64,000 nucleotides of DNA from Pleurocapsa minor GSE-CHR-MK 17-07R (lineage in GTDB: Bacteria > Chloroflexota > Anaerolineae > Aggregatilineales > Phototrophicaceae), in contig JAHHHY010000003.1 in assembly GCA_019359125.1 (NCBI GenBank), positions 1 to 64,000 of the forward strand, given 5' to 3'. Made by a program: the position numbers and the translations under genes. Below, piece after piece: positions 1-64,000 of the stretch. The notes below the pieces were generated by a model, which was not told where the DNA came from, did no database searches, and saw nothing but the letters and a program-made list of their open reading frames with translations. The first letter of the stretch is position 1; every line of letters starts with the position of its first letter.

Positions 1-34
1 ATGTTTATTCGCTCACATGCTGGCCGTGAGTCAT

Positions 35-60
35 CCCCTCTTCCACATCGTGGAGAGGGG
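35..60. repeat. Interspersed palindromic repeat, copy 1
   Basis: A 26-base near-palindrome: CCCCTC on the left, GAGGGG on the right, around a CCAC...GTGG core. It matches 44467-44492 with three differences, and both copies are followed by a GGGGTGAGG-type tail. It lies in non-coding DNA left of the first gene. Function is unknown; it resembles the short repeats often scattered between genes in large bacterial genomes. Confidence 0.6.
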
Positions 61-102
61 AACGAGGGGTGAGGCGATTTCTAGCGCGGATTCGCCGAGC
101 GC

Positions 103-219
103 AATCCCACCGCGACGACGCTGTACTGATAAATGCAATTGAACCGCCAAGGCGCAAAGAGCGCAAAGGAAAAGAATCAATACAGTCTCTTCCTGGCGTC
201 CTTGGCGTCTTGGCGGTTT
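103..219. repeat. Palindromic interspersed element, copy 1
   Basis: The left part (103-129) matches 2292-2318 at 26 of 27 positions. It is followed by a large imperfect hairpin whose left arm begins AACCGCCAAGGCGC (about 141 onward) and whose right arm ends in CTTGGCGGTTT (about 219). A second copy lies at 2292-2397, so the two flank the three-gene block 244-2286. There is no coding potential, and nothing else is seen in 1-243 apart from the repeat at 35-60. A small non-coding or MITE-like element is the simplest reading. Confidence 0.6.
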
Positions 220-243
220 GACTGCTCTTCACGTCCTCGCGAT

Positions 244-819
244 TCAATTTTCGCTGTGCTGTTTGCGCGCATAATTCTCGCGTGAGCGGGCGCGATTCAT
301 GCAGTCGATGCTGCACCACACGCGGTTGCCATTCTTCGTCGTATCCAGAAACATCAGCACGCACCAGTCATTTTTGCATTTATGCAGGCGTTCGGGCTCG
401 CATTCTGTCAGCAGCCACGCGGCCGAATGCGCGATCGGCAGCAGCAGCGCCTGGTCTGCATCGGTCACCTGCTGCATGCCAAAGCGGTTGCCAGGCATCA
501 GCTCCAGGCGCGTATGTCCGGCTGCCAGCACTGCGTTCAGGGTATCCATATCAGCGTCATCTGGGGATTTCTCCGCCACAACTGCGCTGAAAATGCGCCG
601 CAGCGCGCCGCGCAGGGCCTTTGCCCGCTCAAAGCTGGGCCGCGCCGCCTGTCCAGCGGTCACAGGCAGGGCATAGCGCTCGGCGGCAGCGCCCCACCAC
701 GCCGAGAAATCGTCTGGCCCGCGCAGCAGGTCGATGGCTTTGCGCCGCTCGGCAATCTCGGTATTCACAAAATCAAAGGCCAGCGCCTCTCCCACGAACA
801 CAAACTCTTGCCCGGCCAT
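244..819 (-). CDS. CGNR zinc-finger (ABATE-type) putative transcriptional regulator
   Basis: This 191-residue protein has the layout of the ABATE/CGNR family: an N-terminal stress-associated domain (about 8-130) and a C-terminal zinc finger. Four cysteines are visible at 148, 153, 169 and 173 (C-x4-C-x15-C-x3-C). The signature CGNR is CMNR here (173-176), with the family's NGxRxWCS block just before it. The ATG at 819 follows a GGTGGGGG ribosome-binding site by six bases. It is divergent from the flavin oxidase gene, and the shared 150-base gap holds overlapping promoters and an inverted repeat. It is therefore likely the local regulator, which is inference from context and family. Confidence 0.8.
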   Translation of the reverse strand: MAGQEFVFVGEALAFDFVNTEIAERRKAIDLLRGPDDFSAWWGAAAERYALPVTAGQAARPSFERAKALRGALRRIFSAVVAEKSPDDADMDTLNAVLAAGHTRLELMPGNRFGMQQVTDADQALLLPIAHSAAWLLTECEPERLHKCKNDWCVLMFLDTTKNGNRVWCSIDCMNRARSRENYARKQHSEN

Positions 820-857
820 TTTTTGCCCCCACCCATCACGCAGTACTCTATCGACTC

Positions 858-886
858 ATTGTACATATCAAAATACCACTTGACAA
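858..886 (-). promoter_or_regulatory. Promoter of the CGNR regulator gene
   Basis: Read on the minus strand, TTGTCA (-35, plus-strand 881-886) and TACAAT (-10, plus-strand 858-863) are separated by exactly 17 bases. Both are close to the housekeeping consensus. The site lies 39 bases upstream of the start codon at 819. Confidence 0.55.
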
Positions 887-943
887 TATATATTTTCCCG
901 GATACAGTCCATTTATACACATCAAATAAACTTTTGATATGTA
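862..943. promoter_or_regulatory. 12-bp inverted repeat, candidate operator
   Basis: TACATATCAAAA at 862-873 is exactly complementary in inverse to TTTTGATATGTA at 932-943. A third, degenerate half-site (ACACATCAAAT) lies around 918-926. The left arm overlaps the -10 of the minus-strand promoter, and the right arm lies downstream of the plus-strand promoter. This suits looping or cooperative binding by one regulator controlling both directions. Confidence 0.55.
880..908 (+). promoter_or_regulatory. Promoter of the flavin oxidase gene
   Basis: TTGACA at 880-885 is a perfect -35. After 17 bases comes TACAGT (903-908), matching four of six -10 positions. It overlaps the -35 of the divergent minus-strand promoter, so the two promoters may be mutually exclusive. 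Confidence 0.5.
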
Positions 944-969
944 TAAATTGCGGGTATGGAGGTGGTTCG

Positions 970-1878
970 ATGGCAGATTTCCATGATGGCGAACTGGCAG
1001 TGCAGACGCGGCTTGGCGTGGCGAAAATGGCAGCCCGTATCAGCGGCATGATCCACCCGATGATTTTTGGGAACGCCGCAGCATTTCTGGCCCAGCTTCC
1101 GTTTGTGTTCGCCGCCTCTCGTGACGACGGCGGACGCACATGGGCTTCCATGCTCAGCGGCGCGCCCGGCTTCCTGCGCGTCGTCAGCGAAGACACGCTG
1201 TTCATCGGCGCACTCCCCCATGCCGATGACCCGCTGCACGCAAATCTACGGGACGGGGCCGCAATTGGCCTGCTGGCCATCGACTTCGCCCGGCGTGAGC
1301 GCATGCGCCTGAATGGTCGCCTGCTGCACCGCAGTGCCGACGGACTGACGCTGGAAGCGCGCGAGGTCTATGGCAACTGCCCGAAGTACATCCAGGCGCG
1401 TTTTGTCGACGATGCCCCGCTACCAGCCGGGACAATTGAGCCTCAGCTTACCCGGCATAGTGCGACTCTGACCGGCAGCCAGCAGGCCTGGATTGCGGGC
1501 GCAGACACCTTCATCATCGCCAGCGCCCACCCGGAGCGCGACGCTGATGCCTCGCACCGCGGCGGCAATCCCGGTTTCGTGCGCATCGACGACGAAGGCC
1601 GACTGACCTTCCCCGATTACAGCGGCAACATGATGTTCAATACGCTGGGCAATATCGCCGTCAATCCCTCCGTGGGGCTGCTGTTTCCAGACTTCAAGGC
1701 CGGAAGCACACTCCAGCTCACAGGCGACGCGTCGATCATCTGGGACGGCCCGCGGCTGGCCGATTTTCCCGGCGCACAGCGGCTGGTCACCGTAAGCGTT
1801 CAGGAAGTTATCGAACGGCAGGGCGCACTGTCGCTCCATTTCAGCGCACCGGATTACTCGCGCTACAACCCCCGTTAA
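970..1878 (+). CDS. Pyridoxamine 5'-phosphate oxidase-family flavoprotein
   Basis: A 302-residue protein of the predicted flavin-nucleotide-binding group of the PPOX superfamily. Two split-barrel halves are recognisable. The N-terminal half runs about 35-125. The C-terminal half (about 170-270) has the group's hallmark stretch ASHRGGNPGF, then FPDYSGNMMFNTLGN and VGLLFPDF. The reading frame is open far upstream, but ATG 970 has GGAGGT six bases before it and sits just downstream of a good promoter, so the longer start is rejected. Proteins of this type are thought to bind FMN; no substrate can be assigned. It probably forms a transcription unit with the DsrE-like gene 69 bases downstream. Confidence 0.85.
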   Translation: MADFHDGELAVQTRLGVAKMAARISGMIHPMIFGNAAAFLAQLPFVFAASRDDGGRTWASMLSGAPGFLRVVSEDTLFIGALPHADDPLHANLRDGAAIGLLAIDFARRERMRLNGRLLHRSADGLTLEAREVYGNCPKYIQARFVDDAPLPAGTIEPQLTRHSATLTGSQQAWIAGADTFIIASAHPERDADASHRGGNPGFVRIDDEGRLTFPDYSGNMMFNTLGNIAVNPSVGLLFPDFKAGSTLQLTGDASIIWDGPRLADFPGAQRLVTVSVQEVIERQGALSLHFSAPDYSRYNPR

Positions 1879-1947
1879 CCACGCGGCCTGCTCGTCTGGC
1901 TGCTGCGTTATGTTCGCAAACCTGATTCGTCTCAAGGAGGATATGTC

Positions 1948-2286
1948 ATGTCTAAATTTGCAGTGGTGGTGCTGTCGGATACTGGTTCAGAGGAAGGCTT
2001 CGGGCGCGTGTTCAACGCCATGACTGCCGTACAGCAGCTCAGCGCGGCAGGCCATGAAGTCGGGATGTATTTCGACGGCACAGGCACCCGCTGGCTCGAT
2101 GTGCTGGCGGATGAAAGGCACCCCGCGCACGGGCTGTTCGCGTCGGTCTACCCGCACGTGGTCGCAGCCTGCAGCGCGTGTGCCAGTTTCTTCAATGTAC
2201 AAATCACGTCGGCACCGGCCACCGCGCAAAACGAAGTCGATTACAGCCAAATCGCCGCCGCGGGGAATCAGGTGCTTACGTTCTAG
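1948..2286 (+). CDS. DsrE-like family protein
   Basis: A 112-residue soluble protein with the alpha/beta DsrE fold pattern: a hydrophobic first strand (KFAVVVLSDTG), then AMTAVQQLSAAGHEVGMYFDGTG, and a cysteine pair in AACSACASFF (about 74-80). DsrE-fold proteins act in sulfur transfer or as uncharacterised partners of redox enzymes. The cysteines could be functional, but no substrate is known. ATG 1948 has a strong AAGGAGG site eight bases upstream. It follows the flavin oxidase on the same strand and is the last gene of the cassette before the second copy of the palindromic element. Confidence 0.75.
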   Translation: MSKFAVVVLSDTGSEEGFGRVFNAMTAVQQLSAAGHEVGMYFDGTGTRWLDVLADERHPAHGLFASVYPHVVAACSACASFFNVQITSAPATAQNEVDYSQIAAAGNQVLTF

Positions 2287-2291
2287 CCTGT

Positions 2292-2397
2292 AATCTCACC
2301 GCGACGACGCTGTACTGACAAAACAGTTTCAACCGCCAAGACGCAAAGAACGCCAAGGAAAGGCACTTAATTGCTCTGGCCTGACATCCTGGCGGTT
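2292..2397. repeat. Palindromic interspersed element, copy 2
   Basis: Its first 27 bases match 103-129 with one change. They are followed by an AACCGCCAAGACGC arm (2331 onward) and a closing CCTGGCGGTT (2388-2397). It is shorter and more degenerate on the right arm than copy 1. It occupies nearly all of the gap between the DsrE-like gene and the convergent gene ending at 2431. Confidence 0.6.
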
Positions 2398-2430
2398 CAA
2401 TACTTTACCCAGCATCACATTCTGAGCGCG

Positions 2431-3303
2431 CTAATACAGCACGCGGTTCTCGCAGTAGGCCACCAGCGAGCGGGCAAAATCGTTATCGCCGCTCAGCCCG
2501 ACGCGCCCACCAGACAGTACGCGGGCTGCCTGTATACGTCCGGAGGTCAGCAGACAGAAAGTGGGGATATCGAGCGTCAGCGTGGCGGAAGGATCAGCCT
2601 CGGCGCCGACATGATAGCTGCCCCCGGCCGGGCCGGTCAGCACCAGGACGGCAGCGCGCCCGTTCAGGCCACGGCGCGCTTTGTGGGCCAGATCACGCAC
2701 GATCAGCGCGACTGTCCGCCGGTCATGGCCGCCATCCATCGGCATGCTGCGCCCGGCCGCATCGCAGATATCCATGCGATGCATCCACATGTCACGCGTG
2801 TAAATCAGGTCAAATACATAGCCCATCGAGCGCGGCTGATCCAGCCCCGGCATCGGCAGCACGGGCCCGCGCACAACTCCCGGGATGCGATCGCGCCCTC
2901 GCAGTGAGGCTTCAGCCGCCCCGCGAAGCTCGGCAATGAGTTCAGCCGGGCTGTGGCCGCGCCGGGCATCCACCTGCCCCTGATTCCACGCATCCAGCAT
3001 ACTCATGCCTTTGCGCAGATAAGGGGACAGCACCGCCGGGCTGAGCTGGCGCAAGAAGGCGCCCAGGCTGGTAAAGCCGGCCACATGTCCGGCCTGGTGG
3101 GCGACGATGTCTTTCACGGTCCACAGCGTGCACGAAGTCTCGCGCTCCCAGTCTTCGGCAGCCAGCGACTCGATCAGCGCCTGAAAGCGTCGCAGTTCCT
3201 CAGCCGCCATGCTCTGTGCCTCGCGATGTGTCAGGGCCGGGATGCGCGCCCCATCCTCAAACGGCGTCATTACTTCTGCTGCTGCCAACTGAACACGTGC
3301 CAT
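2431..3303 (-). CDS. Maleylpyruvate isomerase-family (DinB-like) protein
   Basis: A 290-residue protein of the mycothiol-dependent maleylpyruvate isomerase family, which has a DinB-like four-helix domain with a metal-binding histidine triad. The N-terminal domain shows WTVKDIVAHQAGH (about 62-74) and a second histidine region, YTRDMWMHRMD (about 166-176). The C-terminal third (about 200-280) resembles the SCP2-like extension. The natural thiol substrate in this organism is unknown, since mycothiol is best known from actinobacteria. ATG 3303 is preceded by AGGGG. It lies 31 bases downstream of the TetR gene on the same strand, so the regulator probably controls it. Confidence 0.75.
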   Translation of the reverse strand: MARVQLAAAEVMTPFEDGARIPALTHREAQSMAAEELRRFQALIESLAAEDWERETSCTLWTVKDIVAHQAGHVAGFTSLGAFLRQLSPAVLSPYLRKGMSMLDAWNQGQVDARRGHSPAELIAELRGAAEASLRGRDRIPGVVRGPVLPMPGLDQPRSMGYVFDLIYTRDMWMHRMDICDAAGRSMPMDGGHDRRTVALIVRDLAHKARRGLNGRAAVLVLTGPAGGSYHVGAEADPSATLTLDIPTFCLLTSGRIQAARVLSGGRVGLSGDNDFARSLVAYCENRVLY

Positions 3304-3334
3304 GATGTTTTCCCCTGTTTAAGAAATAAAGTCT

Positions 3335-3970
3335 TCAGCGAAGCCATGCTTTTTTCAGTAAATCCATCAGAACCGGAATCAGGCTGCCGAAGCGGCCGGA
3401 TCCGGCGGGCAGGTGCGGCTCATTCGCCAGATGCTGCGCCGTGAAGCCGTGCATCAGCGCGATCATCAGGTTCATCGTCACCTCAGCAGACAGCGGCGAC
3501 GTAATCGTCCCCGTGGTGATAGCCTGCTCTGTCATGCGCCGCGATACATCCAGCAGTCGTGCAGCCTCGGCCAGCCCCTCGGCCGACGGCACAAAACCCG
3601 GCACCGGCCGCTCAAACATCAGTTGATACAGCTCCGGATTCTCCAGCGCGAAGGCCAGATAGCCCTCCATGATGCGCTCCAGCCCCGCCCACGTCGCGCC
3701 ATGCTCGGTCAACAGTGCCTCCAGACGCTGGCGATACATGCGCATCCCCAGCACAAATAACGCCTCGTAAATGGCCGTTCGCCCCGGGAAATAGGTATAC
3801 AGCGACGGCGCGCGCATGCCCACCCGCCGGGCTACCTCTTGCAGATTCAGGTCGGCTGCACCCTGTTCGCGCATGACTTCGCGTGCGGCCTGCAGGATAT
3901 TGCCGGCCATTTCATCATGATTGCGCTGCCGCCTGGATTCCGGCGTCAATGGGCGCACTGTTTCGTTCAT
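3335..3970 (-). CDS. TetR/AcrR-family transcriptional repressor
   Basis: A 211-residue TetR-type regulator. The N-terminal helix-turn-helix spans about 14-70, with LNLQEVARRVGMRAPSLYTYFPG as recognition-helix region and the family YxYF motif. The rest is a divergent helical ligand-binding domain. ATG 3970 has GGAG eight bases upstream; an alternative GTG at 4000 would run into the operator and is less likely. Two palindromes immediately upstream suggest autoregulation. It is followed by the maleylpyruvate isomerase-like gene. Confidence 0.85.
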   Translation of the reverse strand: MNETVRPLTPESRRQRNHDEMAGNILQAAREVMREQGAADLNLQEVARRVGMRAPSLYTYFPGRTAIYEALFVLGMRMYRQRLEALLTEHGATWAGLERIMEGYLAFALENPELYQLMFERPVPGFVPSAEGLAEAARLLDVSRRMTEQAITTGTITSPLSAEVTMNLMIALMHGFTAQHLANEPHLPAGSGRFGSLIPVLMDLLKKAWLR

Positions 3971-4003
3971 CTGCTCTGCTCCAGACAATCCCTTGTCCAC
4001 AAA

Positions 4004-4040
4004 ATCCTAATATCATTAGGATTTCCTATTGCCATTAGGA
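4004..4040. promoter_or_regulatory. Double TetR operator
   Basis: The first site (4004-4022) is ATCCTAAT-ATC-ATTAGGAT, with perfect 8-bp arms. The second (4024-4040) is TCCTATT-GCC-ATTAGGA, with one arm mismatch. The centres are 19 bases apart, about two helical turns, which puts both on the same face. The sites lie 34 bases upstream of the TetR start, the usual position for autorepression. Confidence 0.7.
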
Positions 4041-4092
4041 TATGACGATTCAGGCAGTATGTCAAGCGGTCAGTTCCGGGATGAACAAACAA

Positions 4093-4140
4093 AAAAGGCA
4101 TCCCCGCGCCGGAATCACTTGCGGCGCGGGGATGCCTTTT
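4093..4140 (-). terminator. Rho-independent terminator after DUF1003 gene
   Basis: An 18-bp perfect stem (4093-4110 with 4123-4140) around a 12-base loop, GC-rich at its core and ending in a T run on the minus strand. It lies eight bases after the stop of the DUF1003 gene and between it and the start of the minus-strand TetR unit. Confidence 0.9.
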
Positions 4141-4148
4141 GAAGGCGT

Positions 4149-4772
4149 TTAAGCGGAGTGCAGGTGCTGCCCGCGCGTATTTTCGATGGCCTTCACCGTC
4201 GCGTTCAGTTCCTTGCGGCGGGCTTCCACCAGCGCATTCACCAGCCGTGTCTGCAGGGTCAGCGCGTCGGTCAGCGCGTCCAGCTTGCGGTGCAGGTCGG
4301 CGATTTCAACTTCGTTCTTCAGGTTGACCTGATAGTCGTTGTCGGCCACAGCGCGGTCTTTCTTCGCCTGCCGGTTCTGCGACATCAGGATGACGGGCGC
4401 CTGCAGCGCGGCCAGCGTGCTCAGCGTCAGGTTCAGCAGGATGAACGGAAAAGGGTCGAAGGCAGTGGCGCCCATCAGACTGTTTATCGTAATCCACACC
4501 ACCATCAGCAGGCCAAACGAGATGATAAATTTCCAGCTGCCCGCAAAGGTCGACATCCGGTCAGCCACGCGGTCGCCAAAGCTGGCGCGCTCGTCGATGC
4601 CCTCATACACGTCATCGGTCACGAGGTGCGGACGCAGGTCCTCAATCAGCGCCTGGGCTTCCGGGCTGAGCAGGCTGTCCAGTTCTTCAATTTCGGTGAT
4701 CAGGTCGTTGACTTCCGCCTCGGCATCTTCGGCGGGGTTGGCAATACGGTTGAGCAGCAGATCGCTGTACAT
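4149..4772 (-). CDS. DUF1003 inner-membrane protein
   Basis: A 207-residue protein with the DUF1003 core. After an acidic N-terminal part comes DRVADRMSTFAGSWKFI (about 67-83). Two transmembrane helices follow (about 84-100 and 112-130), with the family signature FPFILLNLTLS and then APVILMSQNRQ. The tail (about 145-205) is a coiled-coil-like helix. The molecular role of the family is unknown. ATG 4772 was chosen because GGAGG lies seven bases upstream; the in-frame GTG at 4796 has no such site. The gene stands alone with its own terminator. Confidence 0.85.
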   Translation of the reverse strand: MYSDLLLNRIANPAEDAEAEVNDLITEIEELDSLLSPEAQALIEDLRPHLVTDDVYEGIDERASFGDRVADRMSTFAGSWKFIISFGLLMVVWITINSLMGATAFDPFPFILLNLTLSTLAALQAPVILMSQNRQAKKDRAVADNDYQVNLKNEVEIADLHRKLDALTDALTLQTRLVNALVEARRKELNATVKAIENTRGQHLHSA

Positions 4773-5283
4773 GTTGAAGCCCTCCACAATCCACACGGTG
4801 CAGGCGCAGAATCATCGCTGCGGCTGCTACGGTCATGCTTGCGCTAATACGGCGCGCTATCAGATGTGGAACAGGCGGGGCCTGTAAGCTGTGGAATAAA
4901 TTCCAGGGGAACGGCGGCAGTGAAACGGTCCGCCGGGAAAGAAGCTAGCGGGAGGTCGTTTCGCTGTCACCGCCAGCTAACGGCGGCACCTGTTCGTAAC
5001 TACTACCTGCGTCCATTCTTTCCTTCACTTGAACACGACCAACAAATATGAGCAGGTTTGGGGCCACGCTCATACGCCTAAGATACACCCGAACCAATCG
5101 CGCTGTAAACTGTCAAAGTGGACTGACAATTAAGGCCATTGGTTGTATAAGATGTCCCCCCGCAGCCACGCGGAAGAAACAGCGCGGCACGCGAGGCGTC
5201 ATGCAATCGCACGTTTGACCCGCCGCGAAATATGGTTTACTGTCATCAACACTCGAACACACTATTCTGAGGATGACAGCGTA
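4773..5283. other. Intergenic region with foldable segment 4869-4995
   Basis: A 511-base non-coding gap between divergent genes. GAACAGG (4869-4875) can pair with CCTGTTC (4989-4995). The enclosed sequence can form three hairpins: 4892-4905 (6 bp), 4912-4935 (6 bp) and 4943-4978 (8 bp with one mismatch). Competing pairings also exist, such as ACAGG with CCTGT at 4881-4885, and CCGCC 4970-4974 with GGCGG 4982-4986. No known riboswitch consensus was recognised. Outside this segment nothing is seen except the leader of the next gene. Confidence 0.35.
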
Positions 5284-6450
5284 ATGAGCTTCAAACGATT
5301 TCTCGCGGCAACTGCCGCCGCCGCCGTGCTGACCCTGGGCGCGGGCGTCTCCGCACAGGAGGGCGCCCTGCCCGCCGTGGATGTGGAGCTGGTGGCCGAC
5401 GGCTTTGTTCGTCCGCTGCTGGTCACTGACGCGCGCGATGGCTCTGGCCGCATGTTCGTGGTCGAGCAGGGCGGACGCATCTGGGTGCTGCAAAATGGTG
5501 AGCGCCTCGAAACGCCGTTCATCGACCTGTCGGCCCGCATCAGCCCTGAGGCCAACCAGAACTTCTACACCGAGCGTGGCCTGCTGGGCTTCGCTTTCTC
5601 GCCCGACTTTGCCGAGTCTGGCCGCGTCTATCTCAGCTTCACCGGGCCGGATGGCAGCAGCGTGATCGAGCGCTATCTCGTCAGCGCAGACAACCCCAAT
5701 GTGGTCGATGTCAGCACCGCTCAGACGCTGTTCACCATGCAGCAGCCGTATGCCAACCACAACGGCGGGCATCTGGCCTTCGGCCCGGATGGCTACCTGT
5801 ATGTCGGCTTTGGCGATGGCGGCTCGCAGGGCGACCCGCAGAATAACGCGCAGAACCTGAACGTGTGGCTGGGCAAGCTGCTGCGCCTCGATGTCAGCAG
5901 CGACGAGGCCGGCTATACCATTCCGGTCGACAATCCGTTCGCCATCGACAGCGACGCCGCGCCTGAAATCTGGGCCTATGGCCTGCGCAATCCGTGGCGC
6001 TTTTCGTTTGACATGACCACTGGCGACCTGTATATCGCGGACGTGGGCGGCAGCAGCTACGAAGAAGTCAATTTCCAGCCGGCCGACGCAGCCGGCGGCC
6101 AGAATTATGGCTGGAAAGCGTGGGAAGGCCTGCACCAGACCGGCATGCTGCCCGACCCCGGCAATGCCGTTCCACCCATCGCGGAATATGACCATTCGCA
6201 GGGCATCAGCATCAGCGGCGGCTACGTGTATCGCGGTGAAAATTTCCCGACGCTGGATGGCATCTACTTCTATGGCGATTTTGGTTTTGGCCGCCTGTGG
6301 GGCGCCATGCAGATGGACGACGGCACCTGGGTGTCCGAAGCGCTGACCGTGCTCAGCGGCCGCTCGATCAGCTCATTCGGGCAGGACGAAAACGGCGAAG
6401 TCTATGTGGTCGATTATAATGGCGCCATCCTGCGGCTAATTCCCGCATAA
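5284..6450 (+). CDS. Secreted PQQ-dependent sugar dehydrogenase
   Basis: A 388-residue soluble aldose dehydrogenase-type beta-propeller. Residues 1-25 form a signal peptide ending in GVSAQ. Family landmarks follow: TERGLLGFAFSPDF, YANHNGGHLAFGPDGYLYVG with the catalytic-region histidine, GDGGSQGDPQN, YGLRNPWRFSFD and QNYGWKAWEG. Such enzymes oxidise sugars or related alcohols outside the cytoplasm with pyrroloquinoline quinone and calcium. PQQ use is inferred from the family; no pqq biosynthesis gene is present here. The frame is open further upstream, but ATG 5284 starts the signal peptide and has GAGG nearby. Confidence 0.85.
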   Translation: MSFKRFLAATAAAAVLTLGAGVSAQEGALPAVDVELVADGFVRPLLVTDARDGSGRMFVVEQGGRIWVLQNGERLETPFIDLSARISPEANQNFYTERGLLGFAFSPDFAESGRVYLSFTGPDGSSVIERYLVSADNPNVVDVSTAQTLFTMQQPYANHNGGHLAFGPDGYLYVGFGDGGSQGDPQNNAQNLNVWLGKLLRLDVSSDEAGYTIPVDNPFAIDSDAAPEIWAYGLRNPWRFSFDMTTGDLYIADVGGSSYEEVNFQPADAAGGQNYGWKAWEGLHQTGMLPDPGNAVPPIAEYDHSQGISISGGYVYRGENFPTLDGIYFYGDFGFGRLWGAMQMDDGTWVSEALTVLSGRSISSFGQDENGEVYVVDYNGAILRLIPA

Positions 6451-6466
6451 ACATAACGTCCCTGTC

Positions 6467-6507
6467 TGCCGCCTGCGCTGCATAGGATGTTGTTCCCGCA
6501 GGCGGCA
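6467..6507. terminator. Hairpin after sugar dehydrogenase gene
   Basis: An 11-bp perfect stem (TGCCGCCTGCG at 6467-6477 with 6497-6507) around a 19-base loop, 17 bases after the stop codon. There is no T run, so it may be an RNA-stabilising hairpin or attenuator rather than a full intrinsic terminator. Confidence 0.5.
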
Positions 6508-6552
6508 CGATGAACCTTCGTCTTTCTGCTTCCCCACTCTGAAAGGGTGACC

Positions 6553-7683
6553 ATGCAGCTCCAGCCAGATAACCCCCTGTTCATCGCCGGACTGATCGCC
6601 GCGGTGGGCATCCTGCTGGTCATCATCTGGCTGGTGACCGTGGTGCTGCGCATCATCTTTGACCGCGAGCCAGAGTTCCCGGCCTGGCAGCCGCCCTACC
6701 GCGTCGACCCGATGCTGAATCCCGAAACGACCTGGGCGCGCCGCCAGATGTGGCAGCAGCATGCCCAGAGCGACGTGCTGCCCACCCCCACCGATGGCGG
6801 CCTGTTCGCTGCGCGCAAAATCCTGACCGATGGCCAGGGCGTGAAGCTGCGCGGCTGGCGCGTGACCGGCCTGCGGCTGACGCAGTTTGATGCTTACGGG
6901 CGCGTGGGCCGCACGCAGACGATTGGCACGCAGCGCGCGCTGAAGCGCATGATTCGCCTGATGGCCAAATCCGGCGATCTGTCAGAAAGCGCGCTGAAGA
7001 AGGCCCTCGCCCCGGTGGCCGACGATCTGGCGAAGCCGTTTATCAAGCGGGCAAAGCGCACGCTCAGGCTGCCGGTCGCATTTGACATGCGCCTGAAAGC
7101 GCAGCGGGGCGAAGCGCGCCTGTTTTTCGAGCTGTATCAGTGGACGGGCATCACGTGGGAGATGATCGACGCGTGGGAGCCGGATATGCTGGTCGCCACC
7201 AGCAGCGTGCAGGAAAATTTCACCTATTCGCTGGGCGGGCAGATTCCGCCGGAATCACCGCGCCAGTTTCGTGAGCGTCTGCGCGACGAGCTGGTGCGCC
7301 TGATGGCCAACGCCCTCGCCGTCCCCGTGCCGTCGATGTTTGAGACGACCGGCCCGATGCCCATTCCAACAGTCCCCCTGCGACCCGAAGACCAGATGCT
7401 GCCCCCCGTCACCAGCGCGATGGCCCCGATCCCGATGGTCATCGCCGAGGACACCAGCCGCATTCAGGCGGTCACGCCGCCGGTCACGCCCAAGGTGGAA
7501 GACAGTCCCCTGGCAAGCGACGCGACGATTGAGTCCATTCCTTCCTCCCTGCCGGAAAACATCACCGAACCGGCGCTCGACCAGGCCGACTTCCCGCTGG
7601 ACGAATCCACGGCGATGCTGCCCAAACCGGAATCGCCTGAACCCGATAAAAACACGCCGCCAGACAATCCTCCGTTAATCTAA
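6553..7683 (+). CDS. Membrane-anchored protein of unknown function
   Basis: A 376-residue protein I do not recognise. One transmembrane helix lies at about 9-33 (LFIAGLIAAVGILLVIIW) followed by a basic boundary, giving a single anchor near the N-terminus. The middle (about 60-260) looks globular, with many Arg/Lys residues in amphipathic helices. The C-terminus (about 265-376) is low-complexity, Pro/Thr/Ser/Asp-rich and probably unstructured. ATG 6553 is preceded by GAAAGG; a GTG six bases upstream is the alternative. It sits alone between a hairpin and the promoter at 7700. Confidence 0.7.
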   Translation: MQLQPDNPLFIAGLIAAVGILLVIIWLVTVVLRIIFDREPEFPAWQPPYRVDPMLNPETTWARRQMWQQHAQSDVLPTPTDGGLFAARKILTDGQGVKLRGWRVTGLRLTQFDAYGRVGRTQTIGTQRALKRMIRLMAKSGDLSESALKKALAPVADDLAKPFIKRAKRTLRLPVAFDMRLKAQRGEARLFFELYQWTGITWEMIDAWEPDMLVATSSVQENFTYSLGGQIPPESPRQFRERLRDELVRLMANALAVPVPSMFETTGPMPIPTVPLRPEDQMLPPVTSAMAPIPMVIAEDTSRIQAVTPPVTPKVEDSPLASDATIESIPSSLPENITEPALDQADFPLDESTAMLPKPESPEPDKNTPPDNPPLI

Positions 7684-7699
7684 CGGCTTCGTGAAAAAG

Positions 7700-7728
7700 C
7701 GCACAAAACCCGCCTGACGCGGTATAAT
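7700..7728 (+). promoter_or_regulatory. Candidate promoter of the CopCD gene cluster
   Basis: A perfect TATAAT at 7723-7728 lies 28 bases before the ATG at 7756. The -35 position, 17 bases upstream, reads CGCACA and shares only the last three bases with consensus. It is the only good -10 in the gap and could drive the run of genes to about 12.15 kb. Confidence 0.45.
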
Positions 7729-7755
7729 GGGACGTGTCACAAGTGAGATTGTGCT

Positions 7756-7971
7756 ATGAACCTCCCGATTATCCTGGCGCATGGTGCCCTGGGCGCCTTT
7801 GACGAAATTATCTTCATCGCTGCGGCGGTGCTGTTCGCGACCCTGATGGGCGTGGCCTGGTGGCGCGCTCGTGGCGACGTAGTCATCGACGAACTGGCCG
7901 ATGAAGAGTCGCCTGCCGCACAACCAATGCCAACCTCCCCCGAAGCGCCTGACCGGTTCAAGCTGGAATAA
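7756..7971 (+). CDS. Small single-pass membrane protein preceding CopCD
   Basis: A 71-residue protein with one strong transmembrane helix (about 12-36) ending in WWRAR, followed by an acidic, Pro-rich tail. No family was recognised. Its stop lies seven bases before the ATG of the CopC-CopD fusion, so the two are probably cotranscribed and perhaps translationally coupled. It could be an accessory subunit of the copper-related membrane protein, which is inference from position only. Confidence 0.65.
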   Translation: MNLPIILAHGALGAFDEIIFIAAAVLFATLMGVAWWRARGDVVIDELADEESPAAQPMPTSPEAPDRFKLE

Positions 7972-7978
7972 CCCGCCC

Positions 7979-10177
7979 ATGCGTCTGATTCGCACCTGGG
8001 GCGTGCTGACAGCCCTGTGCCTGCTGCTGGCCGCGCTTGCCGCGCCAGCATCCGCCCACGGATACATCATCCGCGCCATCCCCGAAGACCGCGCCGTGCT
8101 GGAACGGGCTCCTGTCCGCGTGCAGTACTGGTTCAGCGAGGCGCTCGAAGCGCGCTTCAGCGGCATCAGCGTGCGCGACAGCTCCGGAACTATCATCGCG
8201 ACCGGCCTGCCCGACCCGCAACGGCCAACGCTGCTGGAGGCCCGTCTGCCGGCCGGCCTGCCCGACGGCGCCTATATCAGTGAGCTGCGCATCGCCTTCG
8301 CCAGCGACGGCCACGTCATCACCGATAACCGCGCCTTTTTCGTGGGCGAGGCCGGCCAGGCCGCTGCGGGCATCGCGACTGGCGACCCCGTCTTTCTCGA
8401 AATCATCTGGCGTTTCCTGCTCACGGGCGGCATGCTGCTGCTGACAGGCGCGCTGGCGCTGTATGCGCTGGTGCTGGCCCCGGCCTGGGGCAATCCCGCG
8501 CATCGGGCGGGGCTGCTGCCCCCGCGCGTGATGCGTCGGCTGAATGCCGTGCTGCTGGGCGCGCTCGGTATCGCCGCGCTGGGCCAGCTGATCGCCCTGT
8601 TGCAGCAAACGATGCTGTTCTTCAATGCAGACCTGGGCCGCGTGTTTGCCGAAGGCCTGTTCAACGTGGTGCGCTTTTCCACGCGCTTTGGCGATGTGTG
8701 GAACATGCGCCTGATCGTGCTGGTCGTCACCGGCGCGCTGCTGGCCGCGGCCGTGTATTTCCGCGACCGCGAGCCGACGCTGGTGCGGCCGTTCTGGTCG
8801 GCGGCGGCCTGGTCCTCGGCGCTGGCATTGGGCACGATGAGCCTGGCCAGCCACGCCTCCGGCTCGCTGATGCTGCCGTGGGCGGCGGTCTTCAGCGACT
8901 GGCTGCATCTGGGCGCGATTGCGTTGTGGCTGGGCGGACTGGCCGCCTTTTCGCTGGTGCTGCCGGTCGCGCTGGCGCCCTATGCCGGAGACGCGCGCCT
9001 GGCTGCCCTGCTGGCCGCGCTCAATCGTTTTTCGCCGGTCGCCGTCGTCGGGCTGCTGCTGGTCATCACCAGCGGGGCCTACAGCGCCTCGAACTGGGTC
9101 AGCGCGCCGGATGAAATCGGCACACGCTACGGCCTGACGCTGGGCATAAAAATCGCCCTGGTGGGCACGCTGGCAGGCGTGGCCGGGCTGCATCACATGG
9201 CGCTGCGCCCCGCGCAGTATGCGCGCTTCCAGGCCATCGCCGGGCGCTTCGGCGCACGCAGCGGATCGCTTCGGCTGGAGGCGGTGCTGGGCGCGGTCGT
9301 GCTGGGCGCGGCTGCCTTCCTCAGCGCGACGCCAGTGCCAGAGCCGGATATCGCCGGGGCATCCCTGCCCGCGCCGACTGCCAGCGCCTTCGTGGAAGGA
9401 TACGATGTCACCATGACGCTCTCGCCGGGCGGGCCAGGCGTGAATACCATCGACGTGCAGGTCATGTCCAATGGCGCGCCCGCTGACGTATCTGTGACGA
9501 CCCAGCTCGTGCTGCCCTCGGCGGACAGGCGGGGCGAATGGCAGACCGCCGACCCGCTGGAAGCAGGCCTGTACAGCGCGGCCTCCGCCAGCATCGACCA
9601 GGCCGGCACGTGGCTGCTGCTGGTGGACGTGGCCGATGCCGCTGGCGGCACCACACGCGCCGCTTTTCCGGCCGATATCCGCGCCGAGGCCTCCGTCATC
9701 CAGTCGCGCTCACCCGGCCTCATACAACTGGGACTGCTCATGGCGGTCGTGTGTGCGGTAGGATACGGATTGTATCCATTGGGGCGGGCCGGCTTCAGCA
9801 GGCTGGACAAGGGCGCGGTGCCTGTCACGATTGGCGTGCTGGCCGTGCTGGCTGGCGTGATCGTGGTGGCGCTGGGCGTGGTCGTGTCGCAGAACGCGGC
9901 CAGCCAGTTCGCCGCGCTCACCAATCCGCCGCCCGGGCAGGTCAACCCTGTGCTGCCAGACCAGGCCTCGCTGCTGCGCGGAGAAACATTATTTGCCGAC
10001 TGCGCGTGGGACGAAGCGGCCCGTATCGAGCTGGTGCGGCGGCTGGATCGCACGACCGATGACGCCCTGTTCATGACCGTGCGCGACGGCCGGAGCAATT
10101 TGCCCGCCTGCGCTGCTTCCGACGATGCGGCCCGCTGGGACATCGTCAACTACATCCGATCTCTCGAATCACCATAA
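7979..10177 (+). CDS. CopC-CopD fusion with a degenerate cytochrome c tail
   Basis: A 732-residue membrane protein. Residues 1-26 are a signal peptide ending ASA. The mature protein begins HGYIIRAIPEDRAVL, the CopC copper-binding domain (about 27-125), with an N-terminal His and an SDGH motif that match CopC copper ligands. A CopD-like multi-helix domain follows (about 140-430), then an extracytoplasmic beta-rich domain (about 450-565) and two helices (about 575-650). The end (about 660-729) aligns with small cytochrome c domains, but where CxxCH is expected the sequence is CAWDE (675-679), and the axial-Met region reads SNLPAC. Haem binding is therefore unlikely. The role is probably periplasmic copper handling or uptake. 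Confidence 0.85.
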   Translation: MRLIRTWGVLTALCLLLAALAAPASAHGYIIRAIPEDRAVLERAPVRVQYWFSEALEARFSGISVRDSSGTIIATGLPDPQRPTLLEARLPAGLPDGAYISELRIAFASDGHVITDNRAFFVGEAGQAAAGIATGDPVFLEIIWRFLLTGGMLLLTGALALYALVLAPAWGNPAHRAGLLPPRVMRRLNAVLLGALGIAALGQLIALLQQTMLFFNADLGRVFAEGLFNVVRFSTRFGDVWNMRLIVLVVTGALLAAAVYFRDREPTLVRPFWSAAAWSSALALGTMSLASHASGSLMLPWAAVFSDWLHLGAIALWLGGLAAFSLVLPVALAPYAGDARLAALLAALNRFSPVAVVGLLLVITSGAYSASNWVSAPDEIGTRYGLTLGIKIALVGTLAGVAGLHHMALRPAQYARFQAIAGRFGARSGSLRLEAVLGAVVLGAAAFLSATPVPEPDIAGASLPAPTASAFVEGYDVTMTLSPGGPGVNTIDVQVMSNGAPADVSVTTQLVLPSADRRGEWQTADPLEAGLYSAASASIDQAGTWLLLVDVADAAGGTTRAAFPADIRAEASVIQSRSPGLIQLGLLMAVVCAVGYGLYPLGRAGFSRLDKGAVPVTIGVLAVLAGVIVVALGVVVSQNAASQFAALTNPPPGQVNPVLPDQASLLRGETLFADCAWDEAARIELVRRLDRTTDDALFMTVRDGRSNLPACAASDDAARWDIVNYIRSLESP

Positions 10178-10196
10178 AGGACCACAGATAACCACT

Positions 10197-10946
10197 ATGC
10201 TCAAGCTGATTTATGCGCCACAGGACGCGAATTTCGCGGAGAAGCTGCGTCAGGACCTGGCCCGTCGCCAGCCAATTGACGATCTGTCCAGGCCCGGCAA
10301 CACACAGGCGAAGGGCGACGTGCTGCTGGTCGTGCTCTCGGCCGAGGCGTGGAAAGACAAGTCCGTGCAGAGCGCGGTGTACGTGGCGCTGGACAACAGC
10401 CAGCACGTCATCCCGGTGTTCGCAGGCCCGGCGAAGCTGCCGCGTGTGCTGAATCATCTGGAAGGCGTCGATATGACCAACAGCGCTAATTTGCAGACGC
10501 TGCTGAACAAAATCGCCTTCTTCCAGTCGCCCGACGCGCCGCGCCCGATGAAGGTACTCACGCCGACGATGCGCTCCAGCAATATGATCGTCCTGTCGAT
10601 ATTCGGCGTGCTGGCGACCAGCATGTTCTGCATCGGCCTGGTGGCCATCGGCGGAGGCGTCAGCCGCCCCCCGGCGGACGAATACAACCAGAACGCCACG
10701 GTCGTGCAGGCCACGGTGCAGTTTGAGATTGAGACCGGCCTGGCGGGTTATATGGCTTTCCTGCCCGACAACGCCGAAGAAGCGGCCAATTATTCGGCCA
10801 CGCTGCAAACCGTGCCGACGCGCTATCGCCCGTTCATGGCGCAGACGGCCACCGATTACGCTATGCGCGCCCAGGGCACGCCAACGCCGACACCGACACC
10901 CACGCCTGAAGCGGCCGACACCGCCGAAGCGACCGAGGCGCCGTAA
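10197..10946 (+). CDS. TIR-like domain membrane protein with Thr-Pro tail
   Basis: A 249-residue protein. Residues 1-110 have the order of a TIR fold: KLIYAPQDANFAEKLRQDL at the start, GDVLLVVLSAEAWKD in the middle and HVIPVFAG before the last strand. The glutamate expected after the S/T-rich W motif of NAD-hydrolysing TIRs is not evident (WKDKSVQSAVYVAL), so enzymatic activity is doubtful. A transmembrane helix follows (about 128-152), then an outside segment ending in a TPTPTPTP run. This is a TIR module tethered to the inner membrane with an extracytoplasmic tail. It starts 20 bases after the CopCD gene on the same strand. Sensing or scaffolding is a guess. Confidence 0.6.
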   Translation: MLKLIYAPQDANFAEKLRQDLARRQPIDDLSRPGNTQAKGDVLLVVLSAEAWKDKSVQSAVYVALDNSQHVIPVFAGPAKLPRVLNHLEGVDMTNSANLQTLLNKIAFFQSPDAPRPMKVLTPTMRSSNMIVLSIFGVLATSMFCIGLVAIGGGVSRPPADEYNQNATVVQATVQFEIETGLAGYMAFLPDNAEEAANYSATLQTVPTRYRPFMAQTATDYAMRAQGTPTPTPTPTPEAADTAEATEAP

Positions 10947-10952
10947 GCGTAT

Positions 10953-12152
10953 ATGGCCCAGCTTTCGGGGGACGTGCTCGTCATCGGCGCCGGTCCGGCG
11001 GGGCTGGCTGCTGCTTATTACCTGGAGCGCGCCGGCATCCGTTACACCGTGGTCGACCGCGCGGGTGAGGTTGGAGCGACATGGGCGCATCTGTACCCGT
11101 CGCTGCGGCTGAATACGGCCAGCTTCGTCACCTACCTGCCCGGCAGGCGCATGCCCATCGGCACGCCGATCTACCCCAGCGGCAAACAGCTCTACGACTA
11201 CATCGTGGACTATGCACGGGCGCACCCGTTCAACATTCAGCTTGGCGTGGATGTCCGGCGCATCAGCGCATCAGGCGCTGGCTGGCTGGCGGAAACCAGC
11301 GCGGGAGATGTCGTTTTCCCGTGCGTGATCGCCGCCACAGGCCGCTACAGCAAGCCCTTCATGCCAGACCTGCCTGGCCGTGAGGGCTTTCGCGGCCGCA
11401 TCCTGCACGCACAGGCGTATCGTGCCGCCTCTGACTATGCCGGACAGCGCGTGCTGGCGGTCGGCGCCGGCCCCAGCGGGGTCGACATCGCGCTGGAGCT
11501 GGTGGAACACGCCGCCGCGCCCGTCTACCTGAGTGTGCGCAGCGATATCGTGGTGGCGCGCCGTTATCCGTACGGCCTGCCGGATACCGCCTGGCACCTG
11601 ATTGCCCGGTCGCTGCTACCGCGTGAGCGTCGCAAGCCGTTTCTGGACAAGGTGCTGTATCAGCCCTTCCCCGATTCGCACAAAACCGGCCTGACCTTCG
11701 CCAGAGACCGCACCCACCGCCGCGGCACGTCCACGCCGGTGCGCGGGCGGGCCGTGCTGGACGCCATCCAGTCCGGTCAGATCGTGCCTGTGCCGGGCGT
11801 GGCACGCTTTCATCCGCACGCGGTCGAGCTGGCCGACGGGTCGCAGCTGGACGTAGAAACGGTCATCCTGTCCACCGGCTATCGCCCGGCACTGGACTAT
11901 CTGGACATCGAGACGCCGCTGGACGCGCAGTGGTACCCAGTGCGTCGCGACAATCTGGATGAAGGCGGCAGCACCGAGATTGCCAGCGCGCCGGGCATTT
12001 ATCTGGTCGGGCGCTATTACCGTGGGCTGGGCCCGCTGAACAACATCCGCCACGAGGCCAAACGTGCCATCGAGGAAATCAGCGCGCGCCTGGCAAACAA
12101 AAAGGACGTGCCTGCGCACGCCCCTTCTGCATCGTCTCACGTAAGCGGCTGA
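10953..12152 (+). CDS. Flavin-containing monooxygenase
   Basis: A 399-residue FAD/NADPH monooxygenase. The FAD-binding GAGPAG lies at 12-17 and the NADPH-binding GAGPSG at 171-176. Between them is the FMO signature F146-x-G-x3-H152-x3-Y156. A late ATG-type motif, LSTGYRP, is also present (about 309-315). Such enzymes oxygenate soft nucleophiles (N or S) or carbonyls; the FxGxxxHxxxY form fits N/S-monooxygenases or type II relatives better than type I Baeyer-Villiger enzymes. The substrate is unknown. It begins six bases after the TIR-like gene and ends one base from the convergent molybdoenzyme gene, with no visible terminator. Confidence 0.88.
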   Translation: MAQLSGDVLVIGAGPAGLAAAYYLERAGIRYTVVDRAGEVGATWAHLYPSLRLNTASFVTYLPGRRMPIGTPIYPSGKQLYDYIVDYARAHPFNIQLGVDVRRISASGAGWLAETSAGDVVFPCVIAATGRYSKPFMPDLPGREGFRGRILHAQAYRAASDYAGQRVLAVGAGPSGVDIALELVEHAAAPVYLSVRSDIVVARRYPYGLPDTAWHLIARSLLPRERRKPFLDKVLYQPFPDSHKTGLTFARDRTHRRGTSTPVRGRAVLDAIQSGQIVPVPGVARFHPHAVELADGSQLDVETVILSTGYRPALDYLDIETPLDAQWYPVRRDNLDEGGSTEIASAPGIYLVGRYYRGLGPLNNIRHEAKRAIEEISARLANKKDVPAHAPSASSHVSG

Positions 12153-12153
12153 A

Positions 12154-13860
12154 TCAGCCGATGACCGCCTGCTGGCTGTGCAGGCCGGTGGCACCGCTGG
12201 GGAACGTCCCCGCGCTCGCCTCGATCTGCGGCGTGCCGTCGCCCTCACGGGCGCGCACCTGCAGGGTATAGTTGCCCGCCGCAATCGGCAGGTCGACGCG
12301 CCAGAGCGACCAGGCATGGCCGCCCAGTGCGGGCTTCACTTCTGCCTGGGCCCACTCGGCACCGTCAAAGCTGACTTCGACGGCCGAGATGCCCCGGTCA
12401 CCGCTCCAGGCGATGCCGCCCACCGGCACGATGAACGTGCCATTCTCGCCCGCGACCGCTTCATCCACCGCGACCGTGTCGATCACGCTGACGGTGCGCA
12501 CTTCAGCACGCGCATCCCAGCCGCGACGCACCCAGTAGCCGCCGGTATCATCGGTCACAACTTCAATTTTGGTGATCCACTTCGGCTGCTTCATGCCATA
12601 CAGGTTGGGGATATGGATGCGCAGCGGGAAGCCATGCTTCGGCGTTAGCGGCTGGTTGTCCCATTCATAGCACATCAGCACGCGTTCGTCGTTATTGATC
12701 AGGTCGATGCTCACATATTCATCGAAGCCGTCGGCCGAGGTGATGCGCAGGAAACGCGCCCCTTCCGGCAGTTCGATGGTCGCCAGGATGTCCTTCATGC
12801 GGGCACCCTTCCACCACAGCGAGCTGATCAGGTCGCCGCCCACGCGGTTGGAAATGCACGACATGGTGATGACTTCGTTCACCGCCTCGAAGTCGTTGCG
12901 GATGCCGTCCAGCGTCAGCGTGGCCAGCGTCTGTTCACTGCCGTCTTCGGTCAGGCGGGTGGTGACGGGCAGGGTGTAGCCTTCTTCAGGAATTTCCGGG
13001 ATGAAGGTATTGATGTCGATGCGGTAATGCTCGGCCAGCGGCGTGATTTCGCGGCGCGTGCCCAACGCAGGCCTGAACTCGCCAGGACCAGGCGTCGGGT
13101 CCGGCGTGATTTCCGGCGTGACGATCGGGTCGAGGCCGGGCGTCGCGCCTGACGCCACCTGCACAACGTCGCCGGTGGTGCGGCGCAGCAGTGCACTTAC
13201 ACCCGCGCCCGCAACCGTCACGACGGCTGCGCCCGCGCCCACGCGCACCAGAAACTGACGGCGGTCGATGGCTTCAGCAGACAGCTTGTCGGCGGGGGTC
13301 GGCGTCTCCGGGACCACCAGCACGAAACGCAGCGTGTTGTAGATGTAACTCAGCGCCATGCCAAACAGCACCGACAGGCCAATCACCCAGATGAAGGTGA
13401 CCACCGGGGTCGTCTGCACCAACAGCGGGAACTGGTTCACAATCAGCGAGACGGGAATACCCACCACCAGGCCAAACACGATGCCCGGCAGGGTATCGCT
13501 GCGCTTCTTCAGCGCCGCGTTCAGCACGCCAAAGAACACAGCACCTGCGACGATGCACAGCGCGATCAGCAGGCCAATCGCCATGACTTCTTCGGCAATT
13601 TTGGCGACTTCGTCCACCCGCCCCAGGTTCAGGCCGATGATGATGCTGCTCATCACCTGGATCGTCTGCGGCACCAGCGAGCCGGGCGCAATATCGCGGA
13701 AGAACCCAAACAGGTAGGCGGGCACAAATGGAAATTCAGCGACTGCCTGTCCCAGCGCAATCACACCCAGCAGCGGCAGGCTGATGACGCCGCCGATCAG
13801 TGCACCATATAAAAGGCCTGGCTTTTTCACAATGACACCCTTGATCTCTTTGGAACTCAT
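12154..13860 (-). CDS. Membrane-tethered sulfite oxidase-like molybdoenzyme
   Basis: A 568-residue protein. The first 185 residues contain about four to five transmembrane helices (around 14-38, 66-80, 92-116, 124-142, 152-180). Then comes a twin-arginine sequence, DRRQFLVRVGAGAAVV (199 onward), with its own hydrophobic stretch. A Pro/Thr-rich linker leads to the molybdopterin domain (about 280-470), containing the molybdenum-ligand cysteine in ITMSCISNRVGG (C335) and the KHGFPLRIHIPNLYG segment. A C-terminal Ig-like Mo-co dimerisation domain follows (about 475-568). It probably oxidises a small S- or N-oxide substrate outside the cytoplasm. ATG 13860 was chosen because the upstream extension lacks sense. 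Confidence 0.85.
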   Translation of the reverse strand: MSSKEIKGVIVKKPGLLYGALIGGVISLPLLGVIALGQAVAEFPFVPAYLFGFFRDIAPGSLVPQTIQVMSSIIIGLNLGRVDEVAKIAEEVMAIGLLIALCIVAGAVFFGVLNAALKKRSDTLPGIVFGLVVGIPVSLIVNQFPLLVQTTPVVTFIWVIGLSVLFGMALSYIYNTLRFVLVVPETPTPADKLSAEAIDRRQFLVRVGAGAAVVTVAGAGVSALLRRTTGDVVQVASGATPGLDPIVTPEITPDPTPGPGEFRPALGTRREITPLAEHYRIDINTFIPEIPEEGYTLPVTTRLTEDGSEQTLATLTLDGIRNDFEAVNEVITMSCISNRVGGDLISSLWWKGARMKDILATIELPEGARFLRITSADGFDEYVSIDLINNDERVLMCYEWDNQPLTPKHGFPLRIHIPNLYGMKQPKWITKIEVVTDDTGGYWVRRGWDARAEVRTVSVIDTVAVDEAVAGENGTFIVPVGGIAWSGDRGISAVEVSFDGAEWAQAEVKPALGGHAWSLWRVDLPIAAGNYTLQVRAREGDGTPQIEASAGTFPSGATGLHSQQAVIG

Positions 13861-14039
13861 CCCAACTAACGATAAAAACGTTTCAGAAATATTACATGAT
13901 AAACAGATTATACAAACCCAAGAGCTGGCAGCACTGGCGCCAAACAGCCTCATTCAGAGGAGCCTACAGGGGACGCGCTGGAACATCGCCCCCGGAGACG
14001 TTATACTAACTCTCACTTTCGGGGGAGCAGCCGACGCAG

Positions 14040-15134
14040 ATGATCATTTTCGACGCGCATCAGGATATTGCCTACAACGCCCTTTCTCACGGCCGGGACT
14101 ACACGCAGTCTGCGCTGGTCAAGCGGCGTGAGGAGGAAGGCGGCGAGGCAGCGCGCAAAAATGGACTGGCCATGCTCGGCCTGCCTGAGGCGCTGCTGGG
14201 GCGCGTGGGCATCGCCATCGCCACGATTTTCACTGAGCCGGGCTATCCCAATGGCATGACCAAACAGCCGATGTCGGGCGCAAATACCTATAAGACCCCG
14301 CGTGAAGCTTATACACTGGGCATGAAGCAGCTCGATATCTATAACAGCCTGTTCGACCGCAGCCCGCGTATCCGCCCGGTGCGGTCGCTGCCGGAGCTGG
14401 ACGCGGTGCTGGCCACCTGGGCCGACGGCACCAAACCGGCCGACCATGTGCAGGGGCTAATCCTGTCGATGGAAAACGCCGACCCTATTATCGAGCCGAA
14501 GCAGTTTGAAGAATGGTACGAGCGCGGCGTGCGCGCCGTCGGCCCGGCCTGGGCGGGCACGCGTTACTGCGGCGGCACCGGCGACCCCGGCGGCCTGACC
14601 AGCGACGGCTATGCGCTGCTGGAGGTCATGGGCGGGCTGAATGCGCTGCTCGACCTGTCGCACATGGCCGAAGAATCGTTCTTCCAGGCGCTCGACCGCT
14701 ATGAAGGCACGCTGATCGCCTCGCACAGCAATCCGCGCCGGTTTGTGCCCAACCGCGACGTACGCGGTCGCCATCTGACCGACGATATGATCCGCCGGCT
14801 GGCCGAGCGCGGCGGCGTTATCGGCCTGGTGCCCTACAACTTCTTCCTTCACGACACCTGGGTCTCAGGCGACCCAGCCATCCCGTTCAGCCGCTATCTG
14901 GATGTCATCGATTATGTCTGCCAGCTCACTGGCAGCGCGGCGCATGTGGGCATCGGCACCGACTTCGACGGCGGTTTCGGCGCTGCCAGCACGCCAGACG
15001 GACTGGATACCGAGGCCGACCTGCTGGATATCCCGGACGGCCTGCGCCAGCGCGGCTACAGCCAGGCGGATATCGATGCGATCACGCACGGGAATTTCCT
15101 GGCCGTGATGCGCCGCATCCTGCCTGCGTCCTGA
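14040..15134 (+). CDS. Membrane dipeptidase-like M19 metallopeptidase
   Basis: A 364-residue member of the renal dipeptidase family. The binuclear zinc ligands are visible in order: DAHQD (H7, D9), SMENAD (Glu), ASHSN (His) and a downstream His, with GTDFDGG near the end as the family's final acidic site. Members hydrolyse dipeptides, including D-amino-acid-containing ones. There is no signal peptide, so it is probably cytoplasmic. ATG 14040 has GGGGGAG about 12 bases upstream. It is divergent from the molybdoenzyme gene across a 180-base gap and is followed after 16 bases by a small membrane protein. Confidence 0.88.
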   Translation: MIIFDAHQDIAYNALSHGRDYTQSALVKRREEEGGEAARKNGLAMLGLPEALLGRVGIAIATIFTEPGYPNGMTKQPMSGANTYKTPREAYTLGMKQLDIYNSLFDRSPRIRPVRSLPELDAVLATWADGTKPADHVQGLILSMENADPIIEPKQFEEWYERGVRAVGPAWAGTRYCGGTGDPGGLTSDGYALLEVMGGLNALLDLSHMAEESFFQALDRYEGTLIASHSNPRRFVPNRDVRGRHLTDDMIRRLAERGGVIGLVPYNFFLHDTWVSGDPAIPFSRYLDVIDYVCQLTGSAAHVGIGTDFDGGFGAASTPDGLDTEADLLDIPDGLRQRGYSQADIDAITHGNFLAVMRRILPAS

Positions 15135-15150
15135 AGGGAGACTCCACAGC

Positions 15151-15570
15151 ATGGCGCAAATCGGCATCGCACTGGGCGCACTGGGCGTGGTCATCAGCTT
15201 CATGGGGCTGTTCCCGGGCATCACGGGTATCTCGACCGGCACAGGCATCGGCAGCGTGCAGTTTGCCTCTGTACTGATGGGATTTGCGCTGCTCTCGCTG
15301 GGCGGCTTCGTGTATGCCAAGTTCACGCTGTATGCCGGGCGCGCGTCGACATTCGTGCAGCAGATCGGCATCCGGCTGATGCTGACCGGCATCGTGCTGG
15401 CCGCCATGACCGGCTTTGCCGATGTGCTGGGCTTCGGATCGCACACCCCGACACCCGATTCTCCCGCGTATTTCGGGACCGTGCAGGCTGTGCTTGTGCT
15501 GATCTTCCTCATCATGGCGCTGCTGGGCATCTTCGTCTATGCCATCAGCGGAACGCCACCGGATGAGTAA
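15151..15570 (+). CDS. Four-helix membrane protein of unknown function
   Basis: A 139-residue hydrophobic protein with four predicted transmembrane helices (about 5-25, 37-60, 70-95 and 108-133) and short Gly/Thr-rich loops. No family was recognised. It starts 16 bases after the dipeptidase stop with a GGGAG site, so the two are probably cotranscribed. No catalytic or metal-binding residues stand out. Confidence 0.65.
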   Translation: MAQIGIALGALGVVISFMGLFPGITGISTGTGIGSVQFASVLMGFALLSLGGFVYAKFTLYAGRASTFVQQIGIRLMLTGIVLAAMTGFADVLGFGSHTPTPDSPAYFGTVQAVLVLIFLIMALLGIFVYAISGTPPDE

Positions 15571-15603
15571 TTGGTGAACACTTTAAGACCTTTAATAAAC
15601 AGC

Positions 15604-15632
15604 TTAAGGTTTGTTTACTTCTCCGCTATAAT
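15604..15632 (+). promoter_or_regulatory. Candidate promoter of first fasciclin gene
   Basis: TATAAT at 15627-15632 sits in a short AT-rich stretch 55 bases before the ATG. The -35 position at 17-base spacing reads TTAAGG (three of six matches). Confidence 0.45.
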
Positions 15633-15686
15633 ATTTTCAAGAGACACCCATACAATTTTTACTGTCTTCCTCAAGGAGTTCCCTAC

Positions 15687-16826
15687 ATGCGTAAGTTTTT
15701 CCTGCTGATTATTGCTCTGCTTGCGTTGGCCGTCCCCGCGCTGGCGCAGGATCGTCCGTCCGTGGTCGATGTGCTGGCCAACGACGCCGGTGGCCGCTTC
15801 ACCACCCTGCTGGCCGCCGTTGAAGCGGCTGGTCTCGTCGATGCCGTCAGCGAGGCCGAAGGCGTCACGCTGCTGGCCCCCACCAACGAAGCCTTTGATG
15901 CCGCGCTGGCGTATCTGGGCCTGACCGCCGAGGAACTGCTGGCCGACACCGAAACCCTGACGCAGGTGCTGTTGTATCACGTGGTGGACACCCGCCTGCA
16001 GCTGCGCGACCTGACCGCTGGCCCGGAAGCGACGACGCTGCAGGGTGAAACCGTGCAGTTCGCGCTCGACGCGGGCATCCTGTCCGCAAATGGCATCACC
16101 ATCAGCGACGTGGATAACCTGGCCTCGAACAATGTGGTCGTGCACGTGCTGGAAGGCGTGCTGCTGCCGCCGAGCATCGCCGAAGCCGTGGCCGCCAACC
16201 GTGCCCACATCCGCGTCGCCCACCTGTCGCCGGATGCCGGCCCGGTGGACATTTACCTGAATGGTGCCCTGACTGACCTGCAGGGTGTGACGTTCAGCAC
16301 CGTCAGCGGCTGGATCGAAATTCCGGCAGGTTCGCAGCAGATCGCCATCGCCCCTGCCGGTGAAGAACCCAGCGGCACCATCACCACCCGCGTTGAAGCC
16401 GGCACCTGGGTCACGGTCGCCGCGATTGGCGTCGTCGGCGCCGACAACTTCGATGTCGCCTTCCTCGCTGAGGACTACTCGCCCGTGGCCGCTGGCCAGG
16501 CGCGCGTGTCGATCTTCCATGCCATCACCTTTGCGCCCGCCGTCGACATCAACGTCAATGGCAGCCCGCTGGTCATCAACCTGGGCTATCCCGGCACGCA
16601 GGGTGACAACGACGGCTTCGCCATCCGCGATGTGCCCGCTGGCACGGTCGACCTGTCGGTGACGGTCTTTGGCAACGCCGAAGCTGTCATCCTCGATGCG
16701 CCGGGCACGCAGTTTGTGGCAGGTAACAATTACCTGATCATCGCTGCCGGCACACCCACCAACCCGCAGGCGCTGGTCGTGGCCACCAACATCGCCGCTG
16801 TCGCAGGCGAGGCGGCCGCCGAATAA
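15687..16826 (+). CDS. Secreted fasciclin/DUF4397 protein (one FAS1 domain)
   Basis: A 379-residue exported protein. The signal peptide is 1-20 (ending ALAQ). One fasciclin (FAS1) domain occupies about 25-160, with the H1 motif VTLLAPTNEAF and the H2 region VVVHVLEGVLLPP. Residues about 170-375 are DUF4397, beginning AHIRVAHLSPDAGPVDIYLNG. FAS1 domains mediate cell-cell or cell-matrix adhesion. ATG 15687 has AAGGAG eight bases upstream. It is paralogous to the next gene, which has three FAS1 domains. There is no anchor at the C-terminus, so it is released or held non-covalently. Confidence 0.88.
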   Translation: MRKFFLLIIALLALAVPALAQDRPSVVDVLANDAGGRFTTLLAAVEAAGLVDAVSEAEGVTLLAPTNEAFDAALAYLGLTAEELLADTETLTQVLLYHVVDTRLQLRDLTAGPEATTLQGETVQFALDAGILSANGITISDVDNLASNNVVVHVLEGVLLPPSIAEAVAANRAHIRVAHLSPDAGPVDIYLNGALTDLQGVTFSTVSGWIEIPAGSQQIAIAPAGEEPSGTITTRVEAGTWVTVAAIGVVGADNFDVAFLAEDYSPVAAGQARVSIFHAITFAPAVDINVNGSPLVINLGYPGTQGDNDGFAIRDVPAGTVDLSVTVFGNAEAVILDAPGTQFVAGNNYLIIAAGTPTNPQALVVATNIAAVAGEAAAE

Positions 16827-16847
16827 ACATCGTTTGACTGTCAGCAG

Positions 16848-16886
16848 AAACCGGCGTGCATGCCTTGTCATGTGCGCCGGTTTTTG
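16848..16886 (+). terminator. Terminator of first fasciclin gene
   Basis: AAACCGGCG (16848-16856) pairs with CGCCGGTTT (16875-16883) around an 18-base loop, followed by a T run. It lies 22 bases past the stop codon. Confidence 0.8.
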
Positions 16887-17064
16887 TTTGTATTCGGTAT
16901 GAATTGCGTCAAAATAATTTCAAATGCTTAGCCTCACCTCATCTTTAAATCTGGTTAATACCTTACTCATGCGGTAATCTATAGTGAAACATAGGGGGGA
17001 CGCGCACAAAAATCAGTGCGTCTCCTGTGAGATGAACTTGCTTTCTCTTCTAGGAGGTCTTTTG

Positions 17065-19194
17065 ATGCGCAAATTTCTCGCTCTGCTGGTACTGGTCGCT
17101 GCCTTCGTAGGCATGGCCGTACCGACAGTGGCCCAGGACCGCGTGAGCATTCCTGAGCTGCTGACGAATGATGGCCGTTTCGGCACGCTGCTGGCAGCGG
17201 TTGAAGCGGCTGGCCTGGGTGAGGCCCTGTCTGGTGAAGGCCCCTTCACCGTGCTGGCCCCCACCGATGAAGCCTTCGCTGCTGCCCTTGAAGCCCTCGG
17301 CGTTGAAGCCGCTGATCTGCTGGGCAACACCGAACTGCTGACCACCATCCTGACCTATCACGTGATTCCCGGCCGCTTCCAGCTCCGTGATGTCACGTCC
17401 GGCCCCGAAGCAACCACACTGCAGGGTGAAACCGTGCAGTTTGCGCTGACGGCTGGCATCCTGACGGTTAACGAAGCCACCATCATCGACGTGGACAACA
17501 TCGCCTCCAACGGCGTCGTCCATGCCATTGACGGCGTGCTGCTGCCGCCGAGTGTCGTTGAAGCGCTGGCCGCCCCGGCCGAAGAAGCCACGCCCGAACC
17601 GACTGAAGAACCCGCTGTCGCCGGTGTGGCTGACGAAGGCGTGGACATCCCCACCCTGCTGACCAATGACGGCCGTTTCGGCACGCTGCTGGCCGCGGTT
17701 GGCGCTGCTGGCCTGGGTGAAGCCCTCGCTGGTGAAGGCCCCTTCACTGTGCTGGCCCCCACCGACGAAGCCTTTGCTGCTGCCCTCGAAGCCCTCGGCG
17801 TTGAAGCCGCTGACCTGCTGGGCAACACCGAGCTGCTGACCACCATCCTGACCTACCACGTGATCCCCGGCAGCTTCCAGCTCCGTGATATCACCTCCGG
17901 CCCCGAAGTGGCAACCCTGCAGGGTGAAGCCGTGCAGTTCGCGCTGACGGCTGGCATCCTGACGGCCAACCAGGCTACCATCATCGACGTGGACAACATC
18001 GCCTCCAACGGCGTCGTCCATGCCATTGATGCGGTGCTGCTGCCGCCGAGCGTGGCCGAGACTCTGGCCGCCCCGGCTGAAGAAGTCGCCGCCGAACCGA
18101 CGGCTGAACCGGTCGTGGTTGCCGCACCCGAAGGTGACAACATCCCCACCCTGCTGACGAATGACGCTGGTGGCCGCTACACCACCCTGCTGGCTGCCGT
18201 GACCGCTGCTGGCCTGGGCGATGCGCTCGCTGGTGAAGGCCCCTTCACCGTGCTGGCCCCGACCAACGACGCCTTTGACGCCGCGTTTGCCGCCCTCGGC
18301 ATCACTGCTGAAGATGCGCTGGCCAATGTCGACCTGCTGACCAGCATCCTGACCTACCACGTGCTGCCCGGCCGCTATCAGCTGCGCGACATCACCACCG
18401 GCCCGTCCGTGGCCACCCTGGAAGGCAGCAACGTTCAGTTCAACCTGACGCGCGGCGTGCTGACCGTCAACAACATCAACATCAGCGACGTGGACGGCAT
18501 TGCCTCCAACGGCGTGGTGCATGCCATCGACGGCGTGCTGCTGCCGCCGAGCGCCGCTGCGGTCTTCGGCGCCAACATCCGCGTGGCGCACTTCTCGCCC
18601 GACACCCCGAACGTGGACGTGTGGGTGAACTTCGCGCCCGTGCTGACCGACGTGCCGTTCAGCGCCATCTCTGACTGGCTGTCGGTGCCCGCTGGCACCT
18701 ATAACGTCGCCGTCGTGCCCGCTGGTGGCGCGCTGAGCGATGCCGCCATCGGCCCGGTCGATCTGACCCTCGGCGTTGGCACCTACACGACTGTGTCCGC
18801 AGTGGGCAGCCTCGCCAATGGCACGCTGACCGCCGCGCTCATCTCCGAAGACTACAGCGACATCGCTGAAGGCCAGGCCCGCGTGACCGTGTTCCACGCC
18901 ATCGAAGGCGCCCCGGCTGTCAACGTGACCGCCAACGGCGCGCTGCTGATTGGGCAGCTTGCCTTCCCCGGCACCGTCGAAGAGGCCGATGGCCAGCTCA
19001 ATGACGGCGCATTCACCGTCAACGTGCCCGCTGGCGCTTACGACATCCAGGTTGTGACGGCCGACGGCACGGTCATCCTGGACCTGCCCGGCACCGAATT
19101 TGCCGCCGGCACCAACTATCTGGTCGCCGCCATCGGCACGGCGGATGCACCGTCGGTCGCCCTGTCGGCCACCGCGGTGGCAGCGACGGAATAA
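17065..19194 (+). CDS. Secreted protein with three FAS1 domains plus DUF4397
   Basis: A 709-residue exported adhesin-like protein. The signal peptide is 1-23 (ending TVAQ). Three FAS1 domains follow (about 25-170, 190-338 and 358-500), separated by Ala/Glu/Pro/Thr linkers, then DUF4397 (about 505-709). Domains 1 and 2 are nearly identical at both protein and DNA level, with a 498-base repeat period. Domain 3 is more diverged, 495 bases further on. ATG 17065 has AGGAGGT six bases upstream, so the longer upstream frame is rejected. It is probably part of the cell surface or extracellular matrix. It arose from the same ancestor as the preceding gene by domain duplication. Confidence 0.9.
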   Translation: MRKFLALLVLVAAFVGMAVPTVAQDRVSIPELLTNDGRFGTLLAAVEAAGLGEALSGEGPFTVLAPTDEAFAAALEALGVEAADLLGNTELLTTILTYHVIPGRFQLRDVTSGPEATTLQGETVQFALTAGILTVNEATIIDVDNIASNGVVHAIDGVLLPPSVVEALAAPAEEATPEPTEEPAVAGVADEGVDIPTLLTNDGRFGTLLAAVGAAGLGEALAGEGPFTVLAPTDEAFAAALEALGVEAADLLGNTELLTTILTYHVIPGSFQLRDITSGPEVATLQGEAVQFALTAGILTANQATIIDVDNIASNGVVHAIDAVLLPPSVAETLAAPAEEVAAEPTAEPVVVAAPEGDNIPTLLTNDAGGRYTTLLAAVTAAGLGDALAGEGPFTVLAPTNDAFDAAFAALGITAEDALANVDLLTSILTYHVLPGRYQLRDITTGPSVATLEGSNVQFNLTRGVLTVNNINISDVDGIASNGVVHAIDGVLLPPSAAAVFGANIRVAHFSPDTPNVDVWVNFAPVLTDVPFSAISDWLSVPAGTYNVAVVPAGGALSDAAIGPVDLTLGVGTYTTVSAVGSLANGTLTAALISEDYSDIAEGQARVTVFHAIEGAPAVNVTANGALLIGQLAFPGTVEEADGQLNDGAFTVNVPAGAYDIQVVTADGTVILDLPGTEFAAGTNYLVAAIGTADAPSVALSATAVAATE

Positions 19195-19221
19195 GCCTCG
19201 TCCTGCCAGACCCGTAAACAC

Positions 19222-19262
19222 AGAGAGGGCGGCCATCGCGATGATGACCGCCCTCTCTTTTT
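19222..19262 (+). terminator. Terminator of second fasciclin gene
   Basis: An 11-bp perfect stem (AGAGAGGGCGG at 19222-19232 with 19248-19258) and a 15-base loop, followed by a T run. It separates the fasciclin gene from the opposing tRNA gene. Confidence 0.9.
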
Positions 19263-19265
19263 GTG

Positions 19266-19337
19266 TACCCTCACTGGGAATCGAACCCAGGCGCACGGCT
19301 TAGGAGTCCGCCGCTCTATCCACTGAGCTATGAGGGC
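19266..19337 (-). tRNA. tRNA-Arg(CCT)
   Basis: Read on the minus strand, 72 bases give a full cloverleaf. The acceptor is GCCCTCA/TGAGGGT, the D arm GCTC...GAGC and the T arm CTGGG-TTCGATT-CCCAG. The anticodon loop CTCCTAA has anticodon CCT, for AGG codons. CCA is not encoded. The anticodon stem has a G-U pair at 27-43 and an apparent A-G opposition at 31-39, so it is slightly imperfect. The terminator of the opposing fasciclin gene ends next to its 3' end. Confidence 0.95.
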
Positions 19338-19380
19338 AATTTTGCGACAGCCCGCATTGTAGCAGACTGCCGTGAACGGA

Positions 19381-19770
19381 TCAATTGATACGGCAGGTGT
19401 CGGTGTCGCACACAGGCGCGCCGAAAATACGGTTCACGGTGTACCGATTGCGGGCGATCCAGCGATAGACTTTATGGCCCACCCAGGTCATGCCCGGCAC
19501 CCGAAGCAGCAGCCATAACGGAAACGTCAGCGGCAGCTCTTTCAGCATACGGCGCGTGCCCAGGAACCCGGCATAAGTGGCCCCGCTGCCGTCGCGCACA
19601 TGCACCTGCCCCATGGCATCCTCGCGCGGGATATCGCGAAAGTGCTTTCCGGCTTCGTCAGGCGAATGCAGATCGTACCATTTCACCGCGCGGCGCCAGT
19701 CCAGCTTCGACACGATACGCCGCGAACTGTTGCAGATGACACACTGCCCATCATAGAGAACTGCCAGCAT
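19381..19770 (-). CDS. DCC-family (DUF393) thiol-disulfide protein
   Basis: A 129-residue protein of the DCC family. It begins with the defining motif, VLYDGQCVICNSS, which carries a CxxC pair (C10, C13). It is thioredoxin-like in pattern, continuing with WYDLHSPDEAG and GFLGTRRML and a hydrophobic helix region (PLWLLLRVPG). A further cysteine pair ends the protein (CDTDTC). Members are predicted thiol-disulfide oxidoreductases of unknown substrate. It is downstream of the tRNA on the same strand, with a monocistronic appearance. Confidence 0.85.
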   Translation of the reverse strand: MLAVLYDGQCVICNSSRRIVSKLDWRRAVKWYDLHSPDEAGKHFRDIPREDAMGQVHVRDGSGATYAGFLGTRRMLKELPLTFPLWLLLRVPGMTWVGHKVYRWIARNRYTVNRIFGAPVCDTDTCRIN

Positions 19771-19907
19771 GGCTCGTCACCCATTTATGTTCAATAAGCC
19801 TATTGTATCATTACGTGTCCCGCCTGAAGATGAGACCTCCCAGAATTCGGGGGCGCAACTTTTCGCGCGCTGGTGCGTAATGCATATCGTATAGAAGTGA
19901 GGTGATC

Positions 19908-20831
19908 TTGAGCAGTAATCCAAACGAGCCCACCACGCCGCGCTCCACCCAGCCCGTGCTGGATGATGGCATGACGCGGTTTGCACCCCCCGAAATCAAT
20001 ATTCCCTACGGCAGCAGCGCGTCGCAGGTGCCGCCGTCGGCCCCGCCTGCCCAGCCGATTTTTGTCGTCAAGAAATCGCCCATCAGCGGCTGTGCCACGC
20101 TGGCCATCGGCGGCGCGGGCTGTCTGATTCTCCTGGGCGTCATTGCACTGGTGCTCACGCTGAGCGGCGTACTCTCGATCAGCGGCATCGCCAGCAGCAT
20201 CAGCGGGGCGATCAGCGGGCTGGGACAGGCGGTCAACCAGCCTGCCCGTGTGACCATCAACAGCTCGCAGACGCTGCTGCAAGGCATCATGCCGCTGGGG
20301 CAGCTTGTCAGCGTCAGCACGCAGCTGGCCAAAGCAGACGTGAATGTGAATGTATGGCAGGGCACGCTGAATGCCTGCGGCTACTCGGCCAACCATGTTG
20401 TGCAGGGCGGCGTCGAGGCTGGCCTCGACCTCAGCCGCATCGACATCAATGACGTGGCCTACAACGCCGTGACCAATACCTACACGGTCACGCTACCCTA
20501 CCCACAGCTCACCAGCTGCCGCGTGGACTACATCCGCCAGTATGACCGTTCGTTTACCACCTGCAATGTCGACTGGGACGAGGCGCGCCTGCTGGCCAAT
20601 TACTCCACCATCAACGACTTCCGTGACGAAAGTATCGAGGGCGGCATCCTCGACCGCGCCGCCAGCGAGGCGCGCCTGGTCGTCAGCAACTTCATCTCGA
20701 TCGTCACCGGCGCCAGTGTCGAAATCGTGTTCGACCCACCGGAACCAGGGACGATGGTCGCGTCATGCAGCCCCAGCCTGCCCGATGGCTGGCAGATCGA
20801 TGCCAACGGCACCTGGAGCAGTATCAACTAG
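19908..20831 (+). CDS. DUF4230 membrane-anchored protein
   Basis: A 307-residue protein. The N-terminal 55 residues are Pro/Ser-rich and probably cytoplasmic. A transmembrane helix follows (about 63-85) and then an outside domain (about 105-280) resembling DUF4230, including ITINSSQTLLQGIMPLGQLVSVSTQL. The family function is unknown. TTG 19908 was chosen because GAGG (19899-19902), within a nearly perfect anti-16S match GAGGTGATC, lies five bases upstream; GTG 19902 lies inside that site. It is convergent with the sugar transferase gene, across a gap with only weak hairpins. Confidence 0.75.
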   Translation: MSSNPNEPTTPRSTQPVLDDGMTRFAPPEINIPYGSSASQVPPSAPPAQPIFVVKKSPISGCATLAIGGAGCLILLGVIALVLTLSGVLSISGIASSISGAISGLGQAVNQPARVTINSSQTLLQGIMPLGQLVSVSTQLAKADVNVNVWQGTLNACGYSANHVVQGGVEAGLDLSRIDINDVAYNAVTNTYTVTLPYPQLTSCRVDYIRQYDRSFTTCNVDWDEARLLANYSTINDFRDESIEGGILDRAASEARLVVSNFISIVTGASVEIVFDPPEPGTMVASCSPSLPDGWQIDANGTWSSIN

Positions 20832-20963
20832 AAATTAGAGAGTAATGCGTGATGAGGGAAGCGCGAACCGACCAGGTGGCGCGTAATTTGTCCTAAGCCA
20901 TGAACCAATGGTATGGCTAACATCAGAGTGGATAACAGCCAACCCACTCATCACTATCCCTGT

Positions 20964-22406
20964 TTAGTACGCCCCCGAACGCAGAATAACGCGTGGGATC
21001 GTCATCATCAGGATTTGCGCGTCCAGCCCCATCGACCAGTTCTCGATGTAATAGATGTCCAGCAGACACATCTCGTCAAAGGGGACTTCGCTGCGGCCAT
21101 TGACCTGCCACAGGCCGGTCATGCCCGGCTTCACCTGCAACCGCTGGCGATGCCACGGCGCATATAATTCGACCTCATCGGGCGTGGGCGGGCGCGGACC
21201 TACCAGGCTCATCTGGCCGGTCAGCACATTAATCAGGTTGGGCAGTTCGTCGATGCTGGTGCGGCGGATGAACCTGCCCACGCGGGTGATACGCGGGTCA
21301 TCTTTGATTTTGGGATGGCGCGGGTCCAGTTCCAGCGTCTCGACAAGCTTGCTGCGCATAGCGTCTGCATTTTCGATCATGCTGCGGAACTTGATCATTT
21401 TGAACGGACGGCCATTTTCGCCCACGCGGGTGGCGGAATAAAAGATGCTGCCCGGCCCTTCCAGGCGAATCGCCAGCGCGACCAGGCCGAAAATCAGCAA
21501 CCACACAGGCGCGGCCAGCACCACCAGCGCCACATCCACCACGCGCTTGACCAGCCGGTTGCCCGCCCGGAACGGCGCGGCATTGTTCACGCGCAGCAGA
21601 GGAATGCCATCCATATTTTCAAACTGCACCTGGCGCAGATTGAGCTGGAACAGGTCTGGCACCACGCTGACCTCGACCCCCGCCTTCTGGCAGATTTCCG
21701 TCATCGCCATGATGGTGTCGTGCTGCGACCACGGCAGCGTAATCACCACCGCATCCACCGGCTGTTCGCGCAGCACGTCAGCCAGGCTGCCTGTGTCGCC
21801 CAGCGCCTTCACGCGCCCCAGGTCGGACAAATCCCCGTGCGAATTGTCATCGAGGAAACCCAGCGGCACATAGCCCAGCTCTTTGCGGGCGATCATCGTG
21901 CGCAGCACTGCGCGGCCGGTATCATCCACGCCAATCACCAGCGCCCGCATCACGCCGATACCCCGCGCGCGCAGCCGGGCATACACCGTCCGCCGGATGA
22001 TACGCGCCAGCGCCAGCAGAATCACCGTGAAAGCGGCCGCATAAATCAGCAGCAGGCGGCTGAACACCAGCGGCTGAAAGACAAAGCTGATCGCCATCAG
22101 CACCACGGTGGCATTGGCCACGCCGTTGAGGATGGTATACAGGTCTTCAGACCAGCTGCGCGAACGGGCGGCTTTATACAGCCCCGCCCCGCGATAGACA
22201 AACCACAGCAGCACCGAGAAAATCACCGCGTAAGGCAGATAGGCATCCAGCGGCGCGGAATTAAATTCGTAGACCGGGCGCAGCAGCTGCAGCTGATAGC
22301 GCACGATATAGGCGAGGATGAAGGCCAGAAAAGCCAGCACAATATCCAGCGCGGGCATCAGCCATGTCGGTTCGATGAGTTTATGGGCGCGTTTTTGAGG
22401 CGTCAC
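20964..22406 (-). CDS. Polyprenyl-phosphate sugar-1-phosphate transferase
   Basis: A 480-residue initiating enzyme for exopolysaccharide or O-antigen-like glycans. It transfers a sugar-1-phosphate to undecaprenyl phosphate at the inner membrane. Four N-terminal helices (about 12-130) are followed by a Rossmann-like CoA-binding-type domain (about 150-270). The catalytic bacterial sugar transferase domain comes last (about 285-480), with KRVVDVALVV, FKMIKFRSM, DELPNLINVLTGQMSLVGPRP and VKPGMTGLWQVNGRS. The GTG start at 22406 lies two bases after the stop of the upstream glycosyltransferase gene, so translation is probably coupled. The sugar specificity cannot be read from the sequence. Confidence 0.88.
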   Translation of the reverse strand: MTPQKRAHKLIEPTWLMPALDIVLAFLAFILAYIVRYQLQLLRPVYEFNSAPLDAYLPYAVIFSVLLWFVYRGAGLYKAARSRSWSEDLYTILNGVANATVVLMAISFVFQPLVFSRLLLIYAAAFTVILLALARIIRRTVYARLRARGIGVMRALVIGVDDTGRAVLRTMIARKELGYVPLGFLDDNSHGDLSDLGRVKALGDTGSLADVLREQPVDAVVITLPWSQHDTIMAMTEICQKAGVEVSVVPDLFQLNLRQVQFENMDGIPLLRVNNAAPFRAGNRLVKRVVDVALVVLAAPVWLLIFGLVALAIRLEGPGSIFYSATRVGENGRPFKMIKFRSMIENADAMRSKLVETLELDPRHPKIKDDPRITRVGRFIRRTSIDELPNLINVLTGQMSLVGPRPPTPDEVELYAPWHRQRLQVKPGMTGLWQVNGRSEVPFDEMCLLDIYYIENWSMGLDAQILMMTIPRVILRSGAY

Positions 22407-22408
22407 AT

Positions 22409-23536
22409 CTATTTTCCAAAGGCTTTTTGATAACACTCGACGGTGATGCGCGACGTTTCGGCCCAGGTATAGCCTGCTGCACGTCCGATGCCCCGTTCGC
22501 GGGCGGATGCGCGCCAGGCTGCATCCCCGCTGGCCATGCGCAGCGCGGATGCCCAGCCGTCCACATCGTAAGGCGGCACCAGATGCCCGGCACCGGAGGC
22601 CACTTCGGGCAACGACGACGCATCCGAGGTGATGACCGGCGTGCCGCAGGCCATCGCCTCCAGCACCGGCAGGCCAAACCCCTCGAACACCGACGGGTAT
22701 ATAAATGTTTCTGCGCAATTATACCAGAACGGCAGGTCATCAGCAGGCACGAAGCCGATGAAGCGCACGTCATCGTCCAGCCGCAGCCGCTCGACCGCCG
22801 CGAAAATCGGGGCGTAGTCCCAGCCCTTGCCGCCGCCGATAATCAGCGGCAGGCGTTCATCGGGCGACAGGCGGGCATAGGCCTCCAGCAGCGTGACCAG
22901 ATTCTTGCGCGGCTCCAGCGTGCCCACAAACAGCCAGAAGCGCGCCGGCAATTCCTCCTGTGCGCGAAACGCCTCAATCTGGGCCTGTGGCAGCGGACGA
23001 AAACGCGCACGGTCACAGCCGGGCGCGGCCACATCGATACGCTCTGGCGCGATGCCCCAGGTCTCGGTCAGGTCGCGGGCAGTGGCCTGCGAAATCGTGA
23101 GCACACGGCGCGCACGCTGGCAGGTCTGGCGGGCGAGCGTTGTCAAATAGGCGCGGCGGGCGCGCGGCAGCCGGTCGGGAAAATGCACAAAGCTGAGGTC
23201 ATACACGGTGGTCACCAGCGGCAGGCGCATCGCCAGCGGCGCGACAAATGCCATCGCGTGATAGGCATCAAAGCCGCGCCCCATCAGCGCGAACGGCTGG
23301 GCGATCTGCTCCCAGGCGATGCGCCGCGCCGGATGTTCGGTGTTAAAGCGCGAACGATGCACATGCAGCGGCGCATAATCCGCCGTCAGCTGGGCACCGG
23401 CCAGCAGGGTCGTGTCCCAGCCAGGCGGCAGCCAGGCAGGCAGATGCATCAGCACATGGTGCATGTACTGATGAATGCCCGCGCTGCGGTATCCCGTAGT
23501 GCCGGAAAGAAGGTGAGCGTTCAGTGCGATGTGCAT
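22409..23536 (-). CDS. GT4-family glycosyltransferase
   Basis: A 375-residue GT-B fold glycosyltransferase (GT4). The N-terminal acceptor domain begins MHIALNAHLLSG. The C-terminal nucleotide-sugar domain starts near FVGTLEPRKNLVTLLEA. The donor-binding signature is SVFEGFGLPVLEAMACGTPVITSD (the EFGLP-type E-x7-E region, about 285-310). It transfers a hexose from an activated donor to a growing glycan in the cytoplasm. It directly precedes the polyprenyl-phosphate sugar transferase, so both likely act in one surface polysaccharide pathway. ATG 23536 was chosen as the natural start of the first beta strand. Confidence 0.9.
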   Translation of the reverse strand: MHIALNAHLLSGTTGYRSAGIHQYMHHVLMHLPAWLPPGWDTTLLAGAQLTADYAPLHVHRSRFNTEHPARRIAWEQIAQPFALMGRGFDAYHAMAFVAPLAMRLPLVTTVYDLSFVHFPDRLPRARRAYLTTLARQTCQRARRVLTISQATARDLTETWGIAPERIDVAAPGCDRARFRPLPQAQIEAFRAQEELPARFWLFVGTLEPRKNLVTLLEAYARLSPDERLPLIIGGGKGWDYAPIFAAVERLRLDDDVRFIGFVPADDLPFWYNCAETFIYPSVFEGFGLPVLEAMACGTPVITSDASSLPEVASGAGHLVPPYDVDGWASALRMASGDAAWRASARERGIGRAAGYTWAETSRITVECYQKAFGK

Positions 23537-23570
23537 AGCGCGGTAGTATACCACCGTGCCACGCGCTGCT

Positions 23571-23963
23571 CTACGCGGGGATCAGCTCCAGATACACGCG
23601 CTTCGCGCCACGCACGCGGCTGGCCAGGTCAAACATGCGCTTCATCAGGCCATACTTGCGCGACAGATGGGCGTCGGCCATCTTCCATTCAGATTCAGGC
23701 AGCACGCGGGCGGTCGCGTTTTTAGCCTCGCCCAGCAGCGTGCCATTCGACGTACACGGCGCGACGGTCACCGCGGGTGTGTGGCTGATGCGCTTCACCT
23801 TGCCGGCATTCGCCTGCGTGACGACATACAGGCGGTCTTCTGCCTGCGCGAACCAGACCGGCGTTGGGACCGGTGTGCCATTTTTGCGCACGGTCACCAG
23901 CGACATAAACTGGTGCCCGGAAAGATTTTCAAAACGATGGGTGGTCTGGGTATTGGCTGCCAT
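23571..23963 (-). CDS. PPOX-class F420/flavin-dependent oxidoreductase
   Basis: A 130-residue split-barrel protein resembling the PPOX-class F420-dependent group typified by Rv2061. It shows MSLVTVRKNGTPVPTPVWFA (about 20-39), LYVVTQANAGKVKRISHTPAVTVAPC (about 45-70) and the C-terminal YLELIP. Such proteins bind F420 or FMN and reduce small substrates. Cofactor choice cannot be settled without structure, and no F420 biosynthesis gene is nearby. It stands alone upstream of the glycosyltransferase gene on the same strand and is divergent from the WD40 gene. Confidence 0.8.
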   Translation of the reverse strand: MAANTQTTHRFENLSGHQFMSLVTVRKNGTPVPTPVWFAQAEDRLYVVTQANAGKVKRISHTPAVTVAPCTSNGTLLGEAKNATARVLPESEWKMADAHLSRKYGLMKRMFDLASRVRGAKRVYLELIPA

Positions 23964-24035
23964 ATTTCAACTCCATTTGTCTCGACTGTATAATCATGCT
24001 CTGATTCACACTAACAATGAGTAAGAAGCACCTGA

Positions 24036-24962
24036 ATGATTGAGACAATTTCCCGCGAAAACAGCCCCAGCCTGCGCGAATCAGCCGTTTACGCCTGCGG
24101 CTTTCCCACCCAGCTCGCCTGGTCGCCGGACGGGACGCTGCTGGCAGCCAGCCACGGCGGCGGCATCGGCCTGTGGACGCCCGACCAGCGCCAGCCGACC
24201 GCGCACGTGGCGCATGATGCCCCCATCAAAGGGCTGGCCTTCGACAGCACCGGCGACTGGATCGTATGCGCCAGCAGCGATACCTTCGTGCGCGGCCTGC
24301 TGACCGAGACACGCACCATCCGCTGGGACTTTTCAGCCGGGGCAGCCGTTAACACGGTCGCCATCAGCGCGGATGACCAGTGGATCGCGGCCGGTGCTGG
24401 CGATGGCAATCTGTTCCTGTGGGAACGCGGCAGGCCGCGCCCGCTGCGCCAGCAGGCGCATCAGGACGAAATCACGCAGCTGGCGTTTCTGACCGACGGA
24501 CGGCTGCTCAGCGGCGGCTGGGACGGCATGGCGGCGGTCTGGCGGCCAGGGCAGGCCGCGCCGGACGCATGGCTAACGCGGGCAGACGCCGATGGCAAGC
24601 CCGTATGGGTGCGCGGGCTGGCGGTCTCAAAGACCGGCCTGGCGGCGCTGTGTTATCGCGATGGGCAGGTGTGGCTGGTCGACTGCATGGGGGCGAATCT
24701 GGCGGTTCAGGCGATGCTCAGCGCGCACGAGGGTGGCTGCGATGCGGCGGCCTTCTCGCCCGACGGGTCAGTGCTGGTGACCGGCGGCCGCGATCAGCTG
24801 ATTCATGTCTGGAACCTGGACACACGCGAACGGCTGGTCACGCTGAATGGGCACAAAAAGCCGGTGCTCGATGTCGCTTTCAGCCCGGACGGGCGCGCTT
24901 TTGCCAGCGCGGGCGGTGACGGCAGCATCCGCGTGTGGCGGGCCATCCCGCCTGAAGTCTGA
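24036..24962 (+). CDS. WD40-repeat protein
   Basis: A 308-residue cytosolic beta-propeller with about seven WD40 blades. Typical blades include LAWSPDGTLLAASHGGGIGLWTPD near the N-terminus, and AFSPDGSVLVTGGRDQLIHVWN and AFSPDGRAFASAGGDGSIRVWR at the C-terminus. There is no signal peptide or membrane helix. WD40 proteins act as protein-binding platforms and no partner is evident. The intergenic gap on the left is shared with the divergent PPOX gene. A Trm112-like gene follows after 63 bases. Confidence 0.88.
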   Translation: MIETISRENSPSLRESAVYACGFPTQLAWSPDGTLLAASHGGGIGLWTPDQRQPTAHVAHDAPIKGLAFDSTGDWIVCASSDTFVRGLLTETRTIRWDFSAGAAVNTVAISADDQWIAAGAGDGNLFLWERGRPRPLRQQAHQDEITQLAFLTDGRLLSGGWDGMAAVWRPGQAAPDAWLTRADADGKPVWVRGLAVSKTGLAALCYRDGQVWLVDCMGANLAVQAMLSAHEGGCDAAAFSPDGSVLVTGGRDQLIHVWNLDTRERLVTLNGHKKPVLDVAFSPDGRAFASAGGDGSIRVWRAIPPEV

Positions 24963-25025
24963 GCTTTGCACGTGCCCTGTTTCCCTGTACACTTGGCAGC
25001 ATACAGGTCCGCTTTCTAATCATGA

Positions 25026-25289
25026 ATGGTGATGACGATGACCGACGCAACCCCCTCCATTGACCCCCAACTGCTGGAATGGCTGCGCTGCCCGGTCGCG
25101 GTGCAGTGGAAAGACAAGGGCGATGATCCGGGCCGCCTTGAGCTGGTGAAGGGCTGCTGGCTGGTGAGCGCAGACAGCGGCTACAAGTATCCCATCCGCA
25201 ACGGCATCCCGGTGATGCTGGTCGAAGAAGGCGCGAAGTGGAAAGATACCGCCGTCGACGCGCTGCCGGTGCCCCCGCCTAACGCCTGA
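25026..25289 (+). CDS. Trm112-like small protein lacking full zinc ligands
   Basis: An 87-residue protein matching the Trm112/UPF0434 family: LLEWLRCPVAV at the start of the domain (about 15-25), and YKYPIRNGIPVML-EEG (about 58-73), the family's hallmark. Zinc-binding members have CPxC; here only the first cysteine remains (CPVA), and the second knuckle is reduced to KGCW. A structural zinc site is therefore likely absent. The family activates methyltransferases in archaea and eukaryotes; bacterial copies are uncharacterised. Several ATG/GTG codons are clustered at the start, and 25026 is the first. Confidence 0.8.
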   Translation: MVMTMTDATPSIDPQLLEWLRCPVAVQWKDKGDDPGRLELVKGCWLVSADSGYKYPIRNGIPVMLVEEGAKWKDTAVDALPVPPPNA

Positions 25290-25312
25290 CACCCCTCATT
25301 TGCAATCCGCAC

Positions 25313-25347
25313 GCACGCGCCCCGGCCCACACAGCCCCGGCGCGTGC
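25313..25347. terminator. Strong hairpin after Trm112-like gene
   Basis: GCACGCGCC (25313-25321) pairs perfectly with GGCGCGTGC (25339-25347) around a 17-base loop, 23 bases after the stop. No T run follows, so termination would need Rho, or it acts as a 3' stabiliser. Confidence 0.5.
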
Positions 25348-25531
25348 GCATGTATTCCCCCTGTTGCCACCCTGATTCCCTGCCGCGGCTAACCAGATTC
25401 TTATTCGCACTGGGAGATATGACCCATCGTGCGCAGGCCATGCTGCTTTGCCGCCATGTTATTCGCACGGTATACTGCAAGGTGAATACTTACCCTGTGG
25501 TTTGGTGACGCACCAGCGGGACTTTGACTGA

Positions 25532-28105
25532 ATGGCCGATTTTACTCCCCATGAAGCGCCTGCTCATGACGCGCTTTCCCTACCCGTGCAGCCACCGGCC
25601 AAGCTGGTCGGGCGCGATGTTACGATTGGCCGCATCTATCAGCAGCTGAAAGATTTGAAGCCGGTGGTGCTGTATGGCGCGCCCGGCATCGGCAAGTCTG
25701 CGCTTGCGGCCACGCTGGCCAGCGCCTATGCCGAGGTGCCCGGCGGCGTGCTGTATCTGCCCACCAAAGGCGACACCCTGAATGACCTGATCGTGCGCAT
25801 CGGGCGCGCGTACAAGATGCCCACCGTGGTCGGCGCGGATAATCCGGCGGACCAGGGCTATGCGGTCGCGGAAAAGCTGGGCCAGGAAAAGCCGCTGGTC
25901 GTGCTGGACGGCATGCTGACGCCACAGGTCGCGACCGACTTCGTGCAGCGCCTGGCGCGCAACGTGCCTGTGCTGATCGTCAATGAACACGAGATGTCTG
26001 GCCCGTGGCAGGCGATTCGCCTGGGCAAGCTGGAGCCGGCGCAGTCTGCCGCGCTGGTCAGGCTGGCCGGAGATATCAAAGATGACGCGCAGGATGAGGA
26101 TATCCGCGCCCTGTGCGAATCGCTGGCGCACACCCCGCTGGCGCTGCATTTCGCGGCGGCCTGGGTGAAAGCCACCAAACAGCCCGTCTCCGAATTCATC
26201 AAGCTGCTGCCCAATGTCCCCAGCCCTGATATTCCCACTTCGCTGCTGGCGCTGACAGCGTCGTTTCGCAGCCTGAGCGGGCCGTCCAGCGCGCTGCAGG
26301 CCCTGCTGCTGATGCTGGGCGCGGGCTTCACCAGCGGCGCATCGGCAGAGCTGATGAGTATGGTGGCCAATGCGCCCCTCGAAAGCGTCGCCAACGCTTT
26401 TAATCTGTTGGCGGCACGCGGCCTGGTCGAGCGCACTTTCCGCGGCGGCGAAGCCTATTATCGCCTGCATGAGGTCACCGTGACTTTCGTGCAGACGTGG
26501 CTGAAAGGCAGTAAAGGGCTGGACGTGTATCAGCCAAAATTCCGCGATGCTGTGCGCGCCTTCACGCGCAAGTATGCCGAGGCCGTGCGGACAGCGCCGG
26601 GACAGGCCGGCAATCAGCAGAAGCTGGCCGCCGAAATGGACAACATCCTGGCCTGTGCGCGCTGGGCCGCCGACAATGGCGACCGCGACACCGCTAACCA
26701 GATCGCGGCCGCACTCGCCAGCGCGGGCGGGTTCGTCAGCGAGCATGGCTATGCCTATGACGTGCGCCTGCTGCGCGGCTTCACCACCACCAGCAGCAGC
26801 GCCTTCCCCGCCCACGAAATGCCGCCCCCGCCCGCGTCGGTGCCGGCCGCATCCGACGATGAGGACGAAGAAGACGAAGACGTCGATGTGCTGGACGAAG
26901 AAGCCTCTGAAGATGAGGACGAAGAAGACGCCGACGAGCAGGACGATGTGCTTCCCCTCGACGAGATGGATCTCGATGACGAGGATATGGACGACGATAT
27001 CGATGAGGAAGAAGACGATGATGTCGTGCTGGACGAAGTGGATGCCGACGACGATGATCCGTCCGCGCCGCCCATGCCCGCCTCGCTGCCCGTCGAGCCT
27101 GCCCGCACGGCCGTCATTCAGGCGCGCCAGTTAGGCGACCGGCGCCAGCAGGGCGAACAGCTCAGCACCGTCGCGCAGACGCTGGCCGCGGAAGGCAAGC
27201 TGAACGAGGCGCTGGCGACCTACACCGAGGCGCTCACAGCCTACGATGCCGTCAATGACACGCCGGGCATCCTGTCCACGCTGCATGCGCTGGCCGAGCT
27301 GGAAATCAAAACGGATAACCTGCAGGCGGCAGTGCTGCATGCTTCACGCGGCATCACGCTGGCCCATGACTATGACAACACCCCCGCCCGCATCCGCTCG
27401 CTGTCGCTGCTGGGCGATGCGCGCCAGGAGCTGGGCGAGTCGGAAGACGCCATCCGCGCCTATGAATCCGCGCTGGAGCTGACGCGCGCGCAGTCGGATG
27501 ACGCGGGCGAGGCCAACCTGCTGCTCAAGCTGGGCTATGCGCAGCTGGACACGGGCGACTCGGCGCATGCCATCCGCACCTGGGACGACGCGCTGGACAA
27601 AGCGCGGGCGCTGGGCCTGCGGTCCCTGGAAGCGCGGGCGCTGGGCGGCATCGGCACAGCCAAAGGCGAAATGGGCCACTGGACCGAAGCCATCAGCTAC
27701 TACAGCTCATCGCTGCATATTGCGCGTGAGGCGGGCGACCGCGATGAAGAGGCGATCGAGCTGGGCAATCTGGCCCATGCCCATGTGCAGGAAAATCAGC
27801 TTGGCAAGGCCGTGCTGCGCTACCGCCAGGCGCTCCATCTGGCCTACGAATCCAGCAACAAAGCCGCCATCATCGGCACCACGGTCGATCTGGCGCGCCT
27901 GTTTGTGGAAGTGCCGACCTATATGAAGCTGGCCGAACTGATTGTGGATTACGCGATCACGCTCGACGCGCACGATGTCGATCTGCGCCGCCTGAAAGAA
28001 CGCATCGAGGACGAAATGGATGCGCTGGGCGACAGCGTGAATTACAAGCCGGTTGGTGGCAGCGCGCAGCAGTACGCCGCGAATGCCTACGCGCTGGACG
28101 GCTAG
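25532..28105 (+). CDS. STAND/NB-ARC-like ATPase with acidic linker and TPRs
   Basis: An 857-residue cytosolic protein. Residues about 22-345 form an NB-ARC/AP-ATPase-type module: Walker A GAPGIGKS (49-56), Walker B-like KPLVVLDG, the helical ALCESLAHTPLALHFAAAW region and a winged-helix-like segment, LAARGLVERTF. A helical spacer leads to an extraordinarily acidic linker (about 437-511) made almost only of Asp/Glu. Then come about seven tetratricopeptide repeats (about 535-820). STAND ATPases are nucleotide-driven signalling switches that oligomerise on ligand binding at the repeats. No effector domain is visible. It stands alone with a terminator and converges on the kinase operon. Confidence 0.85.
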   Translation: MADFTPHEAPAHDALSLPVQPPAKLVGRDVTIGRIYQQLKDLKPVVLYGAPGIGKSALAATLASAYAEVPGGVLYLPTKGDTLNDLIVRIGRAYKMPTVVGADNPADQGYAVAEKLGQEKPLVVLDGMLTPQVATDFVQRLARNVPVLIVNEHEMSGPWQAIRLGKLEPAQSAALVRLAGDIKDDAQDEDIRALCESLAHTPLALHFAAAWVKATKQPVSEFIKLLPNVPSPDIPTSLLALTASFRSLSGPSSALQALLLMLGAGFTSGASAELMSMVANAPLESVANAFNLLAARGLVERTFRGGEAYYRLHEVTVTFVQTWLKGSKGLDVYQPKFRDAVRAFTRKYAEAVRTAPGQAGNQQKLAAEMDNILACARWAADNGDRDTANQIAAALASAGGFVSEHGYAYDVRLLRGFTTTSSSAFPAHEMPPPPASVPAASDDEDEEDEDVDVLDEEASEDEDEEDADEQDDVLPLDEMDLDDEDMDDDIDEEEDDDVVLDEVDADDDDPSAPPMPASLPVEPARTAVIQARQLGDRRQQGEQLSTVAQTLAAEGKLNEALATYTEALTAYDAVNDTPGILSTLHALAELEIKTDNLQAAVLHASRGITLAHDYDNTPARIRSLSLLGDARQELGESEDAIRAYESALELTRAQSDDAGEANLLLKLGYAQLDTGDSAHAIRTWDDALDKARALGLRSLEARALGGIGTAKGEMGHWTEAISYYSSSLHIAREAGDRDEEAIELGNLAHAHVQENQLGKAVLRYRQALHLAYESSNKAAIIGTTVDLARLFVEVPTYMKLAELIVDYAITLDAHDVDLRRLKERIEDEMDALGDSVNYKPVGGSAQQYAANAYALDG

Positions 28106-28123
28106 CAGGAATCAGCACGACCC

Positions 28124-28159
28124 AAAAACCGGCACATAACGATCATGTGCCGGTTTTTT
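28124..28159. terminator. Bidirectional terminator between convergent genes
   Basis: A 14-bp perfect stem (28124-28137 with 28145-28158) and a 7-base loop. T runs are present on both strands. It serves the STAND ATPase gene on the plus strand and the kinase operon on the minus strand, seven bases from the kinase stop. Confidence 0.92.
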
Positions 28160-28165
28160 ATGCCT

Positions 28166-29281
28166 TTATTTCCCCAACTGTGGCAGCGTGAAACTGAAGC
28201 TGCTGCCTTCGCCCGGCTCCCCGCTGATGAACAATTCTCCGCCCATCAGCAGCAGCACCCGTTTGGCGATGAACATACGCAGGCCGGCGGCTGGCTGCTT
28301 GCTCACCAGCGGCTGATGCATCGCCCGCCAGAACGGCGTGCCAATCTGGTCCAGGTCAGACTCGCTCAGGCCAATGCCCGAATCCGTCACCGTGAACAGC
28401 GTCTGGTCGCCCAGCGTGTCCGCGCTCATGCGGATTGTGCCGCCGTTGGGCGTGTAGCGAATCGCGTTGTCCAGCATGTCGCACAGCACGGTATAGGCGC
28501 GCTCTCCGTCGGCGGTCATCTGCGGCAAGTCATCATCGGCCAGGATAATCACCTGATGGTCAGCGGCAGCGGCACGGGGAAGCAGCTCTTTGCGCGCCTG
28601 CTTCAGCAGGTCTTTCGGCTGAAAATTAAACGGCTTGAGCGCAAACAGGCCGCGCCGCATGTCATGAAGCTGCTCGAAGCTGTCCACCATGCGCAGCGCC
28701 GTCTCAGCATACGGCCGCAGCGTATCGTTGACCTCGCTCTGTTCGCGCAGGGCGGTCAGCACCGGCTTCATCAGCATCGGCATCCGCTGAAGCAGCGCAT
28801 CAGCATTCAGCATGCCGTTGGCCGTTTTCAGCCCGGTGGAGCGCGCAGGCAGCTTGCTGGTATTCGACGACGCAGGCTTGTCTTCAGCAGGCGACACAGC
28901 AGGGGCCAGTGCGCCGGTATCGATCTGCGCGCGCGAGGCCAGAATCTGGGCAAACACGGTGTCAAAATCCATGCTGTCCGGGTCATCGGCGGCCGGCTTC
29001 TGGGCGGTCGGCGCAGACTTTTGCCCCGGGCCGGCCATATCGTCAAACAGGCTCTGGATGACATCCCCGCTGACCGGCTTGTTGTCGCCAGAGCGATTGA
29101 CCTCAGACATCGCCATGGCCTCAGCCTCGACCCAGCGCGTGTACAGAAAGGCGTTTTCCTCTTCCAGCTTGTTCAGCAGCGCGATCACCTCACCCAGCTT
29201 TTTGGCTGTCATCGGTGGCGCTTTCACCTGCAAGGTACTCAGGGTCTGTTTGGCCTGATCGACCTGAATGGCTTCGCTCAT
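28166..29281 (-). CDS. HATPase-domain protein lacking a phosphoacceptor histidine
   Basis: A 371-residue soluble protein. Residues about 255-368 are a GHKL/histidine-kinase ATPase domain: N box VLCDMLDNAIRYTPNGG, G1 box DSGIGL, and an altered G2 region around PAAGLRMFIAKRVL. No H box (HE/DLRTP) is present; the middle is Ala/Pro/Asp-rich linker, with a helix pair about 165-230 where the dimerisation domain would be. It may bind or sense nucleotide, or act on the two neighbouring kinases rather than autophosphorylate. Eleven bases separate it from the gene upstream, and it is the last gene of a four-gene operon. Confidence 0.75.
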   Translation of the reverse strand: MSEAIQVDQAKQTLSTLQVKAPPMTAKKLGEVIALLNKLEEENAFLYTRWVEAEAMAMSEVNRSGDNKPVSGDVIQSLFDDMAGPGQKSAPTAQKPAADDPDSMDFDTVFAQILASRAQIDTGALAPAVSPAEDKPASSNTSKLPARSTGLKTANGMLNADALLQRMPMLMKPVLTALREQSEVNDTLRPYAETALRMVDSFEQLHDMRRGLFALKPFNFQPKDLLKQARKELLPRAAAADHQVIILADDDLPQMTADGERAYTVLCDMLDNAIRYTPNGGTIRMSADTLGDQTLFTVTDSGIGLSESDLDQIGTPFWRAMHQPLVSKQPAAGLRMFIAKRVLLLMGGELFISGEPGEGSSFSFTLPQLGK

Positions 29282-29292
29282 CGTGTCCTCAA

Positions 29293-30207
29293 TCAGCCCG
29301 CTGCCGCGCCGGGGTCCATCCCCGGAATGCGCATGGTGGCCGTCGTCCCCTTGCCCGCTTCACTGCTGATCGTCACCGTGCCGCCCAGCAGCTTCGCCAG
29401 GCCCATCGCCACCGGCACGCCCAGGCCGCTGCCCTTGTACGAGCGCACCAGCTCATTCTCGGACCGGAAATAGACGGTGCCCAGCTTTTCCATATCTTCC
29501 GGCGTGATGCCGATGCCGTTATCGGTCACCGTGACCACCAGCGTATTGCCATCGGTGGTGGCCTTTACCGTGACTTCGCCGCCCTCTTTTTCATGATAGC
29601 GCAGGGCATTTTCCACCAGCTTGTTCAGCGCGCGGGCCAGCAGGTCGCTGTCCAGATTCAGCAGCGGCAGCCCCTGCGGGATGTCAAACACCAGCTTGCG
29701 CCCCAGTTGGTCGGCGGTCGGCTGCATCGCCTTTTCGGTCACCAGCGCGACATTTTTGAACATGTCCATCTTGGCGGTCATCTTCATGGTGCCGCCGCGA
29801 ATCTTGTTCATGTCGGCCACGTCCTGCATCAGCGCCTCCAGGCGCTTGGCATTGGCGCGCACGGTGTCCATGAACTGCTTTTGCATGTCGTTCAGGCCGC
29901 CCATGCCGATCATCATGTCGGTGTAGCCGCGGATGCTCGTCATCGGTGTGCGCAGCTCGTGGATCGCGTGGCCGAAAAACAGCGCCTGGTCACGTTGAAA
30001 CGCCTCGATGTCGGCACCGCCCGCCGCCGCGGCAGCCTTCTTCTCCGCCTCGGCCAGCGCGGCAGACGATTCTGCTTTGGCCGCGCTGATCGCCGCCTGA
30101 ATCGCCTCAATCTGCCCGGGCAGGCGAATCGGGATAATCGCTCCGGTTTTCGCGGCGTTCAGCAGGGCGTCTACCAACTGCGCTGCTTCGTCCAGTGATT
30201 TGCTCAT
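29293..30207 (-). CDS. Soluble sensor histidine kinase
   Basis: A 304-residue cytosolic kinase with no membrane helix. The N-terminal 70 residues are Ala-rich and helical (about 35-62, coiled-coil-like). The dimerisation domain has H box GHAIHELRTPMTSIRG (phosphoacceptor H83). The ATPase domain follows with N box LNKLVENALRYHEKEGG, G1 DNGIGI and G2 GSGLGV. Its start overlaps the stop of the upstream kinase by four bases (ATGA), so translation is coupled. No input domain other than the helical N-terminus is present, and no response regulator lies in the operon. Confidence 0.85.
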   Translation of the reverse strand: MSKSLDEAAQLVDALLNAAKTGAIIPIRLPGQIEAIQAAISAAKAESSAALAEAEKKAAAAAGGADIEAFQRDQALFFGHAIHELRTPMTSIRGYTDMMIGMGGLNDMQKQFMDTVRANAKRLEALMQDVADMNKIRGGTMKMTAKMDMFKNVALVTEKAMQPTADQLGRKLVFDIPQGLPLLNLDSDLLARALNKLVENALRYHEKEGGEVTVKATTDGNTLVVTVTDNGIGITPEDMEKLGTVYFRSENELVRSYKGSGLGVPVAMGLAKLLGGTVTISSEAGKGTTATMRIPGMDPGAAAG

Positions 30208-32057
30208 CTTGCTTCTCCGTCGTCGACTGGCACGCTAAAGGAAAAACGGCTACCCCTGCCGGGCTGGCTCTCGATCCTGATTTCGCTGCCCATCTGCTCC
30301 ACCAGGCTGCGCGTGATGGCAAAGCCCAGGCCAGAGCCGGGCTGGGAGCGCGTGAACTCATCCTCGGCACGCCAGAACTTTGTGCCCAGGTTACGAATCT
30401 GTTCCGCCGTCAGGCCGATGCCGGTATCGGTGATGCTGAACTCGATGCGGCCGGCAAACACCGGGTCGCGGCGCACGGCAAAGGTGATCGTGCCGCCATC
30501 CGGCGTGTACTTATAGGCATTGCTGGTCAGGTTGGTCAGCACTTGCAGCAGGCGATAGTAATCGGCCCGCATATACGGCAGGCCTTCCTCGATATCTTCC
30601 TGCCACAGATGCTGGCGCGCGCTCATCTGCGTCTGGATGGCGTCGCGGATGCCTTGCGCGATGCTCTCGACATCGACCGAATTTTCATCCATGAAGAACT
30701 GTCCGGCCTCGATGCGACTGATATCCGCCAGGTCGCTGACCAGCTTCTCCATCCGGCGCACGGTGTCACGAATCCGATTCACATACGTCACCTGATAATC
30801 GATCAGGTTGTCATCCATCAGCAGCAGGTCGGCATAACCCAGGATGCTGGTCATCGGCACTTTCAGGTCATGCGCCACCACGCCCACAAATTCGCTCTTG
30901 GCCTGGTCGGCGGCCTGCACCGCCGCATACAGGCGGCTGTTTTCGATTGCGCTGGCGGCGCGGGCCAGCACACGCTCCACGATATCCTGCTGGCTCTCGG
31001 TGAAACGCCCTGCATGGCGCAGCACAACGGCACCGATCACATTGCCTTCGTGCACAATCGGCACCACCATCACGCTTCTGTTATCGTTCAGCACCGTTTC
31101 CTGGCGCTCTATAGCCTCATTGACCTGCGGGAAGGTCCGGTCCAGCAGCAGCGGCTGGGTGTCATGCTTGGGTAAGCCAAAGTGATACGCAGCGGGCATA
31201 CGCCCATCGTTCAGCAGGCCCAGGTGGCCGATCTCGGCGCCAGACATGCGGCAGGCAAATTCCAGCGTCAGCTCAATCGCCTTCACCGGGTCAAGCGTCT
31301 CGGCAAGCTGGCGGTCGATGCCGCGCAGTTTGGTCAGCAAGTCCACTTTGGCCGCCAATTCCTGATCGGTAGCGGCAAACAGGCGCGCATTTTCGATGGC
31401 GATGGCCGCCTGCGACGCAAATGCCTTGAGCGATTCCACCGTGGTTTCCTCGCCAAAGCTGGCGATATTGCGGGTATCGGCATAAATCACGCCGATATTC
31501 TGGCCGCGCATCGCCAGCGGCACCGCGACAATCGTGCGCAGCTGCTGGTTGACGATGCTGGCCTGCATATTGAAGCGTGGGTCTTCGGCCGCGTTGGTGG
31601 TCAGCACCGACTCGCCGGTCTCCATCACGCGGTTGACGACACCGCGGCTGTATTTGAACTGGTCGCTGCCCAGCGTCTGCTGGTCAAAGTTACGCGCTGC
31701 ATGTACCGTCAGCCCGCCATCATCGTCGCGCAGCATCAGGAAGCCGCGGTCCGCGCTGGTCAGCGTAATCACCGAGTCCATCACCGTATCCAGCACGTGC
31801 TGCAAATCCAGCGATTCGCCCACCGCACGGGTGACCGTGTACAGCAGGGTGGTCTGCGCCTGCGCTTTCATGACGGTGCGCTCGGCTTCCAGCTTTTCCA
31901 GCAGGCCGCTCATGCGATCAAGCTGCTTGCTCAGATAGGCCGTATCGACCCGCCCGCTGCTGATCTGCGTCTTGAGCAGGGTCAGCGCCTGGCGCATATT
32001 GATGATTTCGAAATCACTGGCGCGTGACACGGAAACGGGCTGCTGGCCGTCGGTCAT
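30204..32057 (-). CDS. GAF-GAF histidine kinase
   Basis: A 617-residue cytosolic sensor kinase. A helical/coiled-coil start (about 35-70) is followed by GAF domain 1 (about 85-225), GAF domain 2 (about 245-375), a dimerisation domain with H box VGVVAHDLKVPMTSI (H396) and a complete ATPase domain (N box LTNLTSNAYKYTPDGG, G1 DTGIGL, G2 GSGLGF). GAF domains bind cyclic nucleotides, tetrapyrroles or other small ligands; ligand residues were not identified. It overlaps nth upstream and the next kinase downstream by four bases each. The cognate receiver is not in this operon. Confidence 0.88.
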   Translation of the reverse strand: MTDGQQPVSVSRASDFEIINMRQALTLLKTQISSGRVDTAYLSKQLDRMSGLLEKLEAERTVMKAQAQTTLLYTVTRAVGESLDLQHVLDTVMDSVITLTSADRGFLMLRDDDGGLTVHAARNFDQQTLGSDQFKYSRGVVNRVMETGESVLTTNAAEDPRFNMQASIVNQQLRTIVAVPLAMRGQNIGVIYADTRNIASFGEETTVESLKAFASQAAIAIENARLFAATDQELAAKVDLLTKLRGIDRQLAETLDPVKAIELTLEFACRMSGAEIGHLGLLNDGRMPAAYHFGLPKHDTQPLLLDRTFPQVNEAIERQETVLNDNRSVMVVPIVHEGNVIGAVVLRHAGRFTESQQDIVERVLARAASAIENSRLYAAVQAADQAKSEFVGVVAHDLKVPMTSILGYADLLLMDDNLIDYQVTYVNRIRDTVRRMEKLVSDLADISRIEAGQFFMDENSVDVESIAQGIRDAIQTQMSARQHLWQEDIEEGLPYMRADYYRLLQVLTNLTSNAYKYTPDGGTITFAVRRDPVFAGRIEFSITDTGIGLTAEQIRNLGTKFWRAEDEFTRSQPGSGLGFAITRSLVEQMGSEIRIESQPGRGSRFSFSVPVDDGEAR

Positions 32058-32770
32058 GAGGTCTGTTTTCCCTGTGAGGCCTGATAATAATCACAGTGGG
32101 CAGTCAGCGGGCAGCGACTGCATTCGGGCCCACGCGCATGGCAAACTTTGCGCCCGTGCCAGATCAGATTGAGATGAAACGCATAATAGTCGTCTGGCCG
32201 CACGATGGCTTCCATCACCGGATGCGCCTTGTCCGCCGTGATTTTATCGGGCAGGAAGCCGATGCGCATGCCCAGCCGATGCACGTGCGTATCCACCGGA
32301 AAGGCCTCGCGGTTGAAGGCGAAACACAGCACGATCGCGGCCGTCTTCGGCCCCACCCCATCAAACTGCGTCAGCCATGCTTTGGCCTCGTCAATCGGGA
32401 TGTCGTTCAAAAAGTCGATGTTCAATTCGCCGCGTTCGGCAAAAATGGCGCGCAGCACGCCCTGGATGCGCGGCGCTTTCTGGTTGGCCAGCCCGGCCGG
32501 CTTGATCGCGTTGACCACTTCATCCACCGGCGCGGTCATCACGCTTTCCCAGTCGGGGAAGCGCGCCTTCAGGCCGGCAAAGGCGCGGTCACGGTTGGCA
32601 TCGTTGGTGCTCTGGCTGAGGATGCAATCGACCAGCTCATCCAGCGGGGGCAGCGCACGCCGCCAGGTCGGATAGCCATAGGTCTCGTACAGCGCGGCCG
32701 AAACCGGCGGATACTTGGCAGCGCGGCGCGCAAAGTCGGGCATCGTGGTGGGATCGAAGTTCTGCGTCAT
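32054..32770 (-). CDS. nth: Endonuclease III-like DNA glycosylase
   Basis: A 238-residue base-excision-repair glycosylase/AP lyase. The helix-hairpin-helix FDGVGPKTAAIVL carries the catalytic lysine. Downstream is the catalytic aspartate in FPVDTHVHRL. The C-terminus has the iron-sulfur cluster loop CHARGPECSRCPLTAHC, i.e. C-x6-C-x2-C-x5-C. It removes oxidised pyrimidines, and all key residues are present. ATG 32770 starts the protein (an in-frame upstream codon at 32794 is weaker). Its stop overlaps the start of the GAF kinase by four bases, so a repair enzyme leads an operon of three kinases. Confidence 0.88.
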   Translation of the reverse strand: MTQNFDPTTMPDFARRAAKYPPVSAALYETYGYPTWRRALPPLDELVDCILSQSTNDANRDRAFAGLKARFPDWESVMTAPVDEVVNAIKPAGLANQKAPRIQGVLRAIFAERGELNIDFLNDIPIDEAKAWLTQFDGVGPKTAAIVLCFAFNREAFPVDTHVHRLGMRIGFLPDKITADKAHPVMEAIVRPDDYYAFHLNLIWHGRKVCHARGPECSRCPLTAHCDYYQASQGKQTS

Positions 32771-32855
32771 GAATCTCTTGCTGCCTCGCGGCACTTAAAC
32801 TTTCAGAAAGAATACCCTTAATTTGTCGTTTCCACGTGTATACATTTGGCCGGCT

Positions 32856-33914
32856 TCAATCCAGCACCCCGACGTAATCGGCCTGCGCCACCTGTGACAG
32901 CGTGCCATCCTTGGCATCCAGCAGCCAGGTGCCCTGCGTGTTCACGTTCACCAGCAGCACGCCGTTCCCATCAGACGTCCATGCGACCGGACGCAGCGGC
33001 TCCAGAAACACGTCACCCAGCGGACGAGCCTGCTCCGCCGGAATATCGACCAGCACAAACTGCGTCTCGCGCCCGCCCGATTCCGTCCGCCGCCCCAGCA
33101 CATACACCGCCTGCTGGGCCGTCGGCGAGACCAGCACATCCCCGCCCAGCGTGAAGCTTTCCGGTTGCGGCGCGCTGATCAGATGCGATACTTCCGTGCG
33201 CAGGTGCACCGTGCGCACATCAAACCCGCCTGACCCCAGCACCAGCCGCACCAGCTGGTCATCGAAGATATCCGCGCCGCAGAAGCAGCCAGCCTCGCCC
33301 GGCAGCGAGGTCGCCGCGCCAGTGGCGATATCCAGCGCAAACAGCGCCGCGAACTGGCGATACGGCGCGATCAGCCCAATCGCGTCCGGCTGATAATCCA
33401 TATACACACGCTTGTTGTCGGCGCTGAACGTGAGCGGATAGGCGCGGATGCCATCACGCGGGCCGTCGCGGAAAATCAGCCCGCGATTGGCCCCGTCACT
33501 GCGCGACGCCCATGTCTCGGTCACCAGCGCGTTCGACGGGCCGGACGTGTGCGTCCAGGCGATCCACGTGCCATCTTCAGACGCGGCCCAGTCGATACGC
33601 GTGTCGCCCGGCCGCATCTGCATGAACGGATGCGCTTCAGGTTGCTCGTCTGGCGTGGCGCGCATCACCAGGCCGGTCTCGCGGTCAAAATACAGCACGG
33701 CATCACCGGCCGTCGCAAAGCCCGTGCCCGCCGCGTCAGCAGTGTCGCGCACACCCGTCAGCACGTTCTCGAAAATGAGCTGTCCCGCATTGGCCGACTG
33801 AGTGCGCTCAAAAAAGACCTGAATGGTGCCGGCAGTCTGCGCCAATACGCCGCCCGTCAGCAGCAGGCCAGCGGCCAGCAGCAGCGGCATCAGGCCATAT
33901 TTTCCGCGTATCAT
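32856..33914 (-). CDS. Secreted beta-propeller-like protein, unknown function
   Basis: A 352-residue exported protein. The signal peptide is about 1-27 (ending VLAQ). The body is made of WD/TolB-like strands: WAASEDGTWIAWTHTSG, LTFSADNKRVYMDYQPD and VAWTSDGNGVLLVNV. No catalytic motif is visible and a CxC pair (GCFCG) occurs mid-protein. It resembles the secreted protein at 60644 in architecture but not in detailed sequence. ATG 33914 begins the signal peptide; five residues more are possible from 33929. It lies upstream of nth with 85 bases between them. Confidence 0.7.
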   Translation of the reverse strand: MIRGKYGLMPLLLAAGLLLTGGVLAQTAGTIQVFFERTQSANAGQLIFENVLTGVRDTADAAGTGFATAGDAVLYFDRETGLVMRATPDEQPEAHPFMQMRPGDTRIDWAASEDGTWIAWTHTSGPSNALVTETWASRSDGANRGLIFRDGPRDGIRAYPLTFSADNKRVYMDYQPDAIGLIAPYRQFAALFALDIATGAATSLPGEAGCFCGADIFDDQLVRLVLGSGGFDVRTVHLRTEVSHLISAPQPESFTLGGDVLVSPTAQQAVYVLGRRTESGGRETQFVLVDIPAEQARPLGDVFLEPLRPVAWTSDGNGVLLVNVNTQGTWLLDAKDGTLSQVAQADYVGVLD

Positions 33915-34067
33915 CACAAGTCTGTCCATTTATGCTTTATCTTGCCAAGCAAGGGCGGCCATCAGTCAGACAACCGCCACGAAGTCCCAGTATACCCCGC
34001 CTCATGCATCTGCGGAACAGGTTACGCCGTATACTGGGCGCAGGCGGATTCACTCAAGGGGCAGCAA

Positions 34068-34481
34068 ATGGTCACAGTCGAACGCATCAGTATTGGCTCG
34101 GCGGCGCGGGTGCTGGCATTGGTCTATGCGCTGTTATGGGCGATTCTGGGGCTGATGGTTCTGCTGCTGCAATCGGCCTTTATTTCGCTGATCCTCGGCT
34201 CGATGGAGCTGTCAGAGCAAACCAGCTACAGCGGCGGATCCCTGGGCGGCGGTGCGGTCTTTGGCGCATTTTCGCTGGTCTCGCTGGTGTGCGGATACCT
34301 TGTCAGCATCGTCGCGGCAGGGCTGGCCGGGGCCGTCAGCGGCATCATCATCGCGCTGTGCTATAACTGGACGGCACGGCTGGTGGGCGGCGTGGAGCTG
34401 CGCATCAGCACGACCGGCTTCACGCTGGGCGCTGCCGCGCAAAGCACACGGTCGCTGGAAGATGAACTGCTGGGCGGATGA
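34068..34481 (+). CDS. Small membrane protein of unknown function
   Basis: A 137-residue protein with two or three membrane helices: about 10-42 (ARVLALVYALLWAILGLMVLL) and a second hydrophobic region about 65-100. A Gly/Ser-rich loop lies between them. The soluble tail (about 108-137) ends with charged residues. The frame is open far upstream, but ATG 34068 has AAGGGG seven bases before it and starts at the natural boundary. No family was recognised with confidence. It is divergent from the propeller gene and 75 bases upstream of elp3. Confidence 0.65.
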   Translation: MVTVERISIGSAARVLALVYALLWAILGLMVLLLQSAFISLILGSMELSEQTSYSGGSLGGGAVFGAFSLVSLVCGYLVSIVAAGLAGAVSGIIIALCYNWTARLVGGVELRISTTGFTLGAAAQSTRSLEDELLGG

Positions 34482-34555
34482 CACTCGCCCTGCGCCTGTG
34501 CCGTCATGCGCAGTACAATGCCTGTCTATCTGTCGGCTAGTTTTGCACAGGCTGT

Positions 34556-36391
34556 ATGTCCCACAAACGCACGCTTGACCTGGATGCCCACCTCGAGCCA
34601 CTGCTGCGTATTCTGCGCGCGCTGATCGATGACCCGCGCCTGGCCGGAAACAGGCTGGACAAGCTGGTGCAGCAGATCGGGCGCTCGCCGGGCGGCACCT
34701 TCTACAGCCGCGACGACCTGCTGCGCGCCTATCGCCAGTTCGCGGGTGAGGCCCTGCCCGCGCACGACCCGGCCGTGATTGAGCGCCTGCGCATGAAGCC
34801 CGTGCGCACCCGCAGCGGCGTCACGCCAGTCACCGTGCTGACCAAGCCGTTCCCGTGCCCTGGCGAGTGCATCTTCTGCCCGAACGACGTGCGCATGCCC
34901 AAAAGCTATCTCAGCGACGAGCCGGGCGCCCAGCGCGCCGAACAGAACGCGTTTGACCCATACCTGCAAACGTATACCCGTCTGCGCGCCTTCTATAATA
35001 CCGGCCATCCCACCAACAAGATCGAAGTCCTGATTCTGGGCGGCACGTGGTCGTTTTATCCGGAGACCTATCAGATCTGGTTTGTGAAACGCATCTTCGA
35101 CGCGCTGCACGACTTCGGCGCAGGCATCGACCGCACCGAGGAAGTATGGGCGGCCGTGCAGGCCTCCTCGCAGCTTCATCCGGCCAACAACCCGGTCAAT
35201 GTCGCGCTGCACGGGGCCGACCTGACGCAGACGTATAACCAGGCGGTGCAGTCGGTCTATGCCGCCGAAATGCGCCGTTCGCGTGAATTATCGCAGGCAT
35301 TGCAGGCGCTTCCCGCTGAACAGCGCAGCCCGATCGACGAATTCGCCACCTGGGACGAGCTGGAGGCCGCGCACACCTTCAACGAGACGGCCGAGTGCCG
35401 CTGTGTCGGCATGGTGGTCGAGACCCGCCCGGACCACATCAGCGCCGACGAAGTGCTGCGCATCCGGCGGCTGGGCTGCACCAAAGTGCAGATCGGCTTC
35501 CAGAGCCTGAATGACGCCGTACTGAAAGCCAACCGGCGCGGCCACACGGTAGCGGCCACTCGCCGCGCCGTCGCGTTACTGCGCGCTGCCGGCTTCAAGA
35601 TTCATGCCCACTGGATGCCCAACCTGTACGGCTCATCGCCGGACGCCGATATTGCCGACTATGCGCGCATGTTCGACGATCCCGATTTTCGGCCGGACGA
35701 GCTGAAAATTTACCCATGTTCGCTGATCGAAAGCGCAGAACTCATGCGCCGTTATCAGGATGGCTCGTGGGCGCCCTATACCCACGACGAACTGCTGACC
35801 GTGCTGGCCGCCTGTTTCCGCCTGACGCCGGAGTACTGCCGCCTGACGCGCGTCATCCGCGATATCCCTGGTACAGACATCGTCGCCGGCAACAAGACGA
35901 CCAATTTCCGCCAGCTGGTCGATGCCGAGCTGGCCCGCACAGGCGAACAGTCACGCGATATCCGTGCGCGTGAGGTGCGCGGCCAGGCCGTCGATGCGGC
36001 GGGTTTGTCGCTGGATACGGTCGACTATGCGACCTCGGCTGGCCGTGAGCTGTTCCTGCAAATGATCGCGCCAGACAGGACGATCGCCGGATTCCTGCGC
36101 CTGTCGCTGCCTGACCCATCCGCCGCCCCGCTGCATGACACGCTGGCGGGCGCGGCCATCATCCGCGAGGTGCATGTGTATGGCCAGGCGGTCGATATTG
36201 GCGAGGCGGGCGACGGCAGGGCGCAGCACAGCGGCCTGGGCACGCGCCTGATTGAACAGGCAGTGGCCCTGGCGCGTGACGCCGGATACGCCAGCGTGGC
36301 GGTCATCAGCGCGGTGGGCACGCGGGAATACTATCGTTCACGCGGTTTTCATGACGCGCCGCTGTACCAGATTCGCAGCACAACGGTATAA
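34556..36391 (+). CDS. elp3: Elp3: tRNA U34 carboxymethyl-modifying radical SAM/GNAT enzyme
   Basis: A 611-residue stand-alone Elp3. The radical SAM cluster cysteines are in PCPGECIFCPN (C101, C105, C108). The SAM barrel runs about 85-400, with NKIEVLILGGTWSFYP, VETRPDHISADEVLRIRRLGCTKVQIG and HWMPNLYGS. The C-terminal GNAT domain (about 480-605) has the acetyl-CoA loop QHSGLGTRL and the end motif YYRSRGFH. Elp3 transfers an acetyl-derived carboxymethyl group to wobble uridine of tRNA. Bacterial forms, including structurally studied Chloroflexota members, work without the eukaryotic Elongator partners. It is the first gene of a plus-strand run leading to the M42 peptidases. Confidence 0.93.
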   Translation: MSHKRTLDLDAHLEPLLRILRALIDDPRLAGNRLDKLVQQIGRSPGGTFYSRDDLLRAYRQFAGEALPAHDPAVIERLRMKPVRTRSGVTPVTVLTKPFPCPGECIFCPNDVRMPKSYLSDEPGAQRAEQNAFDPYLQTYTRLRAFYNTGHPTNKIEVLILGGTWSFYPETYQIWFVKRIFDALHDFGAGIDRTEEVWAAVQASSQLHPANNPVNVALHGADLTQTYNQAVQSVYAAEMRRSRELSQALQALPAEQRSPIDEFATWDELEAAHTFNETAECRCVGMVVETRPDHISADEVLRIRRLGCTKVQIGFQSLNDAVLKANRRGHTVAATRRAVALLRAAGFKIHAHWMPNLYGSSPDADIADYARMFDDPDFRPDELKIYPCSLIESAELMRRYQDGSWAPYTHDELLTVLAACFRLTPEYCRLTRVIRDIPGTDIVAGNKTTNFRQLVDAELARTGEQSRDIRAREVRGQAVDAAGLSLDTVDYATSAGRELFLQMIAPDRTIAGFLRLSLPDPSAAPLHDTLAGAAIIREVHVYGQAVDIGEAGDGRAQHSGLGTRLIEQAVALARDAGYASVAVISAVGTREYYRSRGFHDAPLYQIRSTTV

Positions 36392-36446
36392 TCAAGCGCA
36401 GTGTGTGTGGCAAACCCGAAACAGGCAACCCAAAGGGACGCAAAAG

Positions 36447-37001
36447 ATGGAAGCATTCAGCGGCACAGACCGGCGGCGGCGCAATCTCCAGGTGGTGCTG
36501 TTCCTGATCATCCTGGCGACGCTGCCCTTCTATGCGGCCGGCATCTTCCTGCTGCTGACAGCACCCTCCCAGAACGCGATACCGACGGCCCAGCCCACCA
36601 CGCCGGCAGCCCTCACGCGCGTGCTGGCGACCAACACGCGTATTTCCGTACCCACGCTGAACAACGGCGGACTGGCCCCCACCCCCGGCCAGTATATTCC
36701 GCCGATCGTCGTCCCCACGTCCAATATCGTCTTCCCGACGGCTTTCGTGCCCACGGCGACATTCTTCATCTTCCCGACGTCGACTATCGCGCCATCGCTG
36801 ACGCCCTTCCCGACTGATCCGCCGGCAGCACCGACCAACACCCCGCTGCCGCTGCCCACCGACACAGCCATCCCGCTGCCGCCCACCGACCCGCCCAGCC
36901 CGGTGCCGGACTCGGATGGCGATGGCGTGGCTGATAATCTGGACCTGTGCCCGGGCGTCGTCGGCGTCGCGCCAGATGGATGCCTGCCGCCGACCCCATA
37001 A
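36447..37001 (+). CDS. Membrane-anchored Pro/Thr-rich protein with Ca-binding motif
   Basis: A 184-residue surface-type protein. A short basic N-terminus precedes one transmembrane helix (about 14-38). A long extracytoplasmic, Pro/Thr-rich low-complexity stalk follows (about 40-150). It ends with a single thrombospondin type-3-like motif, DSDGDGVADNLDLCPG, and a paired cysteine (DGC), of the kind that binds calcium. It may display the Ca motif through the wall or act as a spacer. ATG 36447 has AAAGGGA eight bases upstream. It lies 55 bases after elp3 and 49 bases before the first M42 gene. Confidence 0.75.
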   Translation: MEAFSGTDRRRRNLQVVLFLIILATLPFYAAGIFLLLTAPSQNAIPTAQPTTPAALTRVLATNTRISVPTLNNGGLAPTPGQYIPPIVVPTSNIVFPTAFVPTATFFIFPTSTIAPSLTPFPTDPPAAPTNTPLPLPTDTAIPLPPTDPPSPVPDSDGDGVADNLDLCPGVVGVAPDGCLPPTP

Positions 37002-37050
37002 TGAAAATTTGATCGTCGTTTACTTCAATGTACGTGGAGGATATAAGACA

Positions 37051-38130
37051 TTGTCCTTTGATTTGAAAGCGCATTTACGCGCCCTCAGCGAATGCCACGC
37101 CCCCAGCGGCCATGAAGGCCCAGCCCGCGACCTGGTGCGCGAGGCCTGGACCGGCCTGGTGGATGAGTTCAGCGTGGACGGCCTGGGCAGCCTGATCGGG
37201 CGCCGCAAGGCCACCCGCACCGGCGCAGCCGCCCCGCGCACGATTATGCTGGCCGCGCACATGGACGAAATCGGCCTGATGGTGACCGGTTTCAAAAATG
37301 GCTTCATCACGTTTAAATCGCTTGCGGGCATGGACAACCGGCTGATGCTGGCCCAGCCCGTGCTGGTGCACGGGCGCGAACGGCTGCCCGGCCTGGTGGC
37401 CAGCAAGCCGCCCCACCTGCTGACGACCGCCGCGCGCGCCAAATATCCGCCCTTTGACGAGCTGCTGATCGATGTCGGCCTGCCCGCAGAGCGCGTGACC
37501 GAGCTGGTGCAGATTGGCGACATCATCACCATCGATGCGAAGCTGGTCGAGCTGAACAACCACAAAGTGTCGGGCAAGGCGCTGGATGACCGCGCCTGCG
37601 TGGCCGCCGTGACCGCCTGCCTACATCATTTGCAGCACATGTCGCACGCGTGGGACGTGGCTGCCGTGGCGACCGTGCAGGAAGAAAGCGGCCTGAAAGG
37701 CGCGACCACGTCGGCCTGGCTGCTCCAGCCGGATATCGCCATCGCGCTGGATGTGACGTTCGCGCCGCAGCCCGGCGTGGACGCCGATTCGTCGTATGAG
37801 ATGGGCGGCGGGCCGGGCATCGGCATCGGGCCGAATTTCCACGAAGGGCTGTATGCCCGCATCCGCGAGACGGCCAAACGCCACGAGATCAAGCTGCAGG
37901 ACGACATCATCCCTGGCGCGAGCGGCACCGACGGCTGGGCCATCCAGGTCTCGCGCGAGGGCGTGCCCACCGCGCTGCTGGAAGTGCCGATACGCAATAT
38001 GCATGCCCCGGTCGAGACGGCCGACCTGCGCGATATCGAGCGCCTCGGCCGCGTGCTGGCGCATTTCATCGCCGAGCTGGAGCCCGATTTCCTGACCGAA
38101 ACCGTGTGGACTGGAGAGTCCTCCAAATGA
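37051..38130 (+). CDS. M42-family metallo-aminopeptidase 1
   Basis: A 359-residue dinuclear-metal aminopeptidase of the TET/endoglucanase-like M42 family. The metal and catalytic motifs are complete: AAHMDEIG (His), KALDDRACV (bridging Asp), TVQEESGLKGA (general-base Glu and metal Glu), ALDVTF (Asp) and NMHAPVETAD (last His). Such enzymes form self-compartmentalising dodecamers that trim peptides after the proteasome or Lon. TTG 37051 was chosen: GGAGG lies ten bases upstream and homologous sequence begins there. Its stop overlaps the start of the second M42 gene. Confidence 0.88.
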   Translation: MSFDLKAHLRALSECHAPSGHEGPARDLVREAWTGLVDEFSVDGLGSLIGRRKATRTGAAAPRTIMLAAHMDEIGLMVTGFKNGFITFKSLAGMDNRLMLAQPVLVHGRERLPGLVASKPPHLLTTAARAKYPPFDELLIDVGLPAERVTELVQIGDIITIDAKLVELNNHKVSGKALDDRACVAAVTACLHHLQHMSHAWDVAAVATVQEESGLKGATTSAWLLQPDIAIALDVTFAPQPGVDADSSYEMGGGPGIGIGPNFHEGLYARIRETAKRHEIKLQDDIIPGASGTDGWAIQVSREGVPTALLEVPIRNMHAPVETADLRDIERLGRVLAHFIAELEPDFLTETVWTGESSK

Positions 38131-39185
38131 TGCTTGAACAGCTTTCCAAAGCCGTGGGCATGAGCGGAAAAGAAGAAGCCGTCCGCAAGATCGTGCTGGA
38201 AGCGATCAAAGACCACGCCGAGAATATCCGCATCGATGCGATGGGCGGCGTCACCGCCATTCGCCCGGCGAAGAAGAACAAAAAGAATGCCGAGCAGCCG
38301 CTGCGCGTTATGCTGGCCGCGCACATGGATGAAGTCGGCCTGATGGTGATGGGTTTTGATGGCGACGGCCTGATCCGCTTCACGGCCATCGGCGGCATCG
38401 ACGACCGCATCCTACCCGGCAAACGCGTGAAAATTGGCGACGTGAACGGCGTCATCATCTGGGTGCCGATCCACAAAAACCAGGAACAGAACGTCGTCAA
38501 AATTGCCAACCTGCGCATCGATATTGGCGCGAGCAGCAAAGACGAGGCGGCAGGCAAGGTCAAGCGCGGCGACCATATCGCCTTCGAGAGCACCTATATG
38601 GAGCTGGACGGCGGCCGGATGCTGCGCGGCAAGGCCTTTGACGACCGCGCCGGCGTGAGCATGCTCATCGACGTGCTACAGGCCAAAAATGGCTATCCGG
38701 TGGATGTGCAGGCTGCCTTCACCGTGCAGGAAGAAATCGGCCTGCGCGGGGCCATCATCGCGGCCAACCGCCTGCAGCCGGATGTGTGCTTTGTGCTGGA
38801 AGGCACGACGGCGCATGACCTGCCCAATCCGACGGCGCAGGCAGACGACGAGCGCGACCTGAACCCGACCAGCCGCATGGGCGGCGGGCCCGTGCTGACA
38901 ATCATGGACAATGGCATGATCGCGGACCCGCGCCTGCGCAAATTCCTGGCCGAGACAGCCGAGGCCGAAGGCATCCCCTACCAGTACAAGACGATGGGCG
39001 CCGGCGGCACCGATGGCGGCAGCATCCACAAGACGCTGGCCGGCGTGCCCACCGCCGTGCTGGCCCTGCCCTGCCGCTATATCCACAGCCCGGCGGCCTA
39101 TCTGCTTCGTGAAGACTATGACAACCAGCTCAGGCTCGTTCAGGCGGCGCTGCGCCGCATCACCCCGGCCGTGCTGGGCCGCTGA
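38127..39185 (+). CDS. M42-family metallo-aminopeptidase 2
   Basis: A 352-residue M42 aminopeptidase. Its motifs are AAHMDEVG, KAFDDRAGV, TVQEEIGLRGA, VLEGTTAHD (Glu in place of the Asp seen in the other two copies) and YIHSPAAYLL for the last His. The ATG at 38127 lies within an ATGATG; its TGA is the stop of gene 1, so translation is coupled. The acidic ligand after the VLEG strand differs from genes 1 and 3, which hints at a different metal preference or substrate class. Differing specificities are known among TET paralogues, but assigning them here is inference. Confidence 0.88.
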   Translation: MMLEQLSKAVGMSGKEEAVRKIVLEAIKDHAENIRIDAMGGVTAIRPAKKNKKNAEQPLRVMLAAHMDEVGLMVMGFDGDGLIRFTAIGGIDDRILPGKRVKIGDVNGVIIWVPIHKNQEQNVVKIANLRIDIGASSKDEAAGKVKRGDHIAFESTYMELDGGRMLRGKAFDDRAGVSMLIDVLQAKNGYPVDVQAAFTVQEEIGLRGAIIAANRLQPDVCFVLEGTTAHDLPNPTAQADDERDLNPTSRMGGGPVLTIMDNGMIADPRLRKFLAETAEAEGIPYQYKTMGAGGTDGGSIHKTLAGVPTAVLALPCRYIHSPAAYLLREDYDNQLRLVQAALRRITPAVLGR

Positions 39186-39206
39186 CCTGAGCCTTTGGAG
39201 AGGACG

Positions 39207-40259
39207 ATGATGAAAACCAAACCCGTAACCCCTACCAAGAAGCGCGTGGCCGACATGACGATCGTCGACACGCTCAAAAACCTCGTCGAAGCCTGGGGCC
39301 CCAGCGGCCATGAGCACGGCGTGCGCGAGATTATCCGCCGGGCCGTGCTGCCCTATGCCGACGAAGTGACGGTTGACCCGCTGGGCAACCTGATCTGCCG
39401 CGTGGGCAAAGGCGGCAAGCGCATCATGGTGGCCGCCCACATGGACGAAATCGGCGTGATGGTGACGTTCGTAGAGAAAAATACCGGTTTCCTGCGCTTC
39501 GCCAATATCGGCGGACTGCTGAATACCGCCCTGCTGGGCAGCCGCGTGCAGTTTGAGAACGGCGTGGTCGGCACTGTCTGCATGCCCGAATACTTCACCA
39601 CCGCCCGCACGACCGCCCCGGCGCTGGACCAGTACTATATCGACGCCAGCGACGGCCCGGAAAATCCCTCTGGCGGCATTGAGCCGGGGATGCCCGCGGT
39701 CTTTTTGCAGCCGATGATTCAGCGCGGCTCGCGCATCATCGCCAAGTCGCTGGACGACCGTTCCGGCTGCGCCGTGCTGATCGAGACCATGCGCCGCCTG
39801 AACAAGCGCGTCAAAAACGAAATGGTGTTTGTGTTCACCGTGCAGGAAGAAGTCGGCGTGCGCGGTGCGCGTCCCGCGGCCTATTCGGTCGAGCCGGACT
39901 ACGCCATCGCGGTCGATGTCACCCCCAGCGGCGACATGATCGGCGTGGAGCGCAATGCGGTCAAGCTGGGCGGCGGCGCGGCGGTCAAGCTGCATGACAC
40001 CGGCCACATCGTGCCGCCTGCCGTGCGCGACTGGATTATCAGCCGTGCCGAGGCGGATGGCATCCCCTACCAGCGCGAGCTGATCAGCCTGGGCACCACC
40101 GACGCCGCGCAGATTCAGCTTTCGCGGGCGGGCGTGCCCAGCGGGGCCATCAGCATCCCGTGCCGCTATGTGCACACGGCCAGCGAGACCGTCGACACGG
40201 CTGACCTGGAAGCATGCGTGCAATTGCTGACCAGCCTGAGCGCGAATCCGGCCCCATAA
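39207..40259 (+). CDS. M42-family metallo-aminopeptidase 3
   Basis: A 350-residue third M42 aminopeptidase. Its motifs are AAHMDEIG, KSLDDRSG, TVQEEVGVRGA, AVDVTPSGD and YVHTASETVDTAD. Compared with copies 1 and 2 it has about 17 extra N-terminal residues and an insertion near GGIEPGMPAVFLQPM. The start at 39207 has GGAG six bases upstream and lies 21 bases after the stop of copy 2. The three genes form one operon whose products may assemble together or separately. No ATP-dependent protease adjoins this operon; lon is at 56.1-58.7 kb. Confidence 0.88.
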   Translation: MMKTKPVTPTKKRVADMTIVDTLKNLVEAWGPSGHEHGVREIIRRAVLPYADEVTVDPLGNLICRVGKGGKRIMVAAHMDEIGVMVTFVEKNTGFLRFANIGGLLNTALLGSRVQFENGVVGTVCMPEYFTTARTTAPALDQYYIDASDGPENPSGGIEPGMPAVFLQPMIQRGSRIIAKSLDDRSGCAVLIETMRRLNKRVKNEMVFVFTVQEEVGVRGARPAAYSVEPDYAIAVDVTPSGDMIGVERNAVKLGGGAAVKLHDTGHIVPPAVRDWIISRAEADGIPYQRELISLGTTDAAQIQLSRAGVPSGAISIPCRYVHTASETVDTADLEACVQLLTSLSANPAP

Positions 40260-40430
40260 TCACAAATTAGGGGAACTTTTCATAATTCCTCAAGCGACAG
40301 CAAATCTTAGTTGTGGTTCACTGAATGTGAAAAGCTAAGCTGATTCAGCAAACTGTGTCAGCACAAATCGGGCACTATGCGCCGCACGATGTACGCAGTG
40401 CGGCGCGACACTCAACAAGTGAGTACAGGC

Positions 40431-42026
40431 ATGGCGGGCACGTCGCGGCACATTCAACCAACAGTCGAAGATCTCAATCTGCTGATCGAGATCTCGCAGA
40501 TGCTGACCCTGCTCGACCGTGACCGCCTGCTGGACCGCGTCGTGGAAGTGGCGGCCAAGTCGTTTGGTGCAGAGCGCGCCACCCTGCTGCTCAATCCCGA
40601 TGCGCCAAGCGACTGGCAGCAGATCCTGATCCGCTATCGCGCCGATGACAGCAGTATCGAGCACATGGACCCGACGCAGTCGGTACGCTTTGCCCGGCGC
40701 GCCTGGGACAAGGGGCTGGCCGGTATCGTCGCGCGTGAAAAACACGGCATCATCATCCAGGATACCAACGAAGACACCCGCTGGCAGAAATTCGAAAACA
40801 GCACCTCAGCGGCACGGTCGGTGCTGTGCGTGCCGTTTGTGCTGAACAACAACATGGTTATCGGCGTGCTCACGCTCCAGCACAGCGACGCTGCGCAGTT
40901 TGACGAAAACGATCTGGCCCTGCTGACGATCATCGCCAACCAGGCCAGCGTTGCCCTCAGCAACGCCCAGCTCTTCCACAATCTCCAGCAGACCGAGAGC
41001 AAGCTGCAGGGCATCCTCAGCGCCATGCCAGACCCGATCGTCGTCATCGACAACAGCGACCGCGTCATCATGATGAATGAGGGCGCCGATTCACTCAGGC
41101 AGCAGGGCGTCACGCTGGAGCTGGGCAAATTGATCACCGACTGCATCGCGCCAGACAGCCCGTTCCAGCAGATTGTCCCGCTGGTAAAGGAAGCCAGGCC
41201 GCTGAAAGAGACCCGCACCTGGGAGGTGCACAGCCAGACAGCCCGCCGTGACTTTCAGGTGCAGGCCTCGTCGTGGGCCAGCCGTGGCCAGACCAATGAG
41301 GGCCACGCATTCGTCGTGCGCGATATCACCGCCCTGCGCGACCTGAATCGCTTCAAGGATGAGATGCTGCATCTGGCCTCGCACGACCTGCGCAGCCCGC
41401 TGGCGCTGATCGTCGGCTACTGTTCTCTGATTGAGCTGGATATCGAGCCGGACTCGATTATCAATGAGCACATCCAGGCCATTTACCGCGCCACCACCCG
41501 CATGCAGGGGCTGATGGATGATCTGCTGCGCGTGGAGAAAATCCGCACATCTGCGCTGGAGCTGATGGAAATGCTGTCAGTGCGCGAACTGGTGGAGTCG
41601 GCCGCTGCCAATGTGCAGGCTGAGTTTGAGGCAAAAGGACAGTCATTCACATTGTCCTTCGAGGTTGATGAAGACGCGGTTGTGCGCGGCAATAAAGGGC
41701 TGCTGCGTGAAGCCCTGGAAAATTACCTGAACAACGCCCAGAAATACACGCCAGCTGGCGGCGCTGTTCGCCTGGCCGTGCGGCCCAGCGGCCAAAATCT
41801 GAAGATTAGCGTGGAAGATACCGGCATTGGCATCCCCGAAGAAGCGATTCAGCGGGTGTTCGAGGCCTTTTATCGGGCGCGCCAGGTGGGCACCGAGCAG
41901 GTGGAAGGGCGCGGGTTTGGCCTGCATCTGGTCAAGACAATTCTGGAGCGCCACGGCGGGTCTGTGTGGGTGACGAGCAAGGCTGGCATGGGCAGCATTT
42001 TCGGGATGGAGCTTCCCCGCGCCTAG
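40431..42026 (+). CDS. GAF-PAS sensor histidine kinase
   Basis: A 531-residue cytosolic kinase. GAF domain about 18-182 (AERATLLLNP, SAARSVLCVPFV), PAS domain about 190-300 (ILSAMPDPIVVIDNSDRVIMMNEGA), dimerisation domain with H box LASHDLRSPLALIVG (H318), and a complete ATPase domain (ALENYLNNAQKYTPAGG, DTGIGIP, GRGFGLHLVK). No membrane helix. It follows the M42 operon across a 170-base gap with an imperfect hairpin (40306-40339), so it probably has its own promoter. ATG 40431 was chosen; ATG 40377 would add 18 residues. A candidate orphan kinase with no adjacent receiver. Confidence 0.87.
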   Translation: MAGTSRHIQPTVEDLNLLIEISQMLTLLDRDRLLDRVVEVAAKSFGAERATLLLNPDAPSDWQQILIRYRADDSSIEHMDPTQSVRFARRAWDKGLAGIVAREKHGIIIQDTNEDTRWQKFENSTSAARSVLCVPFVLNNNMVIGVLTLQHSDAAQFDENDLALLTIIANQASVALSNAQLFHNLQQTESKLQGILSAMPDPIVVIDNSDRVIMMNEGADSLRQQGVTLELGKLITDCIAPDSPFQQIVPLVKEARPLKETRTWEVHSQTARRDFQVQASSWASRGQTNEGHAFVVRDITALRDLNRFKDEMLHLASHDLRSPLALIVGYCSLIELDIEPDSIINEHIQAIYRATTRMQGLMDDLLRVEKIRTSALELMEMLSVRELVESAAANVQAEFEAKGQSFTLSFEVDEDAVVRGNKGLLREALENYLNNAQKYTPAGGAVRLAVRPSGQNLKISVEDTGIGIPEEAIQRVFEAFYRARQVGTEQVEGRGFGLHLVKTILERHGGSVWVTSKAGMGSIFGMELPRA

Positions 42027-42142
42027 GCGGAAAAAAAGACCCCTGCCATCCGGCCTATTTTACGCCAATTTTACTTTACTTCCATGTCATTTCATGGTAT
42101 CTTACAGGCAGGTAAGGCGCAAAAAACAGGCACCATTCCGGG

Positions 42143-42164
42143 CACAGCATTTGCTGTGTTTTTT
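42143..42164 (+). terminator. Terminator-like hairpin upstream of greA
   Basis: CACAGCA (42143-42149) pairs with TGCTGTG (42152-42158) with a minimal loop, followed by a TTTTTTG run. It probably ends transcription from the kinase gene, 117 bases upstream. Confidence 0.6.
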
Positions 42165-42207
42165 GTATTGCAGAACGGTTCCATCCCTGCGCTAAGGAGC
42201 GCCCAGT

Positions 42208-42681
42208 ATGTCTAACAGTAATTATCTGACCAAAGATGGCTTACGTGATCTGGAAAACAGACTGCAGTTCCTGAAAGAGACGCGTCGTCCTGAAGTGGCC
42301 GAGCGCCTGCGCCTCGCGCTGGACGAAGGCGGCGACCTGACTGAAAATGCTGAATATGACGACGCCAAGAACGAGCAGGCGTTTGTTGAAGGCGAAATCC
42401 TGCGCCTGGAAACCATCATCACCAACGCGCAGATTATCGAGCCGACCAAGGGCAAAAAAGACACGGTGCAAGTCGGTTTCACGGTCACGGTCGTGGAACA
42501 GGGCACCACCACCAAGGAAACCTTCCATCTGGTCGGTTCTGCCGAGGCGAACCCGGCCAACGGCAAGATTTCCACAGAAAGCCCGCTGGGCAAGGCGCTG
42601 CTGGGCGCCAAAGTGGGCGACAAGGTGCGCGTAAATGCGCCCGGTGGCGAGCTGACCTTCACGATCAAGGCGATCAGCTAA
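42208..42681 (+). CDS. greA: Transcription elongation factor GreA
   Basis: A 157-residue GreA. The N-terminal coiled coil (about 1-75) begins YLTKDGLRDLENRLQFL and carries the acidic tip DLTENAEYDDAKNEQ, which reaches into the RNA polymerase secondary channel. The C-terminal FKBP-like domain has VGSAEANPANGKISTESPLGKALLGAKVGD. It rescues backtracked RNA polymerase by stimulating transcript cleavage. It has its own terminator and precedes lysS, an arrangement common in bacteria. Confidence 0.96.
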   Translation: MSNSNYLTKDGLRDLENRLQFLKETRRPEVAERLRLALDEGGDLTENAEYDDAKNEQAFVEGEILRLETIITNAQIIEPTKGKKDTVQVGFTVTVVEQGTTTKETFHLVGSAEANPANGKISTESPLGKALLGAKVGDKVRVNAPGGELTFTIKAIS

Positions 42682-42707
42682 GGCTGACCTGATACTGGAT
42701 ACTCGTG

Positions 42708-42737
42708 AAAGCCCCGCCGCGCGCGGGGCTTTTTTTT
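42708..42737 (+). terminator. Terminator of greA
   Basis: A 10-bp perfect stem (42708-42717 with 42723-42732) and a 5-base loop, with an 8-T tail. A strong intrinsic terminator 27 bases after the stop codon. Confidence 0.95.
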
Positions 42738-42741
42738 CGGC

Positions 42742-42747
42742 TATAAT
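42742..42747 (+). promoter_or_regulatory. -10 hexamer upstream of lysS
   Basis: A perfect TATAAT just after the greA terminator and 57 bases before the lysS ATG. No convincing -35 exists at 16-18 bases, because that region is occupied by the terminator stem. Transcription of lysS is therefore likely independent of greA, but the promoter strength is uncertain. Confidence 0.45.
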
Positions 42748-42803
42748 GCGAGCGCTTTCGTCCATAATGAGTTATACGCACCCTGTCAGGAGTACATGCG
42801 GCC

Positions 42804-44381
42804 ATGTGGCAGCCCAATCGCCTTGAGCAAGAACGGCTCGACAAACTGAATGAAATTGAAGCGCGCGGCGTCTCCGCTTTTCCGGCGCGTGTGAAACGCA
42901 CGCACGAGGCTGCCGCTGCCATCGCCGCGTTTGAGTGGGCAGAAAGCAGAGCTGCGGGCAGCGAGCCAGCCGAGGTGCAGGTGACGGTGGCGGGCCGCAT
43001 CCGCCGTATCAACGTGAAGGGCAAAATTTCCTTCATGCATATCGAGGACGAAAGCGGCCGCGTGCAGTTGTTCCTGCGCATCAACGACATGGACGAAGCG
43101 CAGTATGCGCTGGTGGCCGACAAGCTGATCGACACGGACGACTTCGTGCAGGCCGAGGGCGTGATGATGCGCACCAAGGCCGGCGAGGTCAGCGTGCGCG
43201 TGACCGCCCTGACGCTGCTCTCGAAGTCGCTCAGCCCCCTGCCGGTCATCAAGCAGCAGGTGCAGGACGACGGCACGGTGCGCGAGTACGGACAGTTCAC
43301 CAATACCGAGGCGCGCTATCGCCAGCGTTATGCAGACCTGGCCGTCAACCAGGGCATCCGCGACACGTTTGTGCAGCGCGCGCGCATCATCCGCGCCATC
43401 CGCAGCTTCATGGACAGCGAAGGCTGCCTTGAGGTCGAGACGCCCATCCTGCAACCGCTGTATGGCGGCGCGGCGGCGCGCCCGTTCATCACGCACCATA
43501 ACCAGCTTGACGAAGACCTGTACCTGCGCGTCAGCTTCGAGCTGTACCTGAAGCGCCTGCTGGTGGGCGGATTCAGCGGCGTATACGAGCTGGGGCGCGA
43601 CTTCCGTAACGAGGGCGTGAGCTGGAAGCACAATCCCGAGTTCACGATGCTGGAATTTTACAAGGCCTATATCGATTATCACGGCGTCATGGACATGACC
43701 GAGCGCATGGTGTGCGCGGCAGTCGAGGCCGTGCATGGCTCGCGCCAGGCCCCGTTCAAGGACTATGTGATCGATTACACGCCCGGCTGGAAACGGCTGA
43801 CCATGCGCGAAGCGATCAAGGCCGAAACCGGTATCGACTATATGGACTTTCTCGACCGTGACGCCCTGGAAGCGCGCATCCGCCAGATGAACCCGCACGA
43901 CCTGGCGCCCGGTCAGCCGTGGGGCAAGCTGGTCGAATATCTGCTGGGCGAATACGTCGAGAAGAAGCTCATCCAGCCGACGTTTATCATCGATTACCCG
44001 CGCGATATTTCGCCCTTCGCCAAGCGCGTGTCCTATGACGATTTCCACGTCGAGCGCTTCGAGTTCTACATTGCCGGCATGGAGATGGGCAACGCGTTCA
44101 CCGAGCTGAACGACCCGCGCGACCAGGAAGCGCGTTTCCTCGACATGGCGCGCACGTTCCGCCCTGAGGATGATGACGCCGCGCCGATCGACCAGGACTA
44201 CCTGCGCGCCATGCGCTATGGCATGCCGCCCAACGGAGGCTTCGGCATGGGCATCGACCGCCTGGTGATGCTGATTACCAACCAGGACAGCATCCGTGAC
44301 GTGCTGCTGTATCCCGCGCTCAAGCAGCTCAAAGACGAGGGTGAGGGTGAGTCGGCGGCTGAAGAAGCGCCGGACGCGTGA
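42804..44381 (+). CDS. lysS: Lysyl-tRNA synthetase (class II)
   Basis: A 525-residue LysRS. An N-terminal OB-fold anticodon-binding domain (about 55-170) has VAGRIRRINVKGKISFMHIED. The class II catalytic core has motif 2 FRNEGVSWKHNPEFTMLEFY and motif 3 GFGMGIDRLVMLI near the end. It charges tRNA-Lys with lysine. The tail after residue 505 is acidic (DEGEGESAAEEAPDA), unusual but harmless. ATG 42804 has AGGAG ten bases upstream. Confidence 0.95.
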   Translation: MWQPNRLEQERLDKLNEIEARGVSAFPARVKRTHEAAAAIAAFEWAESRAAGSEPAEVQVTVAGRIRRINVKGKISFMHIEDESGRVQLFLRINDMDEAQYALVADKLIDTDDFVQAEGVMMRTKAGEVSVRVTALTLLSKSLSPLPVIKQQVQDDGTVREYGQFTNTEARYRQRYADLAVNQGIRDTFVQRARIIRAIRSFMDSEGCLEVETPILQPLYGGAAARPFITHHNQLDEDLYLRVSFELYLKRLLVGGFSGVYELGRDFRNEGVSWKHNPEFTMLEFYKAYIDYHGVMDMTERMVCAAVEAVHGSRQAPFKDYVIDYTPGWKRLTMREAIKAETGIDYMDFLDRDALEARIRQMNPHDLAPGQPWGKLVEYLLGEYVEKKLIQPTFIIDYPRDISPFAKRVSYDDFHVERFEFYIAGMEMGNAFTELNDPRDQEARFLDMARTFRPEDDDAAPIDQDYLRAMRYGMPPNGGFGMGIDRLVMLITNQDSIRDVLLYPALKQLKDEGEGESAAEEAPDA

Positions 44382-44466
44382 GAAGCTTGGCTAAGCCACC
44401 AGCACACGAACTCGTTCACACACCATTGAATCATCCAGCCTCACCCCGTTTCGCTTCGCTCAACCG

Positions 44467-44492
44467 CCCCTCATCCACGTTGTGGAGAGGGG
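44467..44492. repeat. Interspersed palindromic repeat, copy 2
   Basis: It matches 35-60 with three differences, having CCCCTC/GAGGGG arms and a CCAC/GTGG core. It is embedded in a larger imperfect palindrome from CCTCACCCC (44439) to GGGGTGAGG (44520), with a further small hairpin AAACCC...GGGTTT inside. It fills most of the gap between lysS and the PAS kinase. Confidence 0.6.
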
Positions 44493-44543
44493 CAAAAACC
44501 CGCAGGGTTTTGGGGTGAGGTTGTATGGTTCGTTCCAGCAAAT

Positions 44544-44573
44544 GCCAGCCCGTTCCCGTGACGCTGGCGTTTT
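44544..44573 (+). terminator. Possible terminator of lysS
   Basis: GCCAGC (44544-44549) pairs with GCTGGC (44563-44568) around a 13-base loop, followed by GTTTTG. The T run is short and the site is 160 bases from the stop, so assignment is tentative. Confidence 0.45.
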
Positions 44574-44676
44574 GAAACCTTCACAATCGTGCGGCACAAT
44601 TATCCCGTAGAATGAGGGCAACACAGCGCGGTTCCGGGAAACGGCGAGCTATCGCCATAAAGGTCGTCCACACACT

Positions 44677-45819
44677 ATGTCATCCACCAGCGGGCTTCCT
44701 GCACAATCCCTGATTGACGGGCTGGGACAAGGCATCCTGATTTTTGATGCCGACAATCACCTGCTGATGTCGAATCAGGCTGCCCGCCATATCCTCGGCG
44801 CTGACCTGCGCATGATCAAGGCGCAGGGATGGAAAGCAGTCACCGCGCTGTTTGGCGCGCGCCAGCCCAATCCCGACCATCTGCCCGAAGCTGCCCGTGC
44901 GCGCGCGCTGGCCTCGGAATACCCGGTGCGATTTCACGCCTTTTACGGCGGCGACTACCTGCCGTGTTTTGCCTCAGCGGTACGCGCCTCCAGCGGCGAC
45001 ATCTACACCATGATCACGCTGGAGCAGCCAGACTGGACGCCGATCACCGATCTGTTTGACACCTTCCTCAACGAAGTACACGAGAATTCGTCCAGCACGC
45101 GCGGCCATGCCGATCTGATCCTCGCCAGCCTGAAGCGGCCGAAGCCGAATGAGACGGTCGAAGGCCTGAGCAAGCGCATCGGCGGCTTTGCCGGGCTGAT
45201 CCAGACGCACATGCACCGCCTGATTCGGCTGGCCGACATGATGGCGCGCATGGAGCGCCTGCGCACCAATCATCTGCGCGACGAAGTGCAAAGCGCGACG
45301 CGAACGCTGGACCTGCGCGACTTCATCGAGGATTTCATCGAATCGCTGGGCGAAGACCATTTCCTCGACCCGGAAACCGAGAAGCAGGATTACCGCAGCC
45401 GCATCACCCTGAAGGTGCCATCGAACCTGCGCGTGCAGGCCTCGCCTGCCCACCTGTCGGCCGTATTGCGGGACATGCTGCGAAATGCTATCATGTACAG
45501 CATGATGGCGACGCCAATCGTGCTGTCTGCGCAGGAACATGACAGCGGCATTCAGCTCGATCTGAGCGACGAAGGCTATGGCATCCGCGCCAGCGAAACC
45601 GAGCGCGTGATCCTGCCTTTCCAGCGCGGGCGGCAGCCACAGATTATCAGCGAGTTTGGCTATGGCCTGAGCATTTATCTGTGCAAGGCGGAAGTGGAAG
45701 CCATGAACGGCCGGTTGTGGTTTGAAAGCGAAGAAGGTGTGGGGACGACATTCAGCATCAAGCTGCCGTCTGCTGCCAGCGCGCCTGCCAGCCGCTCGTC
45801 GTCGGGACGAAGCGCATAA
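44677..45819 (+). CDS. PAS-domain histidine kinase with altered H box
   Basis: A 380-residue cytosolic kinase-like protein. PAS-like domain about 8-120 (LGQGILIFDADNHLLMSNQAARHILG). The dimerisation helix follows, where the usual H-E-L-R-T-P box reads EVHENSSSTRG: histidine 135 and glutamate 136 are kept, but the proline and arginine are lost. The ATPase domain (about 255-365) has N box VLRDMLRNAIMYS, G1 DEGYGI and G2 EFGYGLSIY. It could still autophosphorylate, but the degenerate box makes this uncertain. There is no receiver nearby, and a terminator follows. Confidence 0.78.
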   Translation: MSSTSGLPAQSLIDGLGQGILIFDADNHLLMSNQAARHILGADLRMIKAQGWKAVTALFGARQPNPDHLPEAARARALASEYPVRFHAFYGGDYLPCFASAVRASSGDIYTMITLEQPDWTPITDLFDTFLNEVHENSSSTRGHADLILASLKRPKPNETVEGLSKRIGGFAGLIQTHMHRLIRLADMMARMERLRTNHLRDEVQSATRTLDLRDFIEDFIESLGEDHFLDPETEKQDYRSRITLKVPSNLRVQASPAHLSAVLRDMLRNAIMYSMMATPIVLSAQEHDSGIQLDLSDEGYGIRASETERVILPFQRGRQPQIISEFGYGLSIYLCKAEVEAMNGRLWFESEEGVGTTFSIKLPSAASAPASRSSSGRSA

Positions 45820-45855
45820 CCCACCCGTGCCTGCAATAATTTTGGATGTTTCGCG

Positions 45856-45888
45856 ATGCTTCTCCAATTATTCAGGGGAAGCATTTTT
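45856..45888 (+). terminator. Terminator of PAS kinase gene
   Basis: A 10-bp stem (45856-45865 with 45875-45884, one G-T pair) around a 9-base loop, followed by a TTTTTG run. It separates the kinase from the small membrane protein/serS unit. Confidence 0.85.
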
Positions 45889-45917
45889 GTTTGGAAAGTG
45901 GGGACACAGGCCGCATC

Positions 45918-46073
45918 ATGGAAAATCTGACGCCTGAGTTTTTCGACACCATCATCGTCGTCGTGATCATTATTGGCCTGGCCCTGGCTGCCGTGCGGCT
46001 GTATCGCGATTTCACGCGGCCGCTTCCGCCAGAGCGTCCTGTTTACCCGAAGGAAATCGAACCTCATGATTGA
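45918..46073 (+). CDS. Small single-helix membrane protein upstream of serS
   Basis: A 51-residue protein, MENLTPEFFDTII at the start, then one transmembrane helix (about 12-29) and a basic, Pro-rich tail (RPLPPERPVYPKE). No family was recognised. It overlaps the serS start by eight bases, so its translation is probably linked to serS. The short length makes it uncertain, but the clean hydrophobic segment followed by an arginine-rich turn looks like a real small membrane protein. Confidence 0.5.
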   Translation: MENLTPEFFDTIIVVVIIIGLALAAVRLYRDFTRPLPPERPVYPKEIEPHD

Positions 46074-47475
46074 TATTGCGCTGATTCGCGAGAAAACCGA
46101 CTGGGTGAAAGAGCAGATCGGCAAGCTGTATGATGCCGCCGCGCTGGAGCGGATCGACTCGATCGTCGCGCTGGACACCGAGCGCCGCGCCCTGATGACC
46201 CGCTCCGAGAACACCCAGGCCGCGCGCAACAAGCTGAACAAGCTGGTGGGCATGCTGCGCGGCAGCAAGTCGCTGGATGAGACGCGCCGCGCCCAGCTGG
46301 CCTGGCTGGCGACGCAGGCCATCAGCGCCGGGGATTATGACCGCGCCGCTGAGGCGATGTCGGGCACGCTGGCCGATGACGCGCCCGATGCACCCGCCGA
46401 CGCGGTAGCCAGCCTGATGACCGCGCTCGGCGGACTGGGCACGACCGTCGAGAGCCTGAACGATGCGCTGCGCCTGGTGGATGCCCGTCTGGAAGAGGCC
46501 ATGCTGTGGCTGCCCAACCTGCCCCACGAGAGCGTGCCTGTTTTCGAGAGCGAAGACAACAACAAGCCGTGGCCGCCCGAAGGCGCGATGCCCGCATTTG
46601 ACTTTGAGCCGAAAGCGCACTGGGACCTGGGCCCGGCGCTGGGCATCATCGACTTTGACAGCGGCATCAAGATTCACGGGTCACGCGGGTATGTGCTGCG
46701 CGGCGCCGGTGCCCGGCTTCAGCGCGCGCTGATCAGCTTCTTCCTGGATATGGCGCGCAAGGCGGGCTTCACCGAGTTTTACGTGCCCTATATGGTGCGC
46801 GAGGAAAACCTGTACGGCTCGGCCCAGCTGCCCAAGTTCCGCGACACGGTCTATGAAGACACCGACGCCGAGCTGTTCATGGTGCCCACGGCCGAAGTCG
46901 CGCTGACCAATATCCACCGCGACGACATCCTGGAGGAGGCCCAGCTTCCGCTGTACTACGTCGCGCATACGCCGTGCTTCCGCCGCGAAAAGATGAGCGC
47001 CGGGCGCGATGTGCGCGGCATCAAGCGCGTGCACCAGTTTGAAAAAGTCGAGATGTACAAGTTCACCACGCCGGAAACCAGCTATGCCGAGCTGGAAAGC
47101 CTGACCGAAGCCGCGTCAGATATCCTGCGCGCGCTGAAGCTGCCGTTCCGCCGCCTGGAAATCGTCAGCGGCGACCTGGGCTTCAGCGCCAGCAAGAAGT
47201 ATGACCTGGAGGTGTGGAGCGCGGGCTGCCAGGAATGGCTGGAAGTCAGCTCATGCAGCAACACCGAGGCTTTCCAGGCACGGCGCGCCAATATCAAGTA
47301 TCGCCCGGCCGAGGGCAAGCGCACGCAGTATGTGCACACGCTCAATGGCAGCGGGCTGGCCGCCCCGCGCGTGATGATCGCCATTCTGGAAAACAATCAG
47401 CAGGCCGATGGCTCGGTCGTGGTGCCGGATGTGCTGCGCCCGTATCTGGGCACCGATATCATCCTGCCGGAATAG
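46066..47475 (+). CDS. serS: Seryl-tRNA synthetase
   Basis: A 469-residue SerRS. The N-terminal helical arm (about 1-110) binds the long variable arm of tRNA-Ser. The class II core has motif 2 FRREKMSAGRDVRGIKRVHQFEKVEM and motif 3 NGSGLAAPRVMIAILENNQ. A long Ala/Asp-rich stretch in the arm (about 85-140) is slightly longer than usual. It charges tRNA-Ser. ATG 46066 overlaps the end of the small upstream gene, and AAGGAAAT lies nearby. A bidirectional terminator follows. Confidence 0.95.
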   Translation: MIDIALIREKTDWVKEQIGKLYDAAALERIDSIVALDTERRALMTRSENTQAARNKLNKLVGMLRGSKSLDETRRAQLAWLATQAISAGDYDRAAEAMSGTLADDAPDAPADAVASLMTALGGLGTTVESLNDALRLVDARLEEAMLWLPNLPHESVPVFESEDNNKPWPPEGAMPAFDFEPKAHWDLGPALGIIDFDSGIKIHGSRGYVLRGAGARLQRALISFFLDMARKAGFTEFYVPYMVREENLYGSAQLPKFRDTVYEDTDAELFMVPTAEVALTNIHRDDILEEAQLPLYYVAHTPCFRREKMSAGRDVRGIKRVHQFEKVEMYKFTTPETSYAELESLTEAASDILRALKLPFRRLEIVSGDLGFSASKKYDLEVWSAGCQEWLEVSSCSNTEAFQARRANIKYRPAEGKRTQYVHTLNGSGLAAPRVMIAILENNQQADGSVVVPDVLRPYLGTDIILPE

Positions 47476-47493
47476 GCAGTGCAGAACGAAAAC

Positions 47494-47534
47494 AAAAACG
47501 GTGAGCTGCCACATACTGGCAGCTCACCGTTTTT
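47494..47534. terminator. Bidirectional terminator after serS
   Basis: An 18-bp perfect stem (47494-47511 with 47517-47534) around a 5-base loop, with A and T runs on either side. It serves serS on the plus strand and the HEAT-repeat gene on the minus strand. Confidence 0.93.
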
Positions 47535-47571
47535 TATTGCGTATGCATCGCTGATCGAATGGGTCTTCCCG

Positions 47572-48057
47572 TTACAGATACGACACAGCGGCCAATGCGG
47601 CGCGTGCCCATGCGCGCACGGTCTCGTCATCATGCGACAGGTTCGCCTCCAGCGCGGCACGTCCGGCTGCGCCATACTGGCGGGCGATGCCCAGCGCCGC
47701 CACATAATTCACCTGCTCGTCCAGCTTGCCGTCGGTGCAGATATGCAGCAACGCGGGATACGCGCGTGCATCCCCGATCTGGCACAGCGACCAGACCGCG
47801 CTGTGGCGCATCTCCCACGCGCTGTGGCCCAGCACGCCCAGCAGGGCATCCACGCCCGCCGCGCCATCCGGCCGCTTGCCCAGGATGACCGCGCTGCGCC
47901 AGCGCCGTTCCAGGTCAGCCGCGTCATCAGCCACCAGCGCGACCAGGTCATCCGCTGCATCCGCCGCCAGCGCGGCCATATCAGCTTCCAGCTGCGCGGG
48001 CAAATCGGTCTGGCGCGTGAGGGCCAGGAATTCCTGATTTTCGCTCATATCAGACAT
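47572..48057 (-). CDS. HEAT-repeat protein
   Basis: A 161-residue soluble helical-repeat protein. At least three HEAT-like units are visible, e.g. GVDALLGVLGHSAWEMRHSAVWSLCQIGD and AYPALLHICTDGKLDEQVNYVAALGIARQYG. No catalytic residues, signal or helices for membranes. HEAT repeats mediate protein contacts and the partner is unknown. ATG 48057 was chosen; ATGs at 48048 and 48075 are alternatives and no clear ribosome-binding site separates them. It is alone on the minus strand between serS and the S9 peptidase gene. Confidence 0.75.
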   Translation of the reverse strand: MSDMSENQEFLALTRQTDLPAQLEADMAALAADAADDLVALVADDAADLERRWRSAVILGKRPDGAAGVDALLGVLGHSAWEMRHSAVWSLCQIGDARAYPALLHICTDGKLDEQVNYVAALGIARQYGAAGRAALEANLSHDDETVRAWARAALAAVSYL

Positions 48058-48123
48058 CCCATGTCGTGAAGTCAACCGGCACCAGTATAGCCAACCCGGC
48101 GCAAAATTACGCCAGCCTGAAGG

Positions 48124-50007
48124 CTACCGATAGATCACGTACCGCTCGAGAAATTTGAGCGTGGTGGCGAAGCTGGCCTCGATCGTCTCCGGTTTGCGCC
48201 AGCCGTGGCCTTCGCCCGGATACACCACATACTCGTGCGGCACACCGCGCGCACGCAGGGCCGCCGCCATCTGGTCGCTTTGACTACGCGGCACCACGTC
48301 ATCGTCTTCACCCTGCAACAGCAGCACGGGATCGCTGATTTTTTCGACGTTGAACAGGGGGGAGCGTTCGCGGTAGACAGCCGATGCTTCCGGCAGCCGA
48401 CCCAGCAGCGTCTCCGAATAATGCGCCTCGAACTTGAAGGTGGCCTCGCTGACCAGCGTGAACTGGTTGCCGATGCCATACAGGCTGACGCCCGCCGTCC
48501 AGAAGCCGGGCAGGTCCACCAGCGATTGCAGCACGGTATAGCCGCCCGCGCTGCCGCCATAAATCACGCGCCGTTCGGGGTCAATCTGGCCGGACTCCGC
48601 CAGCCAGCGTGCGCCAGCCACGCTGTCCTGCACGTCATACACGCCCCACTGGCCGCGATGTTTGTCTTTGTAAGCCTTGCCATAGCCGGTGCTGCCGCGA
48701 TGATTGACCAGCAGCACGGCATACCCGCGCGACGCGAAAAACTGCGCATCCATGTTGAAGGTCTGGCGCGCATGCGAGGTCGGCCCGCCGTGCACCATCA
48801 CGATCAGCGGCGGCTTCCCCCCGCTGGCGACGGTATAGCGCGCCGGTACAAGCAGCAGGCCATGCACCGTCTCGCCATCATAGCCCGTCCACGTGACCGG
48901 CGCGCACGGCGTAATCACGTCCTGCGGCATACGGGCAAACGGGTTCGCGCTGACAGGCCGCGCCGCATCCAGCCGCACGACGGCTTCCGGCCGGGTGGAC
49001 GACGATGCGATCACAATGCAGTCACCTTCGGCATTGGTATGTACCTGGCGGAAGTCGGTATAGTCCCCGGCCTGATCGGTCAGGTCGGTTTGCACGCCCG
49101 TGCGCGTATCAATCGATACCAGCCTGTGCGTCATCCCCTGCGAACGAACCAGCACCAGCGTGTGCGCATCGCGCCAGGCAAACGTGCGCAGGCCCTGCAC
49201 CCAGTTAGGCGTGGCATACTCGGCCTCATCGGACGCCAGCCGCGTCACCGTGCCTGTCGCCAGATCGCGCACATACGGCTGCCACCAGCCCGCCTCATCG
49301 CTGATGTAGGCCAGGCGCGTCCCGTCTGGCGAGAATTCCGGCTGAAACACCGAGATATCCGGGCCGCCAGCGACTGCCTGCCTGCCCACCACATACGGCA
49401 GTCCGGTCGCATCGGTTTGCAGCGAGGCCAGCCACAGCGTCGCGCTGTCCCACGGCATAGCGGGCGCATCCCACGCGATATAGGCCAGCAGCGCGCCATC
49501 CGGGCTGATCGCCGGCTGGGCCACAAAGCCATGCGCATCCACCAGCTTGCGCGGGAACTGCCTGCCATCGCTGTCTACCACCGCCAGCACATCTGCGCCC
49601 TCGTACTGATGGGCATAGACGACCCACGGCCAGCCTGCCGAAGGCGCAGTGACCGGCGCTGCCGCTGAACCAAACGCGGGCGTGATCGGCCGCGGATAGC
49701 CCGCAAAGCCGTCCAGGCGATACAGCATGCCCCCCGTGCCAATGACATACACGCGGTCGCCATTCAGCCAGAACTCCCCGCCGCCATAGCCCACGCCGCC
49801 GCGAATTTTGAAGCCGCGCTCGGTCAGGTCGCCCAGATGCTCGTGCTTCAGCGTCGCTTCTCCAGCCTTGCTCTCCAGCCACACGACCTCGCCGCTGTCC
49901 AGCAGGCGGGCATCCATCATCCGATAATTGGCCGCCATGCGCGCGGGCGTCAGCGGGCTTTTCCACAGGCCATAGGCGGACTGGGTGACGGGTCGCGAAT
50001 TGTGCAT
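48124..50007 (-). CDS. S9-family (acylaminoacyl/prolyl-type) peptidase
   Basis: A 627-residue cytosolic serine peptidase. An N-terminal beta-propeller (about 25-360), with blades such as ISPDGALLAYIAWD and FSPDGTRLAYISDE, gates access. The C-terminal alpha/beta-hydrolase (about 380-627) carries the nucleophile in YGGSAGGYT (Ser), the aspartate in QGEDDDVVP and the histidine in GEGHGW. Oligopeptides are the likely substrates. The chosen ATG 50007 begins MHNSRPVTQ; an upstream codon at 50046 overlaps a hairpin. A related role with the M42 peptidases in peptide turnover is plausible but inferred. Confidence 0.88.
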   Translation of the reverse strand: MHNSRPVTQSAYGLWKSPLTPARMAANYRMMDARLLDSGEVVWLESKAGEATLKHEHLGDLTERGFKIRGGVGYGGGEFWLNGDRVYVIGTGGMLYRLDGFAGYPRPITPAFGSAAAPVTAPSAGWPWVVYAHQYEGADVLAVVDSDGRQFPRKLVDAHGFVAQPAISPDGALLAYIAWDAPAMPWDSATLWLASLQTDATGLPYVVGRQAVAGGPDISVFQPEFSPDGTRLAYISDEAGWWQPYVRDLATGTVTRLASDEAEYATPNWVQGLRTFAWRDAHTLVLVRSQGMTHRLVSIDTRTGVQTDLTDQAGDYTDFRQVHTNAEGDCIVIASSSTRPEAVVRLDAARPVSANPFARMPQDVITPCAPVTWTGYDGETVHGLLLVPARYTVASGGKPPLIVMVHGGPTSHARQTFNMDAQFFASRGYAVLLVNHRGSTGYGKAYKDKHRGQWGVYDVQDSVAGARWLAESGQIDPERRVIYGGSAGGYTVLQSLVDLPGFWTAGVSLYGIGNQFTLVSEATFKFEAHYSETLLGRLPEASAVYRERSPLFNVEKISDPVLLLQGEDDDVVPRSQSDQMAAALRARGVPHEYVVYPGEGHGWRKPETIEASFATTLKFLERYVIYR

Positions 50008-50044
50008 AGGTGCTGATTCCTTTGGGCGAAGTGTCCGGGAAAGC

Positions 50045-50072
50045 AAAACGCCCCGCGGAAGCGAGGCGTTTT
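50045..50072. terminator. Hairpin upstream of S9 peptidase gene
   Basis: AAAACGCC (50045-50052) pairs with GGCGTTTT (50065-50072), extended by CGC/GCG around a GGAA tetraloop with one mismatch. Located 38 bases upstream of the start codon at 50007. It could be a terminator for read-through or a leader hairpin. Confidence 0.5.
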
Positions 50073-50487
50073 ATTAAGGCTGTGCGGGATGGCAAGAAGT
50101 TTCTTGAATTAAGTTTTTAGGTATCCCGCACGTTTTGTAACTTGAAAGTGAGTATAGGATGAACGGACGCGTTCGTCAAATGTCAGTTTTTCTCTCAAAT
50201 TGTATACAATCCGGCATTATCGTTAGTTCCATGATTCACGAAACTCCCGCGTTGAAAACGAACCGCATTTTAAGGAGATTTTACACGCGCTTAATCATAA
50301 TTCTCTCTCAGACAATCAACTATAATAAAGACAATCACAATTTTCTCAATTCTAATTCCATTATACGACGCAAATCGTGACGGCCTAACATTTGTATACT
50401 CTGCACAATCTTTCGCCTAAAAGGTCGATCGATGCGTTGGATGACATCCCGGCATCCTGCTCACCGAAATCGCGCAGGCCTGAATGC
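50073..50487. other. AT-rich intergenic region
   Basis: A 415-base stretch that is visibly AT-rich against its surroundings, especially 50140-50400. The 73-codon plus-strand frame in it (50159-50380) has no ribosome-binding site and looks accidental. TATAAT occurs at 50321-50326 without a good -35. It probably holds the promoter of the S9 peptidase gene; nothing else is seen. Confidence 0.4.
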
Positions 50488-50525
50488 AAAAAAACACGGG
50501 CGAGGGATGCGCTCCCCCGCCCGTG
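50488..50525 (-). terminator. Terminator of the L,D-transpeptidase gene
   Basis: An 8-bp perfect stem (50495-50502 with 50518-50525) with a 15-base loop, ending in a run of seven T on the minus strand. It lies 36 bases after the stop codon. Confidence 0.88.
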
Positions 50526-50561
50526 CAACAGGTCTCTCTGTTTACTTGCTGTATTGCCGGA

Positions 50562-52412
50562 TTATGCGCCAGAGCCGGTCGGATACTGCCCGCTTCTGGC
50601 CCATTCCAGCGCCTGCCGTCCTTCAGCGGATTGCGGCGCGAATTCCTCCGAGATGATCTCGACCATCGTGCCCTGGTCCGCCCAGCGATACAACTGCTCG
50701 GCGCGGTCGTTCTGGCTCATCACGCAGCCATACGTCCACGGACGGCCCACGGTGTTGTCGCCCATGAAGCGGCCGCCGGGCAGCAGCACTGCCCCGTGGA
50801 AGCCGTTCACCAGGCCCGGCACTGCCTCGTAAATGCCCATAAACCAGTACATCGTCCAGGTGCCGCAGCCGTTGGTGCCGCACAGCTCCACGCTGGAGCC
50901 TTCCGCGACTTCAGCATGGCTGAGCACCTGATAGATGCCCGGCGAGGTTGGCGCATCGCTCATACCAGTCGAAATCAGCCAGTTGCCGATCAGCGCGCCA
51001 TTCTCAAACACCCACAGGGACTGCGTGGGGATATCGACCACGATGCGTTTGTGGGCCACCGGCTCCAGCGGCAGCATCAGGTCGGGCGACGGCACCACAA
51101 TCTCCTCGTCAATAGAGAGGTTGATGTCCCAGTTGCGGTTCGGGTTGGCCTGCTGGAGCAGATAGAACGAGACGCCATAGCGCCGCGCAATGCGATAGCC
51201 GCTGTCCCCCGGCTCGACACGGTGGATGCTGTTACGCCGGTGAATGCGCAGCTGCACCTCAGAGCGCCCCTGCTCGATGGCCGTGCGCGCTTTCTCAATC
51301 GCGTCCATCGGCTCCAGATAAAGCTGAACGTTTTCCTGCATCAGCGCGTTGGTCTGGGCGTCCACGTATTCCGCGAACGGCGTGGCGCGCAGCGACAGCG
51401 AATCTTCGCCCGCCTCCAGCCAGCTCACAAACGTCTCGCGGTCGGGAATCCACACGCTGGTCTCATTGGTAAACGGGTCATAGCCCCTTATAAAGAATGA
51501 CTGGCCGGCCAGCTCCTGTGCCTGCGCCATATACGGCATCGGGTCCAGCACCTCAGGCGAGGCCACCGTCATCACCAGGTCGAGGGTTTGCAGCTCGGCT
51601 ACCTGCGTCAGCGATTCCTGCAGCAGCACCAGCGTCTGCGCCACATCGAGGAAGCGCCCATTGCTGCCGGGCACGCCGATCAACCGGTCATTTTCCCAGC
51701 GATAACCGGCATTGAACGGCAGAATATCGGTTTCCTGCGTCAGATTCAGCATCAGCGTCTGCGCGGTCAGCACATCCAGCGAGACCACCGGCATCACGCC
51801 ATAGCCAAACGGCACGCCTGCCAGCCCGACAGCACGCGCATCCGCGACCATCTGGCGGGTGTCCAGCCGCATGCCCAGGTCAGACGGCTTGACCGTCCAC
51901 ATGCGGTCACCGTCGTTCATCTCGATGGCCAGTCGGCCTTCCCACACCTGCGACAGCGCGGCACGGGCTTCCTCTTCGTTCATGCCGCCTAGGTTAACGC
52001 CGAGCGCCCACACATTCGGGAACACGCGCCCCTGCGTCAGATTGACGATGACGAACAGCAGGAACACGCCAATCACGGCCGCCACCAGCCCGGCGCCGAT
52101 GCGCATATCGGTGCGCAGCAGCCACAGCAGATCCTGCCAGACCAGCGTCAGGCGGTTGCCAATCCGGCGCCCCAGATGCACCAGCGCGCCGCTGCCCGCG
52201 ATCTTGTCGCGCCGCTGGCGGGCTGCGCCTGTTTCCGGCTCATGCGGCAGCGTGACCTCACTGCGCTGCATCGGGGCGCGCGTCTCCATCTGGGTGCCCG
52301 CATCCGGCGCGGCGCGCGTCACCATCGGCTGAATCGGCGTCTTGCGCTGGCGTGCAGCGATCCGCTCACGCGCGCGGCCGGTTGATTTGCGATCGGGCTG
52401 ATAAATTTCCAT
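50562..52412 (-). CDS. L,D-transpeptidase (YkuD) with PG-binding and LysM domains
   Basis: A 616-residue envelope protein. A basic cytoplasmic start (1-105) is followed by one transmembrane helix (about 107-128). A peptidoglycan-binding region of the VanW/PG_binding_4 type (about 135-380) comes next, then a LysM motif (about 392-435, HRVEPGDSGYRIARRYGVS), and the YkuD catalytic domain (about 455-590). The catalytic cysteine is C563 in WTYGCVMSQND. The usual ShGCxR motif is altered: Tyr561 replaces His and Met replaces Arg. FHGAVLLP supplies the upstream histidine. It would form 3-3 crosslinks or attach proteins to peptidoglycan, if active. ATG 52412 has AGAGG upstream. Confidence 0.82.
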   Translation of the reverse strand: MEIYQPDRKSTGRARERIAARQRKTPIQPMVTRAAPDAGTQMETRAPMQRSEVTLPHEPETGAARQRRDKIAGSGALVHLGRRIGNRLTLVWQDLLWLLRTDMRIGAGLVAAVIGVFLLFVIVNLTQGRVFPNVWALGVNLGGMNEEEARAALSQVWEGRLAIEMNDGDRMWTVKPSDLGMRLDTRQMVADARAVGLAGVPFGYGVMPVVSLDVLTAQTLMLNLTQETDILPFNAGYRWENDRLIGVPGSNGRFLDVAQTLVLLQESLTQVAELQTLDLVMTVASPEVLDPMPYMAQAQELAGQSFFIRGYDPFTNETSVWIPDRETFVSWLEAGEDSLSLRATPFAEYVDAQTNALMQENVQLYLEPMDAIEKARTAIEQGRSEVQLRIHRRNSIHRVEPGDSGYRIARRYGVSFYLLQQANPNRNWDINLSIDEEIVVPSPDLMLPLEPVAHKRIVVDIPTQSLWVFENGALIGNWLISTGMSDAPTSPGIYQVLSHAEVAEGSSVELCGTNGCGTWTMYWFMGIYEAVPGLVNGFHGAVLLPGGRFMGDNTVGRPWTYGCVMSQNDRAEQLYRWADQGTMVEIISEEFAPQSAEGRQALEWARSGQYPTGSGA

Positions 52413-52539
52413 CTTGCCAGACCTCTATCCTGCTCTTTGTGCTTACCAATACTTCAGACGAAAGAATTCGTCGGGTGTTACCATTGTATGCGAAAATCGC
52501 CTGATTTTATGCACAGGATGGCGAACAGCAAAGCGTCTT

Positions 52540-52884
52540 TCAGCGTGCTTCGGTGCGGTAATCATCGCGCGGCGGCGAAAACACATCGATCGCAATCGAG
52601 TCTTCCAGGGCGCGCGCGCTGTGCACGATGCCGCCCGGAATGGCGTAGCTGTCCCCGCGCACCAGCACTTTGGCGATGCCGCCGATCGTCATTTCCACGC
52701 GCCCATGAATGACATACCCCACCTGATCATTCATATGGCTGTGGTCTGGCACCACGCTGTCGCGCTCCAGAAAGAATTCGCACAGCATCGCCTCATCCGT
52801 GACGCCCATCGTACGCCGATGTATGCCCGGTCGCATTTCAACCTGATGGGCCTCCTGCGGCAAAATGAAATATCCGTCTGCCAT
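52540..52884 (-). CDS. Small cupin-domain protein
   Basis: A 114-residue single-domain cupin. Cupin motif 1 is seen in VVPDHSHMNDQVGYVIHG (two His, then a Gln/Asp where Glu is common). Motif 2 is in GDSYAIPGGIVHSARA (PGG...H). It binds a divalent metal and could be a small dioxygenase, isomerase or ligand sensor. The substrate is unknown. It is divergent from the GH13 gene across a 234-base gap that also contains that gene's operator, so joint control is possible. Confidence 0.85.
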   Translation of the reverse strand: MADGYFILPQEAHQVEMRPGIHRRTMGVTDEAMLCEFFLERDSVVPDHSHMNDQVGYVIHGRVEMTIGGIAKVLVRGDSYAIPGGIVHSARALEDSIAIDVFSPPRDDYRTEAR

Positions 52885-53071
52885 CCGCCTGCCTGCTTCC
52901 CTGGTTATTGTCTGGAATCACCTGCTAAAGATAGGCCGTATTATCCGTATTTCCCGCGCATTAGACAAAGACCACTTTTACCAGCGGCCCACGAACGCCG
53001 AAAAGCGGGAATATTCGCAAAAGCTTCACGCCCCCAAGCTAGAAAATTCCTGCGTAAACCGCTACGATTGT

Positions 53072-53103
53072 TCACATGAAGAACAGCATGTGATACTCAC
53101 ATG
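53072..53103. promoter_or_regulatory. Triple half-site palindromic operator upstream of GH13 gene
   Basis: TCACATG (53072-53078), its inverse CATGTGA (53087-53093) and TCACATG again (53097-53103) lie 16-47 bases before the start codon. The second and third halves form CATGTGA-TAC-TCACATG, a perfect palindrome of 17 bases. The half-site TGTGA/TCACA resembles the CRP half-site, but the 3-base spacer is not that of CRP. A repressor controlling the hydrolase gene is the likely ligand. Confidence 0.6.
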
Positions 53104-53118
53104 TCCTGTGAGGGGACT

Positions 53119-54669
53119 ATGGCACGGTTTTCGGATAAACAGTTCATCTACGAAATCAACACCTGGGTCTGGCTGACCGAACTTTCAGCCCACTATAAAC
53201 AGACCATTACGCTGGAAAATGTTCCCGAAGATGCACTGAACGCGCTGATCAAGCCCGGGCTGGATTACATCTGGCTGATGGGCGTATGGCAGCGCAGCGA
53301 ATACGGGCGTCAGATCGGCCTGAAATGGAAGCACGAATACACCAGCGCCCTGCCAGACCTGACCGATGACGATGTGATCGGCTCGGCCTATGCGATTGCC
53401 GATTATCGCGTCGATGACCGCATCGGCGGGCGTCATGGGCTGGCGGTGCTGCGTGAGCGCCTGCGCCAGCGCGGCGTCCGGCTGATCCTCGACTTCGTGC
53501 CCAACCATGTGGCGTTCGATCACCCATGGGTGACGCAGCATCCGGAGTTCATTGTGCAGGGCACCCAGCACGACCTGGAGCGTGCGCCGACGGACTGGTT
53601 TACGTCGACGGATGTCGGCGGCACCACGCGCGTGCTGGCCCACGGGCGCGACCCGTATTTCCCCGGCTGGAGCGATACCGCCCAGCTCAATATCTTTCAT
53701 CCGGCGGCACGCGAGGCATGCATCTATACAGTGCTGGATATTGCCGCGCAGTGCGACGGTGTGCGCTGTGACATGGCCATGCTGCTGATGAACAACATCT
53801 TTGCTTCCACCTGGAGAGGCAAGGTCAGCCACCCGCTGCAAAAAGACTACTGGATCGAGATGATCGGCGCGGTGCGCCATCAGCATCCCGATTTCCTGTT
53901 CATGGCCGAAGTGTACTGGGAAAAAGAATACGACCTGCTGCTTCAGGGCTTCGACTTCTGCTACGACAAGGTCTTTTACGACCGCATCATCAACCTGGAT
54001 GTGACGCAGCTGCGCCAGCATCTGGTGGCCGAGCTGGCCTATCAGCAGCGGCTGGTGCGCTTCCTGGAAAATCACGACGAGCCGCGCGCCTACGATCGAC
54101 TGGGCACGCTGCGCAGCATGCCAGCGGCCACCCTTCTGTGCACCCTCCCCGGCGCGACCCTGCTGCATCAGGGCCAGTTTGAAGGCCGCCGCGCCAAGCT
54201 GCCCGTGCAGATCAAGCGCAGCCCCAGCGAACGCCGTCATCACAAGCTGGTGGAGCATTACGACCTGCTGCTGAAGGAAACCACCCACCCGGTCTACCAG
54301 CAGGGCGATTTCTTCCTGTTCCACGTCAATCCGGCGGCGCAGGGCAGCACCTCGCATAATAACCTGCTGGCCTATGGCTGGTGGAACGAAAATACCAAAG
54401 ACTACCGCCTGATCGTCATCAACCTGACGGAACAGCGGTCACGCGGGCGCATTGACCTGTCGCCGTGGATCTGGCTGCGCGGCCGGCGCTGGGCGCTGAT
54501 CAACCGGCTGGATGGCATGGAATTTGCCCGTCAGGGCGGCGCGGCCAATAAAGATGGCCTGTTCGTAGATCTCGACCCGTACGAGTCGTTCGTCTTCGAG
54601 TTCCGCCTGGAAGATGCGCCTGCCGTGTCTCCGACGCGCAGCACCGGCACATACAGCGAAGTGTTCTGA
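53119..54669 (+). CDS. GH13-family alpha-amylase-like glycoside hydrolase
   Basis: A 516-residue GH13 enzyme acting on alpha-glucosidic bonds. Conserved regions in order: DFVPNHVAFD, GVRCDMAML (nucleophile Asp), FLFMAEVYW (acid/base Glu) and RFLENHDEPRA (transition-state Asp). Domain A spans about 5-370 and a C-terminal beta domain follows. No signal peptide, so cytoplasmic use on oligosaccharides is expected. ATG 53119 has GAGG five bases upstream and begins MARFSDKQFIYEINTW. It likely forms a unit with the small membrane protein that starts six bases after its stop. Confidence 0.88.
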   Translation: MARFSDKQFIYEINTWVWLTELSAHYKQTITLENVPEDALNALIKPGLDYIWLMGVWQRSEYGRQIGLKWKHEYTSALPDLTDDDVIGSAYAIADYRVDDRIGGRHGLAVLRERLRQRGVRLILDFVPNHVAFDHPWVTQHPEFIVQGTQHDLERAPTDWFTSTDVGGTTRVLAHGRDPYFPGWSDTAQLNIFHPAAREACIYTVLDIAAQCDGVRCDMAMLLMNNIFASTWRGKVSHPLQKDYWIEMIGAVRHQHPDFLFMAEVYWEKEYDLLLQGFDFCYDKVFYDRIINLDVTQLRQHLVAELAYQQRLVRFLENHDEPRAYDRLGTLRSMPAATLLCTLPGATLLHQGQFEGRRAKLPVQIKRSPSERRHHKLVEHYDLLLKETTHPVYQQGDFFLFHVNPAAQGSTSHNNLLAYGWWNENTKDYRLIVINLTEQRSRGRIDLSPWIWLRGRRWALINRLDGMEFARQGGAANKDGLFVDLDPYESFVFEFRLEDAPAVSPTRSTGTYSEVF

Positions 54670-54675
54670 CGCAGC

Positions 54676-55095
54676 GTGCAGATATCCGCTTTTCCCAAAC
54701 GACGCATTCGCCTGGCCCTGCTGCTCTGGGGGCTGGGCGTTTTTATGTGGATGCGCCTGGAAGACGCCAGCGTGAGCGGGGCGCTGCTGGCAGGTGCGCT
54801 GACGGCTGTGCCGGGCGTGCTGCTGTGGGCTTGGCGGGAAACCGGCGGGGCGCGTCCGTCACTCCTGCGCCTGCTGCTGGCGGGCACGGCGCTGGGCGCG
54901 CTGGCCGGCCTGGCCACGCCGATTACCAGCGCGGCGCTGATGCTGCTCAAAAATGGCTCGCACGCGCATGTCGTGCCTGATTATCCGTTTGGGGTGATGC
55001 TGCAAGTGCTGCTGCTGGCCCCGCTTTACGCGGCGGCCGGTGGACTGGTGGGTTTTGGGTTATGCGCGCTGGCGGGTGCATCCCGGAAAAGCTAA
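54676..55095 (+). CDS. Membrane protein of unknown function after GH13 gene
   Basis: A 139-residue hydrophobic protein with four likely transmembrane helices (about 10-27, 34-52, 62-90 and 104-132). No family was recognised. The GTG start at 54676 lies six bases after the GH13 stop, so it is likely cotranscribed. It converges on the TPR gene with only nine bases between their ends. No motif suggests a transporter. Confidence 0.6.
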   Translation: MQISAFPKRRIRLALLLWGLGVFMWMRLEDASVSGALLAGALTAVPGVLLWAWRETGGARPSLLRLLLAGTALGALAGLATPITSAALMLLKNGSHAHVVPDYPFGVMLQVLLLAPLYAAAGGLVGFGLCALAGASRKS

Positions 55096-55104
55096 ACCGG
55101 GGCG

Positions 55105-55683
55105 CTATTCATCCCCCAGCGGCAGGCGGGGTTGCGCGGCCGCGGGCAGTGCGCCAGACGGCCGACCAGGGCGGGCGACATGTTTGGCCAGCTCGCGCAG
55201 CCAGCGGGCGCTCTCGGCCTTGCGTTTGTCGTTGGCGGCCTCAAACAGCGCGTGCACCTGCCCCATATAATTGGTCGCATTGACCAGATCGCCCAGGTAG
55301 TAACACGCCACAGCCAGCGAGAAGATCGTCTCCGGGCGTTTGGGCTGGGCATAATAGGCCTGCATGAGATGCGCTTTGGCCTTCTCGTAGTTTTTCTTCT
55401 TCAGCGCGACAAAGCCCAGGCCGTAATTGCCCAGCACATCGTATTTATTCAGCCGCACCGCCTCGGCAAAATCGACTTCGGCCTCGTCGTATTCGGCTTC
55501 TTCCAGATGCACCATGCCGCGCGCGGACCGGTAATCGGGGTTACGCGGCACTTCCTCGATAGCATCATTCAGGTTGGCGATGGCCTTGTCGAAGTCGCGC
55601 CGCGAGAACGCAATCAGCGCGCGCCGATAATATTCATCGGCCGCGAATCGATTGACGCCAAATCGCTGGTTGAACGATGCCAC
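55105..55683 (-). CDS. Tetratricopeptide-repeat protein
   Basis: A 192-residue soluble protein with about four TPR units (about 14-155). Examples are AADEYYRRALIAFSRRDFDKAIANLNDAIEEVP and YGLGFVALKKKNYEKAKAHLMQAYYAQP. The C-terminal 35 residues are Pro/Ala-rich and probably disordered. Its role is protein binding. It begins 14 bases after the response regulator gene, so the two are cotranscribed and it may be the regulator's partner. Confidence 0.82.
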   Translation of the reverse strand: MASFNQRFGVNRFAADEYYRRALIAFSRRDFDKAIANLNDAIEEVPRNPDYRSARGMVHLEEAEYDEAEVDFAEAVRLNKYDVLGNYGLGFVALKKKNYEKAKAHLMQAYYAQPKRPETIFSLAVACYYLGDLVNATNYMGQVHALFEAANDKRKAESARWLRELAKHVARPGRPSGALPAAAQPRLPLGDE

Positions 55684-55697
55684 GCGCGCCTCGTGCC

Positions 55698-56054
55698 CTA
55701 GCCGTCAATGAGCTTCTTGAACAGGCGGCCCAGCTCGGTGGGGTCAAACGGCTTGATGAGGAACGAGGTCGCGCCTGCGCCAATCGCCTCCTCCTCCACA
55801 TCCATGCCCGACGCCATGACAATCGGCGTGCGCTCAAAAGCCGGCAGCGCGCGCAGCTGGCGCAGCACCGTCACGCCATCCATATCCGACAGGTGATAGT
55901 CCATCAGGATCAGGTCTGGTGGGCTGGCATGGGCCGTGGGCAGCACATCCGCGCCACGCGGGGCCGTTGTCACATCAAAGCCATCCAGCTCCAGAAACAT
56001 CTGCAGCAGCTTGATGGTTGTGGGATCGTCATCAACAATGAGAATTTTTGCCAC
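55698..56054 (-). CDS. Single-domain response regulator (CheY-like)
   Basis: A 118-residue receiver domain with no output domain. The acidic pair is in KILIVDDDPTT, the phosphoacceptor Asp in LILMDYHLSDMDG, the conserved Ser/Thr region in IVMASG, and the Lys in SFLIKPFDP. Phosphorylation would change its binding to a partner, possibly the TPR protein downstream. The GTG at 56054, preceded by GAGGG, gives the natural start MAKILIVDD; ATG 56084 is the alternative. It lies 88 bases downstream of lon. It is the only receiver in the window, although five kinases lie elsewhere in it. Confidence 0.9.
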   Translation of the reverse strand: MAKILIVDDDPTTIKLLQMFLELDGFDVTTAPRGADVLPTAHASPPDLILMDYHLSDMDGVTVLRQLRALPAFERTPIVMASGMDVEEEAIGAGATSFLIKPFDPTELGRLFKKLIDG

Positions 56055-56142
56055 TACACCCTCGCTTAACGTAGCAGCAGGCACACACCTGGCATGATGA
56101 TATGGTCATCTGCCTGAGTGTGCACCTGCCCCAGTATCGCCA

Positions 56143-58698
56143 TTATCCTTCAGAGTGTAGCGTTTTCTTGCCTTGTCGCGCAACCGACTTTCTGGCCGCG
56201 GATTTATGGTGTCCGTTTGCGGCCGGATTCACCAGCGCGGCGGCAATCGCATCATCGATGCGATCGACCAGCACAAACGTGAGCTGCTCGCGAATATCCT
56301 GCGGCAGATCATCCAGGTCTTTCTCGTTCTTCTTCGGCAGGATGATGGTGTCTGCACCCAGACGATGGGCCGCCAGCACCTTGTCCTTGATGCCACCGAC
56401 AGGCAGCACCTGCCCGCGCAGCGTGATTTCGCCGGTCATGGCCACATTCGAGCGCACGGCCCGGCCGGTCAGCAGGCTGGTCAGCGCGACGCTCATGGTC
56501 ACGCCTGCCGAGGGGCCATCTTTCGGCGTGGCGCCGGACGGCACATGCAGGTGAATCTCGTTCTTTTCAAACGCTTCCAGCGCGATGCCGAGCTGGGTGG
56601 CGCGGCTGCGCACATAGCTCAGCGCCAGGCGCGCGCTTTCCTGCATCACCTCGCCCAGATGGCCAGTGTACTGGAACTTGGCTGGGCCAGGGAACATGGT
56701 CGCTTCCACGAACAGCACATCGCCGCCCACCGGTGTCCAGGCCAGGCCAGTCGCCACGCCCGGCTGATCGGTGCGCTCTTCCATTTCCTCGCGGTAGCCA
56801 TAGCGCGGCTTGCCCAGCAGTTCGCGCAGCGTCGGCGGATCAATTTGCACGTGCGTGTCTGGTTTTTCCGCCACCCGTGTGACGATCTTGCGCATGGCGC
56901 GGCCGATTTCGCGCTCCAGCGTGCGCACGCCGGCCTCGCGGGTGTAATCGCGGATCAGCTCGCTCAGCGCGTCATCACCAAACGTGACTTCGCTTTCGCG
57001 CAGGCCGTTCTCGCGAATCTGGCGCGGCACCAGGTAGCGCGAGGCAATTACGCGCTTTTCCTGCTCAGTGTAGCCGCTGAGCTGAATGATCTCCATGCGG
57101 TCCAGCAGCGGGCCGGGAATCGTGTCCAGCTCGTTGGCCGTGGTGATGAAAATCACCTCGCTCAGGTCAAATGCCACGTCCAGGTAGTGGTCGCGGAATT
57201 CGTTGTTCTGTTCGGGGTCCAGCACTTCCAGCAGCGCGCTGGCCGGGTCGCCCCGGAAATCGCGCCCCAGCTTGTCGATTTCGTCGAGCATGATGATCGG
57301 GTTGCGCGTGCCAGCGCGGCTGATCGTCTGGATCAGGCGGCCGGGCATGGCGCCGATGTAGGTGCGGCGGAAACCGCGAATCTCGGCTTCGTCGCGCACG
57401 CCGCCCAGGCTCATGCGGATGAACTGGCGGTCCATGGCGCGGGCGATGCTGGCGCCCAGCGATGTCTTGCCCACGCCCGGCGGCCCGACAAAGCACAGGA
57501 TCGCGCCCATGCGCTCGCGGCGCACCAGGTCTTTCTTTTCGGCTGAGGCCAGTTCTTCGGCGCGCTCCAGGCGCAGCTTGCGCACGGCCAGGAATTCGAG
57601 GATGCGCTCCTTGATGTCTTCCAGCCCGTAGTGGTCGGTCTCCAGCACCTCACGCGCATGGCTGATGTCCAGGTTGTCCGCCGAGCGCGTGCTCCAGGGC
57701 AGATTCACCAGCCAGTCCAGATACGTGCGGATGACGCCATATTCAGCGGCCGCAATCGGCAGCTTGCTCAGGCGGTCCAGCTCGCGCATGGCCTCCTTGT
57801 GGGCTTCCTCCGGCATGTTCGCCTTGGCGATCTTCTCGCGGAACTCGTCCACTTCAATCGCCTGCTCATCGCCCTCGCCCAGCTCGCGCTGAATGGCCTT
57901 GAGCTGCTCGCGCAGGTAATACTCGCGCTGCACCTTCTCCATCTCGTTCTGGGCTTCGCTCTGAATCTTGCGGCCCAGCTCCAGCACTTCCAGTTCTTTG
58001 CCCAGGATGGCGATCAGGCGGCGCAGCTTTTCTTCCACAGTGTCCAGCTCCAGCACGGCCTGCGCTTCCGACAGCTCCATGCGGATATACGTAGCGATGG
58101 CATAGGCCAGCTGCATCGGATCGTCCATGTTCAGCGTCGAGCGGATGAGGTCCGCCGGGATGCTGGGCACCAGCTCGGCCAGGCGCTCGAACTGCTGCAC
58201 CAGGCTGCGCTCCATCGCCTCAATTTCCAGCGACTTCACGCCGCTTTCAGGAATCGCATGGACTTTGGCCGTCAGATACGGCTCATTTTCGATAAATTCA
58301 TCCAGCGTGATGCGCGAAATGCCCTGCACCAGCATGCGAATCGTGCCATCCGGCGCGCGAAACAGCCGGTGAATGCTGGCCAGCGTGCCGACGCGATGCA
58401 CGTCATCCGGGCCGGGCGTCTCTTTTTCGGGGTCTTTCGACGTGAACAGGCCCACCAGCCGGTCGCCACTGACCACGTCGTCCACCAGCTTGATGCTGCG
58501 CGGCTGGCCCACCGTCAGCGGAATGACCGTCAGCGGATACACCGTCAATCCGCGCAGGGGCAGGATGGGCAGCACCTCAGGCACGGTCACCTTTTCGGTG
58601 GGGCCGTCGCCTTCTTCCGCGTCTTCAATGACTGCCGTCTCTGTGGTGTCCGAGACGGACGGGGTTTCTTCAAAAACGAGTTCTTCTTGCTCGCTCAT
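56143..58698 (-). CDS. lon: ATP-dependent protease Lon
   Basis: An 851-residue Lon. N-terminal substrate-binding domain about 40-240 ([17 protein letters not shown]...). The AAA+ core has Walker A GPPGVGKT near residue 400 and Walker [12 protein letters not shown]. The serine protease domain has PKDGPSAG (catalytic Ser near residue 727) and [13 protein letters not shown] (catalytic Lys near 769). A short basic C-terminal tail, [16 protein letters not shown], is unusual. It degrades damaged and regulatory proteins. ATG 58698 was chosen over the TTG at 58716. It is followed by the response regulator gene. No clear heat-shock promoter was found upstream. Confidence 0.95.
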
Positions 58699-58972
58699 GC
58701 GTGTCTGCTTTCTCAATGATGACCTATCGCGCCGGACGGATTTTGCCCGACCAGCCCGATACGCTCATCATAGCGGGCGTTCATAAATTGTATGTTAGAT
58801 GACGCCCCGCGCATGACACTTGTTACACAAGAAATCCGTTAGAAATGACCGAGAGCGCCGCGAAGCGTTGGAGGCATTGGAAACGGTCAGCCTGCCGTCC
58901 CTGTCAGCATACCAAAAGCGCGCCGCATCTGTCACAGACCGGCGCGCCTGATGTCTCGTGTGTGGCGCGGAA

Positions 58973-60511
58973 TCAGCGCAGGAAGGCGGCGACGATGCCC
59001 GGCGTCACGAACGCCTCGATCACGGCGGCCAGCAGCAGCAGCGGCGCGATCAGCCCCACCCACAGCTTGATGGTATCGGCCAGCGTGCGCGTCCACGAGC
59101 TGCCCACGTTCAGATTTTTCGGCGGGCGCGTGATGATGCTGCCCAGCTTGAGCGCGGCGGCCGTGGCGATGATGATGGCCGGAATCTCGAAGATGCCGTG
59201 CGTGATGATGGCCGGGAAGATGAAGCCGATGTCGTAGCCAGACATGACGAGCTGGCTGGCCAGATAGCCCAGGATGAAATAGGCCGCGGGCGTCAGGATC
59301 AGCGCCAGCGCGCCGAAGCTGAACATGCCCAGAAGCGCGGCGGCCAGCAGGATGCGCGCGTTCTGCATGAAGATCGCACCGGCGGCCAGCCCCTGGAAAT
59401 CGAGCGCGCCGTAGCCCTCCAGATAGCTGGCTGCGTTGCCCACCGGCAGGCCGGTCGGGATGCCAAGCTGCCAGTCGCTGGTCGCGCCGAAGATGTACCC
59501 ACCCACGGTGACCGCCAGGAAGAAGACCGCCACCAGCGGGATGGCGGCGCCCAGATGGCGCAGGCTGAGCGGGATGCCCCGGCGATACCACTCGATCAGG
59601 TTGCGCGCGGTCGTGCCTTTATCGTCCACGGCGCGGATATTGCGCCACAGGCGGCGGAAGAAGCCCTTGATGTCGAGCTTGTCCAGCATGCTGCCCAGCA
59701 GTTCCTCGCGGTTGAAGATGCTGTTGCCCACGCGCAGCAGCAGCACGATGACGATGCCCATGCCGACGATGATCGCCCAAAGCGACAGGATGCCATTCTG
59801 CGACTCGGCGTCTGGCGCCAAAAACATGATCGCGCTTTCGGCCCAGATCAGGATCGTGACCGGGATGATGATGAAGCTGGCCAGCAGGTTGGCCGCGCGC
59901 GTGCTGGTCGTCTGGCTGGAGACCACCACCGCGCCGGTGATCATCACCAGGCCCTGCACGGTGCTGAGCAGGAAGATTTGCAGGATGAGCATGGCCGGCG
60001 GGCGCCACACGATGCTGTCCGCGGTGACGATGCCGTACAGGTAAACCAGCATGCCGCCGTAGCTGCTCACCAGCGGGGGCAGGATGGCCGCCAGCGTCTT
60101 GCCGATATAGAGCTCGGTATTCGACAGCGGCGTGCTGAGCAGCGGCTCCAGGCTGCGCCGCTCTTTCTCGCCCACGAACGTCTCCAGCGCGATGACCAGC
60201 GAGATGCTGATCGGGAAGAAGCCGACGATCATGAGCAGGAACGGAATCGTGCGGTCGCCCAGGATCTGCGCGCCGAAGCCTTCCAGGTAATTGGAGAAGC
60301 TGCCGGCCAGAAACTGCGCCAGCGACGGAAACAGGAAGGTGAGGATGAGGATCGGGCCCATGATGCGCCAGTCGCGCAGGCTGTCGCGCACCTCGCGCCG
60401 CGTGATGATGAGCGCGTTGCCCAGCGTCGTGCGCCACGAGCGACGTTCCGGCGTCAGCGCAGATGGGGCCGCGGGCGTCAGCGGCGTGGTGGCATTTACG
60501 GATGTGGTCAT
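58973..60511 (-). CDS. ABC-2 permease fused to SpoIIM-like membrane domain
   Basis: A 512-residue integral membrane protein. Residues about 30-300 have the ABC-2 permease pattern: RREVRDSLRDWRIMGPI, FVGEKERRSLEPLLSTPLSNTELYIGKTLA, and six helices. Residues about 315-510 match the SpoIIM/DUF95 family, with its signature ITHGIFEIPAIIIATAAALKLG. Normally these are separate genes. The fusion probably acts in export or envelope remodelling together with an ABC ATPase that is not in the window. ATG 60511 is preceded by AGGGTG. Confidence 0.78.
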   Translation of the reverse strand: MTTSVNATTPLTPAAPSALTPERRSWRTTLGNALIITRREVRDSLRDWRIMGPILILTFLFPSLAQFLAGSFSNYLEGFGAQILGDRTIPFLLMIVGFFPISISLVIALETFVGEKERRSLEPLLSTPLSNTELYIGKTLAAILPPLVSSYGGMLVYLYGIVTADSIVWRPPAMLILQIFLLSTVQGLVMITGAVVVSSQTTSTRAANLLASFIIIPVTILIWAESAIMFLAPDAESQNGILSLWAIIVGMGIVIVLLLRVGNSIFNREELLGSMLDKLDIKGFFRRLWRNIRAVDDKGTTARNLIEWYRRGIPLSLRHLGAAIPLVAVFFLAVTVGGYIFGATSDWQLGIPTGLPVGNAASYLEGYGALDFQGLAAGAIFMQNARILLAAALLGMFSFGALALILTPAAYFILGYLASQLVMSGYDIGFIFPAIITHGIFEIPAIIIATAAALKLGSIITRPPKNLNVGSSWTRTLADTIKLWVGLIAPLLLLAAVIEAFVTPGIVAAFLR

Positions 60512-60557
60512 CGGTTCATCACCCTGTGAATGGCTGTGTGCAAAGCGGTGCCTTTCA

Positions 60558-60608
60558 TTATCGCACGAAGCGCGCCGCAGCAGCGTGAATAGTTTGTGAA
60601 GGCCGGGC
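60558..60608. repeat. Imperfect direct repeat, copy A
   Basis: About 51 bases sharing ATCGCACGA, GCGCGC and TGTGAAGG-CGGGC blocks with 62373-62424, in the same orientation and order with small gaps. It lies between the fusion permease and the lower-GC secreted protein gene. Confidence 0.5.
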
Positions 60609-60643
60609 AATGGCCGGGGATGAGTTCCCCGGCCCGGCAAGCA

Positions 60644-62110
60644 TTACAACCCCGAATCGACAATTGGCTGCGCGCCTTCCACCAACAACGTGGATGCGTC
60701 AGCGGCAGGATCATAGTGAAAAATACCAGGTGGGCGATCCGGGAAACTTCGAGGGTCGTAGACAAGCAGCGTGCCGTCAGCCATTACGTGGAAGGGCCTG
60801 CCCCGACTACCGCTCACTTCAACCAATGTTTCAGTCACAAAGAAATATGCCTGGGCATTGAAAGGATACTGCGCAGAAACGAATCCGTGAGCGCCATATA
60901 AGATTGAAGCAACGGGACTCTGAAATACGAATTCATATTCCAACAGGATATCACCCGATTCAAGGTCCCAGACTCTGTATCCATTCACCTCGCTTGATTG
61001 CTCAGTAAGCGCAAGGAGGTATTTGCCGTCGGGAGATTGCATTGCCGAAGGAGTAAGGGTGAAATTTTCACTATCTGCTCTGCCCATCAATTGCGGGGAA
61101 TCATTCTCTGTTAGCGAGTAAAGGAAATAGACACCTCGTTCCTCACCTGAAATATTCAAAATTAATGTATTCGCGTATCGCCCAATCAGGATGAACGATC
61201 CGCCAATGGCGGGTGCATTGAAGTGTGTTATGGAATTTCCTTGATAGTCAATTTCACGAACTCGGCAATTATTCACGCAAGGCAATGTGAATACATAGAT
61301 TCGGTCGCCCAAAACAGTATAGTAGAGCCTTTCTTCGTCAGTTGACGCTTGATCGAGTGTTATCATAGATCCGTTGTTTGATAAGATCATGGCCTGCTGC
61401 GTTCGATCGGCTTTCATCAAAATGAATAACCAGTGATCACCGTAAATTGTCCCAGTGATTCTGGCAAGATCGCCCGCTTCTACTGAGTGTTCATAAATAA
61501 CTCGCTCTTCGCCGGTCTCCAGCACACGCTCACGCAGCGCCAACGCACTCATCTGGGGTTCCAGTTCAGCGACATAGCGTAAACGAGTGCCGTCCTGTGA
61601 AAAACGAATCTGACGGCTATCTGCACCAACTCGCCTCGCCCCAAGTACATCTAGCACGCCGGTTTCGGTGTCGGCCAGCAGCGCAACACCGCTAACCAAC
61701 TGATACACGGGCAGTATCACCACATATGGCGGGGCCGCAGCAATTGGATAGTAGGACATCTGTGGGACGTTTTCAGCGAGCAGATCGATTTCAGACTGGG
61801 CTTCCGGAGTGGGTTGCAGATAGGTCGCTGATTCAGGACGCAGCACGAACAATCCATCGTGTTCGGCCGTGCGCAGCCGCGCGATCCACTCGTTGTTACC
61901 AATGTTTTGGCTGATTCCACTCTCAACCACGCCTTCCAGAATCACATTCGTCTCGCCGCTGGCCGTATACGCGGTCAGAACCTGGGTCGTTTCGTTTATC
62001 GCATAGAACCATGCTTCACTTTCGGTGTCCTGCTGAGCCTGCACCGTGCCCGCGAACAAAAGCAGCGAAGACAGCAGCACCGCTGACAGTTTCATAAAAA
62101 GTCGAAACAT
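60644..62110 (-). CDS. Secreted beta-propeller-like protein with lower GC
   Basis: A 488-residue exported protein. The signal peptide is about 1-26 (ending VQAQ). The body shows propeller-like strand pairs (e.g. IRFSQDGTRLRYVAELE, SAMQSPDGKYLLALTE) with no catalytic motif recognised. The coding sequence is clearly richer in A/T and in rarer-looking codons than its neighbours, and it lies between imperfect direct repeats, which suggests acquisition from elsewhere. ATG 62110 has AGGGG eight bases upstream. It resembles the smaller secreted propeller protein at 32856 only in overall plan. Confidence 0.72.
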   Translation of the reverse strand: MFRLFMKLSAVLLSSLLLFAGTVQAQQDTESEAWFYAINETTQVLTAYTASGETNVILEGVVESGISQNIGNNEWIARLRTAEHDGLFVLRPESATYLQPTPEAQSEIDLLAENVPQMSYYPIAAAPPYVVILPVYQLVSGVALLADTETGVLDVLGARRVGADSRQIRFSQDGTRLRYVAELEPQMSALALRERVLETGEERVIYEHSVEAGDLARITGTIYGDHWLFILMKADRTQQAMILSNNGSMITLDQASTDEERLYYTVLGDRIYVFTLPCVNNCRVREIDYQGNSITHFNAPAIGGSFILIGRYANTLILNISGEERGVYFLYSLTENDSPQLMGRADSENFTLTPSAMQSPDGKYLLALTEQSSEVNGYRVWDLESGDILLEYEFVFQSPVASILYGAHGFVSAQYPFNAQAYFFVTETLVEVSGSRGRPFHVMADGTLLVYDPRSFPDRPPGIFHYDPAADASTLLVEGAQPIVDSGL

Positions 62111-62372
62111 CGAAATTCCCCTGTGAGCCAACAGCAAATATATACTGTAACAGAGTCACCAGCATCGTGCATCAAGCGTTGACTGTTCACCCTGTGCAGC
62201 TGTTATGTACTACGCTGGCAGTCCACTCACCGCAGTTCTTCGCTGCGGCCCGGCCCCTGCTGCTCTCATTTTCTTTCAGAACCTGAAGATTAATCTCTTC
62301 CAGCGTCTGCGTCAGCGTGTCGATCACACTCATGAAGGTGGGTTACCTATGCGCTTGCGTACCGCCACCGTA

Positions 62373-62424
62373 ATATCGCACGACGCGCGCAGCAGGGAAC
62401 GCAAATAATCTGTGAAGGACGGGC
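62373..62424. repeat. Imperfect direct repeat, copy B
   Basis: Same-orientation partner of 60558-60608. Both contain ATCGCACGA, a GCGCGC block and TGTGAAGG followed by CGGGC. Together they bracket about 1.8 kb containing one gene. Confidence 0.5.
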
Positions 62425-62489
62425 GACATTCAGGCGTGGGCCGAGCGCTGGAGTCGCAATAGAGTCGCACACCTATTAACCGGCGGCAA

Positions 62490-62524
62490 CAAAAAAACAG
62501 GCGAGCCAGATTGGCCCGCCTGTT
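62490..62524 (-). terminator. Terminator of lgt
   Basis: AACAGGCG (62496-62503) pairs with CGCCTGTT (62517-62524), with a small inner GCC/GGC pairing. The minus strand ends in a run of T. It lies 28 bases after the lgt stop. Confidence 0.85.
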
Positions 62525-62551
62525 CTTTATCTGGGGTGCAATCACAAAGCC

Positions 62552-63406
62552 TTATGCGGCGGCGGGCTGCGGGGCGGCCCCACGGCGGCGCACCACGAAC
62601 GCGGCCAGCGCGGCGATGAAGATCACCACACACACGGCCTGCGCGAAGTTCACACCGGCCACCAGCGAAACTTCCACGCGGATGAATTCCAGCATGAAGC
62701 GAATGAACGCATACTGCATGGCATACAGCAGGAAGAAATCACCCTGGCGGAAGTGGCCGCGCTTGCGCGTGAACAGGTACGACAGGATCAGGAACGCGCC
62801 AAAGTTCCAGATCGCTTCATACAAAAACAGCGGGTGGAACAGCGTCGTGCGTGGGTAATCGACCAGGCTGCGGTACGGCTCCACGCGCTTGGCCGATTCA
62901 ATCGTGATGCCCCACGGCAGCGACGTCGGCACGCCGTACAGCTCCTGATTGACGAAATTGGCGAAGCGGCCAATCGCCTGCCCCAGCGGCAGCGCGATGC
63001 CGGCGATATCCAGCCACTGCCACAGCACCAGCTTGTTGCGGCGCAGGTAGATATACGCGCCGAGGAAACCACCCAGCACAGCGCCGAAGATATTCAGGCC
63101 GCCGCTCCAGATCGCGATCGCGCCATTCTGCAGGTCAAAAAAGTTCTGGAAGAAATATGCGGTGTCCTGGCCGGCATCCACCAGCGACTGCGGCGGAAAC
63201 AGCACAAACCACAGGCGGGCACCAATGATCGCCGGGATGATCGCCCAGGTCAGGCTTCCCCAGATATGCTCACTGTCCAGCCCGGAGCGTTTTGCCAGGC
63301 GGCTGGCCACATAAGCAGCCACGAGCATCGCCGCCACGATGATGATGCCGTAGTAGCGAATCTGCAGGCGGTCAAACAGGACGATAAACTCTGACCTAAA
63401 TTCCAT
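62552..63406 (-). CDS. lgt: Prolipoprotein diacylglyceryl transferase
   Basis: A 284-residue seven-helix inner-membrane enzyme. It transfers diacylglycerol from phosphatidylglycerol to the lipobox cysteine of prelipoproteins. The signature GRFANFVNQELYG (about 142-154) is complete, and HPLFLYEAIWN follows at the usual place. GGLNIFGAVLGGF is the conserved glycine-rich loop. The C-terminal RRRGAAPQPAAA is an ordinary cytoplasmic tail. It is upstream of the phosphatidyltransferase gene on the same strand order, both serving membrane lipids. Confidence 0.95.
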   Translation of the reverse strand: MEFRSEFIVLFDRLQIRYYGIIIVAAMLVAAYVASRLAKRSGLDSEHIWGSLTWAIIPAIIGARLWFVLFPPQSLVDAGQDTAYFFQNFFDLQNGAIAIWSGGLNIFGAVLGGFLGAYIYLRRNKLVLWQWLDIAGIALPLGQAIGRFANFVNQELYGVPTSLPWGITIESAKRVEPYRSLVDYPRTTLFHPLFLYEAIWNFGAFLILSYLFTRKRGHFRQGDFFLLYAMQYAFIRFMLEFIRVEVSLVAGVNFAQAVCVVIFIAALAAFVVRRRGAAPQPAAA

Positions 63407-63519
63407 AATTCACGTTCCTCAAACGAGCCGTTGTTCTGTCAGGCAAACATCAAACGCCCATGAGTATACCCTTCACACGGGGGTAGTCTCAAGGCCGCGC
63501 ATGGCCAAAAATGCGCTTT

Positions 63520-64000
63520 TCAGCGGTCCAGATGCCGATAGACGTAGGCCAGGCGCTGCAGCGTGGTGAAGATCGTGCCAACAGCCAGCACCCACAGCCC
63601 GATCGGGACGAGCGCGGGAATCAGCGTCATGGCCAGCATGACCACGATGCGCTCCAGCCGCGAAAACACGCCGATCTTCACGCTCAGGTCGGCTTCCCCG
63701 GCGCGGGCGCGCACATAGCTGACGCCAAACGTGCCGATCATGCCCAGCATGGCGACGCTCATCAGCAGGAAATCGTCGCGCAGGGCGAAATAATAAGCGA
63801 AGCCCATGAAGATGAACGAGTCGGCAAAGCGGTCGAGCGTGGAATCGAGCACCGCGCCGCGCCGGTCTTTGCGCCCCATCGCGCGGGCGACGGCCCCGTC
63901 GAGCGCGTCCAGCGGCAGGCTGATCATCAGCAGCAAAAATGCCAGCAGGAACTGCCCGCCAGCGATGGCGACGCCGCCCAGCGTGACGACGATCAGCCCG
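63520..64000 (-). CDS. CDP-alcohol phosphatidyltransferase (5' end beyond window)
   Basis: The C-terminal portion of an integral membrane phospholipid synthase such as PgsA, continuing in frame to the window edge without a start. The family signature DGAVARAMGRKDRRGAVLDSTLD matches D-G-x2-A-R-x8-G-x3-D-x3-D, all catalytic Asp present. Three helices follow. Substrate (glycerol phosphate, inositol phosphate or serine) cannot be fixed. The gene is incomplete, so the start is unknown. It lies upstream of lgt, 113 bases away, on the same strand. Confidence 0.85.
   Translation of the reverse strand, partial: GLIVVTLGGVAIAGGQFLLAFLLLMISLPLDALDGAVARAMGRKDRRGAVLDSTLDRFADSFIFMGFAYYFALRDDFLLMSVAMLGMIGTFGVSYVRARAGEADLSVKIGVFSRLERIVVMLAMTLIPALVPIGLWVLAVGTIFTTLQRLAYVYRHLDR

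Follow-up and report, generated by a model that had tools for sequence, protein, structure and literature searches.

A gene for an endonuclease III-like glycosylase (nth) and three kinase-like genes (here named K1, K2, and K3) form a tight string in Pleurocapsa minor GSE-CHR-MK 17-07R, and the pairing of nth with K1 recurs across most genomes of its order, Aggregatilineales. With a probability of roughly one half, we read this arrangement as a co-translated nth string carrying a tandem-duplicated family of orphan kinases that acts as a multi-kinase hub, with the tie to nth being one of expression.

Results

Gene layout

The window analyzed here is a 64,000-nucleotide stretch of contig JAHHHY010000003.1. 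Within it, nth, K1, K2, and K3 are consecutive on the minus strand, with two 4-base overlaps followed by an 11-base gap (Table 1), in agreement with the initial annotation in order, strand, coordinates, and spacing. Translation of nth may start at 32770 (ATG) or possibly at a GTG at 32794. Directly after K3, a 9-bp hairpin followed by TTTTT was read by eye from the sequence (28153-28124). This hairpin, absent from the list of the terminator scanner, is the probable terminator of the nth-kinase unit and perhaps also terminates the convergent gene. A promoter scan found 1 promoter versus 1.7 expected.

Table 1. Features of the nth-kinase region in the window
Feature	Position	Strand	Description
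nth	32054..32770	-	Endonuclease III-like HhH-GPD glycosylase, 238 aa
K1	30204..32057	-	617-aa histidine kinase (GAF-GAF-HisKA-HATPase); overlaps nth by 4 bases
K2	29293..30207	-	304-aa HisKA-HATPase kinase, no known sensor domain; overlaps K1 by 4 bases
K3	28166..29281	-	HATPase pseudokinase (by sequence), 371 aa; DHp without His, ATP-pocket motifs retained
K1 N-terminal helical hairpin	31878..32015	-	About residues 15-60
K2 N-terminal hairpin	30073..30201	-	Homologous to K1 hairpin
K3 N-terminal segment	29144..29263	-	Possibly the same hairpin as in K1/K2; marginal
Hairpin with T run / A run	28124..28153		Read from sequence; probable terminator
357-aa protein gene	32856..33929	-	N-terminal hydrophobic stretch, no family; upstream neighbor of nth

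Between the end of a co-directional gene for a 357-aa protein and the nth ATG are 85 bases, and this gene precedes nth in 20 of the 24 f1-family genomes that have the nth-K1 pair. Thus, nth, which had been described as the leader of an operon, does stand before K1 but need not lead the operon itself. In two of those f1 genomes, the 357-aa gene lies 971 and 361 bases from nth.

The glycosylase

The product of nth carries the catalytic lysine (in GVGPKTA) and aspartate (in VDTH) of endonuclease III as well as the four cysteines of the iron-sulfur cluster (CX6CX2CX5C); these roles we take to be the same as in E. coli Nth. It scored above the cut-off of HhH-GPD (PF00730) and did not reach that of TIGR01083 (99.8 versus 211.7 bits). 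The same catalytic and cluster residues are present in NCBIfam NF053634, yet the score stayed under the curated cut-off. They are also shared by its nearest solved relatives, the endonuclease III-1 structures 8a5c and 4unf of Deinococcus radiodurans.

Conservation of the nth-K1 pair

K1 immediately follows nth in 35 of the 41 genomes of the order, and two members of the class from outside it (G170 and G448) show the same adjacency, which rules out a chance or one-genome arrangement. The four-base nth-K1 overlap (ATGA/GTGA) is possible in 22 of 41 pairs, and this layout is consistent with the coupled translation proposed earlier. The group carrying nth-K1 consists of little-studied Chloroflexota bacteria. 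Conservation of nth beside several HATPase genes, which had been proposed as a check, holds for nth-K1 and does not extend to the full set, with K2 after K1 in 28/41 genomes of the order and K3 after K2 in only 10/41. The contigs of G011 and G018 stop just past K2. A PIG-L deacetylase gene, missing from that place here, separates K1 from K2 in 12/41 relatives, so the three kinases are not clearly an ancestral unit. The link to nth persists in close relatives and is broken in family f2, where K1 is present without nth beside it (3/3 genomes); in G015, G164, and G215, K1 was not found in the nth locus.

The genes flanking the unit in f1 (sirtuin, 357-aa protein, greA, and lysS) were matched in none of the fetched stretches from the 11 non-f1 genomes of the order that keep nth-K1, while PIG-L was kept in 6 and K2 in 5 of them. 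The nth-K1 link is therefore not general synteny. In relatives, greA-lysS is often found downstream of the unit. A role of the neighboring PIG-L genes in thiol biosynthesis was rejected, since the two genes tested scored at most 21 bits against cut-offs of at least 182.5; the nearest solved relative of one of the products is Dbv21 pseudoaglycone deacetylase.

An alternative that we hold to be quite possible, at somewhat less than even odds, is that the kinases hitch-hike on expression: the steady nth message would be a convenient platform for separate homodimers with separate receivers, and both nth and a joint complex would be irrelevant to their function. The family string also holds greA, lysS, serS, sirtuin, and PIG-L deacetylase genes, which have no one function in common. 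Moreover, the nth subfamily is class-wide, with matches in 159/199 genomes of the class (E 1e-45), versus 9/199 for K1 at a strict cut (E 1e-110) that misses the K1 of G170. Outside the order, 13 of the 14 nth neighborhoods read have no adjacent K1. These observations favor hitch-hiking, as do the separation of K1 from nth in f2 and the variable presence of K2 and K3. On the other hand, nth-K1 has been kept more widely than any other link in the string.

Kinase cores and paralogy

Domain searches assigned two GAF_2 stretches, HisKA, and HATPase_c to K1, HisKA and HATPase_c to K2, HATPase_c as the only domain above cut-off to K3, and HhH-GPD to nth; membrane domain families were not matched in any of the four proteins. 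The top 19-residue hydropathy means were 1.7 for K1 (inside GAF2), 1.5 for K2, and 1.4 for K3, in keeping with soluble proteins. The predicted model of K1 had a mean pLDDT of 77.1 and a pTM of 0.40, and that of K3, made from a single sequence, a mean pLDDT of 39.7.

The phospho-acceptor histidine is present in 45/45 K1, 39/39 K2, and 0/18 K3 orthologues. Loci L077, L078, L082, and L083, on the same contigs as L025, L023, L034, and L039, respectively, were excluded from these counts and from those of overlaps and GAF residues, and one K1 short of full length (L033, 457 aa) was dropped, leaving 45 of 46. K1 and K2 have the elements of canonical histidine kinases, i.e., the HisKA histidine and the N, G1, F, and G2 boxes of the HATPase domain. 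In K3, a joint alignment with six K2 sequences placed Asp (7), Glu (5), Gly (3), Met (1), Phe (1), or Lys (1) at the histidine position; the copy studied here has Met and a shortened DHp. The N box, G1, the F box, and mostly G2 are retained. As a kinase homologue with a conserved loss of a catalytic element, K3 is by its sequence a conserved pseudokinase, which bears out the earlier claim that it is unable to use the usual histidine site.

In a tree of ATPase domains, K1, K2, and K3 group with one 1,393-aa GAF kinase in a single clade (support, 95/93), and for this reason the trio looks like a set of tandem paralogues. This tree has 119 columns, 27 of its 60 inner branches are open, and its bootstrap is unsettled. 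It takes in 29 fetched kinases and HK549 of the 70 HisKA matches in the genome; the comparison set comprised 28 other fetched kinases of the genome, HK549, and a PAS-HATPase protein, and our own locus, L122, was excluded from the other kinases. When the DHp was included, K3 stood beside the downstream PAS-HATPase gene (99/97) and not with K1/K2.

The lost histidine and the retained ATP motifs would also suit a K3 that is an independent Bergerat-fold ATPase or protein kinase, comparable to an anti-sigma factor, with a non-receiver target and no relation to K1/K2 signaling, and K3 does stand away from K1/K2 in G002, G012, and G013 (L061-L063). We consider such an independent role most improbable, given that a full-length HisKA-like first helix persists in 15/18 K3 sequences, that the ATPase domain groups with those of K1/K2, and that K1 is the closest kinase to K3 within the window (94.7 bits).

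An N-terminal hairpin shared by K1 and K2

The N-terminal hairpins of K1 and K2 are homologous according to hhalign (91.5%; score, 32.5), whereas the best of 60 column shuffles scored 13.6 and the reversed profile 8.7. Profiles were built after dropping rows with >35% gaps, which kept 43 K1, 37/39 K2, and 18 K3 sequences. The score of 32.5 included one K1 row of the 43, L091, that held the tail of nth; omission of this row gave 92.3% and a score of 33.5, and a further alignment lacking L091 gave 87.9%. Six other proteins carried a few or more residues beyond their stop. Rotated-column controls scored up to 32.3, 14.8, and 12.9 and were not counted as null, since rotation preserves most of the column order. 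For K3, the hairpin is marginal (14.9 versus 12.2 and 13.5 versus 11.6 for the best of 60 shuffles).

Pfam searches with eight hairpin pieces gave only sub-threshold matches. In 25 genomes, the hairpin profiles matched only K1, K2, and one K1-like protein, a near-privacy that speaks against hitch-hiking. Together with the paralogy, the common hairpin makes the multi-kinase assembly suggested in the initial annotation plausible. Family f8, with a K2 of 250 aa, lacks the K2 hairpin, which is also unmatched in f3; the K1 of G170 begins right at the GAF domain. A hairpin in the G448 kinase was rejected, with scores against the best of 40 shuffles each of 20.9 versus 20.9 (K1 profile), 15.7 versus 14.1 (K2 profile), and 10.3 versus 13.3 (K3 profile).

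Receivers and signal input

No linked cognate receiver forming a two-component pair was found. The receiver at 55698-56084, previously suggested as a phosphotransfer partner, gained no support: a search with this single query (E 1e-3) matched 4 of the 83 loci L021-L103, in none of them at a conserved position close to the unit. In G170, one OmpR-type regulator lies upstream of and beside nth; none of the 41 genomes has a clear one-to-one orthologue of this regulator, the best hits being at ≤38% identity.

The initial annotation had also proposed sensing of oxidative damage. If the kinases responded to base or oxidative damage, nth being the effector or, through its Fe-S cluster, the damage sensor, this would fit the tight coupling to a glycosylase with intact catalytic and cluster residues. 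However, no near-invariant Cys or His was found in either GAF domain among 45 K1 sequences (best, Cys269 in 23), the conserved string holds no other recognized repair gene, and K1 is usually not adjacent to nth outside the order and is far rarer than nth in the class. A damage-responsive hub is thus very unlikely.

Discussion

In the reading we prefer, a housekeeping endonuclease III-like glycosylase would be followed by orphan histidine kinases that arose by tandem duplication. The oldest partner of nth would be K1, a cytoplasmic histidine kinase with two GAF domains. K2 would be a paralogue that shares the hairpin and has a kinase core but no GAF domains, and K3 a further paralogue whose histidine was lost, mostly to Asp/Glu, while the ATP-pocket motifs were kept; the direction of these duplications is one that we infer. 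The three proteins may act together, with the GAF domains of K1 sensing a cytosolic signal, K2 serving as a second phosphodonor, and K3 binding ATP as a pseudokinase that acts in trans on K1/K2 or tunes them. Through the hairpin, the kinases could find each other more readily, and phosphate would pass to receivers, one or several, whose genes lie elsewhere. For nth, the tie would be one of expression, giving translation that is fixed and coupled on a housekeeping message of steady level, and it is not proof of damage sensing. A more elaborate version appears unlikely, namely an Anaerolineae module in which a glycosylase and a GAF kinase grew into a hetero-oligomeric trio with a private hairpin, an acidic residue replacing the phospho-histidine in an ATP-binding K3, and repair and signaling held in a fixed ratio.

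Several known kinase systems resemble parts of this arrangement. Of the solved structures, those of the RetS and GacS kinase regions come among the closest to K1, and DivL is also near. RetS-GacS is not known to be coupled to a repair gene, whereas the apparent tandem paralogues described here, as putative interaction partners, lack a membrane domain and are coupled to nth. DivL carries Tyr in place of the histidine; K3, in contrast, mostly has Asp/Glu there (12/18), is encoded beside its paralogues, and has no known sensor domain. The likeness to the multikinase network of the RetS-GacS type in Pseudomonas lies in several sensor kinases, at least one of which acts on another (PMC5992135, PMC12148439). 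DivL is a degenerate histidine kinase modulating another, CckA, in Caulobacter, and the paralogous kinases ChrS and HrrS of Corynebacterium glutamicum heterodimerize in their native forms in two-hybrid assays (PMC9491836). A ChrS pseudokinase form alters signaling; its catalytic domain was lost by a laboratory-evolved frameshift, and the truncated form showed no heterodimer (PMC9491836). K3 differs in having lost the histidine yet kept the ATP pocket, over many species. Narrow searches of the open-access literature found no paper reporting a kinase gene coupled to one for DNA repair.

The trio would offer a natural, testable case in which tandem duplication of a histidine kinase ended in a pseudokinase retained by many species and left live and dead paralogues adjacent in one coupled string. 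The short module common to K1 and K2 could serve as an assembly tag, and the coupling of a DNA-repair gene to a kinase is more widespread than the rest of the neighborhood.

Organization of the nth-kinase unit

Reading of the window confirmed the positions and the spacing (two four-base overlaps and an 11-base gap) that the initial annotation had given for nth and the kinase-like genes K1, K2 and K3, all on the minus strand. The nth product conserves the GVGPKTA Lys, the VDTH Asp and a CX6CX2CX5C cysteine pattern, for all of which we assume the roles familiar from nth proteins. Its closest solved relatives are the endonuclease III-1 entries 8a5c and 4unf, presumably from D. radiodurans; it scores under the curated cut-offs for both the nth and the DR2438 families and, at E 1e-15, has no second match in the window's genome. 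A hairpin with a T-run was read directly after K3.

Features of the nth-kinase unit and other genes of the window (domains from Pfam)
Feature	Position	Strand	Description
TPR protein	25532-28105		857 aa; convergent with K3, hairpin in between; AAA-type ATPase start (under Pfam cut-off), long Asp/Glu-rich stretch
K3	28166-29281	minus	371 aa; HATPase_c the sole family above cut-off
K2	29293-30207	minus	304 aa; HisKA, HATPase_c
K1	30204-32057	minus	617 aa; two GAF stretches, HisKA, HATPase_c
nth	32054-32770	minus	HhH-GPD
357-aa protein	32856-33929		hydrophobic N-terminal stretch; no match in Pfam or NCBIfam; precedes nth in most genomes of the family
549-aa kinase	40377-42026		GAF-HisKA-HATPase; directly before greA, a position taken by K3 in several relatives
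greA-lysS-PAS-HATPase-serS	42208-47475	plus	strand opposite to the unit
PAS-HATPase protein	44677-45819		between lysS and serS; no HisKA match
Receiver and neighbor	55105-56084		128-aa stand-alone receiver (55698-56084); directly downstream on the same strand, repeat-rich protein (55105-55683), TPR-like by reading of its sequence

Conservation of the nth-K1 pair

A search for nth beside HATPase genes, proposed in the initial annotation, bore out the association for K1. With nth and K1 positions determined independently of each other in 41 genomes of the order, the two genes were adjacent on the same strand in 35, comprising 15/15 genomes of the genus, 9/10 from the rest of the family and 11/16 from other families. 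The exceptions have no K1 (G015), no clear K1 (G026 and G033) or a K1 that lies apart from nth (G025, G032 and G038, all family f2); in G035, the reading frame of K1 is broken. Of 41 nth-K1 pairs from the fetched loci, four duplicates excluded, 22 allow an overlap of four bases (ATGA or GTGA). All eight named loci found with K1 belong to Anaerolineae or Chloroflexi MAGs, which places the window in a Chloroflexota genome of Anaerolineae type.

In genomes sampled from the class, nth was found in 159 of 199 at E 1e-45 and K1 in 9 of 199 at E 1e-110, and the phylum sample gave K1 in 3 of 301 at E 1e-105; the K1 cut is strict, and the K1 of genome G170 falls outside it. Among 14 nth neighborhoods outside the order, picked among the top nth scores, K1 stood beside nth in one (G170). 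It is also next to nth, with a four-base overlap, in G448 from the phylum sample, and no nth was found near K1 within the 12 kb fetched from G204 and G230. The kinases of these four outside genomes grouped with K1 and not with a 1393-aa paralogue (82/94) in a tree that contains two very long rows. Since the adjacency spans families and occurs outside the order, the nth-K1 link predates this genus and probably the order.

Gene string around nth-K1

Mapping by tblastn in the 41 order genomes placed K2 at most about 1.3 kb downstream of K1 in 28 and K3 after K2 in 10 (reading frames checked for adjacency; the contigs of G011 and G018 end directly past K2), and a PIG-L deacetylase gene separates K1 from K2 in 12. 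The fullest string, in family f1, is sirtuin-357-aa protein-nth-K1-(PIG-L)-K2-(K3)-greA-lysS-PAS-HATPase-serS. Outside f1, 11 order genomes retain the nth-K1 pair. Their stretches gave no match to sirtuin, the 357-aa protein, greA or lysS, but matched PIG-L in 6 and K2 in 5, and the pair is therefore more lasting than its surroundings. Without K1, nth-PIG-L-K2 is left in G164 and nth-PIG-L in G015 and G215.

Of the PIG-L genes on contigs C21 and C5 of the window's genome, the one on C21 was compared with the PIG-L gene of the string and showed no likeness to it at E 1e-4. A sirtuin gene often precedes the 357-aa protein in the family and is missing from that place in the window. In relatives (10 loci), the PAS-HATPase protein and K3 make two HisKA-less ATPases in the string; the former retains a His in the helix region in a different setting (H-M-x-R).

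Relationship of the three kinases

An ATPase-domain tree (63 rows, 119 columns), which took in a minority of the 70 HisKA matches in the window's genome, united K1, K2, K3 and the large membrane GAF kinase of contig C5 (1393 aa) in a single clade (95/93) that excluded the 28 other kinases fetched. Also outside this clade were the PAS-HATPase protein and the 549-aa kinase, and the core of the latter stood apart from K1-K3 in the trees. Inclusion of DHp kept K1, K2 and the large kinase together (95/77) but paired K3 with the PAS-HATPase protein (99/97), which counts against paralogy of K3. Because both of these proteins lack a normal DHp, we place more trust in the ATPase tree. By direct comparison, the kinase of the window closest to K3 is K1 (94.7 bits; K2, 73.9 bits), and the large kinase elsewhere in the genome reached 89.7 bits.

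The phosphoacceptor His is present in 45/45 K1, 39/39 K2 and 0/18 K3 sequences, in agreement with the earlier description of K3 as an H-box-less ATPase. Its place in K3, in a joint alignment with K2, is taken by Asp (7), Glu (5), Gly (3), Met, Phe or Lys (1 each). K3 retains D-N-A (I-N-A in one row), D-x-G-x-G, the F box and mostly G-x-G-L, where the K3 of the window has AAGL; its first helix is of full length in 15/18 and shortened in the window and at loci L030 and L028. With its ATP motifs and a mostly full-length first helix but no His, K3 descends from a normal kinase and reads as a pseudokinase. One K3 (locus L078, 8783-10663) has 627 aa, about 250 residues more than that of the window, with the extra stretch between the N terminus and the ATPase domain.

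What looks like a common helix-turn-helix occupies residues 15-60 in K1 and 3-45 in K2 (approximate limits). The predicted structure of K1 has helices at 15-32 and 39-79 (mean pLDDT, 77.1). Profile comparison of K1 with K2 gave 91.5 % at a score of 32.5, against 13.6 for the best of 60 column shuffles and 8.7 for a reversed profile; the values were 92.3 % and 33.5 after one wrong row was dropped, and alignments built by the tool itself gave 87.9 %. For K3, the likeness is marginal (14.9 versus 12.2 and 13.5 versus 11.6 for the best of 60 shuffles). Across 25 genomes, the K2 profile matched only K2 (16 genomes), and the K1 profile matched K1 (22 genomes), the K2 of G027 at E 0.004 and, in G029, a single K1-like protein; matches to input rows are expected by construction, and the informative part is the near-absence of others. 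The hairpin matched no Pfam family above threshold and is missing from the K2 of family f8 (250 aa) and the K1 of G170, and its profile gave no match in the K2 of family f3.

Signal input and output

No near-invariant Cys or His column was found in the GAF domains of 45 K1 sequences (highest, Cys269 in 23), which argues against sensing of haem, bilin or thiols through a universal residue. The receiver at 55698, suggested earlier as phosphotransfer partner, found no backing: similar receivers occur in 4/83 loci, none at a conserved place near the unit. A response regulator of OmpR type precedes nth by 154 bases in G170 (L138, 7645-9199), giving the order regulator-nth-K1; no clear orthologue of it stands out in 41 genomes (best, 38 % identity).

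The closest described parallels, RetS/GacS (PMC5992135, PMC12148439), DivL/CckA and ChrS/HrrS (both PMC9491836), are cases of one kinase acting on another. K1, K2 and K3 may bind one another, and nth may play a part in the unit. Given the lack of a universal Cys or His in the GAF domains, of a receiver at a conserved place nearby and of a clear orthologue of the G170 regulator, we interpret the unit as an orphan multi-kinase hub, with output receivers elsewhere and expression tied to a housekeeping gene.
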